Below are positions 1 to 48,355 of a stretch of 48,355 nucleotides of DNA, piece by piece. The notes under the pieces are model-generated. The model had not been told where the DNA came from. It made no database searches and saw nothing but the letters and a program-made list of their open reading frames with translations. Made by a program: the position numbers and the translations under genes. Position 1 is the first letter of the stretch, and every line of letters begins with the position of its first letter. Source of the DNA: a virus. The stretch covers positions 1 through 48,355 of the IMG/VR virus record IMGVR_UViG_3300033823_000022. One strand, 5' to 3'.

Positions 1-444
1 AACGCTGGATTTTACCGCAACTGGCAACTCACAGACAATTTTCTACTAACCAAAAGGGGAACCACTACGGTTGCAATACCGCTTGCTGACCTTGCTTCTA
101 TTGTAATCGGACAAGCGCCCGGACTGTCTTATTCTCCGCTCATAGTTCTTCAACCACAAGCGCTGAGCATTGTGGCTGGGGCCGGCAATTATGCGACGTT
201 CAATACGGCGGCAAACTCTGAAAGCGAATTAACGTACGGATGGGCGGTGAACAATGGCGTTTCCTGGGTCACGAATGTTAGCAACACGAGCAACAATGGG
301 GCCGGACAATACGCGCTTGTCAGCCCGACGAGCTTGAAGATTACCCCAGCCAGCAATTCGCCCAGCAGTTATTTGGTGCTGTGTTCCGTTCAGAACGCGA
401 CCGGGACAACGAACACGGCTCAGGTCACGCTTACCGTGCTCTGA
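1..444 (+). CDS. Phage tail/virion protein, C-terminal part with Ig-like domain (5' partial)
   Basis: The frame is open from base 1 to a TGA at 442-444, so the gene begins outside the window; an internal GTG at 172 is probably not the start. The last 95 residues look like a bacterial Ig-like beta-sandwich: short polar strands rich in S, T, N and G, a W about 30 residues in, and a final strand ending TAQVTLTVL. Such domains decorate phage tail and capsid proteins and bind sugars weakly. It lies 3 bp upstream of the next tail gene. The exact virion role is unknown. Confidence 0.75.
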   Translation, partial: NAGFYRNWQLTDNFLLTKRGTTTVAIPLADLASIVIGQAPGLSYSPLIVLQPQALSIVAGAGNYATFNTAANSESELTYGWAVNNGVSWVTNVSNTSNNGAGQYALVSPTSLKITPASNSPSSYLVLCSVQNATGTTNTAQVTLTVL

Positions 445-447
445 TAT

Positions 448-1782
448 ATGCCCGACTATTCAGACCTTCCCAATCCCGGTTTTCCGGTTCCGTCTCTGTT
501 CGATCTGGGCGACGGCGGGGACATGATGGACGGCGGTAAAAGGCCGGGCATTCCAACGCCTACCGGGGTAATTCTCGTGAATGACAATGGGAAACTGATG
601 GATATAACGGATGACGATTATTCGCTAATCCTCAGGGAGGTTGCAACATCTCCAACCGTGGAAAGGGCAGAACAGGCAACCATAACCAAAGAGTTTGTAA
701 CTGACTACGAAAACGGAAAGATTCTCCTGGCAAGTCTTGGCAGGGGAACATTGTTAGTTTCTGAAGATGGCGACGTTACCAGGGTCTTGTCTTCCAAGAT
801 GGACAGGGCCAGACCGGGTCATGTAATCCTGACGGTTGTATCTGAGAGCATCAGTTTCGACACGCCACCAGATGAGTTTTCAATCGAGCCAGTTGAACTT
901 GGCGTGCATATTATTAAGCACCCGAGGTATTTCTATGCTCTAAATCCAGAATCCTTGGATTACAACACAAACTATTTCCAGCTTCCGAGTGGAACGTGGG
1001 TAACGCTTGCCGATGTTAAGCAGAGGATCATCCGACTGATTCAGCTTTACATGGATTCTCCGGTATATCCAACGGTGTTCAATTTTGAGTCTCAATTCCA
1101 CGCTTCTGCCTTGGCGAACATCAGCGGAAACTACATACAGATTCCTTACTACAACCCGAACTACAATCCGCTCGCCGACTCGCCAAGTGATAATTATCCT
1201 CAGTGGGACGGGACAACGGCAAATATTCCTACAGGAAACTACCAATACTTTTGGGTTCAGGTGCCTACGAACAATCCTCAGATTCTGCTCGCAATGGCTG
1301 CGGCCCGGGAAATTATCGAGAAGATTTGGAGGCAAGAGGAACAACCGTACATCGTAGGCTATCAGTTGACTTGGAGCACCTATTACTTTCGACCTCCGTT
1401 TGTCCATCCTGGGGGAGTGTTGGACGATCCAATCTTTAATGGAATTGAGGAAGTGCCGGACTATTTCATTTCTCCTGAATATCCACCAGACAGAAGCGTT
1501 ACGATATTCGACAAACTCCCGGTGTTTAACCAGCAATGTTATTCTGTATATGGGGTGTTTTCGGGAGAAAGCGGAGTGTACGGGGTTGATTACGCTATAT
1601 CCTGGCTAAGAAAATCCGACCAGATTGATTACCAGAGGACTTGGTTCAAGAGAACTCGCACTTGGCTTGGGGCTCCGATAGGGATGTGGGACGCTCAGCT
1701 TTATTCCTCGTTGATACGCCCGCTTCAAGCATCTGATTATGTCACAACCTTCAAGTCCTTAACTCCACCGAAGCCGACCTGA
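448..1782 (+). CDS. Phage virion-associated protein of unknown function
   Basis: 444 residues, no signal peptide, no motif I recognise. The N-terminus is rich in P, G and D; the middle is rich in Y, N and P, as in beta-rich tail proteins. It starts 3 bp after the Ig-domain gene and is followed 6 bp later by another unknown tail-region gene, so it is probably co-transcribed with the tail/receptor module. No Shine-Dalgarno sequence is visible. Baseplate or tail-fibre-connector protein is a guess from position only. Confidence 0.7.
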   Translation: MPDYSDLPNPGFPVPSLFDLGDGGDMMDGGKRPGIPTPTGVILVNDNGKLMDITDDDYSLILREVATSPTVERAEQATITKEFVTDYENGKILLASLGRGTLLVSEDGDVTRVLSSKMDRARPGHVILTVVSESISFDTPPDEFSIEPVELGVHIIKHPRYFYALNPESLDYNTNYFQLPSGTWVTLADVKQRIIRLIQLYMDSPVYPTVFNFESQFHASALANISGNYIQIPYYNPNYNPLADSPSDNYPQWDGTTANIPTGNYQYFWVQVPTNNPQILLAMAAAREIIEKIWRQEEQPYIVGYQLTWSTYYFRPPFVHPGGVLDDPIFNGIEEVPDYFISPEYPPDRSVTIFDKLPVFNQQCYSVYGVFSGESGVYGVDYAISWLRKSDQIDYQRTWFKRTRTWLGAPIGMWDAQLYSSLIRPLQASDYVTTFKSLTPPKPT

Positions 1783-1788
1783 TGCTCC

Positions 1789-2427
1789 ATGCGATTTAAC
1801 AATCCAATTCCAAGGACCGGAATCCCGAAGTTTGTTGAGGCTTCGTCTCAGCAATCCCCGAGGGAGTCCGGCACTTCTGGACAGGCGTGGAAACATTCAA
1901 AGAAGTTGTCGGCTCAAGAATCCCACAATACTTTGGCGATAGGTCAGATTCAGAGGAAAATAGAGAAGATGCGCCGAAGAGTTGTTGGCGCGGCGTATTC
2001 AATCACAACCGTTTTACAACAGTGTCATATTGCAGGTCTTTATGGTGGAGTGACCAACGCGACTAATTCGAGTAACGCAGCGGACTATTTCAGCGTCATT
2101 CGATGGAGAGGTAATTCAACTAACGGAAGCAATATCGGGAGCGTGTTCTACGCGGCAAAGTCCGTTCCATCAAGAATGTCCAACTCGTCGAACTTTTACG
2201 GCGAGGAAATGATTATTACCTATACTGATGACAATAACAGGGTATCAAATTCAAACTCAGATCACACCCTGGAAACTCAGGTGATGACGCAGCCGTTCTC
2301 GATAAGAGATGTCGTCTATATTGCTTCAACGGATTATAGCGGTGTCAACGCTCCGAACAACGGCGGGGACATCAAGTACATCGAGGTCAACACGGAAAGG
2401 GAGTGGACATTCCAGCCGTTGAGCTAA
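1789..2427 (+). CDS. Hypothetical phage tail-region protein
   Basis: 212 residues. The N-terminal 60 residues are basic and polar (KKLSAQESHNTLAIGQIQRK), perhaps helical. The rest is S/N/T-rich and beta-like. The stop codon TAA overlaps the next start as TAATG, indicating translational coupling. No family recognised. Confidence 0.7.
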   Translation: MRFNNPIPRTGIPKFVEASSQQSPRESGTSGQAWKHSKKLSAQESHNTLAIGQIQRKIEKMRRRVVGAAYSITTVLQQCHIAGLYGGVTNATNSSNAADYFSVIRWRGNSTNGSNIGSVFYAAKSVPSRMSNSSNFYGEEMIITYTDDNNRVSNSNSDHTLETQVMTQPFSIRDVVYIASTDYSGVNAPNNGGDIKYIEVNTEREWTFQPLS

Positions 2428-3746
2428 TGAGCAATTCACTTCCATTATCTCCGCACGGTGTTGTGATGCTTAGTCCGCATGGAGTTAAGGGCACTGGGGC
2501 GCAGATCGGCCAGGTGCTCGCGCTGCATCCTCTTGCAGGCACAGCCCCGTTCATGCTTTCCGAGTGCGGCCGCGGCGGCTACTCGTATGATTATACGACC
2601 ACCCCGACGACATATTCGGCGAGCGACATCGAATTGCAAACCAGCGGCTGGGCCGATCTGATTGGCGCTTGGCTGGGGAACGTGGGAGGGGAAGAACCAG
2701 ACCACGATGCCAACGACGTGGCTGGGGGCTATTTCCTGAAATCCGAACTATTGGTCACCCTGTCACTCGACGGGGCCACCCCGTTCCCGGTGTTCGACGA
2801 CATACAAATAATCGGAAAGCACACCGGAAGCCCCGGCGCTTTTGTGTCCCGCACATTGACCGCGTGGGATTGGACCACCGGCGCGATGGGTTATGGAACA
2901 TACACGCTCAGTGACGGCGGGGTAGAAGTCGGAGACTGGACGATGCCTTGGGCTGTAAACCCATCTACGGGCCTAATATCGGCCGCCGATTCGGTCACCA
3001 AGAATACGCCGATAAGCTGGGCGATTCCTCCAGGCATGGGGATAGGAACCAACGCGTCCGGATCGGCATACGTTACCGCCAATACCGCGGGTTATACGGT
3101 CTCAAGCGTCGGAACGTTGCATAGTACACAAACTGTTTACACGCTGGCCCTTACAAATCCGAATGCTGCCGGGGACGTTCTGGGCGAATTGTCCACTTTG
3201 CTCGATCAGATCAACTTGTTCAATCCCGCTCAGAAGTACTCTTTTGCCAGCGACCCGCCTCCGCATACGCCTCGGGTGCTAGTGTCTGGGGAGTTTGTTG
3301 AAGTGACCCATATCGGCCCTTCCCCCGGCGTGCCGCTGATGGTGGCTTTAAACTCGGTCGGCAATCCATTGCGGTCTGCCACTTGGATGGCGCTAAGCAT
3401 GAACGCCGACACCTTCGACTATGTAAATGCCAATGGAGAATCTGGTGTGCCTGGCAGCCTTCGCGATGGCGACTCAGAGGATGCTTACGGCCACGAGAGC
3501 GACAATTGGGCGATGTTGAAAAGCATGGTCCAGCTTCCCGCCGGAAGCTATACCAAAACCGTGTATGCTTATCAGCAGCAGCAGAAGAACCTCGTGGGTT
3601 ACGCGGCTTCGCATTCCCCCGGCACTACACCGCCGACACTCTACGCCGGCGGCGAGCTGCTGAGCAGCCCGACCTATGCCGTCACTGGAGGACGCTGGTA
3701 TTACTTTTCGCCCGGCGCGTGGATTTCTCTGACCAAGGCATCGTGA
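2427..3746 (+). CDS. Hypothetical phage tail or tail-tip protein
   Basis: I place the start at ATG 2427, inside the TAATG overlap, rather than at GTG 2403 in the same frame. This gives 439 residues starting MSNSLPLSPHGVVMLSPHG. It is glycine, serine and threonine rich with many short predicted strands and no cysteine cluster or catalytic motif I can name. A W-rich C-terminus (GGRWYYFSPGAWISLTKAS) suggests a sugar-binding or packing surface. Its place just upstream of the giant fibre suggests a virion protein. Confidence 0.65.
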   Translation: MSNSLPLSPHGVVMLSPHGVKGTGAQIGQVLALHPLAGTAPFMLSECGRGGYSYDYTTTPTTYSASDIELQTSGWADLIGAWLGNVGGEEPDHDANDVAGGYFLKSELLVTLSLDGATPFPVFDDIQIIGKHTGSPGAFVSRTLTAWDWTTGAMGYGTYTLSDGGVEVGDWTMPWAVNPSTGLISAADSVTKNTPISWAIPPGMGIGTNASGSAYVTANTAGYTVSSVGTLHSTQTVYTLALTNPNAAGDVLGELSTLLDQINLFNPAQKYSFASDPPPHTPRVLVSGEFVEVTHIGPSPGVPLMVALNSVGNPLRSATWMALSMNADTFDYVNANGESGVPGSLRDGDSEDAYGHESDNWAMLKSMVQLPAGSYTKTVYAYQQQQKNLVGYAASHSPGTTPPTLYAGGELLSSPTYAVTGGRWYYFSPGAWISLTKAS

Positions 3747-3787
3747 TCTTTCTTGACACCAAACCAATCTGACCAAAGACTAAAACT

Positions 3788-6700
3788 ATGAAGTGCCTGT
3801 GTTTCATTCTGGCTTTTTTTCTGGGGGTAATGACCGCTTTTGCCGAGACGGATGTGGCCATCAGCTTGCGCGATAGCCGACTTCAAATTGGCAGCTACGC
3901 CAATCGTGGGCTGTGGATTCAGCCGAAGGGATTCCCGACATCCATATCACCATCAATAGTCCTGGGGCCGCCAATCATAACCCAAACGGATGTTAATGGG
4001 GATGTGACGCTTTCCAACCTTCAGGTCGGGGCGTATCTGGTGACGATTCAGGCCCCGCCAGTGCGCCAGAACTTCGCCTTCGCCGTTACGTCAACCAACC
4101 TCGGGATGATCAACGCCGCGGACAATCTGGCGGTGGAAACCGATTCAGTCTATCCCCCGGGGAGCACGGCCTGGTCGATTACCTCCAGCGATTCGAAGTA
4201 TGGAAGCAGCGGGGGCTCGGCCACAAACATCCCCGACATCCGCACCAACTCTTTCAACGCATTCGCCGGCAGCAACACGTTTGCAAACGTGGTGACGATC
4301 ACCAACGCGAACGGGGATGCTACGGCGCTGCGAATCTACACTGCTGACGGGACTGACGGTGGATGGTTGGTAACTCCAAATGATATCATTGGGATGGGCG
4401 GCGGGGTGCAGACGTTCGACGCGTCCTCGGCTGGTGACCTGACCATTCCGGGGACAATGACCTCTGGCACGCTGAACGTGCTGAACAGCGGCAGTCAGGT
4501 TGTGGCAAAGATTGATGCGGTAAGCGGCATGGTGACGGCGAACAACTTCGTCGGGAATGGGATCGGGTTATCGAGCTTGCTTCCTATGAATCGGCACTAC
4601 GACGCGATTGTAATGGCTGGAAGCAGCATCAGCAACGCGCTGGCCAACATCGTGGACGCTTCGAGTTCCAAGCGGTACATGCTCTATGTCACCAATGGAA
4701 TCTACGGGGAAATGCTCGTTCCAAAAAGTTACGTGGACATTGTGGGCCAGAGCCAAGCCGGGGTAATCATCACGAACAGCGTCAACAATTCCACCGTCAA
4801 TAACGTTTCAGGCACGGCGGGCGGCACGTTTATGATCGCCAACCTGACCGTGCAGCAGACATGGGGGGATTCTACAAACGCGAAATACGCAATCCACCTT
4901 GACCAGTCTCTTGTTGGCGATCCAGGCCGGCCCAAATCCATCGGAGGTTTCAGTCCGGCGGAGATGGTGCTCTACAACGTCACCGCCACCGCTCAGAATA
5001 CGTCGGCATTGGGAATTGGCCTATGGGCTTACCAGAGGCTTTACGTGGTGAATTGTACGCTGATTGACACCAATGAGACCGGCGTGTTTCTCCACAACAA
5101 TACTGCTAACGGGGGTCAGATTGCTCCCTGTGCAGCCTATTTCATAAACGATACCGTTGTTGGCTATTCTGGTGCTCAGGGCTACGGGTTGAGGTATGGC
5201 AATATCGGCTCTGGACAATCGGATTTCCTGCAAATTTCAGGTGGGAGTTACGTCGGCTCTACCAACATTTGGTGCTACAACATTGCTGGAGGGGGAGGAA
5301 CGGGGGAGACGTTCTACGCCTTTTCACCGTCGTACGCGCCCGTTGTTCAGGTTGACGCCGGGAATCAGTTGGCAGCATCGGCAATTCCATCAATACCATC
5401 TCCTAATCGTCCAGACCCCGGCTTCACTGAAGCGGAGACGCACATGACTCCGTTTGACGTTTGGACGCCGAACACCGGCGGCGGGCCAGGTTCTGCGTTG
5501 AATTTCCGCGAGCTGGTCGGCGGGGCCAGTTCAAACTCCATTTTAGGCCAGGTGTCAACCTATGCTTATCAGGTTGGACGCAATCGCATGGACTTCAACG
5601 TGGGCGCGTGGAACAATTACAATGATCCAGGCTCTCCAATACTGAGCCTGTTGAGCGGCGGGCTCGTCTCATTTGGTTCGACTAATTTCTCGCAGGGAGT
5701 GCCGATTCAATTCTTTGTCTCGCCAATCTGGATAAATAACGGCCAAGGCGGCGCCGGCGTTTTAGGAGAACTAGCCTGGGCTCAGAATGTAGTTGGAGGA
5801 AACAGCAATTCGATTGTCGGGGATATACAATCTTTCGCCTACGATAACGGTCGCAACCGGATGGACTTTCGAGTTGGCGATTGGAACAATAGCTCCAATG
5901 CCGGGCCGGTGATCCTGAGTCTGGTGAGCGGGGGCCAGATATGCGTGGACACGACTAATCCATCACCTTCAGGCGCAGCTCTGAATGTAAACGGGAGCGT
6001 TATTGCGACCAATGGTTACATAGAACAGGTTAGCTACGTGAATGGAAGTTACGCCTTTTTCGTTCACGACTGCATTGTTCTGGAAACCGCATCAACCAAT
6101 TCGTTAATTGTGCTTTCACTTGCGACAAGCATTCCCGGCGGATACCAGATTGTGAAGAACGTCGGCAACGGCATCTGCAATGTCTCAGCGCCAGGAGGGG
6201 AAACCATCAACGGAGTTTCATCGCTGAATCTGTCAGCAAATCAGTCCAGTCGTTTCAGCAGCGACGGGACAAACTGGGTGACGACTGCTATTGATTATGC
6301 GGGTAACTTTTCTGGCAGGCAGGATGGTCTAACGAACGCAGCCGGGCAGACCATCCCGCAGCAGATGGCGACCAACAACACGACGGGCAACGCGGCGACG
6401 GCGACCACGGTTACGAATGTGGTTCCGGGCGGAAACGTGGCGAGCAGCAACGGCACTTTCAGCGGGACGGTGACCGCGAGCAACCTGACGGCGGGAGCAA
6501 GTACTTTCACCGGTCAAGTGATGAACACAAACGCGACTACCGGGAACTACGCTCTTTATGACGCGAGCAAGGAACTGCGAACTAATGCCGTGACCGGCAG
6601 CTACTTCCTCGGGACGAACGGAAGCGGAAATTGGTTCAGCGGCAGCCAAAGTGTAACCATTTCAAACGGTCAGGGAGTGTTCAGCGGCCAGCTTACCACA

Positions 6701-8344
6701 GCAGGAATAACCAACACCGCTCTGACTCCGTTCCGGGTAAAATTGACCGGGGTAAACGACAACGAAGTCTCGGCAGCGGCTTCCGGGGCTGTCCCGATTA
6801 ACGCGGACGGTAGCGCAACGACGGGAGGTCAGTTGACGAATCTGCTGACGGCGCTTAATGCGGGGCAACTGGTTGGATCGTTTCCGGGCTCGATGGTAAC
6901 TGGACCGACAACGGTGACAAATGGGCTGGCCGGACTGGCCGGGGTCGGCACTGTGAACCATATCGCAAAATTCAGTTCCGGGAATGCAATCGTCAACTCG
7001 TCTGTCATCGAAAACAGCACCTTCGGGAGCTACCTACTCGGAACCGGTTCGCCGAATATATTGACCAATTATGGAAACGTTGTCGAGGGCTACGCAAACG
7101 CCCAATCCGCCACGACCATCGGCACCGGCAATTCGTTTCAGGGCTACGCAAACGCCTATTCCGCCACGGCCATCGGCACCGGCAATTCGTTTCAGGGCTA
7201 CGCAAACGCCTATTCCGCCACGGCCATCGGCACCGGCAATTCGTTGCAGGGCAACGCAAACGCCTATTTCGCCACGACCATCGGCACCGGCAATGTATTG
7301 TTGGGGATGTCAAGTGAGTCGCCTTATGGCGGCACGTTATCAGGCATTCTCAACATCGGATCGCTAATTTTCGGAAATGGCATGAACACACTAAATGCTC
7401 CCAGCTACGGTCCAAGTGGGGGAAAACTTGGTGTTAACACTACCAATTTAGTGGCCACTTTCAACGTGGGGGGAAGTGTAATCGCCTCAGGGAGCGGCAC
7501 TTTTACGAACGGCATCGTCCTACCCTCGACCAATGCTTATATCAATTGGAATAACATCGGTCTTTATTCTCCACCGAGTTCTGGAGCCGCCAGTTCGTTC
7601 CTGTTCTCTGGGACTAACATTTTAGGAACGGCTGAGATTTTCACGATGGACGGGGCCGGTGTAGTGAAGCAGATCAGCGAGCACGCGATGGATGCTCCGC
7701 CATCAATGCTGGACGATAGCGACCCGTTTCCGAATGTGGACAAGGAGTGGAATGATTACCTGGGAGTGGTGCGCTGGATCAACCGTAGCCGCGAGGCGCT
7801 TGTAGCCTCTGGCGTCATCAAGCTGAATGCCAACTCCTACGAGGCTTGGCTCGGGATTCAGGCCGGCGCCAACGTGGCGCTTTTGGCCAACAACAACGTG
7901 TGGGCGACCAACCGAGTGAACTGGGCGCAGTCGGCGATGGGAACAAACTGGTATCAAACCATGAAGGCGTTTGTGATAGCCAATGCGGCGCAGCAGGAAG
8001 TGACCCGGACTGAGACTTATGCCGATTACAACACACGTCTGGGCCTGACCCCCGGAATGCCGGGATACTTGCAGACGAGAACCTGGACCAGCGTTCAGGA
8101 TGGAATTCAGGCGGCGTATGCGACCGGATTTACCAACTCCCTCGTTAACTACACCAACTTTATGGTGAATTACGGCAACGATCTGGTTGCCTACACCAAC
8201 GCGCTTGCTTTCTACCAGACCAATGTGCTGACAAACACCAACGCTATCGCGCCGATCATGCCAATCATGCCGATCAGCCCAACGTGGACTCCGCCAGCGG
8301 TTCAGCCGGTGCCAGCGTGGTTGCAGAAGCGCGGTGTGAATTGA
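3788..8344 (+). CDS. Giant modular tail fibre/tailspike-like protein with Sec-like leader
   Basis: 1518 residues. Residues 1-20 look like a Sec signal peptide (hydrophobic core, AFA before ET), odd for a cytoplasmically assembled phage fibre. Residues about 290-520 resemble a right-handed beta-helix of the pectinesterase type (RYMLYVTNGIYGEMLVPKSY). Two copies of an 80-90 residue unit follow (both contain GRNRMDF and a W-N-N motif). Residues 1101-1172 are four 18-residue repeats like YadA/Hep_Hag head repeats (SATAIGTGNS). The C-terminus is W/N/Y rich. Recognition or degradation of a host glycan is inferred from folds, not shown by a catalytic signature. Confidence 0.7.
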   Translation: MKCLCFILAFFLGVMTAFAETDVAISLRDSRLQIGSYANRGLWIQPKGFPTSISPSIVLGPPIITQTDVNGDVTLSNLQVGAYLVTIQAPPVRQNFAFAVTSTNLGMINAADNLAVETDSVYPPGSTAWSITSSDSKYGSSGGSATNIPDIRTNSFNAFAGSNTFANVVTITNANGDATALRIYTADGTDGGWLVTPNDIIGMGGGVQTFDASSAGDLTIPGTMTSGTLNVLNSGSQVVAKIDAVSGMVTANNFVGNGIGLSSLLPMNRHYDAIVMAGSSISNALANIVDASSSKRYMLYVTNGIYGEMLVPKSYVDIVGQSQAGVIITNSVNNSTVNNVSGTAGGTFMIANLTVQQTWGDSTNAKYAIHLDQSLVGDPGRPKSIGGFSPAEMVLYNVTATAQNTSALGIGLWAYQRLYVVNCTLIDTNETGVFLHNNTANGGQIAPCAAYFINDTVVGYSGAQGYGLRYGNIGSGQSDFLQISGGSYVGSTNIWCYNIAGGGGTGETFYAFSPSYAPVVQVDAGNQLAASAIPSIPSPNRPDPGFTEAETHMTPFDVWTPNTGGGPGSALNFRELVGGASSNSILGQVSTYAYQVGRNRMDFNVGAWNNYNDPGSPILSLLSGGLVSFGSTNFSQGVPIQFFVSPIWINNGQGGAGVLGELAWAQNVVGGNSNSIVGDIQSFAYDNGRNRMDFRVGDWNNSSNAGPVILSLVSGGQICVDTTNPSPSGAALNVNGSVIATNGYIEQVSYVNGSYAFFVHDCIVLETASTNSLIVLSLATSIPGGYQIVKNVGNGICNVSAPGGETINGVSSLNLSANQSSRFSSDGTNWVTTAIDYAGNFSGRQDGLTNAAGQTIPQQMATNNTTGNAATATTVTNVVPGGNVASSNGTFSGTVTASNLTAGASTFTGQVMNTNATTGNYALYDASKELRTNAVTGSYFLGTNGSGNWFSGSQSVTISNGQGVFSGQLTTAGITNTALTPFRVKLTGVNDNEVSAAASGAVPINADGSATTGGQLTNLLTALNAGQLVGSFPGSMVTGPTTVTNGLAGLAGVGTVNHIAKFSSGNAIVNSSVIENSTFGSYLLGTGSPNILTNYGNVVEGYANAQSATTIGTGNSFQGYANAYSATAIGTGNSFQGYANAYSATAIGTGNSLQGNANAYFATTIGTGNVLLGMSSESPYGGTLSGILNIGSLIFGNGMNTLNAPSYGPSGGKLGVNTTNLVATFNVGGSVIASGSGTFTNGIVLPSTNAYINWNNIGLYSPPSSGAASSFLFSGTNILGTAEIFTMDGAGVVKQISEHAMDAPPSMLDDSDPFPNVDKEWNDYLGVVRWINRSREALVASGVIKLNANSYEAWLGIQAGANVALLANNNVWATNRVNWAQSAMGTNWYQTMKAFVIANAAQQEVTRTETYADYNTRLGLTPGMPGYLQTRTWTSVQDGIQAAYATGFTNSLVNYTNFMVNYGNDLVAYTNALAFYQTNVLTNTNAIAPIMPIMPISPTWTPPAVQPVPAWLQKRGVN
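7088..7303 (+). repeat. Four tandem 54-bp repeats in the fibre gene
   Basis: Four in-frame 54-bp copies; the second and third are nearly identical. Each encodes G-Y-A-N-A-x-S-A-T-x-I-G-T-G-N-S-x-Q or a close variant, a YadA-head-like beta-roll motif. Copy number could change by slippage without breaking frame. Confidence 0.9.
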
Positions 8345-8733
8345 AGGCCCCCACGCCTAAACTGTGCTGGCTCATCGCCCTACTGGCCGTAGCCGCGGTG
8401 CCGCCGCTGCCGCCAAGGCACCACAAGCCCTTCGCGTATCAGGGCGCGGGTGCCAAAGACCTGCTGGCCAAGAAGTCCCCGGCCCGTCCCATGTTGGTAA
8501 TTCAGGTGGGCAAGAAGCTGGTCTGGGACTGGACGCCCGACGCCCAGAACCCCGCCTCCAACGTCGTGTTCCTGATCCGGTCCAACTCCACCCTGATGGC
8601 GGTGCGCTACTCCTACCCGGTGGTGGCGGTGGTAAAGACCAACGAGTGGCCATTCACGGTGGACCAGTCCAAGCAGAGCGTGTTTTTCGTCGTCACGTCC
8701 TCCAACACGGTCACTCACCTGGAGAGCCCATGA
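8341..8733 (+). CDS. Small membrane-anchored or secreted protein
   Basis: I choose TTG 8341, which overlaps the fibre stop as TTGA, giving 130 residues; the frame is also open back to 8284. The N-terminus KLCWLIALLAVAAVPPLPP is a signal anchor or signal peptide. The remainder contains a predicted beta-domain with VQVGKKLVWDWTPD and a run of strands up to VTSSNTVTHLESP. It could carry a fibronectin-like domain; I do not recognise the family. Its stop overlaps the next start (ATGA). Confidence 0.65.
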   Translation: MKAPTPKLCWLIALLAVAAVPPLPPRHHKPFAYQGAGAKDLLAKKSPARPMLVIQVGKKLVWDWTPDAQNPASNVVFLIRSNSTLMAVRYSYPVVAVVKTNEWPFTVDQSKQSVFFVVTSSNTVTHLESP

Positions 8734-8954
8734 AGCCGACGCAGGATGAACTGACCGTGCAGGAAGACCTGATTGTGGCTTGGCGAGCGATGGGCCTATG
8801 CCACAAGCAAATCGCTGCTCTGCTGCATCGCAGCGAAAAGGTGGTTTCGTGGCACCTGGGGAACGTCAAGCGCAAGCTGGGGTACAACGACGTGGCACGA
8901 CTGACGCATCTGGCCATTTCTCGCAAGCTGGTGAAACTAAACGAAACCGTATGA
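8730..8954 (+). CDS. LuxR/GerE-type helix-turn-helix protein
   Basis: 74 residues, little more than one DNA-binding domain. Residues about 14-60 match the GerE four-helix fold: AWRAMGLCHKQIAALLHRSE followed by the recognition helix (VVSWHLGNVKRKLG) and a final LTHLAISRKL helix. ATG 8730 overlaps the upstream stop. Known family members bind DNA as dimers; here the sensing domain is absent. Its position at the tail/lysis boundary suggests late-gene control, which is inference. It overlaps the next gene by ATGA. Confidence 0.75.
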   Translation: MKPTQDELTVQEDLIVAWRAMGLCHKQIAALLHRSEKVVSWHLGNVKRKLGYNDVARLTHLAISRKLVKLNETV

Positions 8955-9043
8955 CTGAAGACAAAGAACAGACTGGTAATGTAGTCCTAAGCGGAACCGG
9001 GACCGGCTGGAACGACCATTCAGAAGGGGCCATGACTTTATGA
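8951..9043 (+). CDS. Very small coupled ORF (30 residues)
   Basis: ATG 8951 overlaps the HTH gene's stop (ATGA), and its own stop overlaps the next gene's ATG at 9040 (ATGA). This double coupling is the reason to call it. The peptide is acidic and glycine/threonine rich, with no motif. It could simply be a ribosome relay between its neighbours. Confidence 0.45.
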   Translation: MTEDKEQTGNVVLSGTGTGWNDHSEGAMTL

Positions 9044-9363
9044 GCGAAATCAAACAAACAAGCGAGCTTCCTGCTACCTATAATTCCGATGAGATAGCCA
9101 GGAAAGAAGAGCAGGAAAGGCAGCTTCTAACGATGGACAAGAAGGTTGACCGTGTGATTTACTTGCTCGAAGGAGATGGAGACTCAAGTCCTGGGTTGGC
9201 TAACCGAATCCACAAGATGGAGAAAACCGTCTATGGAAATGGTGAAATGGGATTGCAAACCCGCATGACGATCATGTGGCGGGCATGGGTATGGTTCCTT
9301 TGCACTATGAGCGCAGGGGTTGGATTCTTTGCCAACGAAATAGTCAAATCACTGCACAAGTAA
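9040..9363 (+). CDS. Small membrane protein with coiled N-terminus, holin-region
   Basis: 107 residues. An N-terminal charged helical part (KEEQERQLLTMDKKVDRVIY) leads to one transmembrane segment near the C-terminus (AWVWFLCTMSAGVGFFANEI). This is the architecture of XhlA-like and other phage holin-accessory proteins. It lies directly before two more membrane genes. Holin accessory is inference from topology and place. Confidence 0.65.
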   Translation: MSEIKQTSELPATYNSDEIARKEEQERQLLTMDKKVDRVIYLLEGDGDSSPGLANRIHKMEKTVYGNGEMGLQTRMTIMWRAWVWFLCTMSAGVGFFANEIVKSLHK

Positions 9364-9378
9364 TCGAAAGGAAAAGAC

Positions 9379-9882
9379 ATGGCTGACGCGCTTAACAAAA
9401 TGACGGCGTTCTTCGATTCGCTCTACGGAGCGCCGGGGGTGCTGCTCGTGCTCGTGACGTGCAACGCGCTCGGCTACTTCCTTAAGATGTCGTCGCTGTG
9501 CAGCACCCGTAGCATACCGAAGTGGGTTGTGGGCTGGGGCATTGCCGGCAACATGCTCTTCCGCGCTCTGCCCGTGCTGACCGGAGAATACGACTGGCCG
9601 GTTCTGGTGTGGATATTCGTGCAGCACTTTGGCAGGCTCGCGGCAATAGGCTTCCTGATTGGAGTGGCGTCCTGCATCCTTTATGACAAGGTGTTGGCGA
9701 AGCTGGAGGACCAATTCCCATGGCTGAAGGACTTCCTGGCGGTGAAGCCGAGCGGCGCCCCAGAAGCCAGCCACACGGAGACGGTGGCGGTGCAGACAGT
9801 GGACAAGGGAGCGCCGGTCGTCATCGTGCCGGGGACAGTCGGTGGAACTTCCCCGATTGCCGCGGAGCCGCCAAAAGCGTAG
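9379..9882 (+). CDS. Multi-spanning membrane protein, holin candidate
   Basis: 167 residues, with three hydrophobic segments at about 18-36, 50-66 and 73-98, the last containing two short hydrophobic stretches, then an A/P/V-rich soluble tail. The upstream GAAAGGAAAAGACATG gives a reasonable ribosome binding site. The layout resembles phage holins, but no endolysin is recognisable next door, so the lysis role is unproven. Confidence 0.6.
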   Translation: MADALNKMTAFFDSLYGAPGVLLVLVTCNALGYFLKMSSLCSTRSIPKWVVGWGIAGNMLFRALPVLTGEYDWPVLVWIFVQHFGRLAAIGFLIGVASCILYDKVLAKLEDQFPWLKDFLAVKPSGAPEASHTETVAVQTVDKGAPVVIVPGTVGGTSPIAAEPPKA

Positions 9883-9917
9883 GTTCAGTCAGTCAACAAT
9901 CAAAAGAAAGACATCAC

Positions 9918-10049
9918 ATGACAGACAATATTCATATCATCCTCCCGATTATCGCGCTGATTCTGGCGGTCGCAGGAATTATCAGACCGCAGTGGCCGCT
10001 GGTGGCCGTAGCAGTGCTCCTGCTGGCCGTCAACGCGCTGGTGAAATGA
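9918..10049 (+). CDS. Tiny two-helix membrane protein
   Basis: 43 residues starting MTDNIHI, almost entirely hydrophobic with two possible short membrane helices split by GIIRPQWP. The upstream AAAGAAAGACATCAC is a weak ribosome binding site. It follows the holin candidate by 35 bp. Could be an antiholin or second holin; no family recognised. Confidence 0.6.
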   Translation: MTDNIHIILPIIALILAVAGIIRPQWPLVAVAVLLLAVNALVK

Positions 10050-10119
10050 GCCATCACAACGGCTGAGCGAGACGGCGCTGGAGAATCTGCTTGCCACGGC
10101 GGGGCCGGTCTGCTAAATT

Positions 10120-10500
10120 CAGGGCGTGACTCGGCAAATCAAATCTGGTCCCGCCTTCCGAACAATGCCTTCGCCTGAGTCACATCTTGTCAACGGCAAT
10201 CGGGTGGCGGGGCTTTGTCCTTTGAATGCTGGGAAGTGGCCTATAAGGCGATCAGCGAAGTCTCACATGACCGTGCAGACCCGTATCGAACGAATGACGG
10301 CCAGCGAGCATCGGTCATCATGTTCGCCCCAGCCTTCAGAGGACACGATTTACGGGGACGCGGTGGAGACAGTCCACTATCGGGTAGCGCCCGATGCGGG
10401 AGCAGGCTTAGGGCTGTAAACGCTGATGCTTGCAAACGTCATGCCTGTGCAAATCAGGTGTTCCCGACCATTGTTAGAAAACAACCGGGCGAAAGCCCAC
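10120..10500 (+). ncRNA. Candidate large structured phage RNA
   Basis: No convincing gene lies in 10050-10516, but this stretch holds nested perfect complements: 10126-10132 with 10177-10183 (7 bp); 10206-10213 with 10326-10334 (8 bp, one bulge), enclosing 10267-10276 with 10308-10318 (10 bp, one bulge). Then come hairpins 10363-10377, 10379-10395, a closing stem 10397-10401 with 10462-10466 around 10403-10407/10443-10447 and 10424-10428/10437-10441, and hairpins 10471-10484 and 10487-10498 (GGGC-GAAA-GCCC, a GNRA loop). It lies 17 bp before a lipoprotein gene. It could be an ornate phage RNA of the GOLLD/ROOL kind or an unknown class. The strand is inferred from the GNRA loop. Confidence 0.6.
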
Positions 10501-10516
10501 AACGAAAGGCAATAGA

Positions 10517-10948
10517 ATGAAAAGTCAGTTCAAGTCCATCGCGGTGGTGTTATCCATCGCCGCAATCATCGGGGCCGTCATCGGATGCGCCTCACTCACG
10601 CCCGGAGCCGATCCGCTTGTGGTCCGTACGGAGCAAACCCTAACCGGCGCCAGCGCCACCTTCGACTTCGTGCTGGCCATTGACAATGCCGACCGAGGGT
10701 TCTGGAAAACGAATGCCGCAGCGTTTCACAAGTTCTGCGAAGGGCTCAGGGCGCCTGTGGCCTACAACGGAACAAACGTGCCTGCGTGCGTTGCGGCTCA
10801 GCTAAACGCCGACGACCTCAAGCTGTCTTACCAAGCCAGCAAGAGCGCCGGGAACAGCAACGCTCTCTACTCGGCATGGTCGGTCCTGTCCACACTGCTG
10901 ACGCAAACCGGCAGTTGGAGCAACATCGTCACCTCCGTTCACCCATAA
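10517..10948 (+). CDS. Small phage lipoprotein
   Basis: 143 residues with a type II signal peptide: a K-containing start, hydrophobic core and lipobox VIGC at about residues 21-24, so the mature protein would carry a lipid on Cys. The rest is mostly helical and polar. AAAGG lies about 10 bases before the ATG. Phage lipoproteins in lysis regions can be outer-membrane spanins or superinfection-exclusion proteins; this one lacks the proline-rich short form of a classic o-spanin. Confidence 0.7.
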   Translation: MKSQFKSIAVVLSIAAIIGAVIGCASLTPGADPLVVRTEQTLTGASATFDFVLAIDNADRGFWKTNAAAFHKFCEGLRAPVAYNGTNVPACVAAQLNADDLKLSYQASKSAGNSNALYSAWSVLSTLLTQTGSWSNIVTSVHP

Positions 10949-10976
10949 CCGTTCACCCTCAAAGAAAGACAAGATT

Positions 10977-11177
10977 ATGACAGCAGCAGCAATTATCCCT
11001 ATCGCCATTGCAGCACTCCCCTACGTCCAAACCGGAGTCACCGAGTTAATCGCCTGGATCGCCGCCCTGGTCGCCGCCGCAAAGCAGTCCGGCGAGTGGA
11101 CGCCCGCACAGGACGCCGCATACCGCGCCGCGTTGTTCGCCAAGACCGGAGACGCAGCCTACAAGCCAGACGCTTGA
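10977..11177 (+). CDS. Small hydrophobic protein
   Basis: 66 residues: one alanine-rich membrane segment (about 4-18), a second hydrophobic stretch (about 22-36), then a helical soluble tail. Preceded by AAAGAAAGACAAGATT, a plausible ribosome binding site. The stop overlaps the next gene's TTG as TTGA. Function unknown. Confidence 0.65.
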   Translation: MTAAAIIPIAIAALPYVQTGVTELIAWIAALVAAAKQSGEWTPAQDAAYRAALFAKTGDAAYKPDA

Positions 11178-11806
11178 AACCTCCCCAGCATTGGCTCCAG
11201 AAACACGACTTCATTGGCGGGCCATACGACCGGACGGAGCGGTTCGTTCCGATCATAGCGGAGATTCAGGAAGACGCGCACGCCTCTGGATTCTGGAGCG
11301 GTGTCATTGTCAGCGCGGTTGCGTTGGCGTTGGCCGGGCTGGTGCTGCTGTGCGGCTGCACGTTATACCCCGTTGTCCACGGCATTCCGAACTTCGCCGT
11401 GGTTGAGCCAGGCACGAACGGCGCGGCGGGGATGTATCGCGGCGGCGAGCCTACGCCGGAAGGCTGGCAGGTGCTCCGGGCGATGGACGTTACCAACATC
11501 GTTCAGCTTGATTACGGGCACTCCGCGCCGCCCTGGGCGCATGTCATGCGGCACCCGATTGGGCTTTGGGACCAATACTTGGGCAACCCCGGCCCGAAGC
11601 TGGAGGCGGCTTACGCGGACCTGGAGGCAAATCCGCAACAGGTGTTCTGGCATTGTGCTCGTGGAAAAAACCGCAGCGGTGCCTTGGGAATCTTATGGCG
11701 CGTCCGGCACGACCACTGGACCAAGGCTGATGCGATCTGGGAGGCAAACGGCTATGGATGGAAGTCCACCGGTTGGGCGTTGAAGAGGTACGTGAGGGAC
11801 AACTGA
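11174..11806 (+). CDS. Membrane-anchored tyrosine/dual-specificity phosphatase-like protein
   Basis: I choose TTG 11174 (TTGA overlap with the upstream stop; the frame is open back to 11096), giving 210 residues. A membrane segment at about 42-60 ends LLCGC, which could act as a lipobox. The C-terminal domain carries the C-x5-R signature of cysteine phosphatases, HCARGKNRSG, at about residues 160-169, with the nucleophile at about 161 and Arg at about 167, preceded by a VTNIVQLDYG strand. Known family members hydrolyse phosphotyrosine or phosphoinositol-type substrates through a Cys-phosphate intermediate. Substrate and side of the membrane are unknown. An unusual activity for a phage lysis region. 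Confidence 0.75.
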   Translation: MKPPQHWLQKHDFIGGPYDRTERFVPIIAEIQEDAHASGFWSGVIVSAVALALAGLVLLCGCTLYPVVHGIPNFAVVEPGTNGAAGMYRGGEPTPEGWQVLRAMDVTNIVQLDYGHSAPPWAHVMRHPIGLWDQYLGNPGPKLEAAYADLEANPQQVFWHCARGKNRSGALGILWRVRHDHWTKADAIWEANGYGWKSTGWALKRYVRDN

Positions 11807-12081
11807 TGCCCTGGCCGCACACATTCTATTTGACCAACTACACATGCTTCAGGCCGGTGTCGTGCGGTTTCACAAACACCACCTATCAGTCGTTCGAGTG
11901 GGCTGAGACGCTGGCCGAGATGAAAAAGAACTTCCGCAGGCTACTGGACGGCATCGCTCCCCAGGTCCTTGAGCCGAACCCTCTCACGATACTCTCCCGC
12001 GCAGTGAACTCGGTCAGGCTGGCCCACCGGATTGCGTTCCAGCCTCGATGGCGGTCAACACGGTTCAAAGCGAAGACATAA
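11806..12081 (+). CDS. Hypothetical protein, 91 residues
   Basis: ATG 11806 overlaps the phosphatase stop (TGATG) and its own stop overlaps the next start (TAATG), placing it inside a tightly coupled operon. Aromatic and Thr-rich N-terminus, then a basic helical C-terminus (MKKNFRRLLDGIAP, then R/K-rich end). No family recognised. Confidence 0.6.
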   Translation: MPWPHTFYLTNYTCFRPVSCGFTNTTYQSFEWAETLAEMKKNFRRLLDGIAPQVLEPNPLTILSRAVNSVRLAHRIAFQPRWRSTRFKAKT

Positions 12082-12473
12082 TGCCATTCACCGAAACCAA
12101 TTTCCAAGTGGCCACGGCTGACGGTCGCAACTTCACCCTGACCTCGCCCGCCGTCTATGTCACCAACGTCCACAACCTGCTTGAGAAGATTACGCTGCCG
12201 GTCGGCACGGATTCAGACGGCGCCAGCATCCCGCCCGAGTGCTGGGCGCTGCCGGGCTTCCAACCGTTTGGAACGCACTGGCGGGCAGCCTACGTGCATG
12301 ACTACCTCTACCGGCACACGGATTGGTCGCGGGAGGACTGCGACGCGGTGTTGTTGGAGGGGATGCAGAGTCTGGGAGTTGACCCGTTGCACGCGCAGGC
12401 CATCTACCGGGCCGTCAGGGAGTTTGGGCAGTCAGCTTTCGACAGGGACCGGGCGGCACAAGCGTCACAATAA
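12081..12473 (+). CDS. DUF1353-family phage protein
   Basis: 130 residues starting at ATG 12081 in the TAATG overlap. The DUF1353 signature is clear: GTDSDGASIPPECW, then a G-x-P-F-G-x-H stretch, then AAYVHDYLYRH followed by DCDAVLLEGM. The family is common in phage late regions; its conserved D, H and acidic residues suggest a metal-dependent enzyme, but its function is unknown. It is the last rightward gene before the terminator. Confidence 0.85.
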   Translation: MPFTETNFQVATADGRNFTLTSPAVYVTNVHNLLEKITLPVGTDSDGASIPPECWALPGFQPFGTHWRAAYVHDYLYRHTDWSREDCDAVLLEGMQSLGVDPLHAQAIYRAVREFGQSAFDRDRAAQASQ

Positions 12474-12515
12474 TTTCCGGGGCTGGTAACCTCGGATCAT
12501 GGGAAGGGTTAGGTG

Positions 12516-12550
12516 CCCCATCCGGTCGCAAGGCCGGGTGGGGTTTTCTT
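12516..12550 (+). terminator. Rho-independent terminator ending the rightward late operon
   Basis: A 10-bp stem (CCCCATCCGG with CCGGGTGGGG, one wobble) with an 8-base loop is followed by TTTTCTT. It sits 42 bp after the DUF1353 stop and abuts the end of the oppositely directed nuclease-like gene. Confidence 0.9.
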
Positions 12551-13043
12551 ACGGAAGGACTTCCTGCTCTTGCCACTGACCAGCCAATTTCCAGACCAGC
12601 TTCCATTTTATCCAGTGGTATTGGTGAGCGGCCATTTTTAGATTTTCAAACCCGCCACGGAAAGCATGGGGTCCTTTGACCTCGATTCCCAGTGGTGGAT
12701 TAAATTCCGGGCAGAAGAAATCAACTTTGTACCAGAGGCCGTTTGCTAGTTTGAATCGGATGGCCTGCCTACACAGGTTTGGCTCGTGATCCAGAAATCG
12801 GCGCTCGTATTCCGTCTCAAGGACGTTCAGCAATGGCTTGGTGCTCTGGCGGATGCGGGATGGGCGGGCGGGCCGGTCTGTGGGTCCGGCGCTATGGGTT
12901 TCAGTGGCCGATTGCTCGGCATGATTTCCGGCTGCCAGCACACGTCGCTGCGACTCCGCACCGCCCGCCAAATTCGGGTTCCTCTTCAGCGTGCTCTGGC
13001 TCAGCGTCAGCACCCGGCCTGTCACTTTGATCTCAGGCGTCAT
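12549..13043 (-). CDS. DUF1064-like PD-(D/E)XK nuclease-fold protein
   Basis: 164 residues from ATG 13043; a longer in-frame extension to 13256 overlaps the upstream gene and is unlikely. The last 80 residues match the DUF1064/resolvase-like layout: an E-Y-E-x-R-F start, then YKVDFFCPEF and GIEVKGPHAFRGG, giving the D...E-x-K nuclease triad, and a W-K-L-V-W strand. Related phage proteins act on branched or broken DNA. It is the last gene of the long leftward operon, ending at the convergent terminator. Catalysis is inferred from motif only. Confidence 0.75.
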   Translation of the reverse strand: MTPEIKVTGRVLTLSQSTLKRNPNLAGGAESQRRVLAAGNHAEQSATETHSAGPTDRPARPSRIRQSTKPLLNVLETEYERRFLDHEPNLCRQAIRFKLANGLWYKVDFFCPEFNPPLGIEVKGPHAFRGGFENLKMAAHQYHWIKWKLVWKLAGQWQEQEVLP

Positions 13044-13386
13044 AGTCTGGTTCTGGTGGCTCCCAATGTTCCACTGCCGCCTCAAGCTGATCTTTGGTCC
13101 AGAACGAGTCGGGATCGAGCGCGGCGACCTCTCGCCTAATCCTGCGCAGCCACTTGATGAATCGCCGCCTACAATGCGGTCGCCCCTTGTCCTCAAGCTT
13201 GCGCATGGCATACCAACGCAAGTCGCCGTCCAGTTCCACGGAATCAACGCACTCAACCTCAGCGTGTCCGCAGACCTCCGTGCCGAATTCGTGGTCGAAT
13301 GAGTCGTCCACCCATTGAACCTCGCAGTTGGAAATTACGTCCAACTCGACGCCTCGAATGATGACCGTTCCGTGAATCGTAGGCAT
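13033..13386 (-). CDS. Hypothetical phage protein, 117 residues
   Basis: ATG 13386. An acidic beta-like N-terminal half (GTVIIRGVELDVISNCEVQW) is followed by a basic helical segment and an acidic tail. The opening resembles small phage proteins that begin with a short beta-hairpin, but I cannot assign a family. It overlaps the nuclease-like gene by 11 bp. Confidence 0.65.
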   Translation of the reverse strand: MPTIHGTVIIRGVELDVISNCEVQWVDDSFDHEFGTEVCGHAEVECVDSVELDGDLRWYAMRKLEDKGRPHCRRRFIKWLRRIRREVAALDPDSFWTKDQLEAAVEHWEPPEPDYDA

Positions 13387-13387
13387 G

Positions 13388-13531
13388 TTACTTTCTGAAG
13401 ATTATGCGCCCCAATATAATACCGACGCCCACGAGCCACAAACTGAACGCCAGCCAACGCAGCATTTCATTTCTACGCGCCTGGCGCCGCGCGCGCTCGT
13501 AGTCGCTCCATCTGTCATTGAGCAGGATCAT
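13388..13531 (-). CDS. Small membrane protein, 47 residues
   Basis: Reading leftward from ATG 13531: MILLNDRWSDYERARRQARR, then one membrane segment (WLAFSLWLVGVGIILG) and a short basic end. GAGAAAGAG lies upstream as a ribosome binding site and the ATG overlaps the preceding tiny ORF's stop as ATGA. The arrangement is N-terminal soluble, C-terminal anchor. Function unknown. Confidence 0.7.
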   Translation of the reverse strand: MILLNDRWSDYERARRQARRNEMLRWLAFSLWLVGVGIILGRIIFRK

Positions 13532-13602
13532 GGTCGCTCTTTCTCAAGTTCGGCAATTTGGGTTTGACTCGTAATTCCCGTAATATCGCGCTTACAGGTC
13601 AC
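13528..13602 (-). CDS. Possible tiny ORF (24 residues) at the array edge
   Basis: GTG 13602 is preceded by CAGGATGAT; the ORF encodes a polar peptide ending LEKERP and its stop overlaps ATG 13531 as ATGA. It fits the coupling style of this operon but has no other support. It lies between the cassette array's left boundary and the phage backbone. Confidence 0.4.
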   Translation of the reverse strand: MTCKRDITGITSQTQIAELEKERP

Positions 13603-13615
13603 ATCATCCTGTTAA

Positions 13616-14440
13616 TCAATGGTTAGGCGGCAAGAGGACGCCTTGCGCCAGTTCGTTTGCTACTCGCTCGCAGGCCGTCTCGAAATGCTTAACGTCCTTT
13701 TCGATGCCCACGAATTTCCTGCCCGTGCGGATGCAGGCGATGGCCGTAGTCCCGCTGCCGGCGTAGCAGTCCAGCACTGTGTCGCCGGGGTTGGTATAGG
13801 TTTCCACCAGATACGTCATCAGGTTCACCGGCTTTTCTGTCGGGTGCGAGTTCGTTGTGTCGCGGTTTTTGGCCTTGATTATGGTGGTCGGGTAGTTACC
13901 CCATTCAGATTCGCCATGTTCGCTTTCCTGTCCGTAGGCATCTTCTGTTTTCGTGGCCTGTTTGTTTGGCCTTGAGTTTTTGAAGTTGCCACGCAGCAGC
14001 CCTTGCGGATTATAGGTGTGCCTGCCGCGACAGAACACCAGCACGTCCTCGTGTGCGCGGAGCGGTAGCAGTTTGGCGTTTAGGTGTCCCGTTGCTTTCG
14101 TCTTTTCCCAGACCATGCTGCATTTGTATTCCGCCTGATTTGATTTCACCAAGTCGCTCGTGAATGGTTGAGCCGAGGTCATTACTACCATTCCAGAGCA
14201 TCGCAGGGCGTTCCACCATTGCGCGAGGTCTGGCGCGACATCCCACTTGCACGCCGTCACCCCATACGGCGGGTCAGTCACTACCGCGTCACATTCGATT
14301 TCCGGCAGCACGTCGAGACAGTCCGCATTTATCAGCAGGCAGTCGCCGAGTTGCCGCCTAACAAATCGCTGGAGCCAATCGGCATTGCCCTTTGCCGTTT
14401 CCGGTGTCGCTGGCGTCAGGATGTTTGGTTTGTCGTTCAT
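13616..14440 (-). CDS. Cassette 1: DNA adenine or N4-cytosine methyltransferase (beta class)
   Basis: 274 residues. The catalytic motif DPPYG (about residue 56) comes before the SAM-binding motif DCYAGSGTT (about 224-232), the order of beta-class amino-methyltransferases that make N6-methyladenine or N4-methylcytosine. An HPTEKPVNLM stretch, typical of the family, lies between them. Complete in length. The start lies in the loop of attC 1 and the C-terminus PPNH crosses the array boundary. Probable role: protecting phage DNA from host restriction. No partner nuclease is visible. Confidence 0.9.
   Translation of the reverse strand: MNDKPNILTPATPETAKGNADWLQRFVRRQLGDCLLINADCLDVLPEIECDAVVTDPPYGVTACKWDVAPDLAQWWNALRCSGMVVMTSAQPFTSDLVKSNQAEYKCSMVWEKTKATGHLNAKLLPLRAHEDVLVFCRGRHTYNPQGLLRGNFKNSRPNKQATKTEDAYGQESEHGESEWGNYPTTIIKAKNRDTTNSHPTEKPVNLMTYLVETYTNPGDTVLDCYAGSGTTAIACIRTGRKFVGIEKDVKHFETACERVANELAQGVLLPPNH
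13622..13628 (+). other. Left boundary of the cassette array (lone R-box, attI-like junction)
   Basis: GTTAGGC matches the GTTRRRY crossover box, but the sequence to its left does not form an attC right arm. This is what an attI or secondary insertion site looks like after cassette insertion. The methyltransferase gene reads across it and ends PPNH using flanking bases. Confidence 0.75.
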
Positions 14441-14481
14441 GGTTGCTTACGATGCCGATGGCTCAGCTTTCTACGTTAGGC
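14356..14481 (+). repeat. attC site 1
   Basis: R boxes GCCTAAC and GTTAGGC are fully complementary. L boxes GCTGGAGCC and GGCTCAGC pair with one extra G on the left, and the stem continues ATCGGCAT/ATGCCGAT. The methyltransferase start codon lies in the loop. Confidence 0.92.
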
Positions 14482-14801
14482 GTCTTGGCGTGCATGATTA
14501 TACGCGCCATGCGCCGGATGATTTTTTCGAGCCGGTCGTGGTCTTTGTGATACCAGCAGGTTATTCCGGGAGTGATGTCGTATGAGTCATCGCCCCAGCG
14601 GTCGTCTGGTTCACATTCGCACCGCTCGTTTATGATTTGTTTTGCGAGCGCACGGCACGCCGCTCGCTTGGTGAACCATCGCCGACCGCCAGCCCGATAG
14701 ACTTTTGCGGTTTCGACGACGACGCCTAACAAGGGCGCTGGAGACAACCCCGATTGTGCATCGCAGTTGTCCGCTTCGGATTTTAGGAGTTTGGGCGTCA
14801 T
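14463..14801 (-). CDS. Cassette 2: hypothetical protein
   Basis: 112 residues from ATG 14801 in the loop of attC 2 (the frame is open to 14870). The leader encoded by the attC left arm is followed by a compact domain with KRAACRALAKQIINERCEC, a WGDDSYD acidic patch, then CWYHKDHDRLEKIIRRMARI, probably helical. The two cysteines and two histidines could bind metal. It ends TPNVES, with the stop in the L-box of attC 1. No family recognised. Confidence 0.7.
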   Translation of the reverse strand: MTPKLLKSEADNCDAQSGLSPAPLLGVVVETAKVYRAGGRRWFTKRAACRALAKQIINERCECEPDDRWGDDSYDITPGITCWYHKDHDRLEKIIRRMARIIMHAKTPNVES

Positions 14802-14834
14802 AGGTTCGGGGTGTCTCAGCTTCGTATGTTGGAC
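14724..14834 (+). repeat. attC site 2
   Basis: R boxes GCCTAAC and GTTGGAC; L arms GCTGGAGACA and TGTCTCAGC pair with the extra G on the left. A further extra A precedes CCCCG, which pairs with CGGGG on the right. Confidence 0.9.
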
Positions 14835-15328
14835 GAACAGGCTATGAGTTTTGCTGCGTCGCCAGCGCACAGAATATGGTGATAGAGCGGCAGGTCATCT
14901 CCGAGCACGTCGGCCCAGTCAGATAGTTGCGCTTCGGTCGCATCCAAATAGTGGTGTGTGTGCCGGATGCTTCCATCGTTCACTTCATACACCGCCCAGC
15001 CACACCCGTCTTTGTAGAGTTGGTAGCTTAGATGTTTCACCGTCCAACCAGGTCGGTCCAGCGAATCGCCGGGCTCAGTGGTCTTTGAGGGCTTGTCTTG
15101 CGTGGTTGTGTTCATGGTTTTCGCAGCGAAGTGATTCAGCACCCAATCAACATCTATGAGCGACCGCTCCAGCCGGTTGCGCGTCTCCCAGTCCATTGGC
15201 GCGGCCTTCAGGATCTCGTTCAAGCGCGTCACGATCAGGACCAGCCGGGCGCGAGCCTGCGAACCAATCAGTCGAGCAGACGGCGACTCGACGGTCAGTC
15301 GAACGGTTTCTTGCGTGCTCTGGCTCAT
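14816..15328 (-). CDS. Cassette 3: hypothetical protein, apparent fusion of two cassette genes
   Basis: 170 residues from ATG 15328 in the attC 3 loop (ATGA overlap with the upstream gene's stop). Residues 1-24 are the attC-encoded leader. Residues about 25-70 form a helical domain (RLNEILKAAPMDWETRNRLE). At residue 72 a second leader-like segment starts (MNTTTQDKPSKTTEPGDS), encoded over a lone attC left arm at 15042-15048, followed by a different domain (GWTVKHLSYQLYKDGCGWAV). I infer that a deletion removed the right half of an attC and fused two genes in frame. Ends SSNIRS. Confidence 0.65.
   Translation of the reverse strand: MSQSTQETVRLTVESPSARLIGSQARARLVLIVTRLNEILKAAPMDWETRNRLERSLIDVDWVLNHFAAKTMNTTTQDKPSKTTEPGDSLDRPGWTVKHLSYQLYKDGCGWAVYEVNDGSIRHTHHYLDATEAQLSDWADVLGDDLPLYHHILCAGDAAKLIACSSNIRS
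15042..15075 (+). repeat. Vestigial attC left arm inside cassette 3
   Basis: GTCCAAC (perfect RYYYAAC) followed by GGTCCAGCGAATCGCCGG, the same layout as the intact left arms. No matching right arm with GTTRRRY is found within the next 150 bp. Confidence 0.65.
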
Positions 15329-15364
15329 GGGGTTTTCGCGCCGCTGCTCACTTCGCTGTTGGCC
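15258..15364 (+). repeat. attC site 3
   Basis: R boxes TGCGAAC and GTTGGCC (central AAC/GTT kept); arms GTCGAGCAGACGGCG and CGCCGCTGCTCAC pair with two extra left-arm bases. Contains an ATGA stop/start pair of neighbouring genes in its loop. Confidence 0.88.
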
Positions 15365-15579
15365 ATGACGGCGTTCCACTCCTGTATCGCATCTGCCGTT
15401 TTGACGAACCATGCGAAAGTGCTTGGCTGGATTTTGCAGTCTTGGTTTTTGCATCTCACTTTCCCGTGTGATGCGATTGGCGTCTTACCGCAGAACGGGC
15501 AGGCCAACAAGACGGTCGAGCGAACAGCCGGATCGCTGGTCGGCGGGAGGGCGTCTTGAATGGCGGGCATCGTAGTCAT
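15325..15579 (-). CDS. Cassette 4: Lar-like restriction-alleviation zinc-ribbon protein
   Basis: 84 residues from ATG 15579. After the attC-encoded leader comes the Lar signature: LLACPFCGKTP, then VRCKNQDCKI, then an aromatic stretch ending in A-x-x-x-W-N (ADAIQEWN). This is the usual CPFCG...C-x4-C...WN pattern. Lar of the Rac prophage relieves type I restriction by modulating methylation; here function is inferred from family. The end ANSEVSSGAKTP is encoded by the right arm of attC 3. The stop overlaps the next start (ATGA). Confidence 0.85.
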   Translation of the reverse strand: MTTMPAIQDALPPTSDPAVRSTVLLACPFCGKTPIASHGKVRCKNQDCKIQPSTFAWFVKTADAIQEWNAVMANSEVSSGAKTP

Positions 15580-15609
15580 TCGCGGCTGTCGCTCACCTTT
15601 GCGTTGGCC
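15502..15609 (+). repeat. attC site 4
   Basis: R boxes GGCCAAC and GTTGGCC are fully complementary. Arms GGTCGAGCGAACAGCCG and CGGCTGTCGCTCACC pair with two extra left-arm bases. Confidence 0.92.
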
Positions 15610-15812
15610 TGCCACTCGATAGTGATGGTGCATTTGCGGTCACTCAGATTTACCGGCTCCCCTGTCAGCGTCGGCAGGAACATCCGTGGCGGCGAGTCGT
15701 GGTCCCAGATGAACACCGGCACAACGTATCCATGCAGCACCACGCGGCGCGTCCAGCCAACAAGACGGTGGAGCGGACGGGAGTTGCGGGTTTTCGCGAG
15801 TTTCTTGGTCAT
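15576..15812 (-). CDS. Cassette 5: hypothetical protein, 78 residues
   Basis: ATG 15812 lies in the attC 5 loop and overlaps the upstream stop (ATGA). Basic leader, then a beta-like stretch (VVLHGYVVPVFIWDHDSPPR) and TITIEWQANAKVSDSRE at the end, where the last ten residues come from the right arm of attC 4. No family recognised. Confidence 0.7.
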   Translation of the reverse strand: MTKKLAKTRNSRPLHRLVGWTRRVVLHGYVVPVFIWDHDSPPRMFLPTLTGEPVNLSDRKCTITIEWQANAKVSDSRE

Positions 15813-15857
15813 GGGTTGCCTTTGTGGTCATCGCCGCCGCTCACCTTGGCGTTCGGC
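15755..15857 (+). repeat. attC site 5
   Basis: R boxes AGCCAAC and GTTCGGC; arms GGTGGAGCGGACGG and CCGCCGCTCACC pair with two extra left-arm bases. Confidence 0.88.
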
Positions 15858-16087
15858 GGTTGCCAGACTTCGGCATAATGAGCCAGACTACTTGGTGATC
15901 GGCCCCACAGCACCCACCACTCTCCCCCTACTTCAGGATGCAGGACATGCGTCCTGCATTTGCTTTGCCGCCAGCGCCGTGGGAAGTGCGTGGTTACGAG
16001 CAGCGCCGAACCAAGCGGTCCAGCCAATGTCGGGAGCGCCGGTATGCCCAGTGCATCATCGAACGTTAATTGTGGCGCTCCCGTCAT
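15809..16087 (-). CDS. Cassette 6: hypothetical protein, 92 residues
   Basis: ATG 16087 in the attC 6 loop, ATGA overlap upstream. The N-terminal 26 residues (TGAPQLTFDDALGIPALPTL) are encoded by the left arm. The core has aromatic and basic residues (WWVLWGRSPSSLAHYAEVWQ) and the end PPNAKVSGGDD is attC-encoded. Function unknown. Confidence 0.65.
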   Translation of the reverse strand: MTGAPQLTFDDALGIPALPTLAGPLGSALLVTTHFPRRWRQSKCRTHVLHPEVGGEWWVLWGRSPSSLAHYAEVWQPPNAKVSGGDDHKGNP

Positions 16088-16108
16088 GGCTGACCTTGAT
16101 CGTTCGGA
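16005..16108 (+). repeat. attC site 6
   Basis: R boxes GCCGAAC and GTTCGGA; arms GGTCCAGCCAATG and CATGGCTGACC pair with two extra left bases. Then comes a perfect 10-bp stem CGGGAGCGCC/GGCGCTCCCG, the strongest hairpin of the set. Confidence 0.93.
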
Positions 16109-16380
16109 ATGTCGTTGCAGTCCTGCACCAATGGCCGTATGACCGCTTCGAGTCGAAGAATGTCGTGTGCGTACAAGCTCGGCCCTGAGCCTCTGATATT
16201 CGCCTGCCTCACTAGCTCGTCCAATGAGGCCAGCACTTCACGGCAGCCGATTGGCGTTCCGCCGTACACGCCGCAGACGCACCGCCTTGGTTCCCCTACG
16301 ATGATATGTGCATTCATGGATTCCGAACCAGCCGCTGCACGCGACGGCGGGTTAGGGTTTCTGTTTGCGTCTTTTGTCAT
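16084..16380 (-). CDS. Cassette 7: hypothetical protein, 98 residues
   Basis: ATG 16380 in the attC 7 loop. Leader TKDANRNPNPPSRAAAGSES is attC-encoded and resembles the leader of cassette 9. A core with three cysteines (RCVCGVYGGTPIGC) may bind zinc; two helical segments follow. Ends IPNDQGQP, with the junction dipeptide PN. No family recognised. Confidence 0.68.
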   Translation of the reverse strand: MTKDANRNPNPPSRAAAGSESMNAHIIVGEPRRCVCGVYGGTPIGCREVLASLDELVRQANIRGSGPSLYAHDILRLEAVIRPLVQDCNDIPNDQGQP

Positions 16381-16428
16381 AGTTACGTCCTTGGTTCTTC
16401 ACGCCGCGCGTGAGCTTGGTCGTTCGGT
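16322..16428 (+). repeat. attC site 7
   Basis: R boxes TCCGAAC and GTTCGGT; arms GCTGCACGCGACGGCG and CGCCGCGCGTGAGC pair with two extra left-arm bases. Confidence 0.88.
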
Positions 16429-16649
16429 GGTATGAGACCGTCCATCCATTCCGAGAGCGGTGGCCAGATTGCTTTCGAGTGCCCGTCCATGCTGACGGCG
16501 ACGGTTGCGCCGCATTTTTGACACTGCTTGATGGTCCCAAAGTGCGGTCTCCAGTCGTGGGGGCATTGTTGCCAGTCCACCGAACCAGACGGTCGAGCAG
16601 ACGGCGACTCGCCGGTCAGTCGAGAGGTTTCTTGCGTGCTGGCAGTCAT
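16383..16649 (-). CDS. Cassette 8: small zinc-binding-type protein
   Basis: 88 residues from ATG 16649 (ATGA overlap) in the attC 8 loop. Leader TASTQETSRLTGESPSARPS is attC-encoded and nearly matches that of cassette 3. The core has CPHDWRPHF and CQKCGATVAV, a likely Cys/His metal site. Ends IPPNDQAHARREEPRT. Function unknown; the compact core resembles small phage zinc proteins. Confidence 0.7.
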   Translation of the reverse strand: MTASTQETSRLTGESPSARPSGSVDWQQCPHDWRPHFGTIKQCQKCGATVAVSMDGHSKAIWPPLSEWMDGLIPPNDQAHARREEPRT

Positions 16650-16685
16650 GGGGTTTTCGCGCCGCTGCTCACTTCGGTGTTCGGA
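16579..16685 (+). repeat. attC site 8
   Basis: R boxes ACCGAAC and GTTCGGA; arms GTCGAGCAGACGGCG and CGCCGCTGCTCAC, almost identical to attC 3, pair with two extra left-arm bases. Confidence 0.9.
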
Positions 16686-16927
16686 GGTTCATATTCACCA
16701 GACCCTTTACAGTCCGGGCATGTCGCGTAGCCGTCGCCGTGGATGCACTCCCCGAGGCCGTGGCAAATGTCGTCGATGCACACCATGATCTCTCCCTGGC
16801 CGTCGCATAGCTGGCACACGGGAGGACCGTCGTCGTATGTTTCCCAGTCCGCGCTAGACTCCGAACCAGGCGTGTCAGCCAACGGCGGGTTGGGGTTTTC
16901 GTTTGGTGTAGTCGTGCTCATAGTCAT
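16646..16927 (-). CDS. Cassette 9: DnaJ-type zinc-finger protein
   Basis: 93 residues from ATG 16927 in the attC 9 loop. After the leader (TMSTTTPNENPNPP) come CQLCDGQGEIMVC and CPDCKGSGEYE, the C-x2-C-x-G-x-G motif of DnaJ central domains, plus further Cys and His between. The DnaJ J-domain is absent. Such stand-alone zinc fingers are frequent in phages and may bind nucleic acid or protein. Ends PPNTEVSSGAKTP from the right arm of attC 8. Confidence 0.78.
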   Translation of the reverse strand: MTMSTTTPNENPNPPLADTPGSESSADWETYDDGPPVCQLCDGQGEIMVCIDDICHGLGECIHGDGYATCPDCKGSGEYEPPNTEVSSGAKTP

Positions 16928-16962
16928 TGGTTTTCGCGCCGTGGCTGCGCTTGTCGTTCGGC
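16860..16962 (+). repeat. attC site 9
   Basis: R boxes TCCGAAC and GTTCGGC; arms GTCAGCCAACGGCG and CGCCGTGGCTGC pair with extra left-arm bases. Confidence 0.86.
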
Positions 16963-17483
16963 TGCTTAGCGTCTTGCACTTCCCACAGCCATTTGGTTTG
17001 CGTCGGGTGCGTATCCACTCGCGGGCGGCTTGCTCGTGTCCACTTGCCGCCGCCGCGCTCGCCCACGAGCCGGAAGCCTGCACCCTTGAGGCTTCCGCCG
17101 CCTTCCTCGGGCAGTGTGTAGGTTATCAGTCGCGTGTATCCCATCGCCCGCGCAGCTCGCCACGCGGCCCGGTAGAGCATCGAACATCCGTTGGGCACGC
17201 CGTCCGTGCAGCAGCGGTTTACTTCCAGCGTCCAGCCGTTGTCCGCCATCCGGCTCACGGGCCTGCCCACGATAGCCACACCGCGCACCTTTCCGGCTTC
17301 GTCGGCCAGGGCGATGCTGTATTTGTGGCCAGTTACCGGGTCGTGGTGGCGGTGGTTCTCGCTCACGTAGGCATTTGCTTCTTCGAGGCTCGTCGGCACA
17401 ATCCGCATCCGAACCAAGTCACTAGAGCGAATGCAGGCGGACGCTGCCTGTTCGCAAATGGGTATGTCAGTGGCCGCCTGCAT
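16875..17483 (-). CDS. Cassette 10: XF1762-family (GNAT-like) phage protein
   Basis: 202 residues from ATG 17483 in the attC 10 loop. The leader is attC-encoded; the core matches the XF1762 family: L-x-E-A-N-A-Y-V, NHRHHDPVTGHKYSIAL, GVAIVGRPVSRM, LEVNRCCTDG, CSMLYRAAWRAARAMGY and LITYTLPEEGG. These proteins have a GNAT-like fold; their substrate is unknown. After the junction dipeptide PN the frame continues about 20 residues past the usual attC-encoded tail, to 16875, overlapping the next gene's start in another frame. Confidence 0.88.
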   Translation of the reverse strand: MQAATDIPICEQAASACIRSSDLVRMRIVPTSLEEANAYVSENHRHHDPVTGHKYSIALADEAGKVRGVAIVGRPVSRMADNGWTLEVNRCCTDGVPNGCSMLYRAAWRAARAMGYTRLITYTLPEEGGGSLKGAGFRLVGERGGGKWTRASRPRVDTHPTQTKWLWEVQDAKQPNDKRSHGAKTNDYEHDYTKRKPQPAVG

Positions 17484-17503
17484 CGCTCAGTTTGGTGTTC
17501 GGT
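17408..17503 (+). repeat. attC site 10
   Basis: R boxes TCCGAAC and GTTCGGT; arms ACTAGAGCGAATGCAGGCGG and CCGCCTGCATCGCTCAGT pair over about 18 bp with two extra left-arm bases. Confidence 0.93.
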
Positions 17504-17769
17504 GAAGCCACGATGCGCAGCAGAATCGGCTGACCGCTTCGCGGGCATCGCGTCCAGTGCGTCAGCGCGCCGCACGGGTACGTGAGCCTGTGGAAGCTGA
17601 TCCTGCCGTGGTTGTGTCCGCACCTAGCACACCGAACAAGTCGCTTGAGGACAACAGCCGCCGCGCCTTTGGTTTTCGATCTTTGGGGTTTCATATTATC
17701 GCTTCTGGCTTCCAGAACCCGGCGAATCAATCTGTTGTTGTCCATAAATATTGCTTGCAGTGACCGCAT
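17467..17769 (-). CDS. Cassette 11: zinc-ribbon protein
   Basis: 100 residues from ATG 17769 (other in-frame Met codons follow at about residues 9 and 26). Basic N-terminal part, then RCARCGHNHGRISF and CGALTHWTRCPRSGQP, two Cys pairs forming a probable zinc ribbon. Ends ASPNTKLSDAGGH, where the part from PN onward is encoded by the right arm of attC 10; it overlaps the next start by 17 bp. Function unknown; nucleic-acid binding is plausible. Confidence 0.72.
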   Translation of the reverse strand: MRSLQAIFMDNNRLIRRVLEARSDNMKPQRSKTKGAAAVVLKRLVRCARCGHNHGRISFHRLTYPCGALTHWTRCPRSGQPILLRIVASPNTKLSDAGGH

Positions 17770-17830
17770 TGGGTCGGCTCAGTGCTCATACATTTTGGTT
17801 TTCGCGCCGTGGCTCAGCTCTGCGTTAGGC
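17631..17830 (+). repeat. attC site 11 (degenerate, long)
   Basis: The right arm CGCCGTGGCTCAGC with GTTAGGC is typical. The only left-arm candidate, ACCGAAC then GCTTGAG at 17631, pairs poorly beyond the L-box and makes the site 200 bp, longer than its neighbours. The left half may be mutated or interrupted. Confidence 0.55.
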
Positions 17831-18093
17831 GACCATATCACTGTTTCTTTTCTCCGTATGACTCGATACTTTACACGATCATTTGTTTCAGACTCGCCCC
17901 ATAGCACCATGTCACGTTCGGTTTTTATTCGGGCATCTATATCGGATGCGTTGCAGTCATGCCATTCGCGGTATGTTCCAACCATGCACAGAGGCATACG
18001 CCGTTGCAAAATAGCCGTGTCGCCTAACAAATCAGTGGAGCACAACGGCGGGATTGCCGTGCGCTCCATCGTTGCTGTAATTTGGTCGCTCAT
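17779..18093 (-). CDS. Cassette 12: hypothetical protein, 104 residues
   Basis: ATG 18093 follows the upstream stop by one base; a GTG at 18105 is an alternative. The first 25 residues are attC-encoded. The core (CMVGTYREWHDCNASDIDAR) has two cysteines and a C-terminal basic beta-stretch VKYRVIRRKETVIW. Ends SPNAELSHGAKTKMYEH, where the part from PN onward is from the right arm of attC 11. Function unknown. Confidence 0.68.
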   Translation of the reverse strand: MSDQITATMERTAIPPLCSTDLLGDTAILQRRMPLCMVGTYREWHDCNASDIDARIKTERDMVLWGESETNDRVKYRVIRRKETVIWSPNAELSHGAKTKMYEH

Positions 18094-18143
18094 TTTACGT
18101 TCCACGCTTGTCTCCCCCGCCGTGGCTCACTTCTGCGTTGGGC
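18022..18143 (+). repeat. attC site 12
   Basis: R boxes GCCTAAC and GTTGGGC (both perfect to consensus); arms AGTGGAGCACAACGGCGG and CCGCCGTGGCTCACT pair with extra left-arm bases. Confidence 0.9.
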
Positions 18144-18436
18144 TGAGATGCGATTTCGGAGATCAACCTATTCTTCTCGTCGCACCATTGGCATTGCTGT
18201 TGTTCCCATTCGTCATCCGAGTAGAGCGAGCCTTCCATTGACGGTTCGCCCGCGTCCAATGCCATTTCTCGCGTCACCACTTGGCGAGATCGTATTTGCG
18301 CGGCAATTGCTCCGCTTCCGTCACAGCATGGACATTTGGCCACTTTCAGCAGTTCGACGGCCCGGCCCAACCAGCCGGTGCAGCGAATGAGCGCCGTACC
18401 GTCAGGGGCAACAGGATGCTTGGGAGTGGTGCTCAT
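18095..18436 (-). CDS. Cassette 13: DnaJ-type zinc-finger protein
   Basis: 113 residues from ATG 18436 (ATGA overlap) in the attC 13 loop. CPCCDGSGAIAAQ and CQWCDEKNRL supply the two Cys pairs, with an acidic linker between. Similar in style to cassette 9 but not the same protein. Ends QPNAEVSHGGGDKRGT, the part after PN from the right arm of attC 12. Possibly an RNA- or protein-binding zinc finger. Confidence 0.75.
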   Translation of the reverse strand: MSTTPKHPVAPDGTALIRCTGWLGRAVELLKVAKCPCCDGSGAIAAQIRSRQVVTREMALDAGEPSMEGSLYSDDEWEQQQCQWCDEKNRLISEIASQPNAEVSHGGGDKRGT

Positions 18437-18457
18437 CGCTGACCTTTCTCGTTCTGC
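18365..18457 (+). repeat. attC site 13
   Basis: R boxes GCCCAAC and GTTCTGC; arms GGTGCAGCGAATGAGCG and GTGCTCATCGCTGACC pair with two extra left-arm bases. Shortest site, 93 bp. Confidence 0.87.
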
Positions 18458-19155
18458 GTCTTCACGTCTCGCCAGCAGTTCGCCGCAAAGAATGCGTTTG
18501 CAAACCCCTTTGGCGTAGCAGATCGCAGGGTTTTGGTTTTCTCAGATTTCCCGCCGAGCTTCTGTAGCCAGCTACCTTGGCTGCAAGCCCGGACGGGCTT
18601 CACGCTTCGGTCTCCTACCCACAGCGGCAGCGGGCGCGTGAATTGTCCGTAGAGTGCGGTTTTCTTGGTATAGGGATCGCCGAAGTCACACGGCTGAAAA
18701 TACCAGGGCTTGCCGAGTTCGGGCAGGAGTTTGTGCAGCCGACCCACCGGGTTTTCGAGCGCCCACCAGTCGGGCTTGCAGAAGTCCACGCAGCGGAGCA
18801 CCTGCAATACGAGTTCCAGGCTTTTGTCAGTTCGCCCGTCCGCGTCTTTGGCCTTCCAGTATTGCGCCCCACTCGCCGCAAAGTCTGTGCATGGTGGCGC
18901 GGCGAGGATTGCATCCACGGTCCCGAAGTTGTCCCTCACGTTTTCCATCAGCCATGTTGCGCTGAGGTCCATTACGTCTATTCCGTGCTTGAGGTCTATC
19001 CGCACCACGTTCGCGCCGGCTTCCTCGTAAGGCAGCGACCAGTTCCCGGAGTAGTCGAACAGGCTCAGCACCGTTTTACCAGACGCAGAACCAGGCGCTC
19101 CAGCAGACGGCGGGCTCGCCGGTCTGTCGATGGTTTGGGATGTGCTGGTAGTCAT
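18433..19155 (-). CDS. Cassette 14: C5-cytosine DNA methyltransferase-like protein
   Basis: 240 residues from ATG 19155 (ATGA overlap) in the attC 14 loop. After the leader (RPASPPSAGAPGSASG) come TVLSLFDYSGNWS (motif I position, but not the usual F-x-G-x-G), AAPPCTDFA with the catalytic Cys (motif IV) and WALENPVGRL (motif VI ENP). Shorter than bacterial Dcm enzymes, as usual for phage forms. Likely modifies phage DNA; loss of the standard motif I glycines leaves some doubt about activity. Just before the end lies RSATPKGFANAF. The end TQNEKGQR has QN at the junction. Confidence 0.82.
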   Translation of the reverse strand: MTTSTSQTIDRPASPPSAGAPGSASGKTVLSLFDYSGNWSLPYEEAGANVVRIDLKHGIDVMDLSATWLMENVRDNFGTVDAILAAPPCTDFAASGAQYWKAKDADGRTDKSLELVLQVLRCVDFCKPDWWALENPVGRLHKLLPELGKPWYFQPCDFGDPYTKKTALYGQFTRPLPLWVGDRSVKPVRACSQGSWLQKLGGKSEKTKTLRSATPKGFANAFFAANCWRDVKTQNEKGQR

Positions 19156-19191
19156 AGATTCTTCGCGCCGCTGCTCACTTCGCTGTTAGGG
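19085..19191 (+). repeat. attC site 14 (last in the array)
   Basis: R boxes GCAGAAC and GTTAGGG; arms CTCCAGCAGACGGCG and CGCCGCTGCTCAC pair with two extra left-arm bases. The right box is followed by backbone sequence, marking the array's far boundary. Confidence 0.88.
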
Positions 19192-19421
19192 CCGGTCCGG
19201 CGCTGGCGGTCTGCGCTTTCAACGCCGCCGGGCCGACCCGCAAGTTGATCTATGAGTGCATTTCGGACCTTGCGGCACTCTTCCAGTCGCGCTGTTAGGG
19301 ATTCCACGGCGTCGGCCAGGCCGCTCACGTCGCGCATCCGTATCGGCGGGTATCCCTGCGGCGGATGGTCGATCTCAAAGGTCCGAACCATCCGAACGAG
19401 TCGCAAATGCTGGATGGTCAT
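19152..19421 (-). CDS. Resident gene at the array boundary, hypothetical
   Basis: 89 residues from ATG 19421. Its start is not in an attC, unlike the cassette genes, so I take it as part of the phage backbone. Contains a helical stretch (ADAVESLTARLEECRKVRNA) like small phage coiled-coil proteins. It reads into attC 14 and ends GPNSEVSSGAKNL, the part after PN supplied by the last cassette. Without the array it would read GPNH and stop at the left-flank TGA. Confidence 0.72.
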   Translation of the reverse strand: MTIQHLRLVRMVRTFEIDHPPQGYPPIRMRDVSGLADAVESLTARLEECRKVRNALIDQLAGRPGGVESADRQRRTGPNSEVSSGAKNL

Positions 19422-19424
19422 AGG

Positions 19425-20129
19425 CTATGGGGTAATTCCGACTTCGACGTAGGGGTTGTCCTCGCTCTCGGGGCTGGGTACGAACGCCCTGCGCTTCGGC
19501 GGCGGGCCGCCGTTGCGCTCGCAGAGCTTCTGCCAGCCGGCATCTAGGTCTTCCAGGAACCCCTGCACAGCTTCGTCCAAGGCGCTCTGGAACTTGTCAT
19601 CTCGCGGCACGTTCAGAATCAGTAGTGGCAGGCCGCGTCGAAAGCTGCAAAAATACCAGTGCGAGAATCCGGTAACGTACATGCTTGTTTGGACCTGCGC
19701 GACGTAATCAGGCGGGACAACCCCATCCAGCAAGTATCGGATATGCTTCTCAAGGTGCGGCGATTTCAATTCCAGGCCGCAAGTGTCTCCCATCAGAAGG
19801 CCGTCAGGCGAGCATCCGACGTTCTCATTACTGCCGGTGATGAAGGCTGCGTTGCGCACAGGCAGGCCGGTTTCAAGCGTGAAGGCGGGCTTGGCGTAAT
19901 CCTCCAGCAAGTGGCCCTGGTCTAAATCCCACACGCCTTGCGCGGCGGGCAGTGGGGCCTGCAACCATCTCTCGGCCAGCTTCTCCATCAGATACGACTT
20001 CGGGCCGTCTCCGGTCTTGATCTTGCCCAGTGGAGTAATCAGCCGGTCAGCCTCCGAGGCAGTCACCTTGCCAGCCCGGAGCATATACCACTCAAGGCTG
20101 TTCTGCTCGATTTGGTCGTGGATCTTCAC
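19425..20129 (-). CDS. YqaJ-like phage recombination exonuclease
   Basis: 234 residues from GTG 20129 (GTGA overlap with the upstream stop). PD-(D/E)XK family: an N-terminal E-W-x-x-x-R-x-G-K-V-T-A-S motif, GHLLEDYA (Glu about 76), SPDGLL (Asp about 109), LELKSPH (Glu about 120, Lys about 122) and QVQTSMYVTG (Gln motif). Family members are 5'-3' exonucleases that load a single-strand annealing protein. The ERF gene just upstream supplies that partner, forming a Red-like system. Confidence 0.9.
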   Translation of the reverse strand: MKIHDQIEQNSLEWYMLRAGKVTASEADRLITPLGKIKTGDGPKSYLMEKLAERWLQAPLPAAQGVWDLDQGHLLEDYAKPAFTLETGLPVRNAAFITGSNENVGCSPDGLLMGDTCGLELKSPHLEKHIRYLLDGVVPPDYVAQVQTSMYVTGFSHWYFCSFRRGLPLLILNVPRDDKFQSALDEAVQGFLEDLDAGWQKLCERNGGPPPKRRAFVPSPESEDNPYVEVGITP

Positions 20130-20857
20130 TTGCTGGACTTCTCCTTGCGCCGAAGCATGGTGTCCAGTTCGGCGTAGCGGTCGGCCTGGATGCCTGAAAA
20201 CGTCTTGGCCTTGGCAAACTCAAGGAACGCCGGCACGTTCGCGTTGACCTCGCCGCATCGGCGCTCAAGCTCGAATGCCTGCTCTTTGGTTATCAGCTTG
20301 TCGGGGTCGCCTTCCATCCCGGCATCCTGCTCGCTGGTGAGGCAGTCCTGGCGAACCACGATATTGAGGCAGTTCAGCAGCGCGTTGCGCTTGGCGGTCG
20401 TGCTGGCCTTGCAATCGGCCTGGGCGTCACTATCAGACCTGCCGCCGGTCGTGCGCACGGCGAATGAATTGCTTTGGCTGTGCCCTCCGGCGTGTCGCAA
20501 CGTGCAGGTCTCGACAGTTCGGTTCTCTTTGAAGTCCTGTGAGAATGACACCGAGAATCCATTGGCCGCGAGATGCTTTGAAATCTTGTCCATCACGTCC
20601 TCAAATCGGGCGTACTTGCCCCGGTTCGGGATAACGGTCATGGCTACAATGACAGGCAGTTCCGATTGCAGCTTGACGAAGGCGGTATTGAACTCGCGCT
20701 CAGCCGACATGGCTAAAAGCTCTTTCATTACAGCCACCTTTTCCGGGTTTATGTCCTGCTCGATCACAGCCCGGAATACCTGCTCGACGGTGAGGATTTG
20801 CGCAGGCGCCACCGCGCCGCCCTCGCTCTTGATAACTGAAAGGTTGGGGTCGGTCAT
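20126..20857 (-). CDS. ERF-family single-strand annealing protein
   Basis: 243 residues. ERF core from about residue 55: REFNTAFVKLQSELPVI, NRGKYARFEDVMDKISKHL, a G-F-S-V-S-F stretch, then SDSDAQADCKASTTAKRNAL with the conserved aromatic/Gly replaced by a shorter loop. C-terminal acidic and basic helical tail. Family members anneal complementary strands during recombination or genome circularisation. Coupled to the gene upstream and to the exonuclease downstream by ATGA and GTGA overlaps. Confidence 0.88.
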   Translation of the reverse strand: MTDPNLSVIKSEGGAVAPAQILTVEQVFRAVIEQDINPEKVAVMKELLAMSAEREFNTAFVKLQSELPVIVAMTVIPNRGKYARFEDVMDKISKHLAANGFSVSFSQDFKENRTVETCTLRHAGGHSQSNSFAVRTTGGRSDSDAQADCKASTTAKRNALLNCLNIVVRQDCLTSEQDAGMEGDPDKLITKEQAFELERRCGEVNANVPAFLEFAKAKTFSGIQADRYAELDTMLRRKEKSSK

Positions 20858-21099
20858 GTCGCGGCTTTCTCGGCGGGCTGGGGCGCGGGCGCCAATTGGG
20901 TTGTGATGGGCAGAATCTCAGGCATGGGCTTAAGCTGGTCGGGCTCCAGGTCGGTGGAGCATTCGACTTTGTAGGCGTGTATCGGGTAGCCTTCTGAGTC
21001 CATGCTGCGCACAGTGACGGCCAGCCCGCGCCGGGCCAACCATTCAGAAACGGCTTGCCGCATTTCCTCAGGAGTCAATTGGATGTCGTTTATTTTCAT
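20854..21099 (-). CDS. Hypothetical small protein in recombination operon
   Basis: 81 residues. Helical start ([19 protein letters not shown]), a beta stretch with [18 protein letters not shown], then an A/P-rich tail. It follows a structured intergenic element (21126-21187). Function unknown. Confidence 0.68.
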
Positions 21100-21125
21100 T
21101 TGGTGTTTTGGTTTTGGTTAAAAGG

Positions 21126-21187
21126 GGCCGGCGGCTGTCGGTAGGGTTGGAAGTCCCCGCGAGTATTGGCGTCTCGCGCCGCCGGCC
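21126..21187 (-). ncRNA. Candidate three-way-junction RNA element
   Basis: A perfect 10-bp closing stem (21126-21135 with 21178-21187) encloses two adjacent hairpins: GCGAG/CTCGC (21159-21163 with 21173-21177) and GGG/CCC around 21144-21158. It lies in the 105-bp gap between leftward genes and is followed, on the - strand, by CCTTTT. It could be a cis-regulatory leader for the gene at 21099, an RNA processing site, or a weak terminator. No known riboswitch core was recognised. Confidence 0.5.
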
Positions 21188-21204
21188 AGATTGTTGTTCC
21201 AGAT

Positions 21205-21759
21205 TCACGGCTTTTTGAACGGGTTGACGATCTCGCGCAAGCGATTCGTCTGCCACTCAGTTTCAGCGGCCCAGGCAGCGTCCCAGGCAGCGGCCCAGGC
21301 AGCGCCCCTGGCAGCGTCCCTGGCAGCGGCCCAGGCAGCGGCCCAGGCAGCGTCCCAGGCAGCGTCCCAGGCAGCGTCCCAGGCAGCGTCCCAGGCAGCG
21401 TCCCTGGCAGCGGCCCAGGCAGCGTCCCTGGCAGCGCCCCTGGCAGCGCCCCTGGCAGCTAAAGCGTCGGGGGATTGATCTGTAATTGTTCTGCGGCTTG
21501 CTTCAATCGCCAATCGAGGCCGGTTGTCGTTAGGATGTTTTTCTTCAAAAAAATGTAGCGTGTGTCCTGCACAGTCGCAGGCAAAGGTTCGAGCTTGTGC
21601 GTCGGTCCAAAGGTGGAACTTTGATAATCCCCAGCATAACCAGTCCGCTCGTTTGCACGTTTTCCAGGCTCTCAAAACGGTCTTGGACTTCTTTAGGAAT
21701 GCCGCTCCGCCATAGCATGGATTGGAGTCGAGTATCTGTTTTAGTGTGGGAGGTTTCAT
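21205..21759 (-). CDS. Protein with long Ala/Trp/Arg/Asp repeat domain
   Basis: 184 residues from ATG 21759; a longer frame to 21828 overlaps the next gene. The N-terminal half ([17 protein letters not shown], then [14 protein letters not shown]) is followed by a repeat region of the form [11 protein letters not shown] for about 75 residues and a short charged end. Similar heptad-like AAW repeats occur in phage and bacterial proteins often annotated as putative immunity proteins; their job is unproven. Confidence 0.72.
21265..21462 (-). repeat. 12-bp tandem repeats in the AAW-repeat gene
   Basis: About sixteen copies of a 12-bp unit, GCAGCGTCCCAG or close variants (GCAGCGGCCCAG, GCAGCGCCCCTG) on the + strand. 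Unit length keeps the frame, so copy number can vary. Confidence 0.92.
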
Positions 21760-21778
21760 AGGCTCAAAGCGAGGCTGG

Positions 21779-21970
21779 TCATTTGACCTTGGCAATGTCG
21801 CGCTCGACTCGCCGCCATTCGCGTTCATCCGCCCGGGCCTTCGCTAATCTGGTCGCCCATGCTTTGCGTCCGTTGGACTGGCGTTCCTCTTTCGTCATCT
21901 GCGCCGCGCGTATGCGCCCGCCTTTAGCAAGCTTCTGGCGCAGGCTCTCGGGAATTGAACTCGGTTTCAT
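21779..21970 (-). CDS. Small highly basic protein
   Basis: 63 residues, about a third K or R, helical (RQKLAKGGRIRAAQMTKEER). Likely binds nucleic acid, which is inference from charge alone. No family recognised. Confidence 0.62.
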   Translation of the reverse strand: MKPSSIPESLRQKLAKGGRIRAAQMTKEERQSNGRKAWATRLAKARADEREWRRVERDIAKVK

Positions 21971-22002
21971 TCGGGCACAGTATCACGATTGCACGTAAGC
22001 TG

Positions 22003-22227
22003 TCAACACCCGGAGGACGATTTATTGAGATTACAGGAATGCTTATTTATGTGACATTTATTATTAGCGTCTCGCCAGACCTTCCAGGCCGCGTGCATCA
22101 GGTTGGCTCTCTGTCTATCGCTCAGCGCCCGGTATCTCGGCAAAAGGAACTTCTGCCAGAAGTGGTTGAAGTGGGACCGCTCGGCGTCCATCTGTTCGGC
22201 GTGCGAGAGGTATTGAATCTCAGTCAT
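22003..22227 (-). CDS. Hypothetical small protein downstream of helicase
   Basis: 74 residues from ATG 22227, which overlaps the helicase stop (ATGACTGA); the longer frame to 22284 lies within the helicase gene. Contains FNHFWQKFLLPRYRALSDRQ and a Lys/Asn-rich tail, helical. Function unknown. Confidence 0.65.
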   Translation of the reverse strand: MTEIQYLSHAEQMDAERSHFNHFWQKFLLPRYRALSDRQRANLMHAAWKVWRDANNKCHINKHSCNLNKSSSGC

Positions 22228-23530
22228 TTGTGGGATTTCTTTTGTCTGGAATGTCCTGCTGTTGAATGGCACCCATGTTCTCAAATCGGCAGTAGGTCCC
22301 GTTGAACTTTAGATCGCACGTTCCTGTTTCACCGTCCCGCTGCTTCGCTACTGTCAATGTTGATTTATCTCCTGACTTGTCCCGGTGAAGCAATCCAACG
22401 CAATCGGCGTCTCGCTCGATCTGTCCCGAGTCAGCCAGGTCAGACAGTCTGGGTGAACGGCCCTTGTCCTTTTCTGGTTCACGATTCAACTGAGCCAAGG
22501 TCACAAACGCGCAGCGAATCTCAACTGCGAGCGCGCGCAACATGCCCGAAACTTCACCCACCTCATACGTGCGTTTTTCATGCCTCATGGATGGCCGAAT
22601 CTTTTGCAGGTAATCAATCACGACGAGCTTTAAGTTGTGATCGCGGTGCAGTTTCCGCAGATCTCCACAAATCTGATTGATGTCCAGACCGCCGATTCCG
22701 TTAAGCATGTGAAGTGGAGATTTTTTCAGCGCGTCTTGAAATCTCGGGAATGCGGCAAACTGGCCTTTGTTGAACTGTCCATTCCTGAGAGTCCACATGG
22801 GTATGTTGGCCCACGATGACAATATCCGGCTGGCTATTGCGTCCGGGCTCATTTCAAGGGTTACAAACGCCGTCGCGTGGTGATCTCGCAGGCAAATCCT
22901 CTCAACCATGTTGCAAGCCAAAGCAGTCTTTCCGACGCTTGGCCGAGCGGCTATTATCGTCTGTTCCCCAGATTGAAGGCCGTCTGTGAGATCGTCGAAA
23001 CGATCAAAACCAGTAACCAATCCTGAACGAGCTCCGTCCAGATTAAAGCGTTTCTCAAGCCGGTCTGTGAGTAGGGCCGCGCATTGCTTAGATGAAATCG
23101 CCTTCCCGAGCCCGCGATTCTGCAATTGTTTAGCCTGCTCTGCGAACGTCCCAACGTCTAAAGTTCCAGCATCCGCGGCGGCAGATATGCTGGCTGAGAA
23201 TTGCAGCGCGTCTCGCCGGCCAGCCTGTTCCTCAATCTCGATCTGATAATTGGTCCAGTTCTCCGGGCTCGGAAGGTTGGATAATTCCTGTTGCATTCTC
23301 AAAAACAGTTCCGGTGCTGATCGGCTTAGGCCCATCAGCACCGGAACTTGCGGGTCATCAATCCCTTTCACGTGCATAGCCTGTGCTGTCTCGATGATTG
23401 ACCTGGGCGCCTCGCAGTAAAACCGGCTAGATTCAATGGCTGGAAGAATGGCTGGATTCTCGAGAGCGCAGGCCACTAGTAGCCATTCGGCAGCTTCGCA
23501 GTGCGGGGGGAGCTGGTCTTGATCACTCAT
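22220..23530 (-). CDS. DnaB-like replicative DNA helicase
   Basis: 436 residues from ATG 23530 (ATGA overlap with the upstream gene). An N-terminal helical domain (about 1-130) is followed by a RecA-like ATPase: Walker A ARPSVGKTA (about 195-203), a TLEMS stretch (224-228), Walker B LVVIDYLQ (about 302-309) and the C-terminal Q-I-E-R-D-A-D sensor region. The complete family layout. Hexameric helicase for phage replication, probably loaded by the DUF1376 protein upstream. Confidence 0.92.
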   Translation of the reverse strand: MSDQDQLPPHCEAAEWLLVACALENPAILPAIESSRFYCEAPRSIIETAQAMHVKGIDDPQVPVLMGLSRSAPELFLRMQQELSNLPSPENWTNYQIEIEEQAGRRDALQFSASISAAADAGTLDVGTFAEQAKQLQNRGLGKAISSKQCAALLTDRLEKRFNLDGARSGLVTGFDRFDDLTDGLQSGEQTIIAARPSVGKTALACNMVERICLRDHHATAFVTLEMSPDAIASRILSSWANIPMWTLRNGQFNKGQFAAFPRFQDALKKSPLHMLNGIGGLDINQICGDLRKLHRDHNLKLVVIDYLQKIRPSMRHEKRTYEVGEVSGMLRALAVEIRCAFVTLAQLNREPEKDKGRSPRLSDLADSGQIERDADCVGLLHRDKSGDKSTLTVAKQRDGETGTCDLKFNGTYCRFENMGAIQQQDIPDKRNPTND

Positions 23531-24312
23531 TGCGCCTCTTGGACCATACGCTTCGCGTCCGTAACCCATGCCCCTTTGTAGAACATCTCCCACATACCTC
23601 GCGCTCCAGGCCTTTCCCTCTTGTCTCCCTCTTTTGGAGGTCCAGCCTGCGAAATTGGATGTTCTCTCCCGTTTCTATTCGCAATTTCCTGCTCCCTGCT
23701 TTGCTGGAATGACTTGCACGCCTTCAAATGGCTGCCAAAATCTCGGATCAGAACATCGCGCGAGTCTCGACCTCCGCGTCCAGCCGCAAGATTCCAGGTT
23801 GATACCGCGAAAGATTTGTCCACGCCTATAAATTCCGCTATCGTTTCAGCCTCCTTTTCATTCTTCGGAAATCCATGCGGAAGCTCTATAGAGAGAGTAG
23901 GTGAAGGTGAAGGTGAAGGTGAAGGTGAAGAGGACATTGTTACATGTTCTGTTACAGTGTTTGTAACAGCCTCCCTTTTTGACTGTAACGCTCGCCTTGC
24001 CGACTCTGTTCGCTTCTGTTGCGCATTGGCATTGTTCTTGGCATTGTTTAGTTCCCTAGTAACTCGGTTATGAGTCCAATGGCCATCTGAATCGATGAAA
24101 AAAGAGGCTATTCTAGAGCGGATTGATAACCACTCGGAAGGTTGAAGGTGAACTATCCTAGCGAGGTCTCCATCATCATTCGGAAGCATTCCTCCACGAC
24201 ACCAGCAAGCGTCTATAAGAAGTCGGTAGGCTCCATGTTCAAGGGTGGTTAGGTGCTGAGTGTCGCGCTGATAGTCTCCAGGATACCACGGCATCCAAAT
24301 ATCAATCTTCAT
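23527..24312 (-). CDS. DUF1376 replication-associated protein
   Basis: 261 residues from ATG 24312 (ATGA overlap). N-terminal DUF1376 domain: MPWYPGDYQRDTQHLTTLEH, GAYRLLIDACWCRGGMLPND and a final W-x-x-x-R stretch. A low-complexity SPSPSPSPSPT linker comes from hexanucleotide repeats at about 23900-23930. The C-terminal part has GRGGRDSRDVLIRDFGSHLK. DUF1376 proteins sit beside phage helicases and are thought to act like replication initiator/helicase loader proteins. Confidence 0.85.
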   Translation of the reverse strand: MKIDIWMPWYPGDYQRDTQHLTTLEHGAYRLLIDACWCRGGMLPNDDGDLARIVHLQPSEWLSIRSRIASFFIDSDGHWTHNRVTRELNNAKNNANAQQKRTESARRALQSKREAVTNTVTEHVTMSSSPSPSPSPSPTLSIELPHGFPKNEKEAETIAEFIGVDKSFAVSTWNLAAGRGGRDSRDVLIRDFGSHLKACKSFQQSREQEIANRNGREHPISQAGPPKEGDKRERPGARGMWEMFYKGAWVTDAKRMVQEAQ

Positions 24313-24638
24313 AGCCACCCCTTAAGGGATATGTTATATGGAGGCTTGAAATTAACAATGACCAGCTTTTCAGCAGATCGGAGGTCACATTCCGGAACTG
24401 TTACAAAGAATGTCACAACGTCAACCAGCGCTTCCAAGGTTCTTTTTACCGGATGATTAGAGCACCTTTTAGCGATGCTCTTCGACATTCCAACGTAAAG
24501 TGGCTTGTATTCTACACGGTTGGGTAATATGTCTCGGCTTGCGAATAAATAAAGCCCAGGGCCGTATGGAAGAGGCTTAAAGTCTGGCCCGTAGCTATTA
24601 GGCGTTCTCCACTCTTCAGGATCGAATGTATTTTTCAA
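24309..24638 (-). CDS. GIY-YIG nuclease-domain protein
   Basis: 109 residues; I choose TTG 24638 because GGGAGGCAAA lies just before it (the frame is open to 24677). GPGLYLFAS supplies the GIY strand, LYVGMSKSIAKRCSNH the YVG strand and catalytic Arg, and SAEKLVIVNFKPPYN the catalytic Glu and final N. Single-domain GIY-YIG proteins include homing and repair-type endonucleases; no intron is seen next to it. Coupled to the DUF1376 gene by ATGA. Confidence 0.82.
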   Translation of the reverse strand: MKNTFDPEEWRTPNSYGPDFKPLPYGPGLYLFASRDILPNRVEYKPLYVGMSKSIAKRCSNHPVKRTLEALVDVVTFFVTVPECDLRSAEKLVIVNFKPPYNISLKGWL

Positions 24639-24777
24639 TTTGCCTCCCGTTGGATGAAAACTCAATCGTGCCGCCAACGCAGGTTGTGACCGTCCGCTGG
24701 GAAGCGAGAGGAGTCCCGCGAGACGGCACGGTTGAATCTTCGGATTTAAGAACGGTCACGCATTCATATTCCCACAC
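24616..24777 (-). CDS. Possible small protein (53 residues)
   Basis: GTG 24777 opens a frame reading WEYECVTVLKSEDSTVPSRG and ending GRQIEKYIRS. Upstream in the same frame is a separate 9-codon ORF ending in TGA. It overlaps the nuclease gene by 23 bp. Composition is protein-like but no family is recognised; a short non-coding gap is the alternative. Confidence 0.45.
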   Translation of the reverse strand: MWEYECVTVLKSEDSTVPSRGTPLASQRTVTTCVGGTIEFSSNGRQIEKYIRS

Positions 24778-24810
24778 TCAGTCCGCATCAGCAAGCACTA
24801 TTTTCACACT

Positions 24811-25005
24811 TTATCCTCCGTCCTCCGCGCGTCTGGCAGGAAGGCGCTCGGCATTCGGATCGCCGGCCAGCGCCGCCTGCAAATCCCGCTCAGCGGCGGC
24901 GACATCAAGTTCGTAGCGGCAGTCCTTGAACGCACGCAGGGCGCGGAGGATGCGATCCAGACGCTCAGCCCGGGCGGTGAGGTCGGCAAGTTCGGCGGGG
25001 GTCAT
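24811..25005 (-). CDS. Small coiled-coil protein
   Basis: 64 residues from ATG 25005 (ATGA overlap upstream; the frame is open to 25125). Helical with heptads: TPAELADLTARAERLDRILR and AAAERDLQAALAGD. Function unknown. Confidence 0.68.
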   Translation of the reverse strand: MTPAELADLTARAERLDRILRALRAFKDCRYELDVAAAERDLQAALAGDPNAERLPARRAEDGG

Positions 25006-25304
25006 AACAGTTCCAGATGCTTCGGCGGCTCCGGTCGCCAGAAGCGAATCGCGTAGAGCTTCCGGTTCAGCAGTTCGTTCATCCCAGGATAAAAGCGCAG
25101 CACCAGCATATCGCTCAGCGTCCAAACCTCGGGATCGGGGTTCAGGGACTCGCTTGGGGTGTTGGTGAACACGGTCAGGCGGTAGGGGTTGGCGTCGTCG
25201 TCGGGCAGCGCCGCGTGCTGTCCCTGCGAGGTTCGTGCCACGACGCCGGACGCTTCGTAGTGCGGCGCGTCCGGGCTGGTTTTTCGTTGATGTGATGTTT
25301 TCAT
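25002..25304 (-). CDS. Hypothetical protein, 100 residues
   Basis: ATG 25304 overlaps the upstream stop (ATGA). Contains GQHAALPDDDANPYRLTVFT and WTLSDMLVLRFYPGMNELLN, suggesting a compact alpha/beta fold. No family recognised. Confidence 0.68.
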   Translation of the reverse strand: MKTSHQRKTSPDAPHYEASGVVARTSQGQHAALPDDDANPYRLTVFTNTPSESLNPDPEVWTLSDMLVLRFYPGMNELLNRKLYAIRFWRPEPPKHLELL

Positions 25305-25471
25305 TCGTTGGGTTCGACCGAAATCACTTTCCATTCTCGCTGATCGGTTTCATTCTCATAATCGGCTACCTCGAACGGCTCATCGTGAGCCTTCGCGTGA
25401 GTGCATTCGTGGGTAATGATCTCTTTCGTGACGACGCACTCCAGAGTCACAATCCAGCTTCGAGTCTTCAC
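25301..25471 (-). CDS. Small hypothetical protein, 56 residues
   Basis: GTG 25471 overlaps the upstream stop (GTGA) and its stop overlaps ATG 25304 (ATGA). The sequence begins MKTRSWIVTLECVVTKEIIT and has a cluster of His and Cys (THECTHAKAHDE), then an acidic C-terminus. Double coupling and normal composition support it as real. Confidence 0.7.
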   Translation of the reverse strand: MKTRSWIVTLECVVTKEIITHECTHAKAHDEPFEVADYENETDQREWKVISVEPNE

Positions 25472-25725
25472 GCGGCCTCCGTGGCCGGCGTCTTCGGCGA
25501 CCTTTTCTTGCCCTTGTCGCTGCGCGGTTTCTTGGACTTCGGTTGGCAGGTGAGTATGGCCACAACCTCGTCAGTGTGAGCGACGATCCAAGCTGCTGAA
25601 TTTGTGTCGGATTCGGTGGGAGAATTTTCTGCCCCCATCAGGGCGAGCAGTTCATTCTGCTGCGCTTCCTCGATGGTTTTGAACCAGCGCTCTCCAGTTC
25701 GGTATCCGGGTGCAATCGTAATCAC
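25468..25725 (-). CDS. Hypothetical protein, 85 residues
   Basis: GTG 25725 overlaps the upstream stop (GTGA) and is preceded by GGAGGGTG. N-terminal alpha/beta part (GYRTGERWFKTIEEAQQNEL) and a Lys-rich C-terminus (SKKPRSDKGKKRSPK). Function unknown. Confidence 0.68.
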   Translation of the reverse strand: MITIAPGYRTGERWFKTIEEAQQNELLALMGAENSPTESDTNSAAWIVAHTDEVVAILTCQPKSKKPRSDKGKKRSPKTPATEAA

Positions 25726-26117
25726 TTGTCACCCTCCGTCTTCGCCGTTTTGATCTTTCCGTTTGCGAAGTCGTGAAACTGCTTCGCGGTCACTGTCACC
25801 GGGTCCGTGCCCGGCGTTGAAATGGTGATGGTGTCCACTCCTTTGAACGGCAACTTGCCTTGGTCCGGGTCAGGGATGGCGCATTCCGCCGTGGCCTTGT
25901 ATCGCACGCCCCAGGACAGGTCGGTGGTCATCTTGTCGCCGTCGAGGTCCAGCGTGATGGACAGAGCGAGCTTGAATTTCGGCGCGGTCTCGTTGGCCTG
26001 CGCCTCTTCCGCGCAAGAATCCCACGCTTCGGGGAGCTTTTCTTCGTTCTCTTTAACGAGAGCGCACAGGTTTCGCGCGGCTTCGTTGGATATGGCTAGT
26101 AGTTTTGCGTTCTTCAT
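25722..26117 (-). CDS. Hypothetical protein, 131 residues
   Basis: Helical start (LLAISNEAARNLCALVKENE), then a beta-rich part (FKLALSITLDLDGDKMTTDL) and TITISTPGTDPVTVTAKQFH near the end. The layout resembles small phage proteins of early operons. No family recognised. Confidence 0.7.
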   Translation of the reverse strand: MKNAKLLAISNEAARNLCALVKENEEKLPEAWDSCAEEAQANETAPKFKLALSITLDLDGDKMTTDLSWGVRYKATAECAIPDPDQGKLPFKGVDTITISTPGTDPVTVTAKQFHDFANGKIKTAKTEGDK

Positions 26118-26138
26118 TGGTGTCTTTCTTGGTTGGTG

Positions 26139-26327
26139 TTAATCATACTTGCTCAAAATAGCTGAACTGCACTTCGCGCAGATCGTGTGCGATACACGGG
26201 GCAGTCGTATTGAGTCTGTCAGGCGACGGCCCGGCAAGGGTATCCACGCTTGACGCACCCTGTGCTTGCACCACGAGCAATCAATGCTGGTGGTCAACCA
26301 AAACCAAAGTCGTTTCATCGCAGTCAT
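26139..26327 (-). CDS. Small Cys-rich protein, probable zinc ribbon
   Basis: 62 residues; CSWCKHRV and CAKCSSA give two C-x2-C pairs about 30 residues apart, a typical zinc-ribbon spacing. The ATG overlaps the upstream stop (ATGA). Function unknown. Confidence 0.65.
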   Translation of the reverse strand: MTAMKRLWFWLTTSIDCSWCKHRVRQAWIPLPGRRLTDSIRLPRVSHTICAKCSSAILSKYD

Positions 26328-26623
26328 TGGGACTCCTCCAGCAATTGGCGCGCTGCGGCGTACACATCGTTTTCATGCTCGATCAGCCTTCCGGTGATTT
26401 CGCATTTCCCAACGATTGCGACTAAACCGCGCAACGCCTCGACCATCGCCGTGCGCTGGTTGCACGCCCGGACAATCATCCGCGCATCCGCAATCCGTTG
26501 CGCTTCTCTAGGCCGGCTCATGGTGCAGAGCCGTTCCAGTCCTTCGCTTACGGTGATATAGACTTCTGAGTTGTCGCGCTCGACGTGAAGCAGTTCGGGC
26601 GGGGGAAGGGCGGGGGTGTTCAT
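26324..26623 (-). CDS. Hypothetical early protein, 99 residues
   Basis: Mainly helical C-terminal two thirds (REAQRIADARMIVRACNQRT, then a YAAARQLLEES end), following a P-rich start. Resembles small phage proteins with an A-R-x-I-V-x-A-x-N-x-H-like motif. ATGA overlaps link it to both neighbours. Confidence 0.66.
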   Translation of the reverse strand: MNTPALPPPELLHVERDNSEVYITVSEGLERLCTMSRPREAQRIADARMIVRACNQRTAMVEALRGLVAIVGKCEITGRLIEHENDVYAAARQLLEESQ

Positions 26624-26925
26624 AGGCTTAGCGCGAGTCCCGTCATTCCCTCAATCACTTGCCGCAGGCCATCGTTGTAAACACCGCTGTTCTCAACCAC
26701 CAGGCGCGAGGCCAGGCCGCGAGTTTTGAAAAGCTGCACAGTGTAGGTGTCGGAAGCGTCAAGAGTCACGACGACCTTGTTCCCCCGCACGCTGCCGCGA
26801 ATGTCGAAGCGCAGGGAATCAGCATCCCCCCACTTCTGCCGCGTGCCCATCATAAAGAACGCCCGGGAGCCAATCTGCTCCGCGATGGTGTTGGCTACCG
26901 TGAGAACATTTGCTGCTTGATTCAT
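26620..26925 (-). CDS. Conserved-type phage hypothetical protein, 101 residues
   Basis: ATG 26925. TVANTIAEQIGSRAFFMMGT, LRFDIRGSVRGNKVVVTLDA and DTYTVQLFKTRG form a pattern I recognise from many phage early regions, ending L-R-Q-V-I-E-x-x-T-G-L-A-L-S-L. Function unknown in the family. Confidence 0.75.
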   Translation of the reverse strand: MNQAANVLTVANTIAEQIGSRAFFMMGTRQKWGDADSLRFDIRGSVRGNKVVVTLDASDTYTVQLFKTRGLASRLVVENSGVYNDGLRQVIEGMTGLALSL

Positions 26926-26932
26926 AATCAAT

Positions 26933-27253
26933 CTACTCCAATTTCTTAGTTATTACCAGCCGGCGCTCGGCCCGTTGCTGGCGCTGGGCGGCGAGCCTCA
27001 CAGCCTTGGCTGCTTTGCGGGCGCGGGCTCTCTCCAGGAGGTCGCGGCCCACGCGGCAGCGGAGGGCGTAGCGGTACACGTCAACCACAGCCAGGCTTTC
27101 GGCGCGGCGGGTTCCGAGCGGGCGAAGTTCCAGACGGTCGGGAATGCCCTCGCGGCCAGGAACGAACGCAACTACAATTCTGCGGCCACGGTCGGCACCG
27201 AATGAGCCGTCCAAGGGTTCGACGCTGACACGCTTGACGGGGGAGGAGACCAT
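26933..27253 (-). CDS. Basic hypothetical phage protein, 106 residues
   Basis: Beta-like N-terminal half (RRIVVAFVPGREGIPDRLEL, then RPLGTRRAESLAVVDVYRYA) and a basic helical C-terminus (RARKAAKAVRLAAQRQQRAE). Possibly nucleic-acid binding. The start overlaps the upstream stop (TAATG). Confidence 0.7.
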   Translation of the reverse strand: MVSSPVKRVSVEPLDGSFGADRGRRIVVAFVPGREGIPDRLELRPLGTRRAESLAVVDVYRYALRCRVGRDLLERARARKAAKAVRLAAQRQQRAERRLVITKKLE

Positions 27254-27531
27254 TACTTACCCCCTTCCGAGAGGGCGGCTTCCAGATCGCCGGTTGCAAG
27301 CTGGCCCTGCTTCCGTGTTCGCACCAGGTTTGCGCAACGCAGGCGATCAGCGGCGAATTTCAATAACAGCTTCAGCCGGTCGCGCTCGGCCAGCAGGGAG
27401 TCGCGCTCGCGCTCGAGCCTTCGCGCAAATTCGCCCGTCACGGTCGCGCACGACCAGAAGCCAATAGGCAGCGCCTCCGCTTGGTCGGTTTCCGGGGTGT
27501 CGGAAATGAATGCCGATGGTTGCGCGCTCAC
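27253..27531 (-). CDS. Hypothetical coiled-coil phage protein, 92 residues
   Basis: GTG 27531 overlaps the upstream stop (GTGA). Contains a T-P-E-T-D motif near the N-terminus and FARRLERERDSLLAERDRLK, the combination seen in many small phage early proteins. Function unknown. Confidence 0.7.
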   Translation of the reverse strand: MSAQPSAFISDTPETDQAEALPIGFWSCATVTGEFARRLERERDSLLAERDRLKLLLKFAADRLRCANLVRTRKQGQLATGDLEAALSEGGK

Positions 27532-27803
27532 AGTCCCGCCTTTCGGCGCGCCTCATCCGCCGCGATAGCGTGATCCAGCCGCATGGCTGCAATTCCAAAT
27601 TCAGCCGATGGCGGGGCAGGATTGGAACAGCAGAGGCGTAATTCCAACACGCCTCGGCTGATTACGGTCAATTCCACGTACTGCCCCGGCTCAAATCCAA
27701 GCTGGCGCAACCACTGGCCTTTGAGTCTAACCTTAGACGGCGGGCAGTGCTTGTAGCGTTTGCTGCAATCCGAATTTGCTTCAATCTTCAATTTGCGTTT
27801 CAT
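27528..27803 (-). CDS. SymE-like toxin-fold protein
   Basis: 91 residues from ATG 27803, with AAAGGAAACACC before it. The core, SKVRLKGQWLRQLGFEPGQY followed by VELTVISRGVLELRL, matches the SymE family, an AbrB-related swapped-hairpin fold. In E. coli SymE is an SOS-induced toxin that cleaves or condenses nucleic acid. Here it is embedded in a phage operon; antisense control is not obvious. Extra C-terminal helix of about 25 residues. Confidence 0.75.
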   Translation of the reverse strand: MKRKLKIEANSDCSKRYKHCPPSKVRLKGQWLRQLGFEPGQYVELTVISRGVLELRLCCSNPAPPSAEFGIAAMRLDHAIAADEARRKAGL

Positions 27804-27814
27804 GGTGTTTCCTT

Positions 27815-28105
27815 TCAAAAGGGATTCTCGCCGGGGCCAGTATCCTGCATTGTTTGCGCCGCTAGCTGCAAAGCATCTACGCGTTGCACGTCTTGAGACG
27901 TTACCGGCGGCAATTCCAGCGTTTCTTCTGTTTCATCCTCCACTGCCCCGATGATGTCAACGTTCACCCGTTTCATGGTACACCATTCCGCAACACGTTC
28001 GCGGGGGACTTCCATTCCAACTGATAGCTGTGTCGTGTTGCTGAATCGAGCAACGCGGAAAGTGTCCGGTCCGCTCTGGCGCAAATAGACTTTGCAAATC
28101 TTCAC
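27815..28105 (-). CDS. Hypothetical protein, 96 residues
   Basis: GTG 28105 has AGGAGG six bases upstream and overlaps the upstream stop (GTGA). Beta-like N-terminus (MKICKVYLRQSGPDTFRVAR), an acidic centre and an amphipathic end. No family recognised. Confidence 0.68.
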   Translation of the reverse strand: MKICKVYLRQSGPDTFRVARFSNTTQLSVGMEVPRERVAEWCTMKRVNVDIIGAVEDETEETLELPPVTSQDVQRVDALQLAAQTMQDTGPGENPF

Positions 28106-28401
28106 GCCTTGCCTCCTGACAGCGCCCGCGAGATTGCCGACAGGCACGCATACTCAGTAAACCCGCCGCGAGTCTTAAAGGACGGATACAGCCCTGGATA
28201 ATCGCACACGATGCCCAGCGGCTTAAGCAATGCCTCTGCTTGCGTACGATACTTGTCGCAAAGCCCGTTGCCCCGGTCCAGTGCCAACGAGCTGCCCGAG
28301 TTGTTGCCGCGCTCCCACGCCAGCGCCGCGCGCCGGAATAGCTGTTCGCACTTGTCGGCCAGTTGGCTCGCCTCTAACACCGTCATTTTAATTTTGCTCA
28401 T
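28102..28401 (-). CDS. Hypothetical protein, 99 residues
   Basis: Helical N-terminus (MTVLEASQLADKCEQLFRRA) then GNNSGSSLALDRGNGLCDKY and a helical hairpin, ending with SAISRALSGGKA. Function unknown. Confidence 0.66.
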   Translation of the reverse strand: MSKIKMTVLEASQLADKCEQLFRRAALAWERGNNSGSSLALDRGNGLCDKYRTQAEALLKPLGIVCDYPGLYPSFKTRGGFTEYACLSAISRALSGGKA

Positions 28402-28416
28402 CTACGTTTTCCTTTG

Positions 28417-28722
28417 TTACTTCCCGGCGGAATTGCCGGAAATCGTTTTTCGGGCGCGGTCGCACTTGATACCTAGCGAGCTATCCTGCTTTGGAAGGTG
28501 CGTCAGGTCCAGATACTCCACCAGGTCTCGCAGAACTTCCTTCAGCCGGTCGCGCCTCATCTTTTCCAGTTCAAGTTCCTTCCGAAGACGTTCGATTTCC
28601 TGGAGGTCTCGCTCGACACCCGCCGCATAAGCCTCTGACTGAAAATGCCAAAGCGCGGCCACGAACTCCTTTTCGTCGCCGTACACTTTCCAGTCGGCTA
28701 TAAATTCGGCTACGGTTTTCAT
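28417..28722 (-). CDS. Coiled-coil hypothetical protein, 101 residues
   Basis: The N-terminal domain (MKTVAEFIADWKVYGDEKEF) precedes a long charged coiled coil (DLQEIERLRKELELEKMRRD) through residue 70 and a polar tail. Function unknown. Confidence 0.68.
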   Translation of the reverse strand: MKTVAEFIADWKVYGDEKEFVAALWHFQSEAYAAGVERDLQEIERLRKELELEKMRRDRLKEVLRDLVEYLDLTHLPKQDSSLGIKCDRARKTISGNSAGK

Positions 28723-28725
28723 AAA

Positions 28726-28920
28726 TTACGCTTTCGGCAGAAGCTCAATTTCTCGCAGTGTGTTTTGCGCGTGCGTACGCAGAACCATGTAGGAATGCCA
28801 CCAAGCTTCCATGGTGGACATCTTCCGCGCTTCGTCGAAACCAGGAATATTCTCGTGTGTCCTTGAGGCAATATAAACCAGAGCTTCTACTGCGCGTTGG
28901 AATTTCTCACTGTCAGTCAT
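28726..28920 (-). CDS. Small helical hypothetical protein, 64 residues
   Basis: Mostly helical (KFQRAVEALVYIASRTHENI, then MSTMEAWWHSYMVLRTHAQN). Resembles small phage proteins with repeated His and aromatic residues. ATGA overlap with the gene upstream. Confidence 0.64.
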   Translation of the reverse strand: MTDSEKFQRAVEALVYIASRTHENIPGFDEARKMSTMEAWWHSYMVLRTHAQNTLREIELLPKA

Positions 28921-29216
28921 AACTCATCACACTCGCATTCTGTCGCCCGAAGCCCGCAATGGATACAGCGCTCGTCATCGGGGTGGACCTCGCGCAGGCT
29001 GTCCATTTCCTGGCAACCATAGCAGGCGTCTTGCGGGTCGCCCATGCCGTCCCAGTCGCAAGAGCCGCAATGGACGTGAACCAAGAGACTGGCAGGCCGG
29101 GTCGCTTTTACGGCTTTTGCTTCAACATGGGGCCTTAACGCGTCAAGGTCACACTCGGCGCCATGCTGTCGGATTGCTCCGCTGCCAGCCTCAAATTGTA
29201 GTTGTTCCTGCTTCAC
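28917..29216 (-). CDS. Zinc-binding hypothetical protein, 99 residues
   Basis: GTG 29216 overlaps the tiny ORF's stop as GTGA; the frame is also open to TTG 29243. Two Cys clusters near the C-terminus, VHCGSCDWDG with CYGCQEM, and CIHCGLRATECECDEL, suggest two zinc sites. Function unknown. Confidence 0.68.
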   Translation of the reverse strand: MKQEQLQFEAGSGAIRQHGAECDLDALRPHVEAKAVKATRPASLLVHVHCGSCDWDGMGDPQDACYGCQEMDSLREVHPDDERCIHCGLRATECECDEL

Positions 29217-29281
29217 GGATACAGGGCGTAGCAAGGCAGGCAATACTCAGCCGCTTCCATCACTGTCATTTTGTTTTTCAT
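29213..29281 (-). CDS. Tiny ORF (22 residues)
   Basis: ATG 29281 overlaps the upstream stop (ATGA) and its stop overlaps GTG 29216 (GTGA). Encodes MKNKMTVMEAAEYCLPCYAL plus two residues, with a C-x2-C. Kept because of coupling on both sides. Confidence 0.45.
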   Translation of the reverse strand: MKNKMTVMEAAEYCLPCYALYP

Positions 29282-29607
29282 ATTGTTCTTTTGTTGACCA
29301 ATCTGAGCATTTCGTCTTCGCTGTCCCACACATCTTTGGCGCAGTTGGCGCGGATCACGCGCTCCACATGCCCCCAGAATTGAGTGAGGCCGCTATCCGA
29401 GCCGTCAGGACCGTCATCGTCTGGGCCGCATTGGTCGTCGCTGGCGATTTCCGACTCGATAGTGGCGCAGGTGTCGTCATCGCAGCGGAAGTAGATTTCA
29501 GACCCCCCCACGTCCGAAGCTCTGCGGAGTTCGGGCGCGTCCTCGTAGTCCGACGAGATTCCGAAGCCCAATCCGGTGTCACCGCTGTAGTCAGAGTATG
29601 TTTGCAT
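29278..29607 (-). CDS. Acidic hypothetical protein, likely first gene of the leftward operon
   Basis: 109 residues from ATG 29607 (GGAGAGACGAAAATAA upstream); the frame is open to 29739 but the extension covers the leader hairpin. Very acidic (CDDDTCATIESEIASDDQCG, then DDDGPDGSDSG), a composition often found in phage DNA-mimic or anti-host proteins; this is inference from charge only. Confidence 0.65.
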   Translation of the reverse strand: MQTYSDYSGDTGLGFGISSDYEDAPELRRASDVGGSEIYFRCDDDTCATIESEIASDDQCGPDDDGPDGSDSGLTQFWGHVERVIRANCAKDVWDSEDEMLRLVNKRTI

Positions 29608-29661
29608 ATTTATTTTCGTCTCTCCAATCGGTTGGCCAGCCGACTCGCACACGCGGGAAGA

Positions 29662-29731
29662 GATGAAGCAGCCCAGCGCACACGCGCCAGCCGGCCGACG
29701 GGTTTGAGAATTTGATTCTTGCTGCTTCATC
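29662..29731 (-). promoter_or_regulatory. Leader region with long inverted repeat before the leftward operon
   Basis: A perfect 10-bp inverted repeat (GATGAAGCAG at 29662-29671, CTGCTTCATC at 29722-29731) encloses a small AGAAT/ATTCT hairpin. It would form in the transcript 55 bases before ATG 29607. It may be an attenuator or a processing site. The rest of the 29608-29925 gap holds the operator array below. Confidence 0.45.
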
Positions 29732-29814
29732 TGCATCACACATAAGCTATTGCCGCGCCAACCGAATAACTGAGATTTACCTCAGCATTCTGCCAATCTG
29801 TCCCGTTTTGAGAC

Positions 29815-29881
29815 TGGGTGTATTCACCCACACTGGGGACTTTCACCCACCTGTTTTGGGTGTATTCACCCAAATACACCC
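29815..29881. promoter_or_regulatory. Operator array: repeated TGGGTGTATTCACCCA palindromes
   Basis: Two perfect copies of the 16-bp palindrome TGGGTGTATTCACCCA at 29815-29830 and 29857-29872, a degenerate copy at 29834-29849 (TGGGGACTTTCACCCA), and a further inverted arm AATACACCCA ending at 29881. It lies in the divergent gap between the leftward operon and the small-terminase gene (29926), an expected place for a repressor controlling both promoters. No repressor of matching type was identified. Confidence 0.75.
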
Positions 29882-29925
29882 AATAGCCTTGACTCTCACC
29901 AGCACAGGACTACCGTTTCCCCATC

Positions 29926-30471
29926 ATGGTTACAGCCACCGAACCCGGGGACAATGCCGTTGCCGCCGTCCAACCATTGCCCCCACAATCGCCACCAAAT
30001 GCCCCCAGACGACGCATCACACCCGCCGACGCGGAATCCATAGCCCAGCTCCTTACGGTCTGCCGTATGACCGAAACGGAAGCCTGCGCCCACCTTGGAA
30101 TAAAGCCCGTAGCCTGGTTTCATTGGAAGAGTGTCCAGTCAAATGCCCGCCGACACGACAACATACTCTCGCGGGTAAGAGCGGCCCACGTGGCGTCGTG
30201 CATCAAAAATATCCAGGACGGCGCTGCGGGTGTTGGCAATCACAAGCGGGCGGATTGGCGCGCAAGTGATCGTCTATTGGGCATCATGGACCCAGCAAGG
30301 TTCGGCCAGCAGCAAGCCCAGGCGGCAAGCCAGCAGCAAGCCCAAGCGCCTGCCACGGTAAACGTCTGGATAGACCTCGCCTTCCCACAAGCCAAGCCCG
30401 ACGCCGGCCAAGTGGTGGACGTGCAAGCCAAGCAGATAACAGAGAGCGCGCCTAAGACTGTCCAGAAGTAG
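29926..30471 (+). CDS. Terminase small subunit-like protein
   Basis: 181 residues. HTH-type region (DAESIAQLLTVCRMTETEAC, then AHLGIKPVAWFHWKS) followed by helices (IKNIQDGAAGVGNHKRADWR), then MDPARFGQQ, the usual end of small-terminase folds. A Q/A-rich linker (QQQAQAASQQQAQAPA) and a short C-terminal tail follow. Small terminases recognise packaging sites and feed DNA to the large subunit found at 32009. The call rests on pattern and gene order. Confidence 0.72.
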   Translation: MVTATEPGDNAVAAVQPLPPQSPPNAPRRRITPADAESIAQLLTVCRMTETEACAHLGIKPVAWFHWKSVQSNARRHDNILSRVRAAHVASCIKNIQDGAAGVGNHKRADWRASDRLLGIMDPARFGQQQAQAASQQQAQAPATVNVWIDLAFPQAKPDAGQVVDVQAKQITESAPKTVQK

Positions 30472-30475
30472 GACA

Positions 30476-30859
30476 ATTACGCACAATGTCACTTATATTC
30501 AATTGCGAATGCTGGAACCATAGGCACTTATGCGTAATGCTCAATACATGACCAATCCGCTATGGTTGCCCCAAGGCCACGACGTGCCTCTTGATGGTCC
30601 AGAGGGCAGGCTGCCAAGCAGGTCCAGCATCGTGTGGACCGGCCTCATGGCACGCCGAGTCGAAAACAAGCAGCCGGGGCACCCCCGCCGGAACAATGTT
30701 CCATCCCGTCAATTTTCTGGTCTGTAAACCCGAGTTTGTTCGAATGGGTAATCAGCGGGATTGTTCGAAGGCTGGATGTGTTAAGGCATGGCATGGCCCC
30801 GAATTTGGGGTTTCGCCGCTTTCAGGGCTTATCAGGCCCGCAGTGCAGTTGCCCGGTAA
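30476..30859. other. Hairpin-dense non-coding stretch after the small terminase gene
   Basis: No convincing gene is present. It holds ATTACGCA/TGCGTAAT (30476-30483 with 30531-30538), GGTCCA/TGGACC around 30620, ATCCCG/CGGGAT (30703-30708 with 30756-30761) enclosing ACCC/GGGT, plus CCCC-GAATTT-GGGG and GGGC/GCCC hairpins. It could be a packaging site, a structured RNA or simply GC-rich sequence. Two TTGTTCGAA copies occur at about 30737-30768. Confidence 0.4.
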
Positions 30860-31123
30860 CTATTGGGCGGCGGTTGTGTCGAGGGACACAGCAACGGTTA
30901 GTCCTCTGGCCGGAGATAACCCACGGAGAGCTTCGGTGGGCGCGTAGTTGAGCAGGCGTGCGGTAAGGCGGCGCTGCCACTGAGGGCTGAGGTAAAGGCA
31001 AGGAGTAGTCAATGCCACCTGGATTGCGCGGTTTAATTTGGCCTTTAGGGCACGTAACGCGCCACGTCGCCGGAATGAACCGGGACTCCCATGCGCGGCC
31101 ACCATGATGTCGGTAGCGGTCAT
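30860..31123 (-). CDS. Possible leftward protein, 87 residues
   Basis: ATG 31123 overlaps the upstream stop (ATGA). Basic helical sequence (RRRGALRALKAKLNRAIQVA, then LSPQWQRRLTARLLNYAPTE). It runs against the terminase genes. The coupling is the main support; hairpins within it may mean a structured element instead. Confidence 0.45.
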   Translation of the reverse strand: MTATDIMVAAHGSPGSFRRRGALRALKAKLNRAIQVALTTPCLYLSPQWQRRLTARLLNYAPTEALRGLSPARGLTVAVSLDTTAAQ

Positions 31124-31413
31124 AAAATTGGTTTTGAGGTGGCGACCAAGCTGAAGTGTGCGTCGAGTTTAGACTGATTGATTAAGCCCATCGACTTGAG
31201 AACGGATGATTTCCCGCCGCGAGCGAACTTCTTCCATTGCCAGCGCGGGTCTTTGTTGCGCTCGGAAATTTGGGCGGATTGCTCCTCGGGGGTGAGTTTC
31301 ACAGGGAGAAAGCAAAATCGCCGGTTCTGGACGGTCTTAGCGGGAGCGGCGCTCCCCCGCCCAGAACGGGCGATTCTTGGATGGCTAAGATCATCATGGC
31401 GAACAATTCGCAC
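31120..31413 (-). CDS. Possible leftward protein, 97 residues or shorter
   Basis: The last 60 residues look protein-like (LTPEEQSAQISERNKDPRWQ, then WKKFARGGKSSVLKSMGLIN, then a QSKLDAHFSLVATSKPIL end). An internal GTG before KLTPEEQ may be the true start. Unknown family. It lies divergent from the ribbon-helix-helix gene. Confidence 0.5.
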   Translation of the reverse strand: MRIVRHDDLSHPRIARSGRGSAAPAKTVQNRRFCFLPVKLTPEEQSAQISERNKDPRWQWKKFARGGKSSVLKSMGLINQSKLDAHFSLVATSKPIL

Positions 31414-31459
31414 ATGTCTCTAAACTTGTCAACAGATTATTTTCTTGCGTCCCTGGGGG

Positions 31460-31472
31460 TTTGTAGTACAAA
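31460..31472. promoter_or_regulatory. 13-bp palindrome upstream of the RHH gene
   Basis: TTTGTAGTACAAA is a perfect palindrome around a central G, six bases before ATG 31479. Ribbon-helix-helix repressors commonly bind such short palindromes at their own start, so autoregulation is a reasonable inference. Confidence 0.5.
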
Positions 31473-31478
31473 TAGGTC

Positions 31479-31799
31479 ATGGGCCGCAACAAGACCATCA
31501 TTTTGCAGTTCCGGGTGTATCCTGAGCAGCAGGAGCGGTGGGAGGCGTCGGCTCGGGCGGAGAGGCTGACAATCAGCAACTGGATGCGGAAATGGCTGGA
31601 AGCGTCGGTGGAGGCCAGTTCGGAGGTGGTGAAGGAGAAATCGTATCAGAAGTCGGATCAGAGGAAGGTGAAGCTTTACGGCACGGCAGGGCCGAGGGTA
31701 GTGGCGCCGGTAGCGCCGGTCGATGAATTGCCGCGGTCGGCGGCCATTTGGGTGAAAGGCGGTGGGAATATGCCGGACGCGGATTACAAGCACGATTGA
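31479..31799 (+). CDS. Ribbon-helix-helix (Arc/CopG-like) DNA-binding protein
   Basis: 106 residues. TIILQFRVYPEQQERWEASA forms the beta-ribbon and first helix, then RAERLTISNWMRKWLEASVE the second helix, a typical RHH layout near the N-terminus. The rest is a charged linker and a short C-terminal segment. It may repress the small block between the two terminase genes. Confidence 0.75.
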   Translation: MGRNKTIILQFRVYPEQQERWEASARAERLTISNWMRKWLEASVEASSEVVKEKSYQKSDQRKVKLYGTAGPRVVAPVAPVDELPRSAAIWVKGGGNMPDADYKHD

Positions 31800-31802
31800 G
31801 CT

Positions 31803-32009
31803 GTGAAAGTTAAACCAAAGCAAGGGCAGTGGTGGAGGGAAGTTCCAGGAAGCCCGGGGATTCTGCACAAGGTGGTTGGCGTATTGTCCTCTGAAGAGCC
31901 AGGCGGTATAACTGAGGTCGTAACTGTCAGTGAAGGATTTGAAGCATCTTGGCTTGGGCCGCTATCGGAATTTCTGAATAGGTTCGATTTCGTAAAAAAT
32001 GCTCGCTGA
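31803..32009 (+). CDS. Hypothetical protein before large terminase
   Basis: 68 residues from GTG 31803. Starts KVKPKQGQWWREVPGSPGIL, then short strands, ending SEFLNRFDFVKNAR; a compact beta-protein of the SH3-like type is possible. Overlaps the large terminase start (TGATG). Confidence 0.62.
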   Translation: MKVKPKQGQWWREVPGSPGILHKVVGVLSSEEPGGITEVVTVSEGFEASWLGPLSEFLNRFDFVKNAR

Positions 32010-33523
32010 TGCCAAAAATCCCAAAGATTGACCCGTTCGCCAACGCCACAGCAGAAGAGAAGGCGGTCTTTCTCAAGCACGGCATAAAGAATCCAACGCC
32101 GCTACAATGGGCTGGGGCGCATTATTTCAGGGCCGGGGCCGCTCTGGGGTGTCCGCAGCAGCAAATGGTGAATTTGCAGGCGGCGGGCATCTGGTTGCAA
32201 GAAAAGCAGTTAGAATTCGCGGCGGCGGCCAGGGCGTGCGATTTCGATGGCGGTCCGATTTATGTTGGGTTTGGAGGACCTAGAGGGCCGGGAAAGTCAT
32301 TTGCGCTGCTTTCTCAGTGCGGGGCGGATGATTGCCAGAGGTTTCCAGGGTTGAAGGTGCTTTATCTTAGGAAAGTAGGCCGGGCAGCCAAGGAGCAGTT
32401 CGAGGACATGAGGGTGAAGGTGTTTGGCCGGCTGAAGGCAAATTACCGCCAGGGCAAGGATATGACCTTCGAGAACGGGTCTCGCATCATTATTGGCCAT
32501 TTCAAGGATGAAAAGGAGATCGACAACTATTTGGGCCAGGAATATGACGAAATGGTGATTGAGGAGTTGACGACGCTTTCCAAGGAAAAGGTGGAAAACC
32601 TGTTGTCCTGCCTCAGAACCAGCAAAGAGGGATGGCGCCCGCGGCTCTATGCGTCATGGAACTGGGGCGGAGTGGGCCACGGATGGGTGAAGCGATTTTT
32701 CTGGGATCCCTATTCAAACAAGACGCAGGGGAAAACAAAGTTCATCCGGGCCCGGCCTTACGACAACAAACATTTGGACAAGGAATACATGAAATTCCTT
32801 GAAAGTCTGGTTGGATGGAAGCGCCAGAGCTGGTTAGAGGGGAATCCAGATTTTCAGGCCGGTCAGTTCTTTACGACCTGGAGCGAGTCGGATCATGTTC
32901 TGAGGACGTTTGACGAGCGGAAGATTGTCCGGTGGTATGCGGGCTTGGATTACGGGTGGACGCATCCGAGCGTTTTCCTTCTGGCAGGCGAGGACCGGGA
33001 TGGGAACCTGATTTTCCTAGACGAGCACTCGGCATCGCAAATGCAGATTTCGGATCATACATCCTCGATCTTTGCGATTTTACGTCCCCGGAACTTGAAA
33101 CCTTCGGATTTGGAGTTTATAGCTGCCGGCAGAGACTGTTTCTCCGCTAAAGAGGATGGGACCACAATTTCAGATACTTATTCGGAAAATGGGATTCAGT
33201 TGGTTGAAGCCGAGATTGACAGGATAAATGGCTGGGCGAAGATGCTGGCACGTCTGGGCGACCCGGATAAGGGAATTAGGCCAACAATGTTCATCCATGA
33301 GCGGTGCAAGGAGTTGATTGGGCAGATTCCGCTGGCTCAGCATCACGAGAAGAAACCAGAGGACATCGAGAAAATGGACGCCTCGGCGGAAGATGATAGC
33401 GGGGGCGATGACGCACTCGACTGCGCCCGATTTATTTGTTCCACGTCGCCCGGAGGGTCTTTAAAGTTCTGCCAGCCTGCGGCGATTTCAGCTTGGGGTT
33501 CGCAGTCGATGTTGACGGATTAG
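32009..33523 (+). CDS. Terminase large subunit
   Basis: 504 residues. ATPase domain: Walker A GGPRGPGKS (about 89-97), Walker B YDEMVIEE (about 179-186) with its catalytic Glu, coupling motif ASWNWGG. Nuclease domain: GLDYGW (about 312-317) and acidic residues towards GGDDALDCARF at the C-terminus. The enzyme cuts concatemeric DNA and drives it into the prohead. Complete length. Its stop overlaps the stop of the opposing methyltransferase gene. Confidence 0.93.
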   Translation: MPKIPKIDPFANATAEEKAVFLKHGIKNPTPLQWAGAHYFRAGAALGCPQQQMVNLQAAGIWLQEKQLEFAAAARACDFDGGPIYVGFGGPRGPGKSFALLSQCGADDCQRFPGLKVLYLRKVGRAAKEQFEDMRVKVFGRLKANYRQGKDMTFENGSRIIIGHFKDEKEIDNYLGQEYDEMVIEELTTLSKEKVENLLSCLRTSKEGWRPRLYASWNWGGVGHGWVKRFFWDPYSNKTQGKTKFIRARPYDNKHLDKEYMKFLESLVGWKRQSWLEGNPDFQAGQFFTTWSESDHVLRTFDERKIVRWYAGLDYGWTHPSVFLLAGEDRDGNLIFLDEHSASQMQISDHTSSIFAILRPRNLKPSDLEFIAAGRDCFSAKEDGTTISDTYSENGIQLVEAEIDRINGWAKMLARLGDPDKGIRPTMFIHERCKELIGQIPLAQHHEKKPEDIEKMDASAEDDSGGDDALDCARFICSTSPGGSLKFCQPAAISAWGSQSMLTD

Positions 33524-34746
33524 ACGATCTCCACGGCAGGAACGGGAATTATGAACTTGACGCCCTTTTTCCGGGCCAACTCGAACTTCTCTAGAATTTC
33601 CAAGCGGTAGTTCCAAGCCCACATCACCACATAATCCGGCAACTCCCTAAGAATGGCCCCCTCATCGACCACCGGAATATCCGTCCCTGGGCTGAACGTG
33701 TATTGCTTCTGAGGAGTGTTGTCCGCGATGAACGCAATGTCCTTGCGGGTGAATCCGCAGGCGCTGATCCAGACGGTGGACTTGGCGGAAGCCCCGAGAC
33801 CGGCCACGCGCTTTCCTTGGGCGGTGAGGCTTCGCACGGTGTCAGTGAGTTTCCAAATCTGTTCCTTGGCGGTGACTGCAAACGCCTTCCAGTACTCGAC
33901 GGTGAAGTTGTCCGTCCAGGTGTTGCCCATGATCGGGGCGGTGCTTTCGGTCGTGCGCAGCATGATCCCAATGGCCCCGCCGTGGATGCTGTATTTCTTG
34001 ATGCAGTGGATCTTCAAGGACGCGCCTTTCAGCAGCGCCTCCGTAGCCCGGATGCTCAGGTATGATGTGTGCTCGTGATAGACGGTATCAAACTCGCACT
34101 TCTCCAGCGTATCCCCGACATAGGGCACCTCGATGAAGATGAGCGTTTCCTGGTGGCACAGCGCCTCCAGTCCCCGGATGAAGTCGTGCCAGTCGTCAAC
34201 GTGGCAGAAGACGTGACGGGCGATGATGATGTCGTAATCGGGAAACATTCGGGCGAGGTCTTCTCCAAATAATCCAGTTTGCGTTGGCACTCCAGTCGCC
34301 CTCGCAATCTCGGTCAGATTATGCGCCGGGTCAATTCCCTGTACGGAGTATCCATTGTTACGCATGAGGTGTAACAGCCGTCCATCGTTGCTTCCGATTT
34401 CCAGCACGGTTTTGGCCTCGGGCGCTTCGTCCTTGATGTCGCTCAAAATCTGGATGAAGTGGTCGCGCATCATCTGGGATGGGCTGGTGACATAGCTGTA
34501 GTGCGAATACAGCACCTTCGGGTCAACCACGACGGAAAGCTGCGCCAGCGAGCATTGCGGGCAGAACAGGACTTTGAGCGGGGCGTATCCGGCGTGCGGC
34601 TCGCCATCATGCACGAAATCGTTTGCCAAACTCTGAACGCCCAAATCAAACACCTCGATCAGCTTGTCGGTGGGCGCAGACTTTATGCCTTGAGCGCCGG
34701 GCTTGCCGTAGTCGCAAGCTCGGCAGTGGGTGTGCAAGTGATACAT
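33520..34746 (-). CDS. Sugar-type C-methyltransferase (zinc-binding N-terminal and Methyltransf_14 C-terminal domains)
   Basis: 408 residues; AAAGGATAAT precedes ATG 34746. An N-terminal Cys cluster (CRACDYGKPG and CPQCSLAQL) matches the Methyltransf_13 zinc domain; VLEIGSNDGRLL is the SAM-binding glycine loop; RHVFCHVDDWHDF and EFDTVYHEHTSYLS are typical of TylC3/EvaC-like enzymes that methylate NDP-keto-sugars; VAGLGASAKSTVW starts the C-terminal domain. Likely acts on a nucleotide sugar for surface glycan making. First of a leftward cargo block. Confidence 0.85.
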   Translation of the reverse strand: MYHLHTHCRACDYGKPGAQGIKSAPTDKLIEVFDLGVQSLANDFVHDGEPHAGYAPLKVLFCPQCSLAQLSVVVDPKVLYSHYSYVTSPSQMMRDHFIQILSDIKDEAPEAKTVLEIGSNDGRLLHLMRNNGYSVQGIDPAHNLTEIARATGVPTQTGLFGEDLARMFPDYDIIIARHVFCHVDDWHDFIRGLEALCHQETLIFIEVPYVGDTLEKCEFDTVYHEHTSYLSIRATEALLKGASLKIHCIKKYSIHGGAIGIMLRTTESTAPIMGNTWTDNFTVEYWKAFAVTAKEQIWKLTDTVRSLTAQGKRVAGLGASAKSTVWISACGFTRKDIAFIADNTPQKQYTFSPGTDIPVVDEGAILRELPDYVVMWAWNYRLEILEKFELARKKGVKFIIPVPAVEIV

Positions 34747-34747
34747 A

Positions 34748-35818
34748 TTATCCTTTGGTGTATTGATCCGGGTGGCTCATGTGGAAGTAATAGCGCAGGC
34801 GGTACTTGGTGCATTGCAGGCAAATGGCGTGGCCGGTGCGCTGCTCTATGAGTTGGTCCTGCGTGTTGTCGAGGTAATCCCCCAGCGTCAGCCTCCGGTC
34901 GGCCACGCACGCGCACATCTCCGTCTTGCCGTCGTGCCGAATGAAGCAAAACATCCAGCCGATTGGGCAGACCGAGTGCGTTGGGAAATCCTTGAACATC
35001 TCCGGGGCCTTATTCGGGGGAATGACCAGCCGCTTCATGGCGTCGATGTAGGTTTGGCCAATAGGCGGCAGCGCCACGTTCAGATCGGGGCGTCCCGGCT
35101 GGATCTCGAACGGAGTGGTGTTCGCGTCCAGGTTGCGGTTGTATTGAATGGCGTTCTCCATTGAAATCGCCCGGGCGTAGGACGTGAAGAATCCGATCCC
35201 CAAGCCTTTGGCGTATTCCTTCATCAGGGCGATCTCGTGCCCGTTGTCGGTGTACACGTGGTAATTCACCGAGATGGCGGTGGCCTTGTCGGTCTTGGCG
35301 TAGGCTTCCGCCAGGACTTTCATGTGCTCCTTGACCTTCTCGATATTCCCGCCGGCGTGGCCTTTGACGTACACATCCTGGGTGAATCCCGAGAGGCTAA
35401 TGATAATCATGTCCGGCTTCGCTGCCAGGACTCCATCGACGTTGCGGATGAAATTGAGGTTGGTGGAAAGCTGGCAGTTGAGACCTCGCCGCTTCACCGA
35501 GGCGATGCACTCGGCCAACCGGGGATGGATGAACGGCTCGGAATTGCCGTAGAGAAACACGATGGCCTCCGGGTTCTCGGACTTGATCTTGTCGATGATC
35601 TTCTCCATCAGGGCGGGGTCCATCAGCCCGGTCTGGTGCTCGTAGCCCTTCTGGTTGCCCTTCGTGCAAGTGGGGCAGAATAAATTGCACTGACTGTTGA
35701 TCTCCAAAAAGTACCTGAAGCTCTTCATGCGGCAATGCTCCGCTTTGATCGCTCCCCCAGCCTGAATGAACGGTATCGAAGCCTGATCCTGATAAAATTG
35801 GTCTTCAGTGGTTGGCAT
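34748..35818 (-). CDS. Radical SAM protein with C-terminal Cys-rich region
   Basis: 356 residues from ATG 35818; a longer frame goes to 35866. C-x3-C-x2-C at about 44, 48 and 51 (CNLFCPTC) binds the [4Fe-4S] cluster that cleaves SAM. GNSEPFIHP and LSTNL mark the barrel. The C-terminal part has CPIGWMFCFIR, CACVADRRLTLGD and CLQCTKYR, a SPASM-like auxiliary cluster region. Substrate unknown; neighbours suggest a sugar or peptide modified for the cell surface. Confidence 0.87.
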   Translation of the reverse strand: MPTTEDQFYQDQASIPFIQAGGAIKAEHCRMKSFRYFLEINSQCNLFCPTCTKGNQKGYEHQTGLMDPALMEKIIDKIKSENPEAIVFLYGNSEPFIHPRLAECIASVKRRGLNCQLSTNLNFIRNVDGVLAAKPDMIIISLSGFTQDVYVKGHAGGNIEKVKEHMKVLAEAYAKTDKATAISVNYHVYTDNGHEIALMKEYAKGLGIGFFTSYARAISMENAIQYNRNLDANTTPFEIQPGRPDLNVALPPIGQTYIDAMKRLVIPPNKAPEMFKDFPTHSVCPIGWMFCFIRHDGKTEMCACVADRRLTLGDYLDNTQDQLIEQRTGHAICLQCTKYRLRYYFHMSHPDQYTKG

Positions 35819-36485
35819 AGAAATCTTCGGTCCACCGATCCCACGCCAGCAATTCAGCCGGATCATCGGGTCGGTAGTGATTGGAGTTTACGTCGTGGAG
35901 TTCGAGGGGTCGAGCATCATTCCAGCCAACGACCCACGGTTTTGCTCCATGGTCATTGGCCCATAGTGTGAAGGATATTTGACCATGCTCGAATGGATAG
36001 CGTTGCTCCGGCCTGACAATCCGAATCGGATACTCGTCCATCAGGTCAGTGGAACACCAGAAGGCCGTTGTGCGGATGTGGGGGAAGATCCCCCAGGAAG
36101 CATTGCCGTGGTGCCCAGATGCGCCGTAGAGCGCCGGCCCGTTCGCTTCCCACGCATCGGCCATGCGCTTCAACCACCCTTCGCGCCGGAAGGTTGTCGG
36201 GGCCCCGAAGAACACCATCATGTCGCATGGACGCGCTAGCAATGCGGCAAGTTGGAATGCGCCGATGTCCCAGCCGGAATTGTTGTGATAGATGAACTCC
36301 GCATCTGGAAGCTCGCTAAACAGCGAGACGTGTTCGGGTGTAACCAGAGCGCCACTCAGCACGATTACGGTCTGGTGTTCAATGCCGGGACGGAACGAAA
36401 TATAACTCCTTACAAACCGAAGCGCATAGAGCGGATACTGGACGCCGGCATTCGGCGGGTAGGCATAAACTACGGAAATCTTCAT
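35805..36485 (-). CDS. Glycosyltransferase-like protein
   Basis: 226 residues. Opens MKISVVYAYPPNAGVQYPLY, and has EFIYHNNSGWDIGAFQLAA, a pattern of rhamnan/DUF-type glycosyltransferases (N-x-G-x-D-x-G-A), then VFFGAPTTFRREGW. A D-x-D motif is not clear. Adjacent radical SAM and other transferases point to glycan work. Overlaps the radical SAM gene by 14 bp. Confidence 0.68.
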   Translation of the reverse strand: MKISVVYAYPPNAGVQYPLYALRFVRSYISFRPGIEHQTVIVLSGALVTPEHVSLFSELPDAEFIYHNNSGWDIGAFQLAALLARPCDMMVFFGAPTTFRREGWLKRMADAWEANGPALYGASGHHGNASWGIFPHIRTTAFWCSTDLMDEYPIRIVRPEQRYPFEHGQISFTLWANDHGAKPWVVGWNDARPLELHDVNSNHYRPDDPAELLAWDRWTEDFYANH

Positions 36486-36504
36486 CGGAGGGTATAGCTG
36501 ATTC

Positions 36505-36711
36505 TTATACGGAGTTTGCGTATTCCGACAATTCCCTTGCTACTTCTGAGGCTTGTTTTGAATCATCGAACATTAGAAACTCAGTCCCATCATTATGTGA
36601 TATATCCAGGGTATGAAAGCAATGGCCGCCCATGACCATCGTTGACTTGGAAATTTTCAAGATCGTACGTGCGTCAATATACGTTCCATTCGGTAATTTG
36701 GTGAGTTTCAT
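36505..36711 (-). CDS. Small hypothetical protein, 68 residues
   Basis: Beta-rich start (MKLTKLPNGTYIDARTILKI), then CFHTLDISHNDGTEFLMFDD and a helical end; small single-domain fold. No family recognised. Confidence 0.62.
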   Translation of the reverse strand: MKLTKLPNGTYIDARTILKISKSTMVMGGHCFHTLDISHNDGTEFLMFDDSKQASEVARELSEYANSV

Positions 36712-36717
36712 GGACGG

Positions 36718-37353
36718 TCATCGGCTCAGAACTGCATTTCTAACGGCGGTCAAAATTCCAACTTTGTCCGCAACCGAGTGCGTCCAGTTGGCGTGATGGG
36801 CGACTATGCCTTTCGGAATTTCAGGAATTGGGTCGCCCAGTTTCCAGATGGACCGGGTTGACCAGACCTGATCTGATGGAAAGAACGACCATCGAAACGG
36901 CGCGGCAGCAAGCAAGTCGTTTATGGCGAACTGTTCGTCCCGGTCAGAGTTTTCGACTCGCGCGAGGAGCGCCTTCCAAAAAGAGCGCATTCGATTACTA
37001 ACCCTGATCCGCGCAATCCCCGGACAGAATCCACCAGCGCCATCATCCTGTCCGGCCAAATCAATATCAAGGTATCTTCCACTGGGAAGCGGATTAAACC
37101 ACTGCACGTCGCAGTCAACCAAGTAAAGGAAGTCGCCATGTTTCGTGGCCTCAAGTTCCTCAATTACCCGGTTTATCTTCGCGCGGAAGAAGTGGTCCCA
37201 GCCCGGCGTCTTGTATCCGCCCGATGGACAGACCTGCTCCATGCGGGCGATTACGAGCGAGTCGAATCCTTCCGGGTGGGCATAGAAGCTCGGCATGAAG
37301 AAATCCCGCAGGAGGCCGACGTGGGAATCAGAGCAAAAGGTGAGGAGTTTCAC
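36718..37353 (-). CDS. Nucleotide-diphospho-sugar transferase-type glycosyltransferase
   Basis: 211 residues; ATG 37353 overlaps the upstream stop (ATGA). FLYLVDCDVQWFNPLPSGRY contains the D-x-D metal/nucleotide-sugar motif at about residues 79-81, followed by AGQDDGAGGFCPGI and DRDEQFAIN, a layout typical of GT77/Nucleotid_trans domains. Likely transfers a sugar to a glycan or protein; acceptor unknown. Confidence 0.78.
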   Translation of the reverse strand: MKLLTFCSDSHVGLLRDFFMPSFYAHPEGFDSLVIARMEQVCPSGGYKTPGWDHFFRAKINRVIEELEATKHGDFLYLVDCDVQWFNPLPSGRYLDIDLAGQDDGAGGFCPGIARIRVSNRMRSFWKALLARVENSDRDEQFAINDLLAAAPFRWSFFPSDQVWSTRSIWKLGDPIPEIPKGIVAHHANWTHSVADKVGILTAVRNAVLSR

Positions 37354-37706
37354 GCCAGTAACCTTTCCCGTTTTCGCTTTGAGATTTTACCACCGCGACC
37401 GGCGACTTCTCCCGGCGTGGTCTTGCGACCGTAGTTCTTCGGAATTGGATTGATGCTCGGATTGCGATGCAATGGCTTGGCATCCGAAATCAGAAAGTGA
37501 TCCGCATGTTTCCAGCCATCAATATTGTGAAACGCGAAAAAGTGGCGAATTCCAGTTTCTTCTGTGAATCGCCTAAAGTCCGGATCCGTTGTAGGAAACA
37601 AGCGGACTCCGCAGCCACTGCAACTTCCGTTTACAGGAACTCGATGCTTATATCCACAGGACGGACATCGAGTTTTGTCTTCTAATTTCAGGAAGTCATT
37701 CATCAT
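37350..37706 (-). CDS. Zinc-ribbon protein
   Basis: 118 residues from ATG 37706 (ATGA overlap). RCPSCGYKHRV and GSCSGCGVRL form a two-pair zinc ribbon near the N-terminus; a basic tail ends in GGKISKRKRERLLA. Possible nucleic-acid binding. Overlaps the downstream glycosyltransferase by ATGA. Confidence 0.68.
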   Translation of the reverse strand: MMNDFLKLEDKTRCPSCGYKHRVPVNGSCSGCGVRLFPTTDPDFRRFTEETGIRHFFAFHNIDGWKHADHFLISDAKPLHRNPSINPIPKNYGRKTTPGEVAGRGGKISKRKRERLLA

Positions 37707-37939
37707 AAATGGCTTTCGCCGCAAGCATTTTGTTTGAGGGCTGGTTTGTCTTTCGGGTAATGAGATGAGCGCCTGGCCATCGCGTCGGCCTCTTCAGGAG
37801 TTGAGCCAAAACCAAGCAGCCGCAATACCGGAACGGTTCCGAATGGAGGAATCGCCAGCGGCCTTGTTTCGGAAACAACTACCTGATGCTTTAACCAAGC
37901 ATAAGTTTCCGAAGTCTTTTCCATCGTTCTCGTTTTCAT
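37703..37939 (-). CDS. Small hypothetical protein, 78 residues
   Basis: Starts MKTRTMEKTSETYAWLKHQV; central GTVPVLRLLGFGSTPEEADA resembles small phage proteins with a G-x-G-x-T-x-E-E-A motif. ATGA overlaps on both sides support translation. Confidence 0.64.
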   Translation of the reverse strand: MKTRTMEKTSETYAWLKHQVVVSETRPLAIPPFGTVPVLRLLGFGSTPEEADAMARRSSHYPKDKPALKQNACGESHL

Positions 37940-38757
37940 TCAATAGCTGGGAAATCCTGTTTGGATGGACCAGATTCCGCCCATTTAAGTATTTTGCAAG
38001 CGGTTCCTCTTCTCCAATGATTCCAAGCAATAATACTAAGGGCGGCCTTCTGAGCCCTGGTCATTCTATATTTGGATCGGGCCGTTTCCAAAAGACGAAG
38101 TTTGAGAATCATAATTGGATCATCTGTCGAAAATGGCAAGTCCCCCAAAAGGGCTCCAAAGTACTTGGCGCACAGGTCTGCGTCCTTTTCCGAAAATAGG
38201 ACGCTCAGGGTGATGGATAAAGACGCTGGCAGGATTCCCTTATGCCCGTTTACTATGCCGTCTGCGGCAATATCCAATTTGTCCTTGTCCTGTTTGTAGA
38301 GCCGTATAAGTTCCTCGTTTGTGGCTTTTAGTGACCCGGCGCTTCCGGTGAGGTAACTCAATGGTGTTCCCTTTCTGAATCCGAAAAGGACTCGAACTGC
38401 GGCGGAAATATCGTTCTGATATTTCGAGCAACCATGATGTTTGATGTACATGGCAAATGACCGCTTTGCCCCAATGTCGATGTTGAGGTCCTTATTAACC
38501 CCATAAACAACCACCGACACAAACGGCTTGCCCGCCTTAATGCAAGCGAGAAGTCGATTCTGTCCGTCAACAAGTTGATCTTTGGTGTTGAATTTTATAC
38601 TCTCTCCGTTCTCATCCCAATGCCCATCCCGCATGTCGCGCGCCATCCTTTCAACATGGTGCTCTAGCGGGTTGCGAAAGTTGACATTCTGCTCAAGCCA
38701 GGATTTAGCCAATTCTGGATTTATTTTTTCAATAGTTGCTTTCATGCTGTAAGTCAT
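37936..38757 (-). CDS. ParB-like domain phage protein
   Basis: 273 residues (an in-frame ATG at 38745 is an alternative start). KFNTKDQLVDGQNRLLACIK and PFVSVVVYGVN match the ParB/Srx fold with its D-G-x-x-R motif; the C-terminal half is helical. Such phage proteins are of unknown function, some with nuclease or CTPase activity. First gene of the leftward cargo block, divergent from the portal gene. Confidence 0.78.
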   Translation of the reverse strand: MTYSMKATIEKINPELAKSWLEQNVNFRNPLEHHVERMARDMRDGHWDENGESIKFNTKDQLVDGQNRLLACIKAGKPFVSVVVYGVNKDLNIDIGAKRSFAMYIKHHGCSKYQNDISAAVRVLFGFRKGTPLSYLTGSAGSLKATNEELIRLYKQDKDKLDIAADGIVNGHKGILPASLSITLSVLFSEKDADLCAKYFGALLGDLPFSTDDPIMILKLRLLETARSKYRMTRAQKAALSIIAWNHWRRGTACKILKWAESGPSKQDFPAIE

Positions 38758-38839
38758 ATTGCATGACGCGACAATCCCAAGAAATAAATCTCACTATATT
38801 TTTCTGAATGTGTGATTTTGGCATGAAAAATAATACTTG

Positions 38840-38870
38840 TGCAAATTCTGCACTTGGTGCAAATTCTGCA
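38840..38870. promoter_or_regulatory. Direct repeat TGCAAATTCTGCA upstream of the portal gene
   Basis: Two identical near-palindromic 13-bp copies at 38840-38852 and 38858-38870, 18 bp apart, end four bases before the portal ATG (38875). No Shine-Dalgarno sequence is visible there, so the repeats occupy its place. A regulator site for the divergent promoters is plausible. Confidence 0.55.
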
Positions 38871-38874
38871 TTGA

Positions 38875-40326
38875 ATGGCAATCACATTCAAGCGCGCTCG
38901 GGAAATTTGGGAAAGCTGGAAGCCGCCCGTTACAACTTCTCCCGCCAAGCCCGTTGCCTCTAAAAGCGATTTCACAGCCGAGCCCGTCGCCTTCCACCGA
39001 GTCGCCCGCGAGTCCGGCCTGAGCCAAACTCAGTATCTTGGCCAGACGGTTGACGTGGCCAGGATAAATGCCGCCATGCGGGCCGCAGAGCGCGGCGAGA
39101 CGTGGATGCTGTTCACGATCTTCCGCGACATGATCGCCGGGTACACGCACCTGCAAGCGGAGTGGGGAAAGCGCCGGGCCGTCATCACCGGCCAGCCGCT
39201 CCACCTCCTGCCGGTGGACCCGAACGATGCCGACGATAAGCAGGCGGTCAAGGTGATAGGCGAAGCGATTGATAACTGCCGGAACTGGCACGTTGGCCTC
39301 AGTCACCTCTGCGATGCCACGCTCTGGCCCCTGGCGGTTGCCGAGAAGATTTATGAACCAGTCGGGTTGGCTGATAGCGGCAATTTCAAATACCTGAAGC
39401 GGATGCGGCTGAAGGAAATAGCCCCGGTGAACTACACGCTGCTCTGCTTCAAGGTGCCCTATCAGCCCGGCATTGGAGGTAAGCATAACGGCGCCAGCCT
39501 GTTCGACGCCGATGCATGGGAGAATTGGTTGACGTTCTACAAGACGGAGCCGGACGGCAGGACCTTGTATTCGTTGTCTGACGTCTACACCCCCGACCCG
39601 AATCTTCACATCATCCATCGCGGCAACCTGCTCTCTCCCAGCATACCCCCGAACTTCGGTGGGCACCTCCGGGCGCTGACGTTCAACTGGCTCATGGCCA
39701 CGATGGACCGGGATGCCTGGGGCTTGATGATGGCCAAGTATGGGATGCCCATTCCGGTGGGCAAGGTGGACTCATCGAACAAGCAGGCGGTTGCCGACAT
39801 GCAGGCCGCATTCGCCACCGCCTTGCGCGTCGGTGGAATGGTGATCGACAAGCGGGGCGAGGTTGAATGGGCGACGATGGCAGGCGTGGACGGCAGCACG
39901 GCGCACAAGATTTTCAGCGAGTATTTCAACGCGGAAACGTCCAAGCTCGTCGTGGGTCAGACCCTCAGCAGTAAGCCGAGCCCGACCGGGATGGGCAGCG
40001 GCGCCAGTGAGCAAGCTGAACACGTACGCGACGATCTGAGGATGTACGACAACATCAATTTGTCGGACACGTTGCGCCACCAGCTTTTCGATCAAATCCT
40101 ACGGGTCAATGGCTATCGCGGGCGTTGCTGCGCTTACTGGGGCGGGATGAGCATGGCCGACGCCAAGGTGTTTGGCCAGACGATGCAGCAGTTGGGAGCG
40201 GGCGGTTACGAGCTTACTGACGAGGGCATTGTCTATGCCGGCCAGCGGCTCGGCATGGGGATTCAGCGCCGGATTCTTCCCGACGCAAATCCGGGCGGCG
40301 ACGGCAACCAGCGGAGCACTCAATGA
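38875..40326 (+). CDS. Portal protein, DUF935/Mu gp29-like
   Basis: 483 residues. Contains ARINAAMRAAERGETWMLFT and YTHLQAEWGKRRAVI near the start and FNWLMATMDRDAWGLMMAKY in the middle, as in Mu gp29-type portals. A dodecameric ring at one capsid vertex, through which DNA enters. The large terminase at 32009 would dock on it; the cargo block separates the two. No upstream ribosome site. Confidence 0.88.
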   Translation: MAITFKRAREIWESWKPPVTTSPAKPVASKSDFTAEPVAFHRVARESGLSQTQYLGQTVDVARINAAMRAAERGETWMLFTIFRDMIAGYTHLQAEWGKRRAVITGQPLHLLPVDPNDADDKQAVKVIGEAIDNCRNWHVGLSHLCDATLWPLAVAEKIYEPVGLADSGNFKYLKRMRLKEIAPVNYTLLCFKVPYQPGIGGKHNGASLFDADAWENWLTFYKTEPDGRTLYSLSDVYTPDPNLHIIHRGNLLSPSIPPNFGGHLRALTFNWLMATMDRDAWGLMMAKYGMPIPVGKVDSSNKQAVADMQAAFATALRVGGMVIDKRGEVEWATMAGVDGSTAHKIFSEYFNAETSKLVVGQTLSSKPSPTGMGSGASEQAEHVRDDLRMYDNINLSDTLRHQLFDQILRVNGYRGRCCAYWGGMSMADAKVFGQTMQQLGAGGYELTDEGIVYAGQRLGMGIQRRILPDANPGGDGNQRSTQ

Positions 40327-40598
40327 GGGCCATCATCCCAATCGTCTTCGGTCGAAACTTCAACGACACGCCTCAGCCGGTATCGGTCAGCGGTCAGACC
40401 GGATGGTTCTCGGTGCCCCGGCAATGGTTCTCAAAGCCAAATCCCGACCGGCCCAGCGAATTGATCGTCTCGCCCAATCAGGATTATTCCCAGCCGGTTT
40501 ACTACGCCTGTATTGCTGACGACATGATGACGATGGCGTTTCAAGACCTATACACCGAGTCCCAGATGGGCGGGTTGAATCCGGGTTTTCGACGTTGA
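40323..40598 (+). CDS. Hypothetical protein, 91 residues
   Basis: ATGA overlap with the portal stop. Beta and proline rich (MRAIIPIVFGRNFNDTPQPV, then ELIVSPNQDYSQPVYYACIA). No family recognised; head-module position. Confidence 0.6.
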   Translation: MRAIIPIVFGRNFNDTPQPVSVSGQTGWFSVPRQWFSKPNPDRPSELIVSPNQDYSQPVYYACIADDMMTMAFQDLYTESQMGGLNPGFRR

Positions 40599-40605
40599 CC
40601 TGATT

Positions 40606-40836
40606 ATGGGGACTCCGGCAAAAACTCCCGAACTTATTCCGGCCTCCGTGGTCGCTCGGTATCGAAAATACCTTTACCCGATTTCGTTGGATACGGTGGA
40701 GAGGATGTGCCGGACGGGAGTTTTCCCATCGGCACAAAAGCTCGGGTCTGGACCCCGGGCGCACTGGTGGATTCTGGAGACGGACATTTACCATCACAAG
40801 ATGGCCGGTCACTCATCGCAATTAGAAAAATCATAA
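40606..40836 (+). CDS. Helix-turn-helix (excisionase-like) protein
   Basis: 76 residues. YPISLDTVERMCRTGVFPSA and HWWILETDI match the HTH_17/excisionase layout: recognition helix, then a wing ending in W-x-I-x-x-x-D-I. Such proteins are architectural factors or regulators. Unusual place between portal and capsid genes; no integrase is near. Confidence 0.65.
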   Translation: MGTPAKTPELIPASVVARYRKYLYPISLDTVERMCRTGVFPSAQKLGSGPRAHWWILETDIYHHKMAGHSSQLEKS

Positions 40837-40839
40837 ATT

Positions 40840-41238
40840 ATGGAACAAGCAACATTGGAATCGCCCGTCTGGGTGGATGAAATGTCGGATGCAATTCAGG
40901 ACAAGATTGCCGGGCTCTACGGCAAGCACTTCGTCCGCATTGATCCGGTCACGAAGAAGCCGCACGCCAACTCGAAGGAGTTCTTCTGGGAGTTGGTGTC
41001 CCATTACCCGACTGAGCGCGGTCAAGGAGACAAGCGGCCATACACGACCCTGCTCATGCAGAAGTACCACCGCGCACAAACCTACAAGGCGACAGCGGAG
41101 CCGGGGAATGATCGGTCGGGGCAGGTCGTAAAGTATATCGCGTTCACCTCCAGGAATAGGAATGGAGATCTGGTGGACACCGGAAGCCTGCCGCTGTCTT
41201 ACTCTGAGTTCCTGAAGCAGTTCGCGTTGGATTCGTGA
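40840..41238 (+). CDS. Hypothetical head-module protein, 132 residues
   Basis: Contains DEMSDAIQDKIAGLYGKHFV, then helical and aromatic segments (LMQKYHRAQTYKATAEPGND) and a beta stretch GQVVKYIAFTSRNRN. No family recognised. Its stop overlaps the next GTG (GTGA). Confidence 0.64.
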   Translation: MEQATLESPVWVDEMSDAIQDKIAGLYGKHFVRIDPVTKKPHANSKEFFWELVSHYPTERGQGDKRPYTTLLMQKYHRAQTYKATAEPGNDRSGQVVKYIAFTSRNRNGDLVDTGSLPLSYSEFLKQFALDS

Positions 41239-41708
41239 ACATCACCCTGCAACTGGATTCTCTGGATGGGTTTGGGGAGTCCTTGCTAGAGTGGGCGGAA
41301 GGTATCAAGTCTCCAGTTCAGTCCGCAATGGCGGCGGCGCTGCTGGACATCACGCTCGAAAACTTCGGGGAATACTCACTCCACCGCACCACCGAATGGC
41401 CGGCTCTGAGGAAGGCTTATGCCGACAGGTTCCACGGCGGGAACACGACGCCAACCGAAATCCTGACTGGGGCGCTGAAGGAATCCTATCAGGCCGACCT
41501 TGGCGACCCGGAAGCGGCCCGAGTGTTCAGCGATTGCCCCTACGCCGCTGACCAGCACAATGGAGTTTCCGGGGACGGACCGTTTCAGGTTGGAGTTCCG
41601 CCGCGGCCCGTGCTCCCGATTAACGAGTCCGAAGAGCTTGATCCTTACGCAGAGGCGCTTATCCGCGGCGCTGCCGAGCAGGCAATAACCGATCTTCTCC
41701 CGAAATAG
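41235..41708 (+). CDS. Virion morphogenesis-like protein (Mu gpG type)
   Basis: 157 residues from GTG 41235. MNITLQLDSLDGFGESLLEW leads a helical stretch, with R-T-x-E-W-P-A-L-R-K-A-Y-A-D-R typical of tail-completion/virion morphogenesis proteins, then TPTEILTGALKESY. These proteins help join head and tail. Moderate certainty. Confidence 0.6.
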   Translation: MNITLQLDSLDGFGESLLEWAEGIKSPVQSAMAAALLDITLENFGEYSLHRTTEWPALRKAYADRFHGGNTTPTEILTGALKESYQADLGDPEAARVFSDCPYAADQHNGVSGDGPFQVGVPPRPVLPINESEELDPYAEALIRGAAEQAITDLLPK

Positions 41709-41767
41709 TTTCATCCGCACCATCCGCAAGGTCGGATTGTCAGGATTCGTAATCAGGCTAAGGATTT

Positions 41768-42826
41768 GTGCAGATGCTATTAGCTGCACAGTTTTCCGCG
41801 ATTTCAACACGCCAGAGAGTTGACAGGGCTGCGGGCGTAATTTACGGAGTTTCCGTCATCACCGAAGGCGAGGCGAGCGGCCACGGATTGTTCATTGACG
41901 GCACTACGCTCAAGCAGGTTATGGAAACCGCGACCGCTTATCAGGGCGGTCTGAAAGTGAAGGTCAATCATGGCACGGGCTTGGAATCTATCGCAGGACG
42001 CCTCAAGGATTTCGTCCTTGATGGAAAGAATGTCCGGGCCAACCTGCATCTACTGGACGCCTCCGAGGACCGCGCCAAGGTCCTCGAAATGGCCGACACC
42101 ATGCCCGAATCCTTCGGCGTCTCCATTACCTTCGCCAACATCCCGGAGGAAATCGAAGGCAAGAAATTCGCCCGCTGCGTCGAAATCTACAGCGCGGACC
42201 TAGTGGACTCTCCCGCCGCCAATCCGAGCGGCCTCTTCAGCAAACCAAAAGAACATCAACAGAACAATACTATGACCAAAGAAGTGCTAGTGGCGCTCGG
42301 GTTGCCGGAGACGGCTACCGATACCGAGTTTGCCTCAGAACTCAAGAAACGGTTTGAGGCCGTGAAGCCGCCAGACCTTTCTGCCGTAACCGCCCTGGCT
42401 GCAAAAGTCACGGCGGCTGAAACCCAGCTCGAAGCCACCAAAACCGAACTCGCCTCGCTGACCAAGAGCCGCGATACCGCCCTGAGTCTGGCCAAGAAAG
42501 GCGAGATTGACGCGCTCCTGGCTGAAGCCTCCCGGGATGGCAAGGTTGTTCCATTCGAGAATGACGACCTATACACCATCAAGGATGGCGTCATCACAAT
42601 TCTCCAACAGCCGGCGCAGTTGGCAAAGGTCATCGCCAAGCTCCGCAAGGGCGAAGTGACTCTTTCCAAGAAGAGCGCCGCAGCCATTATCGACGCCGAC
42701 GGCAAGACGTTCGACCGTCACACGCCGGAAGGCAAATCCAAGCTGGAGCAATTCTGCCGCCAGCGCCGGTCTGAGAACGAGATTCGCCTGACCGAAATCA
42801 TCCACGCCCAAACCCGGCAGAACTAA
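41768..42826 (+). CDS. Prohead protease with C-terminal scaffold domain
   Basis: 352 residues. N-terminal protease domain: GVSVITEGEASGHGLFIDGT, VKVNHGTGLES (candidate catalytic His), then MPESFGVSITFA (candidate Ser) and an acidic residue in EIYSADLVDSPAAN, the usual serine-protease layout of prohead proteases. C-terminal coiled coil with EFASELKKRFEAVKPPDLSA looks like a scaffold. An ATG at 42272 (MTKEVLVALGLPE) could make a free scaffold, as in lambda C/Nu3; no ribosome site is obvious there. Confidence 0.82.
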   Translation: MQMLLAAQFSAISTRQRVDRAAGVIYGVSVITEGEASGHGLFIDGTTLKQVMETATAYQGGLKVKVNHGTGLESIAGRLKDFVLDGKNVRANLHLLDASEDRAKVLEMADTMPESFGVSITFANIPEEIEGKKFARCVEIYSADLVDSPAANPSGLFSKPKEHQQNNTMTKEVLVALGLPETATDTEFASELKKRFEAVKPPDLSAVTALAAKVTAAETQLEATKTELASLTKSRDTALSLAKKGEIDALLAEASRDGKVVPFENDDLYTIKDGVITILQQPAQLAKVIAKLRKGEVTLSKKSAAAIIDADGKTFDRHTPEGKSKLEQFCRQRRSENEIRLTEIIHAQTRQN

Positions 42827-42835
42827 GGAACAACT

Positions 42836-43804
42836 ATGATTCTCCCAACATTATTCGATCTGGCATGCCTGCAACGGAATGACCAGTACACTGGAATGAT
42901 TGACGACGTAACCACCCTGCCAAGGGAATGGGACGTTATCGCCGCGCACCCGCGAGAGGGCACCTGGTACAAGATCGTCAAAATGGTCGGGTTGCCCTCG
43001 GGCGGCTTTCGCAGTCCGAACCAGGGCGTCACTTCCAGCAAAGCCATCTGGACCAACGCCATCAAGGAAATGCTTTTCCTCGACATGCAGATGATCGTGG
43101 ATGAGGCAATCTGGGATGGTGACGATGCCTCAGCCGGTTCCATCTGGTCGCTGGAGGCAGCGGCCACCATGAGGGCTGCCGCAATCACTATCGGCCAGCA
43201 GTTCTACTACGGAACGGGCGCCGACCCGAAGGGGTTCGCCGGCATTCGCTCGCAACTCGCCTACAGTGTGTCCGCAGGCACGACCGGGACCGCAAACTCC
43301 ACCTCCGCATACATGGTCTGGGGCGACGAAAGGGAGGGCGTTCGGTTTGACGTTGGCAAGAATGGGAGTTTTGCCCTGAGCCCTCCGTTCCGTCAATGGG
43401 TAACTGACCCGAACGATTCCACCAAAGGATTCTTTGCCTACGTCGGCAACCTGAAGGCCTACATCGGTCTGTTCGTCGGGTCGAACCTTTCGGCTTGGTC
43501 AATATCTGGCATCCCAGGCGATGCGACCAATGTTCCCACCACGCCGCTGGACACCTACGCGCAGCAGCTTTACGCGCAGATCCCGCAGAAGCGGCGCAAC
43601 AATCTGCGCTGGTTTATGAATCGCACGAGCGAGGCTATACTCCAGCAGAAGCGCAGCGCCGTGTTCAACACGAGCTCGACCATATTGGGCTCAGCGGTTC
43701 CGGCAGACGCAGCGGGCAGGCCGATGTTTTCGCCTCTGCCAAACATGCTCAATGGCTGGCCCATTGAGATCACGGACAGCATCCTCAACACGGAAACGAA
43801 CTAA
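42836..43804 (+). CDS. Major capsid protein
   Basis: 322 residues, following the protease by 9 bp. MILPTLFDLACLQRNDQYTG, then EMLFLDMQMIVDEAIWDGDD and LSAWSISGIPGDATNVPTTP. The sequence looks like an HK97-fold capsid protein of the single-gene type. Size, place and the expected run of helices and strands support the call. A beta-hairpin E-loop region is plausible near residues 40-60. Confidence 0.82.
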   Translation: MILPTLFDLACLQRNDQYTGMIDDVTTLPREWDVIAAHPREGTWYKIVKMVGLPSGGFRSPNQGVTSSKAIWTNAIKEMLFLDMQMIVDEAIWDGDDASAGSIWSLEAAATMRAAAITIGQQFYYGTGADPKGFAGIRSQLAYSVSAGTTGTANSTSAYMVWGDEREGVRFDVGKNGSFALSPPFRQWVTDPNDSTKGFFAYVGNLKAYIGLFVGSNLSAWSISGIPGDATNVPTTPLDTYAQQLYAQIPQKRRNNLRWFMNRTSEAILQQKRSAVFNTSSTILGSAVPADAAGRPMFSPLPNMLNGWPIEITDSILNTETN

Positions 43805-43809
43805 CGAAT

Positions 43810-44274
43810 ATGGCTATATCAGGTTTAACGGCTATCACGCCAAACAATTATCCGTTCAATTCCCGAATTCTCACGGACGGACTCAAGATCGCCACCATCG
43901 CGCTGGGCAGTGCGGCGGGAACGACCAACAGCGCCTGGATCGACCTCGGGCCGCAACCGTATCCAACCACGGAAGTCATCAACGTCCAGTTTTCTTGGAC
44001 GGCTTCTGCGGGTGGAAACAGCGTCAACGGCACCGTAGTGCTTCAGCATACCAGCGCCAACGCGGCTGGGGGCCCCAACACGTCAGCGCTTGCGAACTTC
44101 GTTACGGATGGCGGCTCTGGCGTTATCGTCCAGGGAGCATCGGCAACGGTCGCCGGGGCCTGGGTGGTCAAGCTGCCTCCGTCCTGCAAGCAGTTCATCC
44201 GGGCGATTACAGTCCTCCCGGCGAACACTGGCAATCTGGCAGACGCAACCGGAACTCTGGCTCTTCTCTTCTAA
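43810..44274 (+). CDS. Capsid decoration/cement-like protein
   Basis: 154 residues, immediately after the capsid gene. All-beta composition (SAWIDLGPQPYPTTEVINVQ, SVNGTVVLQHTS, WVVKLPPSCKQFIRAITVLP). The layout is reminiscent of Bbp16-type capsid cement proteins. Assignment is by fold composition and place. Confidence 0.6.
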   Translation: MAISGLTAITPNNYPFNSRILTDGLKIATIALGSAAGTTNSAWIDLGPQPYPTTEVINVQFSWTASAGGNSVNGTVVLQHTSANAAGGPNTSALANFVTDGGSGVIVQGASATVAGAWVVKLPPSCKQFIRAITVLPANTGNLADATGTLALLF

Positions 44275-44289
44275 GGGAAGCTCAATTAT

Positions 44290-45684
44290 ATGGGGAAAAT
44301 TGAAGCCAGAGATGTAACCGTCATCGTGCCGACGCGGGGCCGCAAGGACCGGGTCGGCGCATTGTTGGCCGCGCTAAATCATCCACACGACCGAACTCTG
44401 ATCGTGGTGGATGAGGGCCGGGAAGGTATTGACCTTCCCGCTTCGCTGAACGGCCAGATCATCGTCAAATGCAAGCCGGATGCGGGTTCTGTGAAGGCTT
44501 GGGAGGCCGGAATCGTGGCGGCAGCGACTAGTCATGTTCTGCTCCTGAATGATGACGTTGAACTTGAGGCTGGGTGCCTGGCAGAGGCCATCCGATTCTA
44601 CAACGAACGGTTCCCGAATGGGGATGGTGTTGTTGGATTGAATCATGGCCCGCTATGGGCTCATATCGCCTGTTTCGCTCTGATGCCCAAAATGTTCTAC
44701 ATGGAGTACTGTTACCCCACGCCGTTCAAACGGTATTGCGTGGACAACGAGTTCACCGAGAAGGCAAAGGCGCTCGGCCTATATGCCCGGTGCGAAACCG
44801 CCCGGCTGACCCACGATTTCCCTCCCCACCAGGAGCCGGACCATACCAATGACTGGAACATCTTCATACCGCGCCTTGAGGCATGGATGTCCAAAGTCAG
44901 GGTGAAAACCACCAAGCCGAAGGTTTTCATTGCCGTACCGGTCCTTTTCAACGTGGACCCCAATTTCTTCTCTGCGATGATCTCCTTCATCGTGGATCGT
45001 CCCCCGTTCGACTATCAGCTTGGTCGCCTGGTCGGGGATGCCGACATTTCCAGGGCCAGGAATAACCTGACGATGGGATTCATGAAGTCGAACTGCACGC
45101 ATCTCCTTTTCGTGGATTCAGACCTGATCTTTTCCGCCGACCAAATCGAGCGCCTGATCGGCCACAATGAGGACATCGTTGGCGGGTTCTACCCGAAGAA
45201 GAAACAGACGGATGTTCCCGAGTGGGTATGCAACGTCAAACCATCGCCAGAGAAGATGGACCCACGCCGGCTGACCGAAGTAAACTACATGGGAACGGGA
45301 TTTCTCTGCATTCGTCGAAACGTCATCGAGAAGATGCTGGAGGTTCTGGGGGACGAATTGGTTTACGCCGTGGATGAAAACCCTGGCCAGTTCGGATTCG
45401 ATCTTTGGCGTCGGGGTGTTTACAAGTATCCTGACGGCAATCGTCGCTATCTGACCGAGGATTGGTATTTCTGCCAGACGGCTATTGACCTTGGGTTCAA
45501 GGTCTGGGGCGACAACAGCGTGATTCTCAAGCATTCGGGCAACGCCATCTATCCGCTCGAATCTCAGGAAAAGATAATGCGGGAGCTTGGGCTTTTCGGT
45601 TCCGCACCCGACAAGGTTGTGGAGTCGATTGCGGCAGCTTCCGTGGCTTCCCCACCGCGCGAAGCTGCCGCTACTTTCGCATGA
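44290..45684 (+). CDS. Tandem glycosyltransferase in the structural module
   Basis: 464 residues. First domain about 1-170: VTVIVPTRGRKDRVGALLAA and LLLNDDVELEAG, a GT2-like N-terminal strand and D-D-x acceptor site. Second domain about 205-450: FIAVPVLFNVDPNFF, LLFVDSDLIFSADQIERLIG (D-x-D), EDIVGGFYPKKK and EDWYFC. Two GT-A folds in one chain, inserted between the capsid cement and the head-tail connector. Possibly glycosylates capsid or tail proteins. Coupled to the next gene by ATGA. Confidence 0.85.
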   Translation: MGKIEARDVTVIVPTRGRKDRVGALLAALNHPHDRTLIVVDEGREGIDLPASLNGQIIVKCKPDAGSVKAWEAGIVAAATSHVLLLNDDVELEAGCLAEAIRFYNERFPNGDGVVGLNHGPLWAHIACFALMPKMFYMEYCYPTPFKRYCVDNEFTEKAKALGLYARCETARLTHDFPPHQEPDHTNDWNIFIPRLEAWMSKVRVKTTKPKVFIAVPVLFNVDPNFFSAMISFIVDRPPFDYQLGRLVGDADISRARNNLTMGFMKSNCTHLLFVDSDLIFSADQIERLIGHNEDIVGGFYPKKKQTDVPEWVCNVKPSPEKMDPRRLTEVNYMGTGFLCIRRNVIEKMLEVLGDELVYAVDENPGQFGFDLWRRGVYKYPDGNRRYLTEDWYFCQTAIDLGFKVWGDNSVILKHSGNAIYPLESQEKIMRELGLFGSAPDKVVESIAAASVASPPREAAATFA

Positions 45685-46115
45685 GCGCCTACTGTTCTCA
45701 AAACGATTTGCTAGGCGACATTCAGATGGCGGATCTGATTACGCTAACGGATGATGATTCCCCGGCAACCGGCGTGCTCAATTCGACTGTGTTGAATGCG
45801 GTCATATCCAAGGCCAGCGGAGTGATTGACCGGATGGTGGGCAATGTCTATGACATTCCGTTCAATCCCATTCCCGCTTCGGTCAATTCTCTGGCCATCG
45901 CAATCGCGTGTTACACCCTTTATCGTCGCCGGGAGGTCCCGGACGAAAAGAACAAGTTCGCTGAGGACTACCGGCTTGCGATGCAAATGCTGGTGGCAGT
46001 GAACAAGCGGGAGCAGTTCCTTGACCTGTCCGCAGGCCAGGATTTTGACATGGTGGCTCCCGTTACCACGCCAACCGTGTTCGGGTCGGGGAACTATCCG
46101 GCAAGCTCACGATGA
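45681..46115 (+). CDS. Head-tail connector, DUF1320/Mu gp36-like
   Basis: 144 residues. YCSQNDLLGDIQMADLITLT, SKASGVIDRMVGNVYDIPFN and a helical hairpin (IACYTLYRRREVPDEKNKFA) are the DUF1320 signature. Forms a ring beneath the portal. ATGA overlaps on both sides. Confidence 0.85.
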   Translation: MSAYCSQNDLLGDIQMADLITLTDDDSPATGVLNSTVLNAVISKASGVIDRMVGNVYDIPFNPIPASVNSLAIAIACYTLYRRREVPDEKNKFAEDYRLAMQMLVAVNKREQFLDLSAGQDFDMVAPVTTPTVFGSGNYPASSR

Positions 46116-46594
46116 ACATTTCCGAACAACTTGAAACGATTCGGGAGGCCATTGCGGAATGGGCGGAGCCGCTGGGCGGGAAAACTTCTCCGGTGTCCAA
46201 CCTGAAAGAGCTTTGGAGCCAGGCATCACTTTCGAGTCAGAAGCCGACCATCTTCATTTGCTACATGGGGGAGAAGATTCGCGGCCCGTTCGGGGCGGCG
46301 GCAATCATGGGCCGGGTTGACCGGCAATGGACCGTCGCTGTAACTCGCGGCAGGGGGTTTGCGGCTCATCGTGGCGACACCCTTACTCAGACGGTTGGAA
46401 ATGCTGACCCGTTTCCTGACCAAGTTGAGGAAGTGCGCGACATCATACGGAGCTTGGAGGGAATCAACATGGAAGGCCCGATTGATTACAAGGGCATCAA
46501 ACCAATGCAACTGGGGAACCTCGTCATTGACGGCTATCTGATCGAGTTTTCAACCGACAACGATCTACCAGTGTTAGAAACGAAAGGAACATAA
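46112..46594 (+). CDS. Tail terminator/neck protein, Mu gp37-like
   Basis: 160 residues. NISEQLETIREAIAEWAEPL opens a helix, then beta-strands (PTIFICYMGEKIRG, RQWTVAVTRGRGF) and FPDQVEEVRDIIRSL. The gp37/DUF1834-like layout follows a gp36-like gene as expected. Caps the tail tube. Moderate certainty. Confidence 0.62.
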   Translation: MNISEQLETIREAIAEWAEPLGGKTSPVSNLKELWSQASLSSQKPTIFICYMGEKIRGPFGAAAIMGRVDRQWTVAVTRGRGFAAHRGDTLTQTVGNADPFPDQVEEVRDIIRSLEGINMEGPIDYKGIKPMQLGNLVIDGYLIEFSTDNDLPVLETKGT

Positions 46595-46596
46595 AT

Positions 46597-47037
46597 ATGG
46601 CAACATGGCCCTCAGTATCAGCCGGTGTAACGGTTCAGCCGTCCGGTTCAACGATCCGGTGGGGAACCGGCAACACCATCGCCTCCACAATCGTTCTGTC
46701 GGTTGACGAGCGGCAAAAGACCGACAAGATTTACGTCGAACAGGGCGATGGGGTTGAGGCAACCCGCTTTATCGTGAATCACGGCAAGGTCTGGGATATA
46801 ACCTGCATTGATTCTGGAATTGCATTCAGTACTCCGCCAACAGTTGGCGGGACGATAACGCTCATTGACATCATCGCGGGCACTGGGCCCGGGGCTTCAA
46901 TGACCGCCAATAGTTCCATCGCTACTGTCATTGACAACAACTACAAAGCTGCCCGCAAGGTCGAGGGGCAGAGGGTTATTTCCTGTGAAAACCTGACGTG
47001 TATTGAGGGTGCTGGTTACGCTGGCGTTGGAACCTAA
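46597..47037 (+). CDS. Tail tube-like protein candidate
   Basis: 146 residues, mostly beta (STIVLSVDERQKTDKIYVEQ, then WDITCIDSGIAFSTPPTVGG). It lies between the tail terminator and chaperones, where a major tail or tube protein normally sits. Called mainly by order; the small size fits a siphophage-type tube protein. Confidence 0.55.
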   Translation: MATWPSVSAGVTVQPSGSTIRWGTGNTIASTIVLSVDERQKTDKIYVEQGDGVEATRFIVNHGKVWDITCIDSGIAFSTPPTVGGTITLIDIIAGTGPGASMTANSSIATVIDNNYKAARKVEGQRVISCENLTCIEGAGYAGVGT

Positions 47038-47043
47038 CCAAAT

Positions 47044-47670
47044 ATGACAGGGGAACTTGAAAGAGCATCCGCGCTGACCGGCATTCCGGCTGAAGAACTA
47101 ATCGCTGGAGAAGTTCGCAAGCAGGCTAATTCAGAGGCAATGTCACAGCCGGTGCCGGGCGCTGTCCGGGATGCGCTTTTGCAGAGGACCCCAATCAAAG
47201 TTGGCGACTACTCTGTGCGAGCTTGTTGCGACGGGGACATTGAGTATTTGTCCCTGCTGGAACATCCGATGAACGAGTTGAGGCTTCAGGTGGCCAACAT
47301 AAAAGTTGAAGATCCAGAGGCCAGAAAGGCTGCATTCGAGGCCATCTGGGAGAAGATCATTGCCAGCCACAGAAGCCGCGGGCCGATGGGTTGGCAGCTT
47401 GCATTCCTGTTCACCCATACGCCCGACGAGAATGACTCCGTTTTCGACAAAGGAGGATTGGAAGCTCTCCGAAAAGCGGCCAAGAAAGAGTTCTCCAGAG
47501 TTGAATCAGTTATCGTCCGGCAGGTGGCCGATGCCTGCATTGCTCAGTACCTCCGGTCCTGGCAGCCGATGCTTTCTTACGACGCTGCCGCCACAGAATC
47601 TGACGATGGTGAGGTTGTGGTAAAAAAAAACTCGGTAGCGGAGCCTATTTCTGCGACGGCCTCGGTCTGA
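47044..47670 (+). CDS. Tail assembly chaperone, short form (gpG-like)
   Basis: 208 residues. Helical: TGELERASALTGIPAEELIA, then LSLLEHPMNELRLQVANIKV and RESVIVRQVAD-like stretches. Near its end lies the slippery heptamer A AAA AAC at 47625-47631 in the zero frame. It ends 40 bases later if ribosomes do not slip. Gene order (tube, chaperone, tape measure) is the classical one. Confidence 0.82.
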   Translation: MTGELERASALTGIPAEELIAGEVRKQANSEAMSQPVPGAVRDALLQRTPIKVGDYSVRACCDGDIEYLSLLEHPMNELRLQVANIKVEDPEARKAAFEAIWEKIIASHRSRGPMGWQLAFLFTHTPDENDSVFDKGGLEALRKAAKKEFSRVESVIVRQVADACIAQYLRSWQPMLSYDAAATESDDGEVVVKKNSVAEPISATASV

Positions 47671-47885
47671 TTGTTGAGAAGCACGGTCGGCTTATGGCGA
47701 CCTTCGGATGGTCCCGCCAGCATTGCCGCCACATGGCCAGCGCCGAGGGTTGGGTTTGGTTTTCGTGGGCCAAAGAAAACGAGGCGACGATGATGGGCCG
47801 CACCTGGCAACGGGTTGGCAAGGGATACGCCGCCCAGGAATCCGACCGGCTGTTTGAACAGGCAAAGGCCAACCGAAAGACATAA
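47044..47885 (+). CDS. Tail assembly chaperone, -1 frameshift product (gpGT-like)
   Basis: Slippage by one base at A AAA AAC (47625-47631) leads into LGSGAYFCDGLGLIVEKHGR and on to LFEQAKANRKT, stop at 47885, giving about 280 residues. The shifted frame has no ATG before 47694, and it ends on TAATG with the tape measure gene. This is the usual gpG/gpGT design in which about a few percent of ribosomes shift. Confidence 0.82.
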
Positions 47886-48355
47886 TGGAACCGATTTCAG
47901 TAGAACTCAGGCTGGCGCTGGACCTCTTCAAGGGGGATGTGGCCGCTGCGGAGCAGTACGTTAAGGACAAGCTGGGGAGTCTGGACTACAAGGGAACTTC
48001 TGGCGCAAAGCAGGCGGCGGATGCTGACAAGTTTGCGTCATCATTAAGCCGTGTATCATCAGCCGGAGCGGCGGCAACCAATTCGATCAAAGGGGTCAGC
48101 AAGGGGATTCAGGATTTACTGAACGGAATGTCTGTTGCGGCACGCCAAAGGACAATGGCGGCAAATCCTCATTTAGCATCGGCATGGGCGGCGATGAATT
48201 CCGGTCCCGCAATCAAGCCTCCTGGTGTAGCGCGTGCAGGATTCGATCCGCTTGGGCCTGGGGGCGATTCTACCCGTGCGCTGGTCGAGGCTCAGAAGAT
48301 GGACGCCTACAATTCTTTGGTGGCTCAAAAACAGGCCGCAAAGGAGAAGCGAGAT
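47885..48355 (+). CDS. Tape measure protein, N-terminal part (3' partial)
   Basis: ATG 47885 in a TAATG overlap; open to the end of the window (157 codons). Begins MEPISVELRLALDLFKGDVA, with helical heptads (KQAADADKFASSLSRVSSAG) and A/K/Q-rich segments, as at the start of tape measure proteins, which set tail length. The rest of the gene lies outside. Confidence 0.85.
   Translation, partial: MEPISVELRLALDLFKGDVAAAEQYVKDKLGSLDYKGTSGAKQAADADKFASSLSRVSSAGAAATNSIKGVSKGIQDLLNGMSVAARQRTMAANPHLASAWAAMNSGPAIKPPGVARAGFDPLGPGGDSTRALVEAQKMDAYNSLVAQKQAAKEKRD

What the first reader, a model, noticed from the sequence alone, without database searches (positions are those of the whole stretch)
13622..19191. 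An integron cassette array sits inside a phage replication operon
Fourteen attC-like sites, thirteen of them clear, are visible by eye: complementary RYYYAAC/GTTRRRY boxes, paired L boxes with the extra base always in the left arm, a second extra A in most, and variable loops, all in one orientation and spaced 245-853 bp apart. The sites look alike in layout but differ in sequence, as attC sites from many cassettes do. They are embedded between a YqaJ recombinase gene and a DUF1064 gene on a genome with capsid and tail genes. Integron cassettes carried by a phage, without an integrase in the window, are to my knowledge rare or undescribed.
Basis: partly seen in the sequence, partly recalled or inferred. 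Interest (0 to 1): 0.97.

Follow-up and report, generated by a model that had tools for sequence, protein, structure and literature searches.

The report
Phage integron array with back-to-front genes
This phage carries a row of about 14 swappable gene cassettes separated by true integron-type recombination sites, with the genes facing the opposite way to normal integrons and apparently ribosome-coupled through the sites; related phages encode their own integron integrase, so some phages appear to run a gene-exchange system thought to belong mainly to bacteria.

Summary
A covariance model built from 13 of the sites finds 14 sites at 14356-19191 and none elsewhere in 48 kb. An independent structural scan finds 9 of them against 0.07 expected, all with canonical attC layout and one polarity. 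A near-identical phage (L001) lacks exactly one cassette, 13623-14475, with the break inside the 8-bp GTTAGGC(G): the footprint of integron-type recombination. So this is a phage-borne cassette array (CALIN).

Phage CALINs were published in 2023 (PMC9892861), so 'undescribed' is too strong. Three things appear new. (1) All cassette genes run antisense to attC polarity, unlike three control integrons tested here. (2) All 14 genes cross the R box in one reading frame and end inside the neighbouring attC, where the next gene usually starts; 7 of 14 overlap as ATGA. This suggests a translationally coupled, order-independent operon. (3) Three other phage contigs encode a distinct clade of integron integrase next to a conserved attI, through which the first cassette's gene reads to end at the intI start; at least two carry similarly inverted arrays.

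The window itself has no intI, so recombination must be in trans or ancestral. Coupling and activity are inferred, not shown.

The parts
13590..13628 (+). Array anchor: attI-like left end; GTTAGGC at 13622-13628 is the point where L001 and the window diverge
   Evidence: sequence identical to L001 left of and through GTTAGGC, different to the right. attI identity is inferred only; weak resemblance to the attI of IntI-bearing phages
13623..14475 (.). Cassette 1 (853 bp), present in window, exactly absent in L001
13616..14440 (-). N4/N6 DNA methyltransferase gene of cassette 1 (ends PPNH*)
   Evidence: Pfam N6_N4_Mtase 7e-29, phrog_67 1e-56
14356..14481 (+). attC 1
   Evidence: R1 72.1 bits; structural scan L=13,R=0
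14463..14801 (-). cassette gene 2, unknown
   Evidence: Starts and stops inside attC sites
14724..14834 (+). attC 2
   Evidence: R1 66.1 bits; scan L=12
14816..15328 (-). fused cassette gene spanning the decayed half-site at 15042
15042..15082 (+). left half of a decayed attC
   Evidence: GTCCAACCAGGTCGGTCCAGC at 15042, aligned to an L005 attC half; no right half
15258..15364 (+). attC 3
   Evidence: R1 88.7 bits
15325..15579 (-). cassette gene, zinc-ribbon/Lar-like (weak)
   Evidence: Pfam Lar_restr_allev E=0.03, below cut-off
15502..15609 (+). attC 4
   Evidence: R1 88.7 bits
15576..15812 (-). cassette gene, unknown
15755..15857 (+). attC 5
   Evidence: R1 76.2 bits
15809..16087 (-). cassette gene, unknown
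16005..16108 (+). attC 6
   Evidence: R1 77.7 bits; fold z -5.2
16084..16380 (-). cassette gene, unknown
16322..16428 (+). attC 7
   Evidence: R1 87.6 bits
16383..16649 (-). cassette gene, unknown
16579..16685 (+). attC 8
   Evidence: R1 95 bits
16646..16924 (-). cassette gene with CxxC zinc-finger-like motifs
   Evidence: 23 of 34 differences from L001 fall at codon position 3 of this frame
16860..16962 (+). attC 9
   Evidence: R1 87.3 bits
16875..17483 (-). Mom-like DNA modification gene
   Evidence: phrog_1384 2e-36
17408..17503 (+). attC 10
   Evidence: R1 64.1 bits; fold z -6.4
17467..17769 (-). cassette gene, zinc-finger-like
17631..17830 (+). attC 11, long loop (200 nt), weak
   Evidence: R1 35.8 bits, not in the training set
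17779..18093 (-). cassette gene, unknown
18022..18143 (+). attC 12; 80% identical to an attC of IntI-bearing phage G010
   Evidence: R1 70.5 bits
18095..18436 (-). cassette gene, zinc-finger-like
18365..18457 (+). attC 13
   Evidence: R1 54.3 bits; scan L=11
18433..19155 (-). C5-cytosine DNA methyltransferase gene
   Evidence: phrog_757 5e-48, Pfam DNA_methylase
19085..19191 (+). attC 14, last site, at the 3' end of a core gene
   Evidence: R1 83.9 bits
19152..19421 (-). phage core gene whose C-terminus is encoded by attC 14
   Evidence: N-terminus 74% identical over 27 aa to the gene next to YqaJ in L002
19425..20129 (-). YqaJ-type exonuclease
   Evidence: Pfam YqaJ 2e-18
20126..20857 (-). 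ERF single-strand annealing protein
   Evidence: Pfam ERF 5e-9

Best explanation
The region is a phage-borne integron cassette array (a CALIN) inside the phage recombination/replication operon. Each cassette is [TTRRRY - body - attC] in + orientation, and an integron integrase supplied in trans (by a host integron or by another phage) gains and loses cassettes at G^TT of the right-hand R boxes; the first position at 13622 acts as the attI-like entry point. The cassette genes lie on the minus strand, co-directional with the phage operon and antisense to attC polarity. Each gene typically starts inside its own attC loop, runs through the L''/R'' half and the body, crosses the cassette boundary in a fixed frame (YYY-AAC), and stops inside the next attC, where the next gene starts. 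Ribosomes finishing one gene would open the hairpin and re-initiate on the next, so any cassette should be expressible in any order without its own promoter. Cargo includes three DNA-modification genes (two methyltransferases and a Mom-like protein), suggesting a shuffling store of anti-restriction functions. Shown: the sites, their polarity, the gene direction, the frame lock and the precise cassette absence. Inferred: IntI catalysis in trans, translational coupling, anti-restriction benefit.
For: Sites and polarity. The polarity test was checked on three known integrons, where attC polarity equals gene strand (class 1 in P1, Vibrio, Shewanella). Gene direction: all homology hits are on minus, 23/34 third-position differences in the one diverged cassette, codon usage favours the minus ORF in 14 of 15. 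Precise absence of 13623-14475 in L001. Frame: 14/14 sites with the AAC-codon frame longest; 7/14 ATGA overlaps and 12/14 with a start within about 25 nt of the stop. The same layout with IntI: phage contigs G010, G208 and G209 carry TIGR02249 integrases over cut-off (270.7, 282.9, 276 bits). Their attI is conserved to the left of G^TT and variable to the right, and the last gene reads through attI to the intI start. In G010 and G209 attC polarity is opposite to gene direction.
Against: No intI in the window or in L001, and no recombination was observed directly. A second difference between window and L001 (16005-16877) has its left break at a left R box, not at G^TT; it looks like homeologous recombination or an unexplained event. 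Some sites do not fold better than shuffles. The resemblance of 13590-13628 to attI is weak. R1 was trained on the window sites, so it does not test attC-hood independently; it found no attC near the Myxococcota integrases or in phage TJE1. The frame lock is weaker in other phages (38 of 51 sites in frame 0, 13 in frame 1).
Confidence: 0.8

Rival explanations
1. Ordinary phage CALIN as already described: bacterial cassettes captured by chance through homologous or illegitimate recombination, with gene orientation a coincidence and no special expression logic.
For: Phage CALINs with methyltransferases are published. Sense arrays also exist in phages (Rctr41k and TJE1).
Against: All 14 sites share one polarity and one exit frame. 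The same inverted layout occurs in several different phages, some with intI. One attC pattern hit 5 viral contigs but only one unsupported place among 84,980 species genomes.
Confidence: 0.15
2. The real polarity is that of the genes, so these are normal cassettes with an inverted L-box asymmetry, recombining at the left R boxes.
For: The 16005-16877 replacement in L001 begins at a left R box, and the right half of the new attC there resembles the one that precedes the same body in the window.
Against: The 13623-14475 absence is exact at right boxes. In three IntI-bearing phages the conserved attI lies left of G^TT in the same polarity. The L-arm asymmetry matches three canonical integrons.
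Confidence: 0.08
3. The hairpins are translational or transcriptional regulatory elements between operon genes (not recombination sites), and the genes move by homologous recombination at these repeats.
For: Stop and start codons sit inside the hairpins. The phage encodes ERF and YqaJ, which can recombine short homologies (general knowledge).
Against: The R-box and L-box layout and one-sided bulges match attC. Related arrays adjoin an integron integrase. The 8-bp junction at GTTAGGC(G) is IntI-like.
Confidence: 0.07

Closest known systems
Phage CALINs of Qi et al. 2023 (PMC9892861): TJE1, PH101, P12002L, MW202573
   Same: attC arrays without intI in phage genomes; DNA methyltransferase cargo; IntI1 shown to recombine such sites
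   Different: Those are shorter, and the cassettes of TJE1 and PH101 are described as having the typical bacterial structure; here 14 sites, all genes antisense to attC, one fixed exit frame, and a sister-phage cassette absence. In TJE1 the one site I could score is sense
Complete integrons in prophages (Vibrio Va_90-11-286_p16, Shewanella M16-3, P1 L-II)
   Same: intI, attI and attC on a phage
   Different: Captured chromosomal or class 1 integrons with genes in sense orientation, diverging from intI. G010, G208 and G209 here have a separate IntI clade and genes running toward intI
Reverse integrons of Treponema (PMC3607928, PMC7691350)
   Same: intI and cassette genes point the same way
   Different: There intI is flipped and reads toward attI and the cassettes; in the IntI-bearing phages here intI keeps its normal place and direction and the cassette genes are flipped, reading toward attI and intI
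Translational coupling of cassettes via attI1 ORF-11 (review PMC8876359)
   Same: Termination-reinitiation as a way to express cassette genes lacking a ribosome-binding site
   Different: Known for a leader ORF or fused cassettes; here start and stop of nearly every gene pair sit inside attC

Membership tests
Integron cassette array / CALIN | At least two attC sites with complementary R and L boxes, same orientation, extrahelical bases in L'' | tested here: met
Integron cassette array / CALIN | Sites score with an independent published attC model (IntegronFinder/HattCI) | not testable with these tools
   The model is not available; my own structural scan, checked on three known integrons, stands in
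Integron cassette array / CALIN | Cassettes gained or lost exactly at G^TT of R' | tested here: met
   One case, 13623-14475; a second difference does not follow the rule
Integron cassette array / CALIN | Cassette gene in sense orientation, upstream of its attC (typical, not strictly defining) | tested here: not met
   All genes antisense
Complete integron | intI gene (TIGR02249) in the same genome | tested here: not met
   None in window or L001; met in related-array phages G010 and G209, and in G208 with one weak site
Complete integron | attI site | tested here: inconclusive
   Anchor at 13622 behaves as a first insertion point but resembles phage attI only weakly
Integron integrase (for G010/G208/G209) | Tyrosine recombinase with the IntI-specific insertion and score over curated cut-off | tested here: met
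   TIGR02249 270.7/282.9/276 bits vs cut-off 265; G010 protein collinear with IntI4 2A3V through the insertion region
Functional recombination site | Recombination by IntI in an assay | not testable with these tools
   Needs experiment

The most novel reading that the evidence does not exclude
Phages possess their own class of integron: a phage-specific IntI clade and a phage-circulating cassette pool in which genes are inverted relative to attC and phase-locked, so each newly captured gene is plugged into a translationally coupled operon and the last one couples to intI itself. The window phage is an IntI-less user of this shared pool.
Probability: 0.5. Interest if true: 0.92.

Novelty: new variant of a known kind. 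Interest (0 to 1): 0.8.

Why it matters
Integrons are seen as bacterial (and lately archaeal) platforms, with phages as occasional carriers. If phages run their own integrons with inverted, frame-compatible cassettes, that is a dedicated viral system for swapping anti-restriction and other small genes, and it gives a concrete route for cassettes to move between phages and host integrons. It also offers a testable design principle: recombination sites that double as stop-start junctions, so gene order can be shuffled without breaking expression.

Tried and rejected
Rfam search of the window: no family matched; as far as I know attC is not an Rfam family, so this says little. R1 on Myxococcota integrase loci and TJE1: no hits; the broader R2 likewise, so neither is a universal attC model and absence there is not evidence. 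Scan of bacterial species genomes with one attC pattern: one hit in an Archangium MAG that the model does not support, rejected as chance. Relatives by the 13033-13386 protein, DnaB and terminase: none; two distant ones; L001 plus one distant relative. The attI pattern scan was written before all attI sequences were read and returned only G010 plus unrelated places. Reading cassette polarity as that of the genes was considered because of the 16005-16877 difference, then rejected on the cassette-1 junction and the attI comparison. L001 does not prove completeness of the window genome: same linear order, with 1.3 kb more at one end.
Full report
What is there. The window is a 48,355-base virus record with terminase, portal, head protease, major head protein, DnaB and primosomal genes. 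From 13622 to 19191, between the ERF-YqaJ recombination genes and unassigned early genes, lies a row of inverted-repeat sites. Thirteen were aligned; the consensus fold has 19 pairs, 14 with compensatory changes. A covariance model from them finds 14 sites in the window, all between 14356 and 19191 and all on one strand. Thirteen of these trained the model; the long one at 17631-17830 did not. A separate scan that knows only the attC layout finds 9 of the 14, always with the extra base in the left arm, plus one weak site elsewhere; shuffles give 0.07 per 48 kb. Run on three known integrons carried by phages, the scan puts attC and gene on the same strand, as expected.

Genes point the other way. 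In the window the attC polarity is + but the genes are on the minus strand. This rests on homologues (N6/N4 methyltransferase, Mom-like protein, C5 methyltransferase), on codon-position bias of differences from a sister phage (23 of 34 at position 3), and on codon usage (14 of 15).

Recombination footprint. L001, a 48,572-base virus contig, is nearly identical around the array. It lacks 13623-14475 exactly: left flank ...CAATGGTTAGGC, then GTCTTGG.... The two ends share only GTTAGGC(G). That is what IntI recombination at G^TT between a first-position site and attC 1 would leave. A second difference, 16005-16877, replaces several cassettes by one roughly 80-85% similar version and another attC; its left break is at a left R box and is not explained by the same rule. 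Phage ERF/YqaJ recombination is a plausible cause.

Frame-locked read-through. At all 14 sites the longest open frame entering the R box on the coding strand is the one that reads AAC as a codon. The proteins therefore share tails such as PNAEVSxG. The stop lies inside the attC, and a start codon for the next gene lies within about 25 nt of it at 12 or more of 14 sites, overlapping as ATGA at 7. If the three frames were equally likely, the chance of 14 in one frame would be about 6e-7; but over 51 phage sites frame 2 never occurs, so the real number is less extreme. I infer translational coupling: a ribosome ending in the loop would open the hairpin and re-initiate. The shared frame would let any cassette follow any other.

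The same system elsewhere. Pattern and model searches found arrays in other viral contigs. Between these and the window, DNA similarity in the arrays is confined to the attC sites (about 75-88% over 43-128 bp), with unrelated bodies. G010 carries four sites and, next to them, an integron integrase. A search with it found G208 and G209, and a remnant in G210. The three proteins score over the TIGR02249 cut-off; the G010 protein aligns with IntI4 (2A3V) through the IntI-specific region; and they form a supported clade apart from the bacterial IntIs sampled (0.991; a small tree). Phage hallmark genes are present: terminase in G010, portal in G208, portal and terminase in G210, a Mu-like transposase in G209. 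In all three the sequence before G^TT is conserved and diverges after it, which marks attI and its polarity. The first cassette's gene ends ANSV[LI]NK.., inside attI, at or just before the intI start. In G010 and G209 attC polarity is opposite to the genes; G208 has one weak site. So in these phages intI sits in the canonical place and direction, and the cassette genes are flipped toward it.

What is known. Phage CALINs and recombination of phage attC by IntI1 are published (PMC9892861). Treponema reverse integrons flip intI, not the genes (PMC3607928). Translational coupling is known for attI1 ORF-11 (PMC8876359). My literature searches found no report of integrons with antisense, frame-locked cassettes or of a phage IntI clade; that covers open-licence papers only.

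Limits. No experiment; no intI in the window; completeness of the window genome is unknown; the anchor's attI identity is weak; the bacterial comparison is one pattern scan and four loci. Not every phage array is inverted: Rctr41k, which has its own integron integrase (383 bits), carries sense cassettes.

Noticed in passing
L040 (KX853513.1, Virus Rctr41k) 4680-5678 and 6641-9434: An annotated 'xerD' is an integron integrase (TIGR02249 383 bits) with five attC-like sites in sense orientation downstream; apparently an unrecognised phage integron.
   Followed up: partly
L050/L038 (G210), L050:15975-16085: The C-terminal 37 residues of the phage IntI (86% identical to G010) remain next to an attC array: a phage integron losing its integrase, a possible route to arrays like the window's.
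   Followed up: partly
window 16005-16877 versus L001: Several cassettes replaced by one diverged cassette with a different attC; left break at a left R box, not explained by G^TT recombination.
   Followed up: partly
L003, L008, L010 (viral contigs): A further set of contigs with compact 57-60 nt attC sites; several neighbouring ORFs are also antisense.
   Followed up: no
L005 8573-9953: A DnaC-like loader and a replication initiation protein lie between two attC sites, as if core replication genes sat in a cassette interval.
   Followed up: no
window 21205-21828: Alanine-rich protein with many degenerate repeats ([11 protein letters not shown]..), weak Imm5-like match (E=0.001, below cut-off).
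   Followed up: no
window 33520-35866: C-methyltransferase (Methyltransf_14) and radical-SAM-like genes beside the terminase, possible auxiliary metabolic genes.
   Followed up: no
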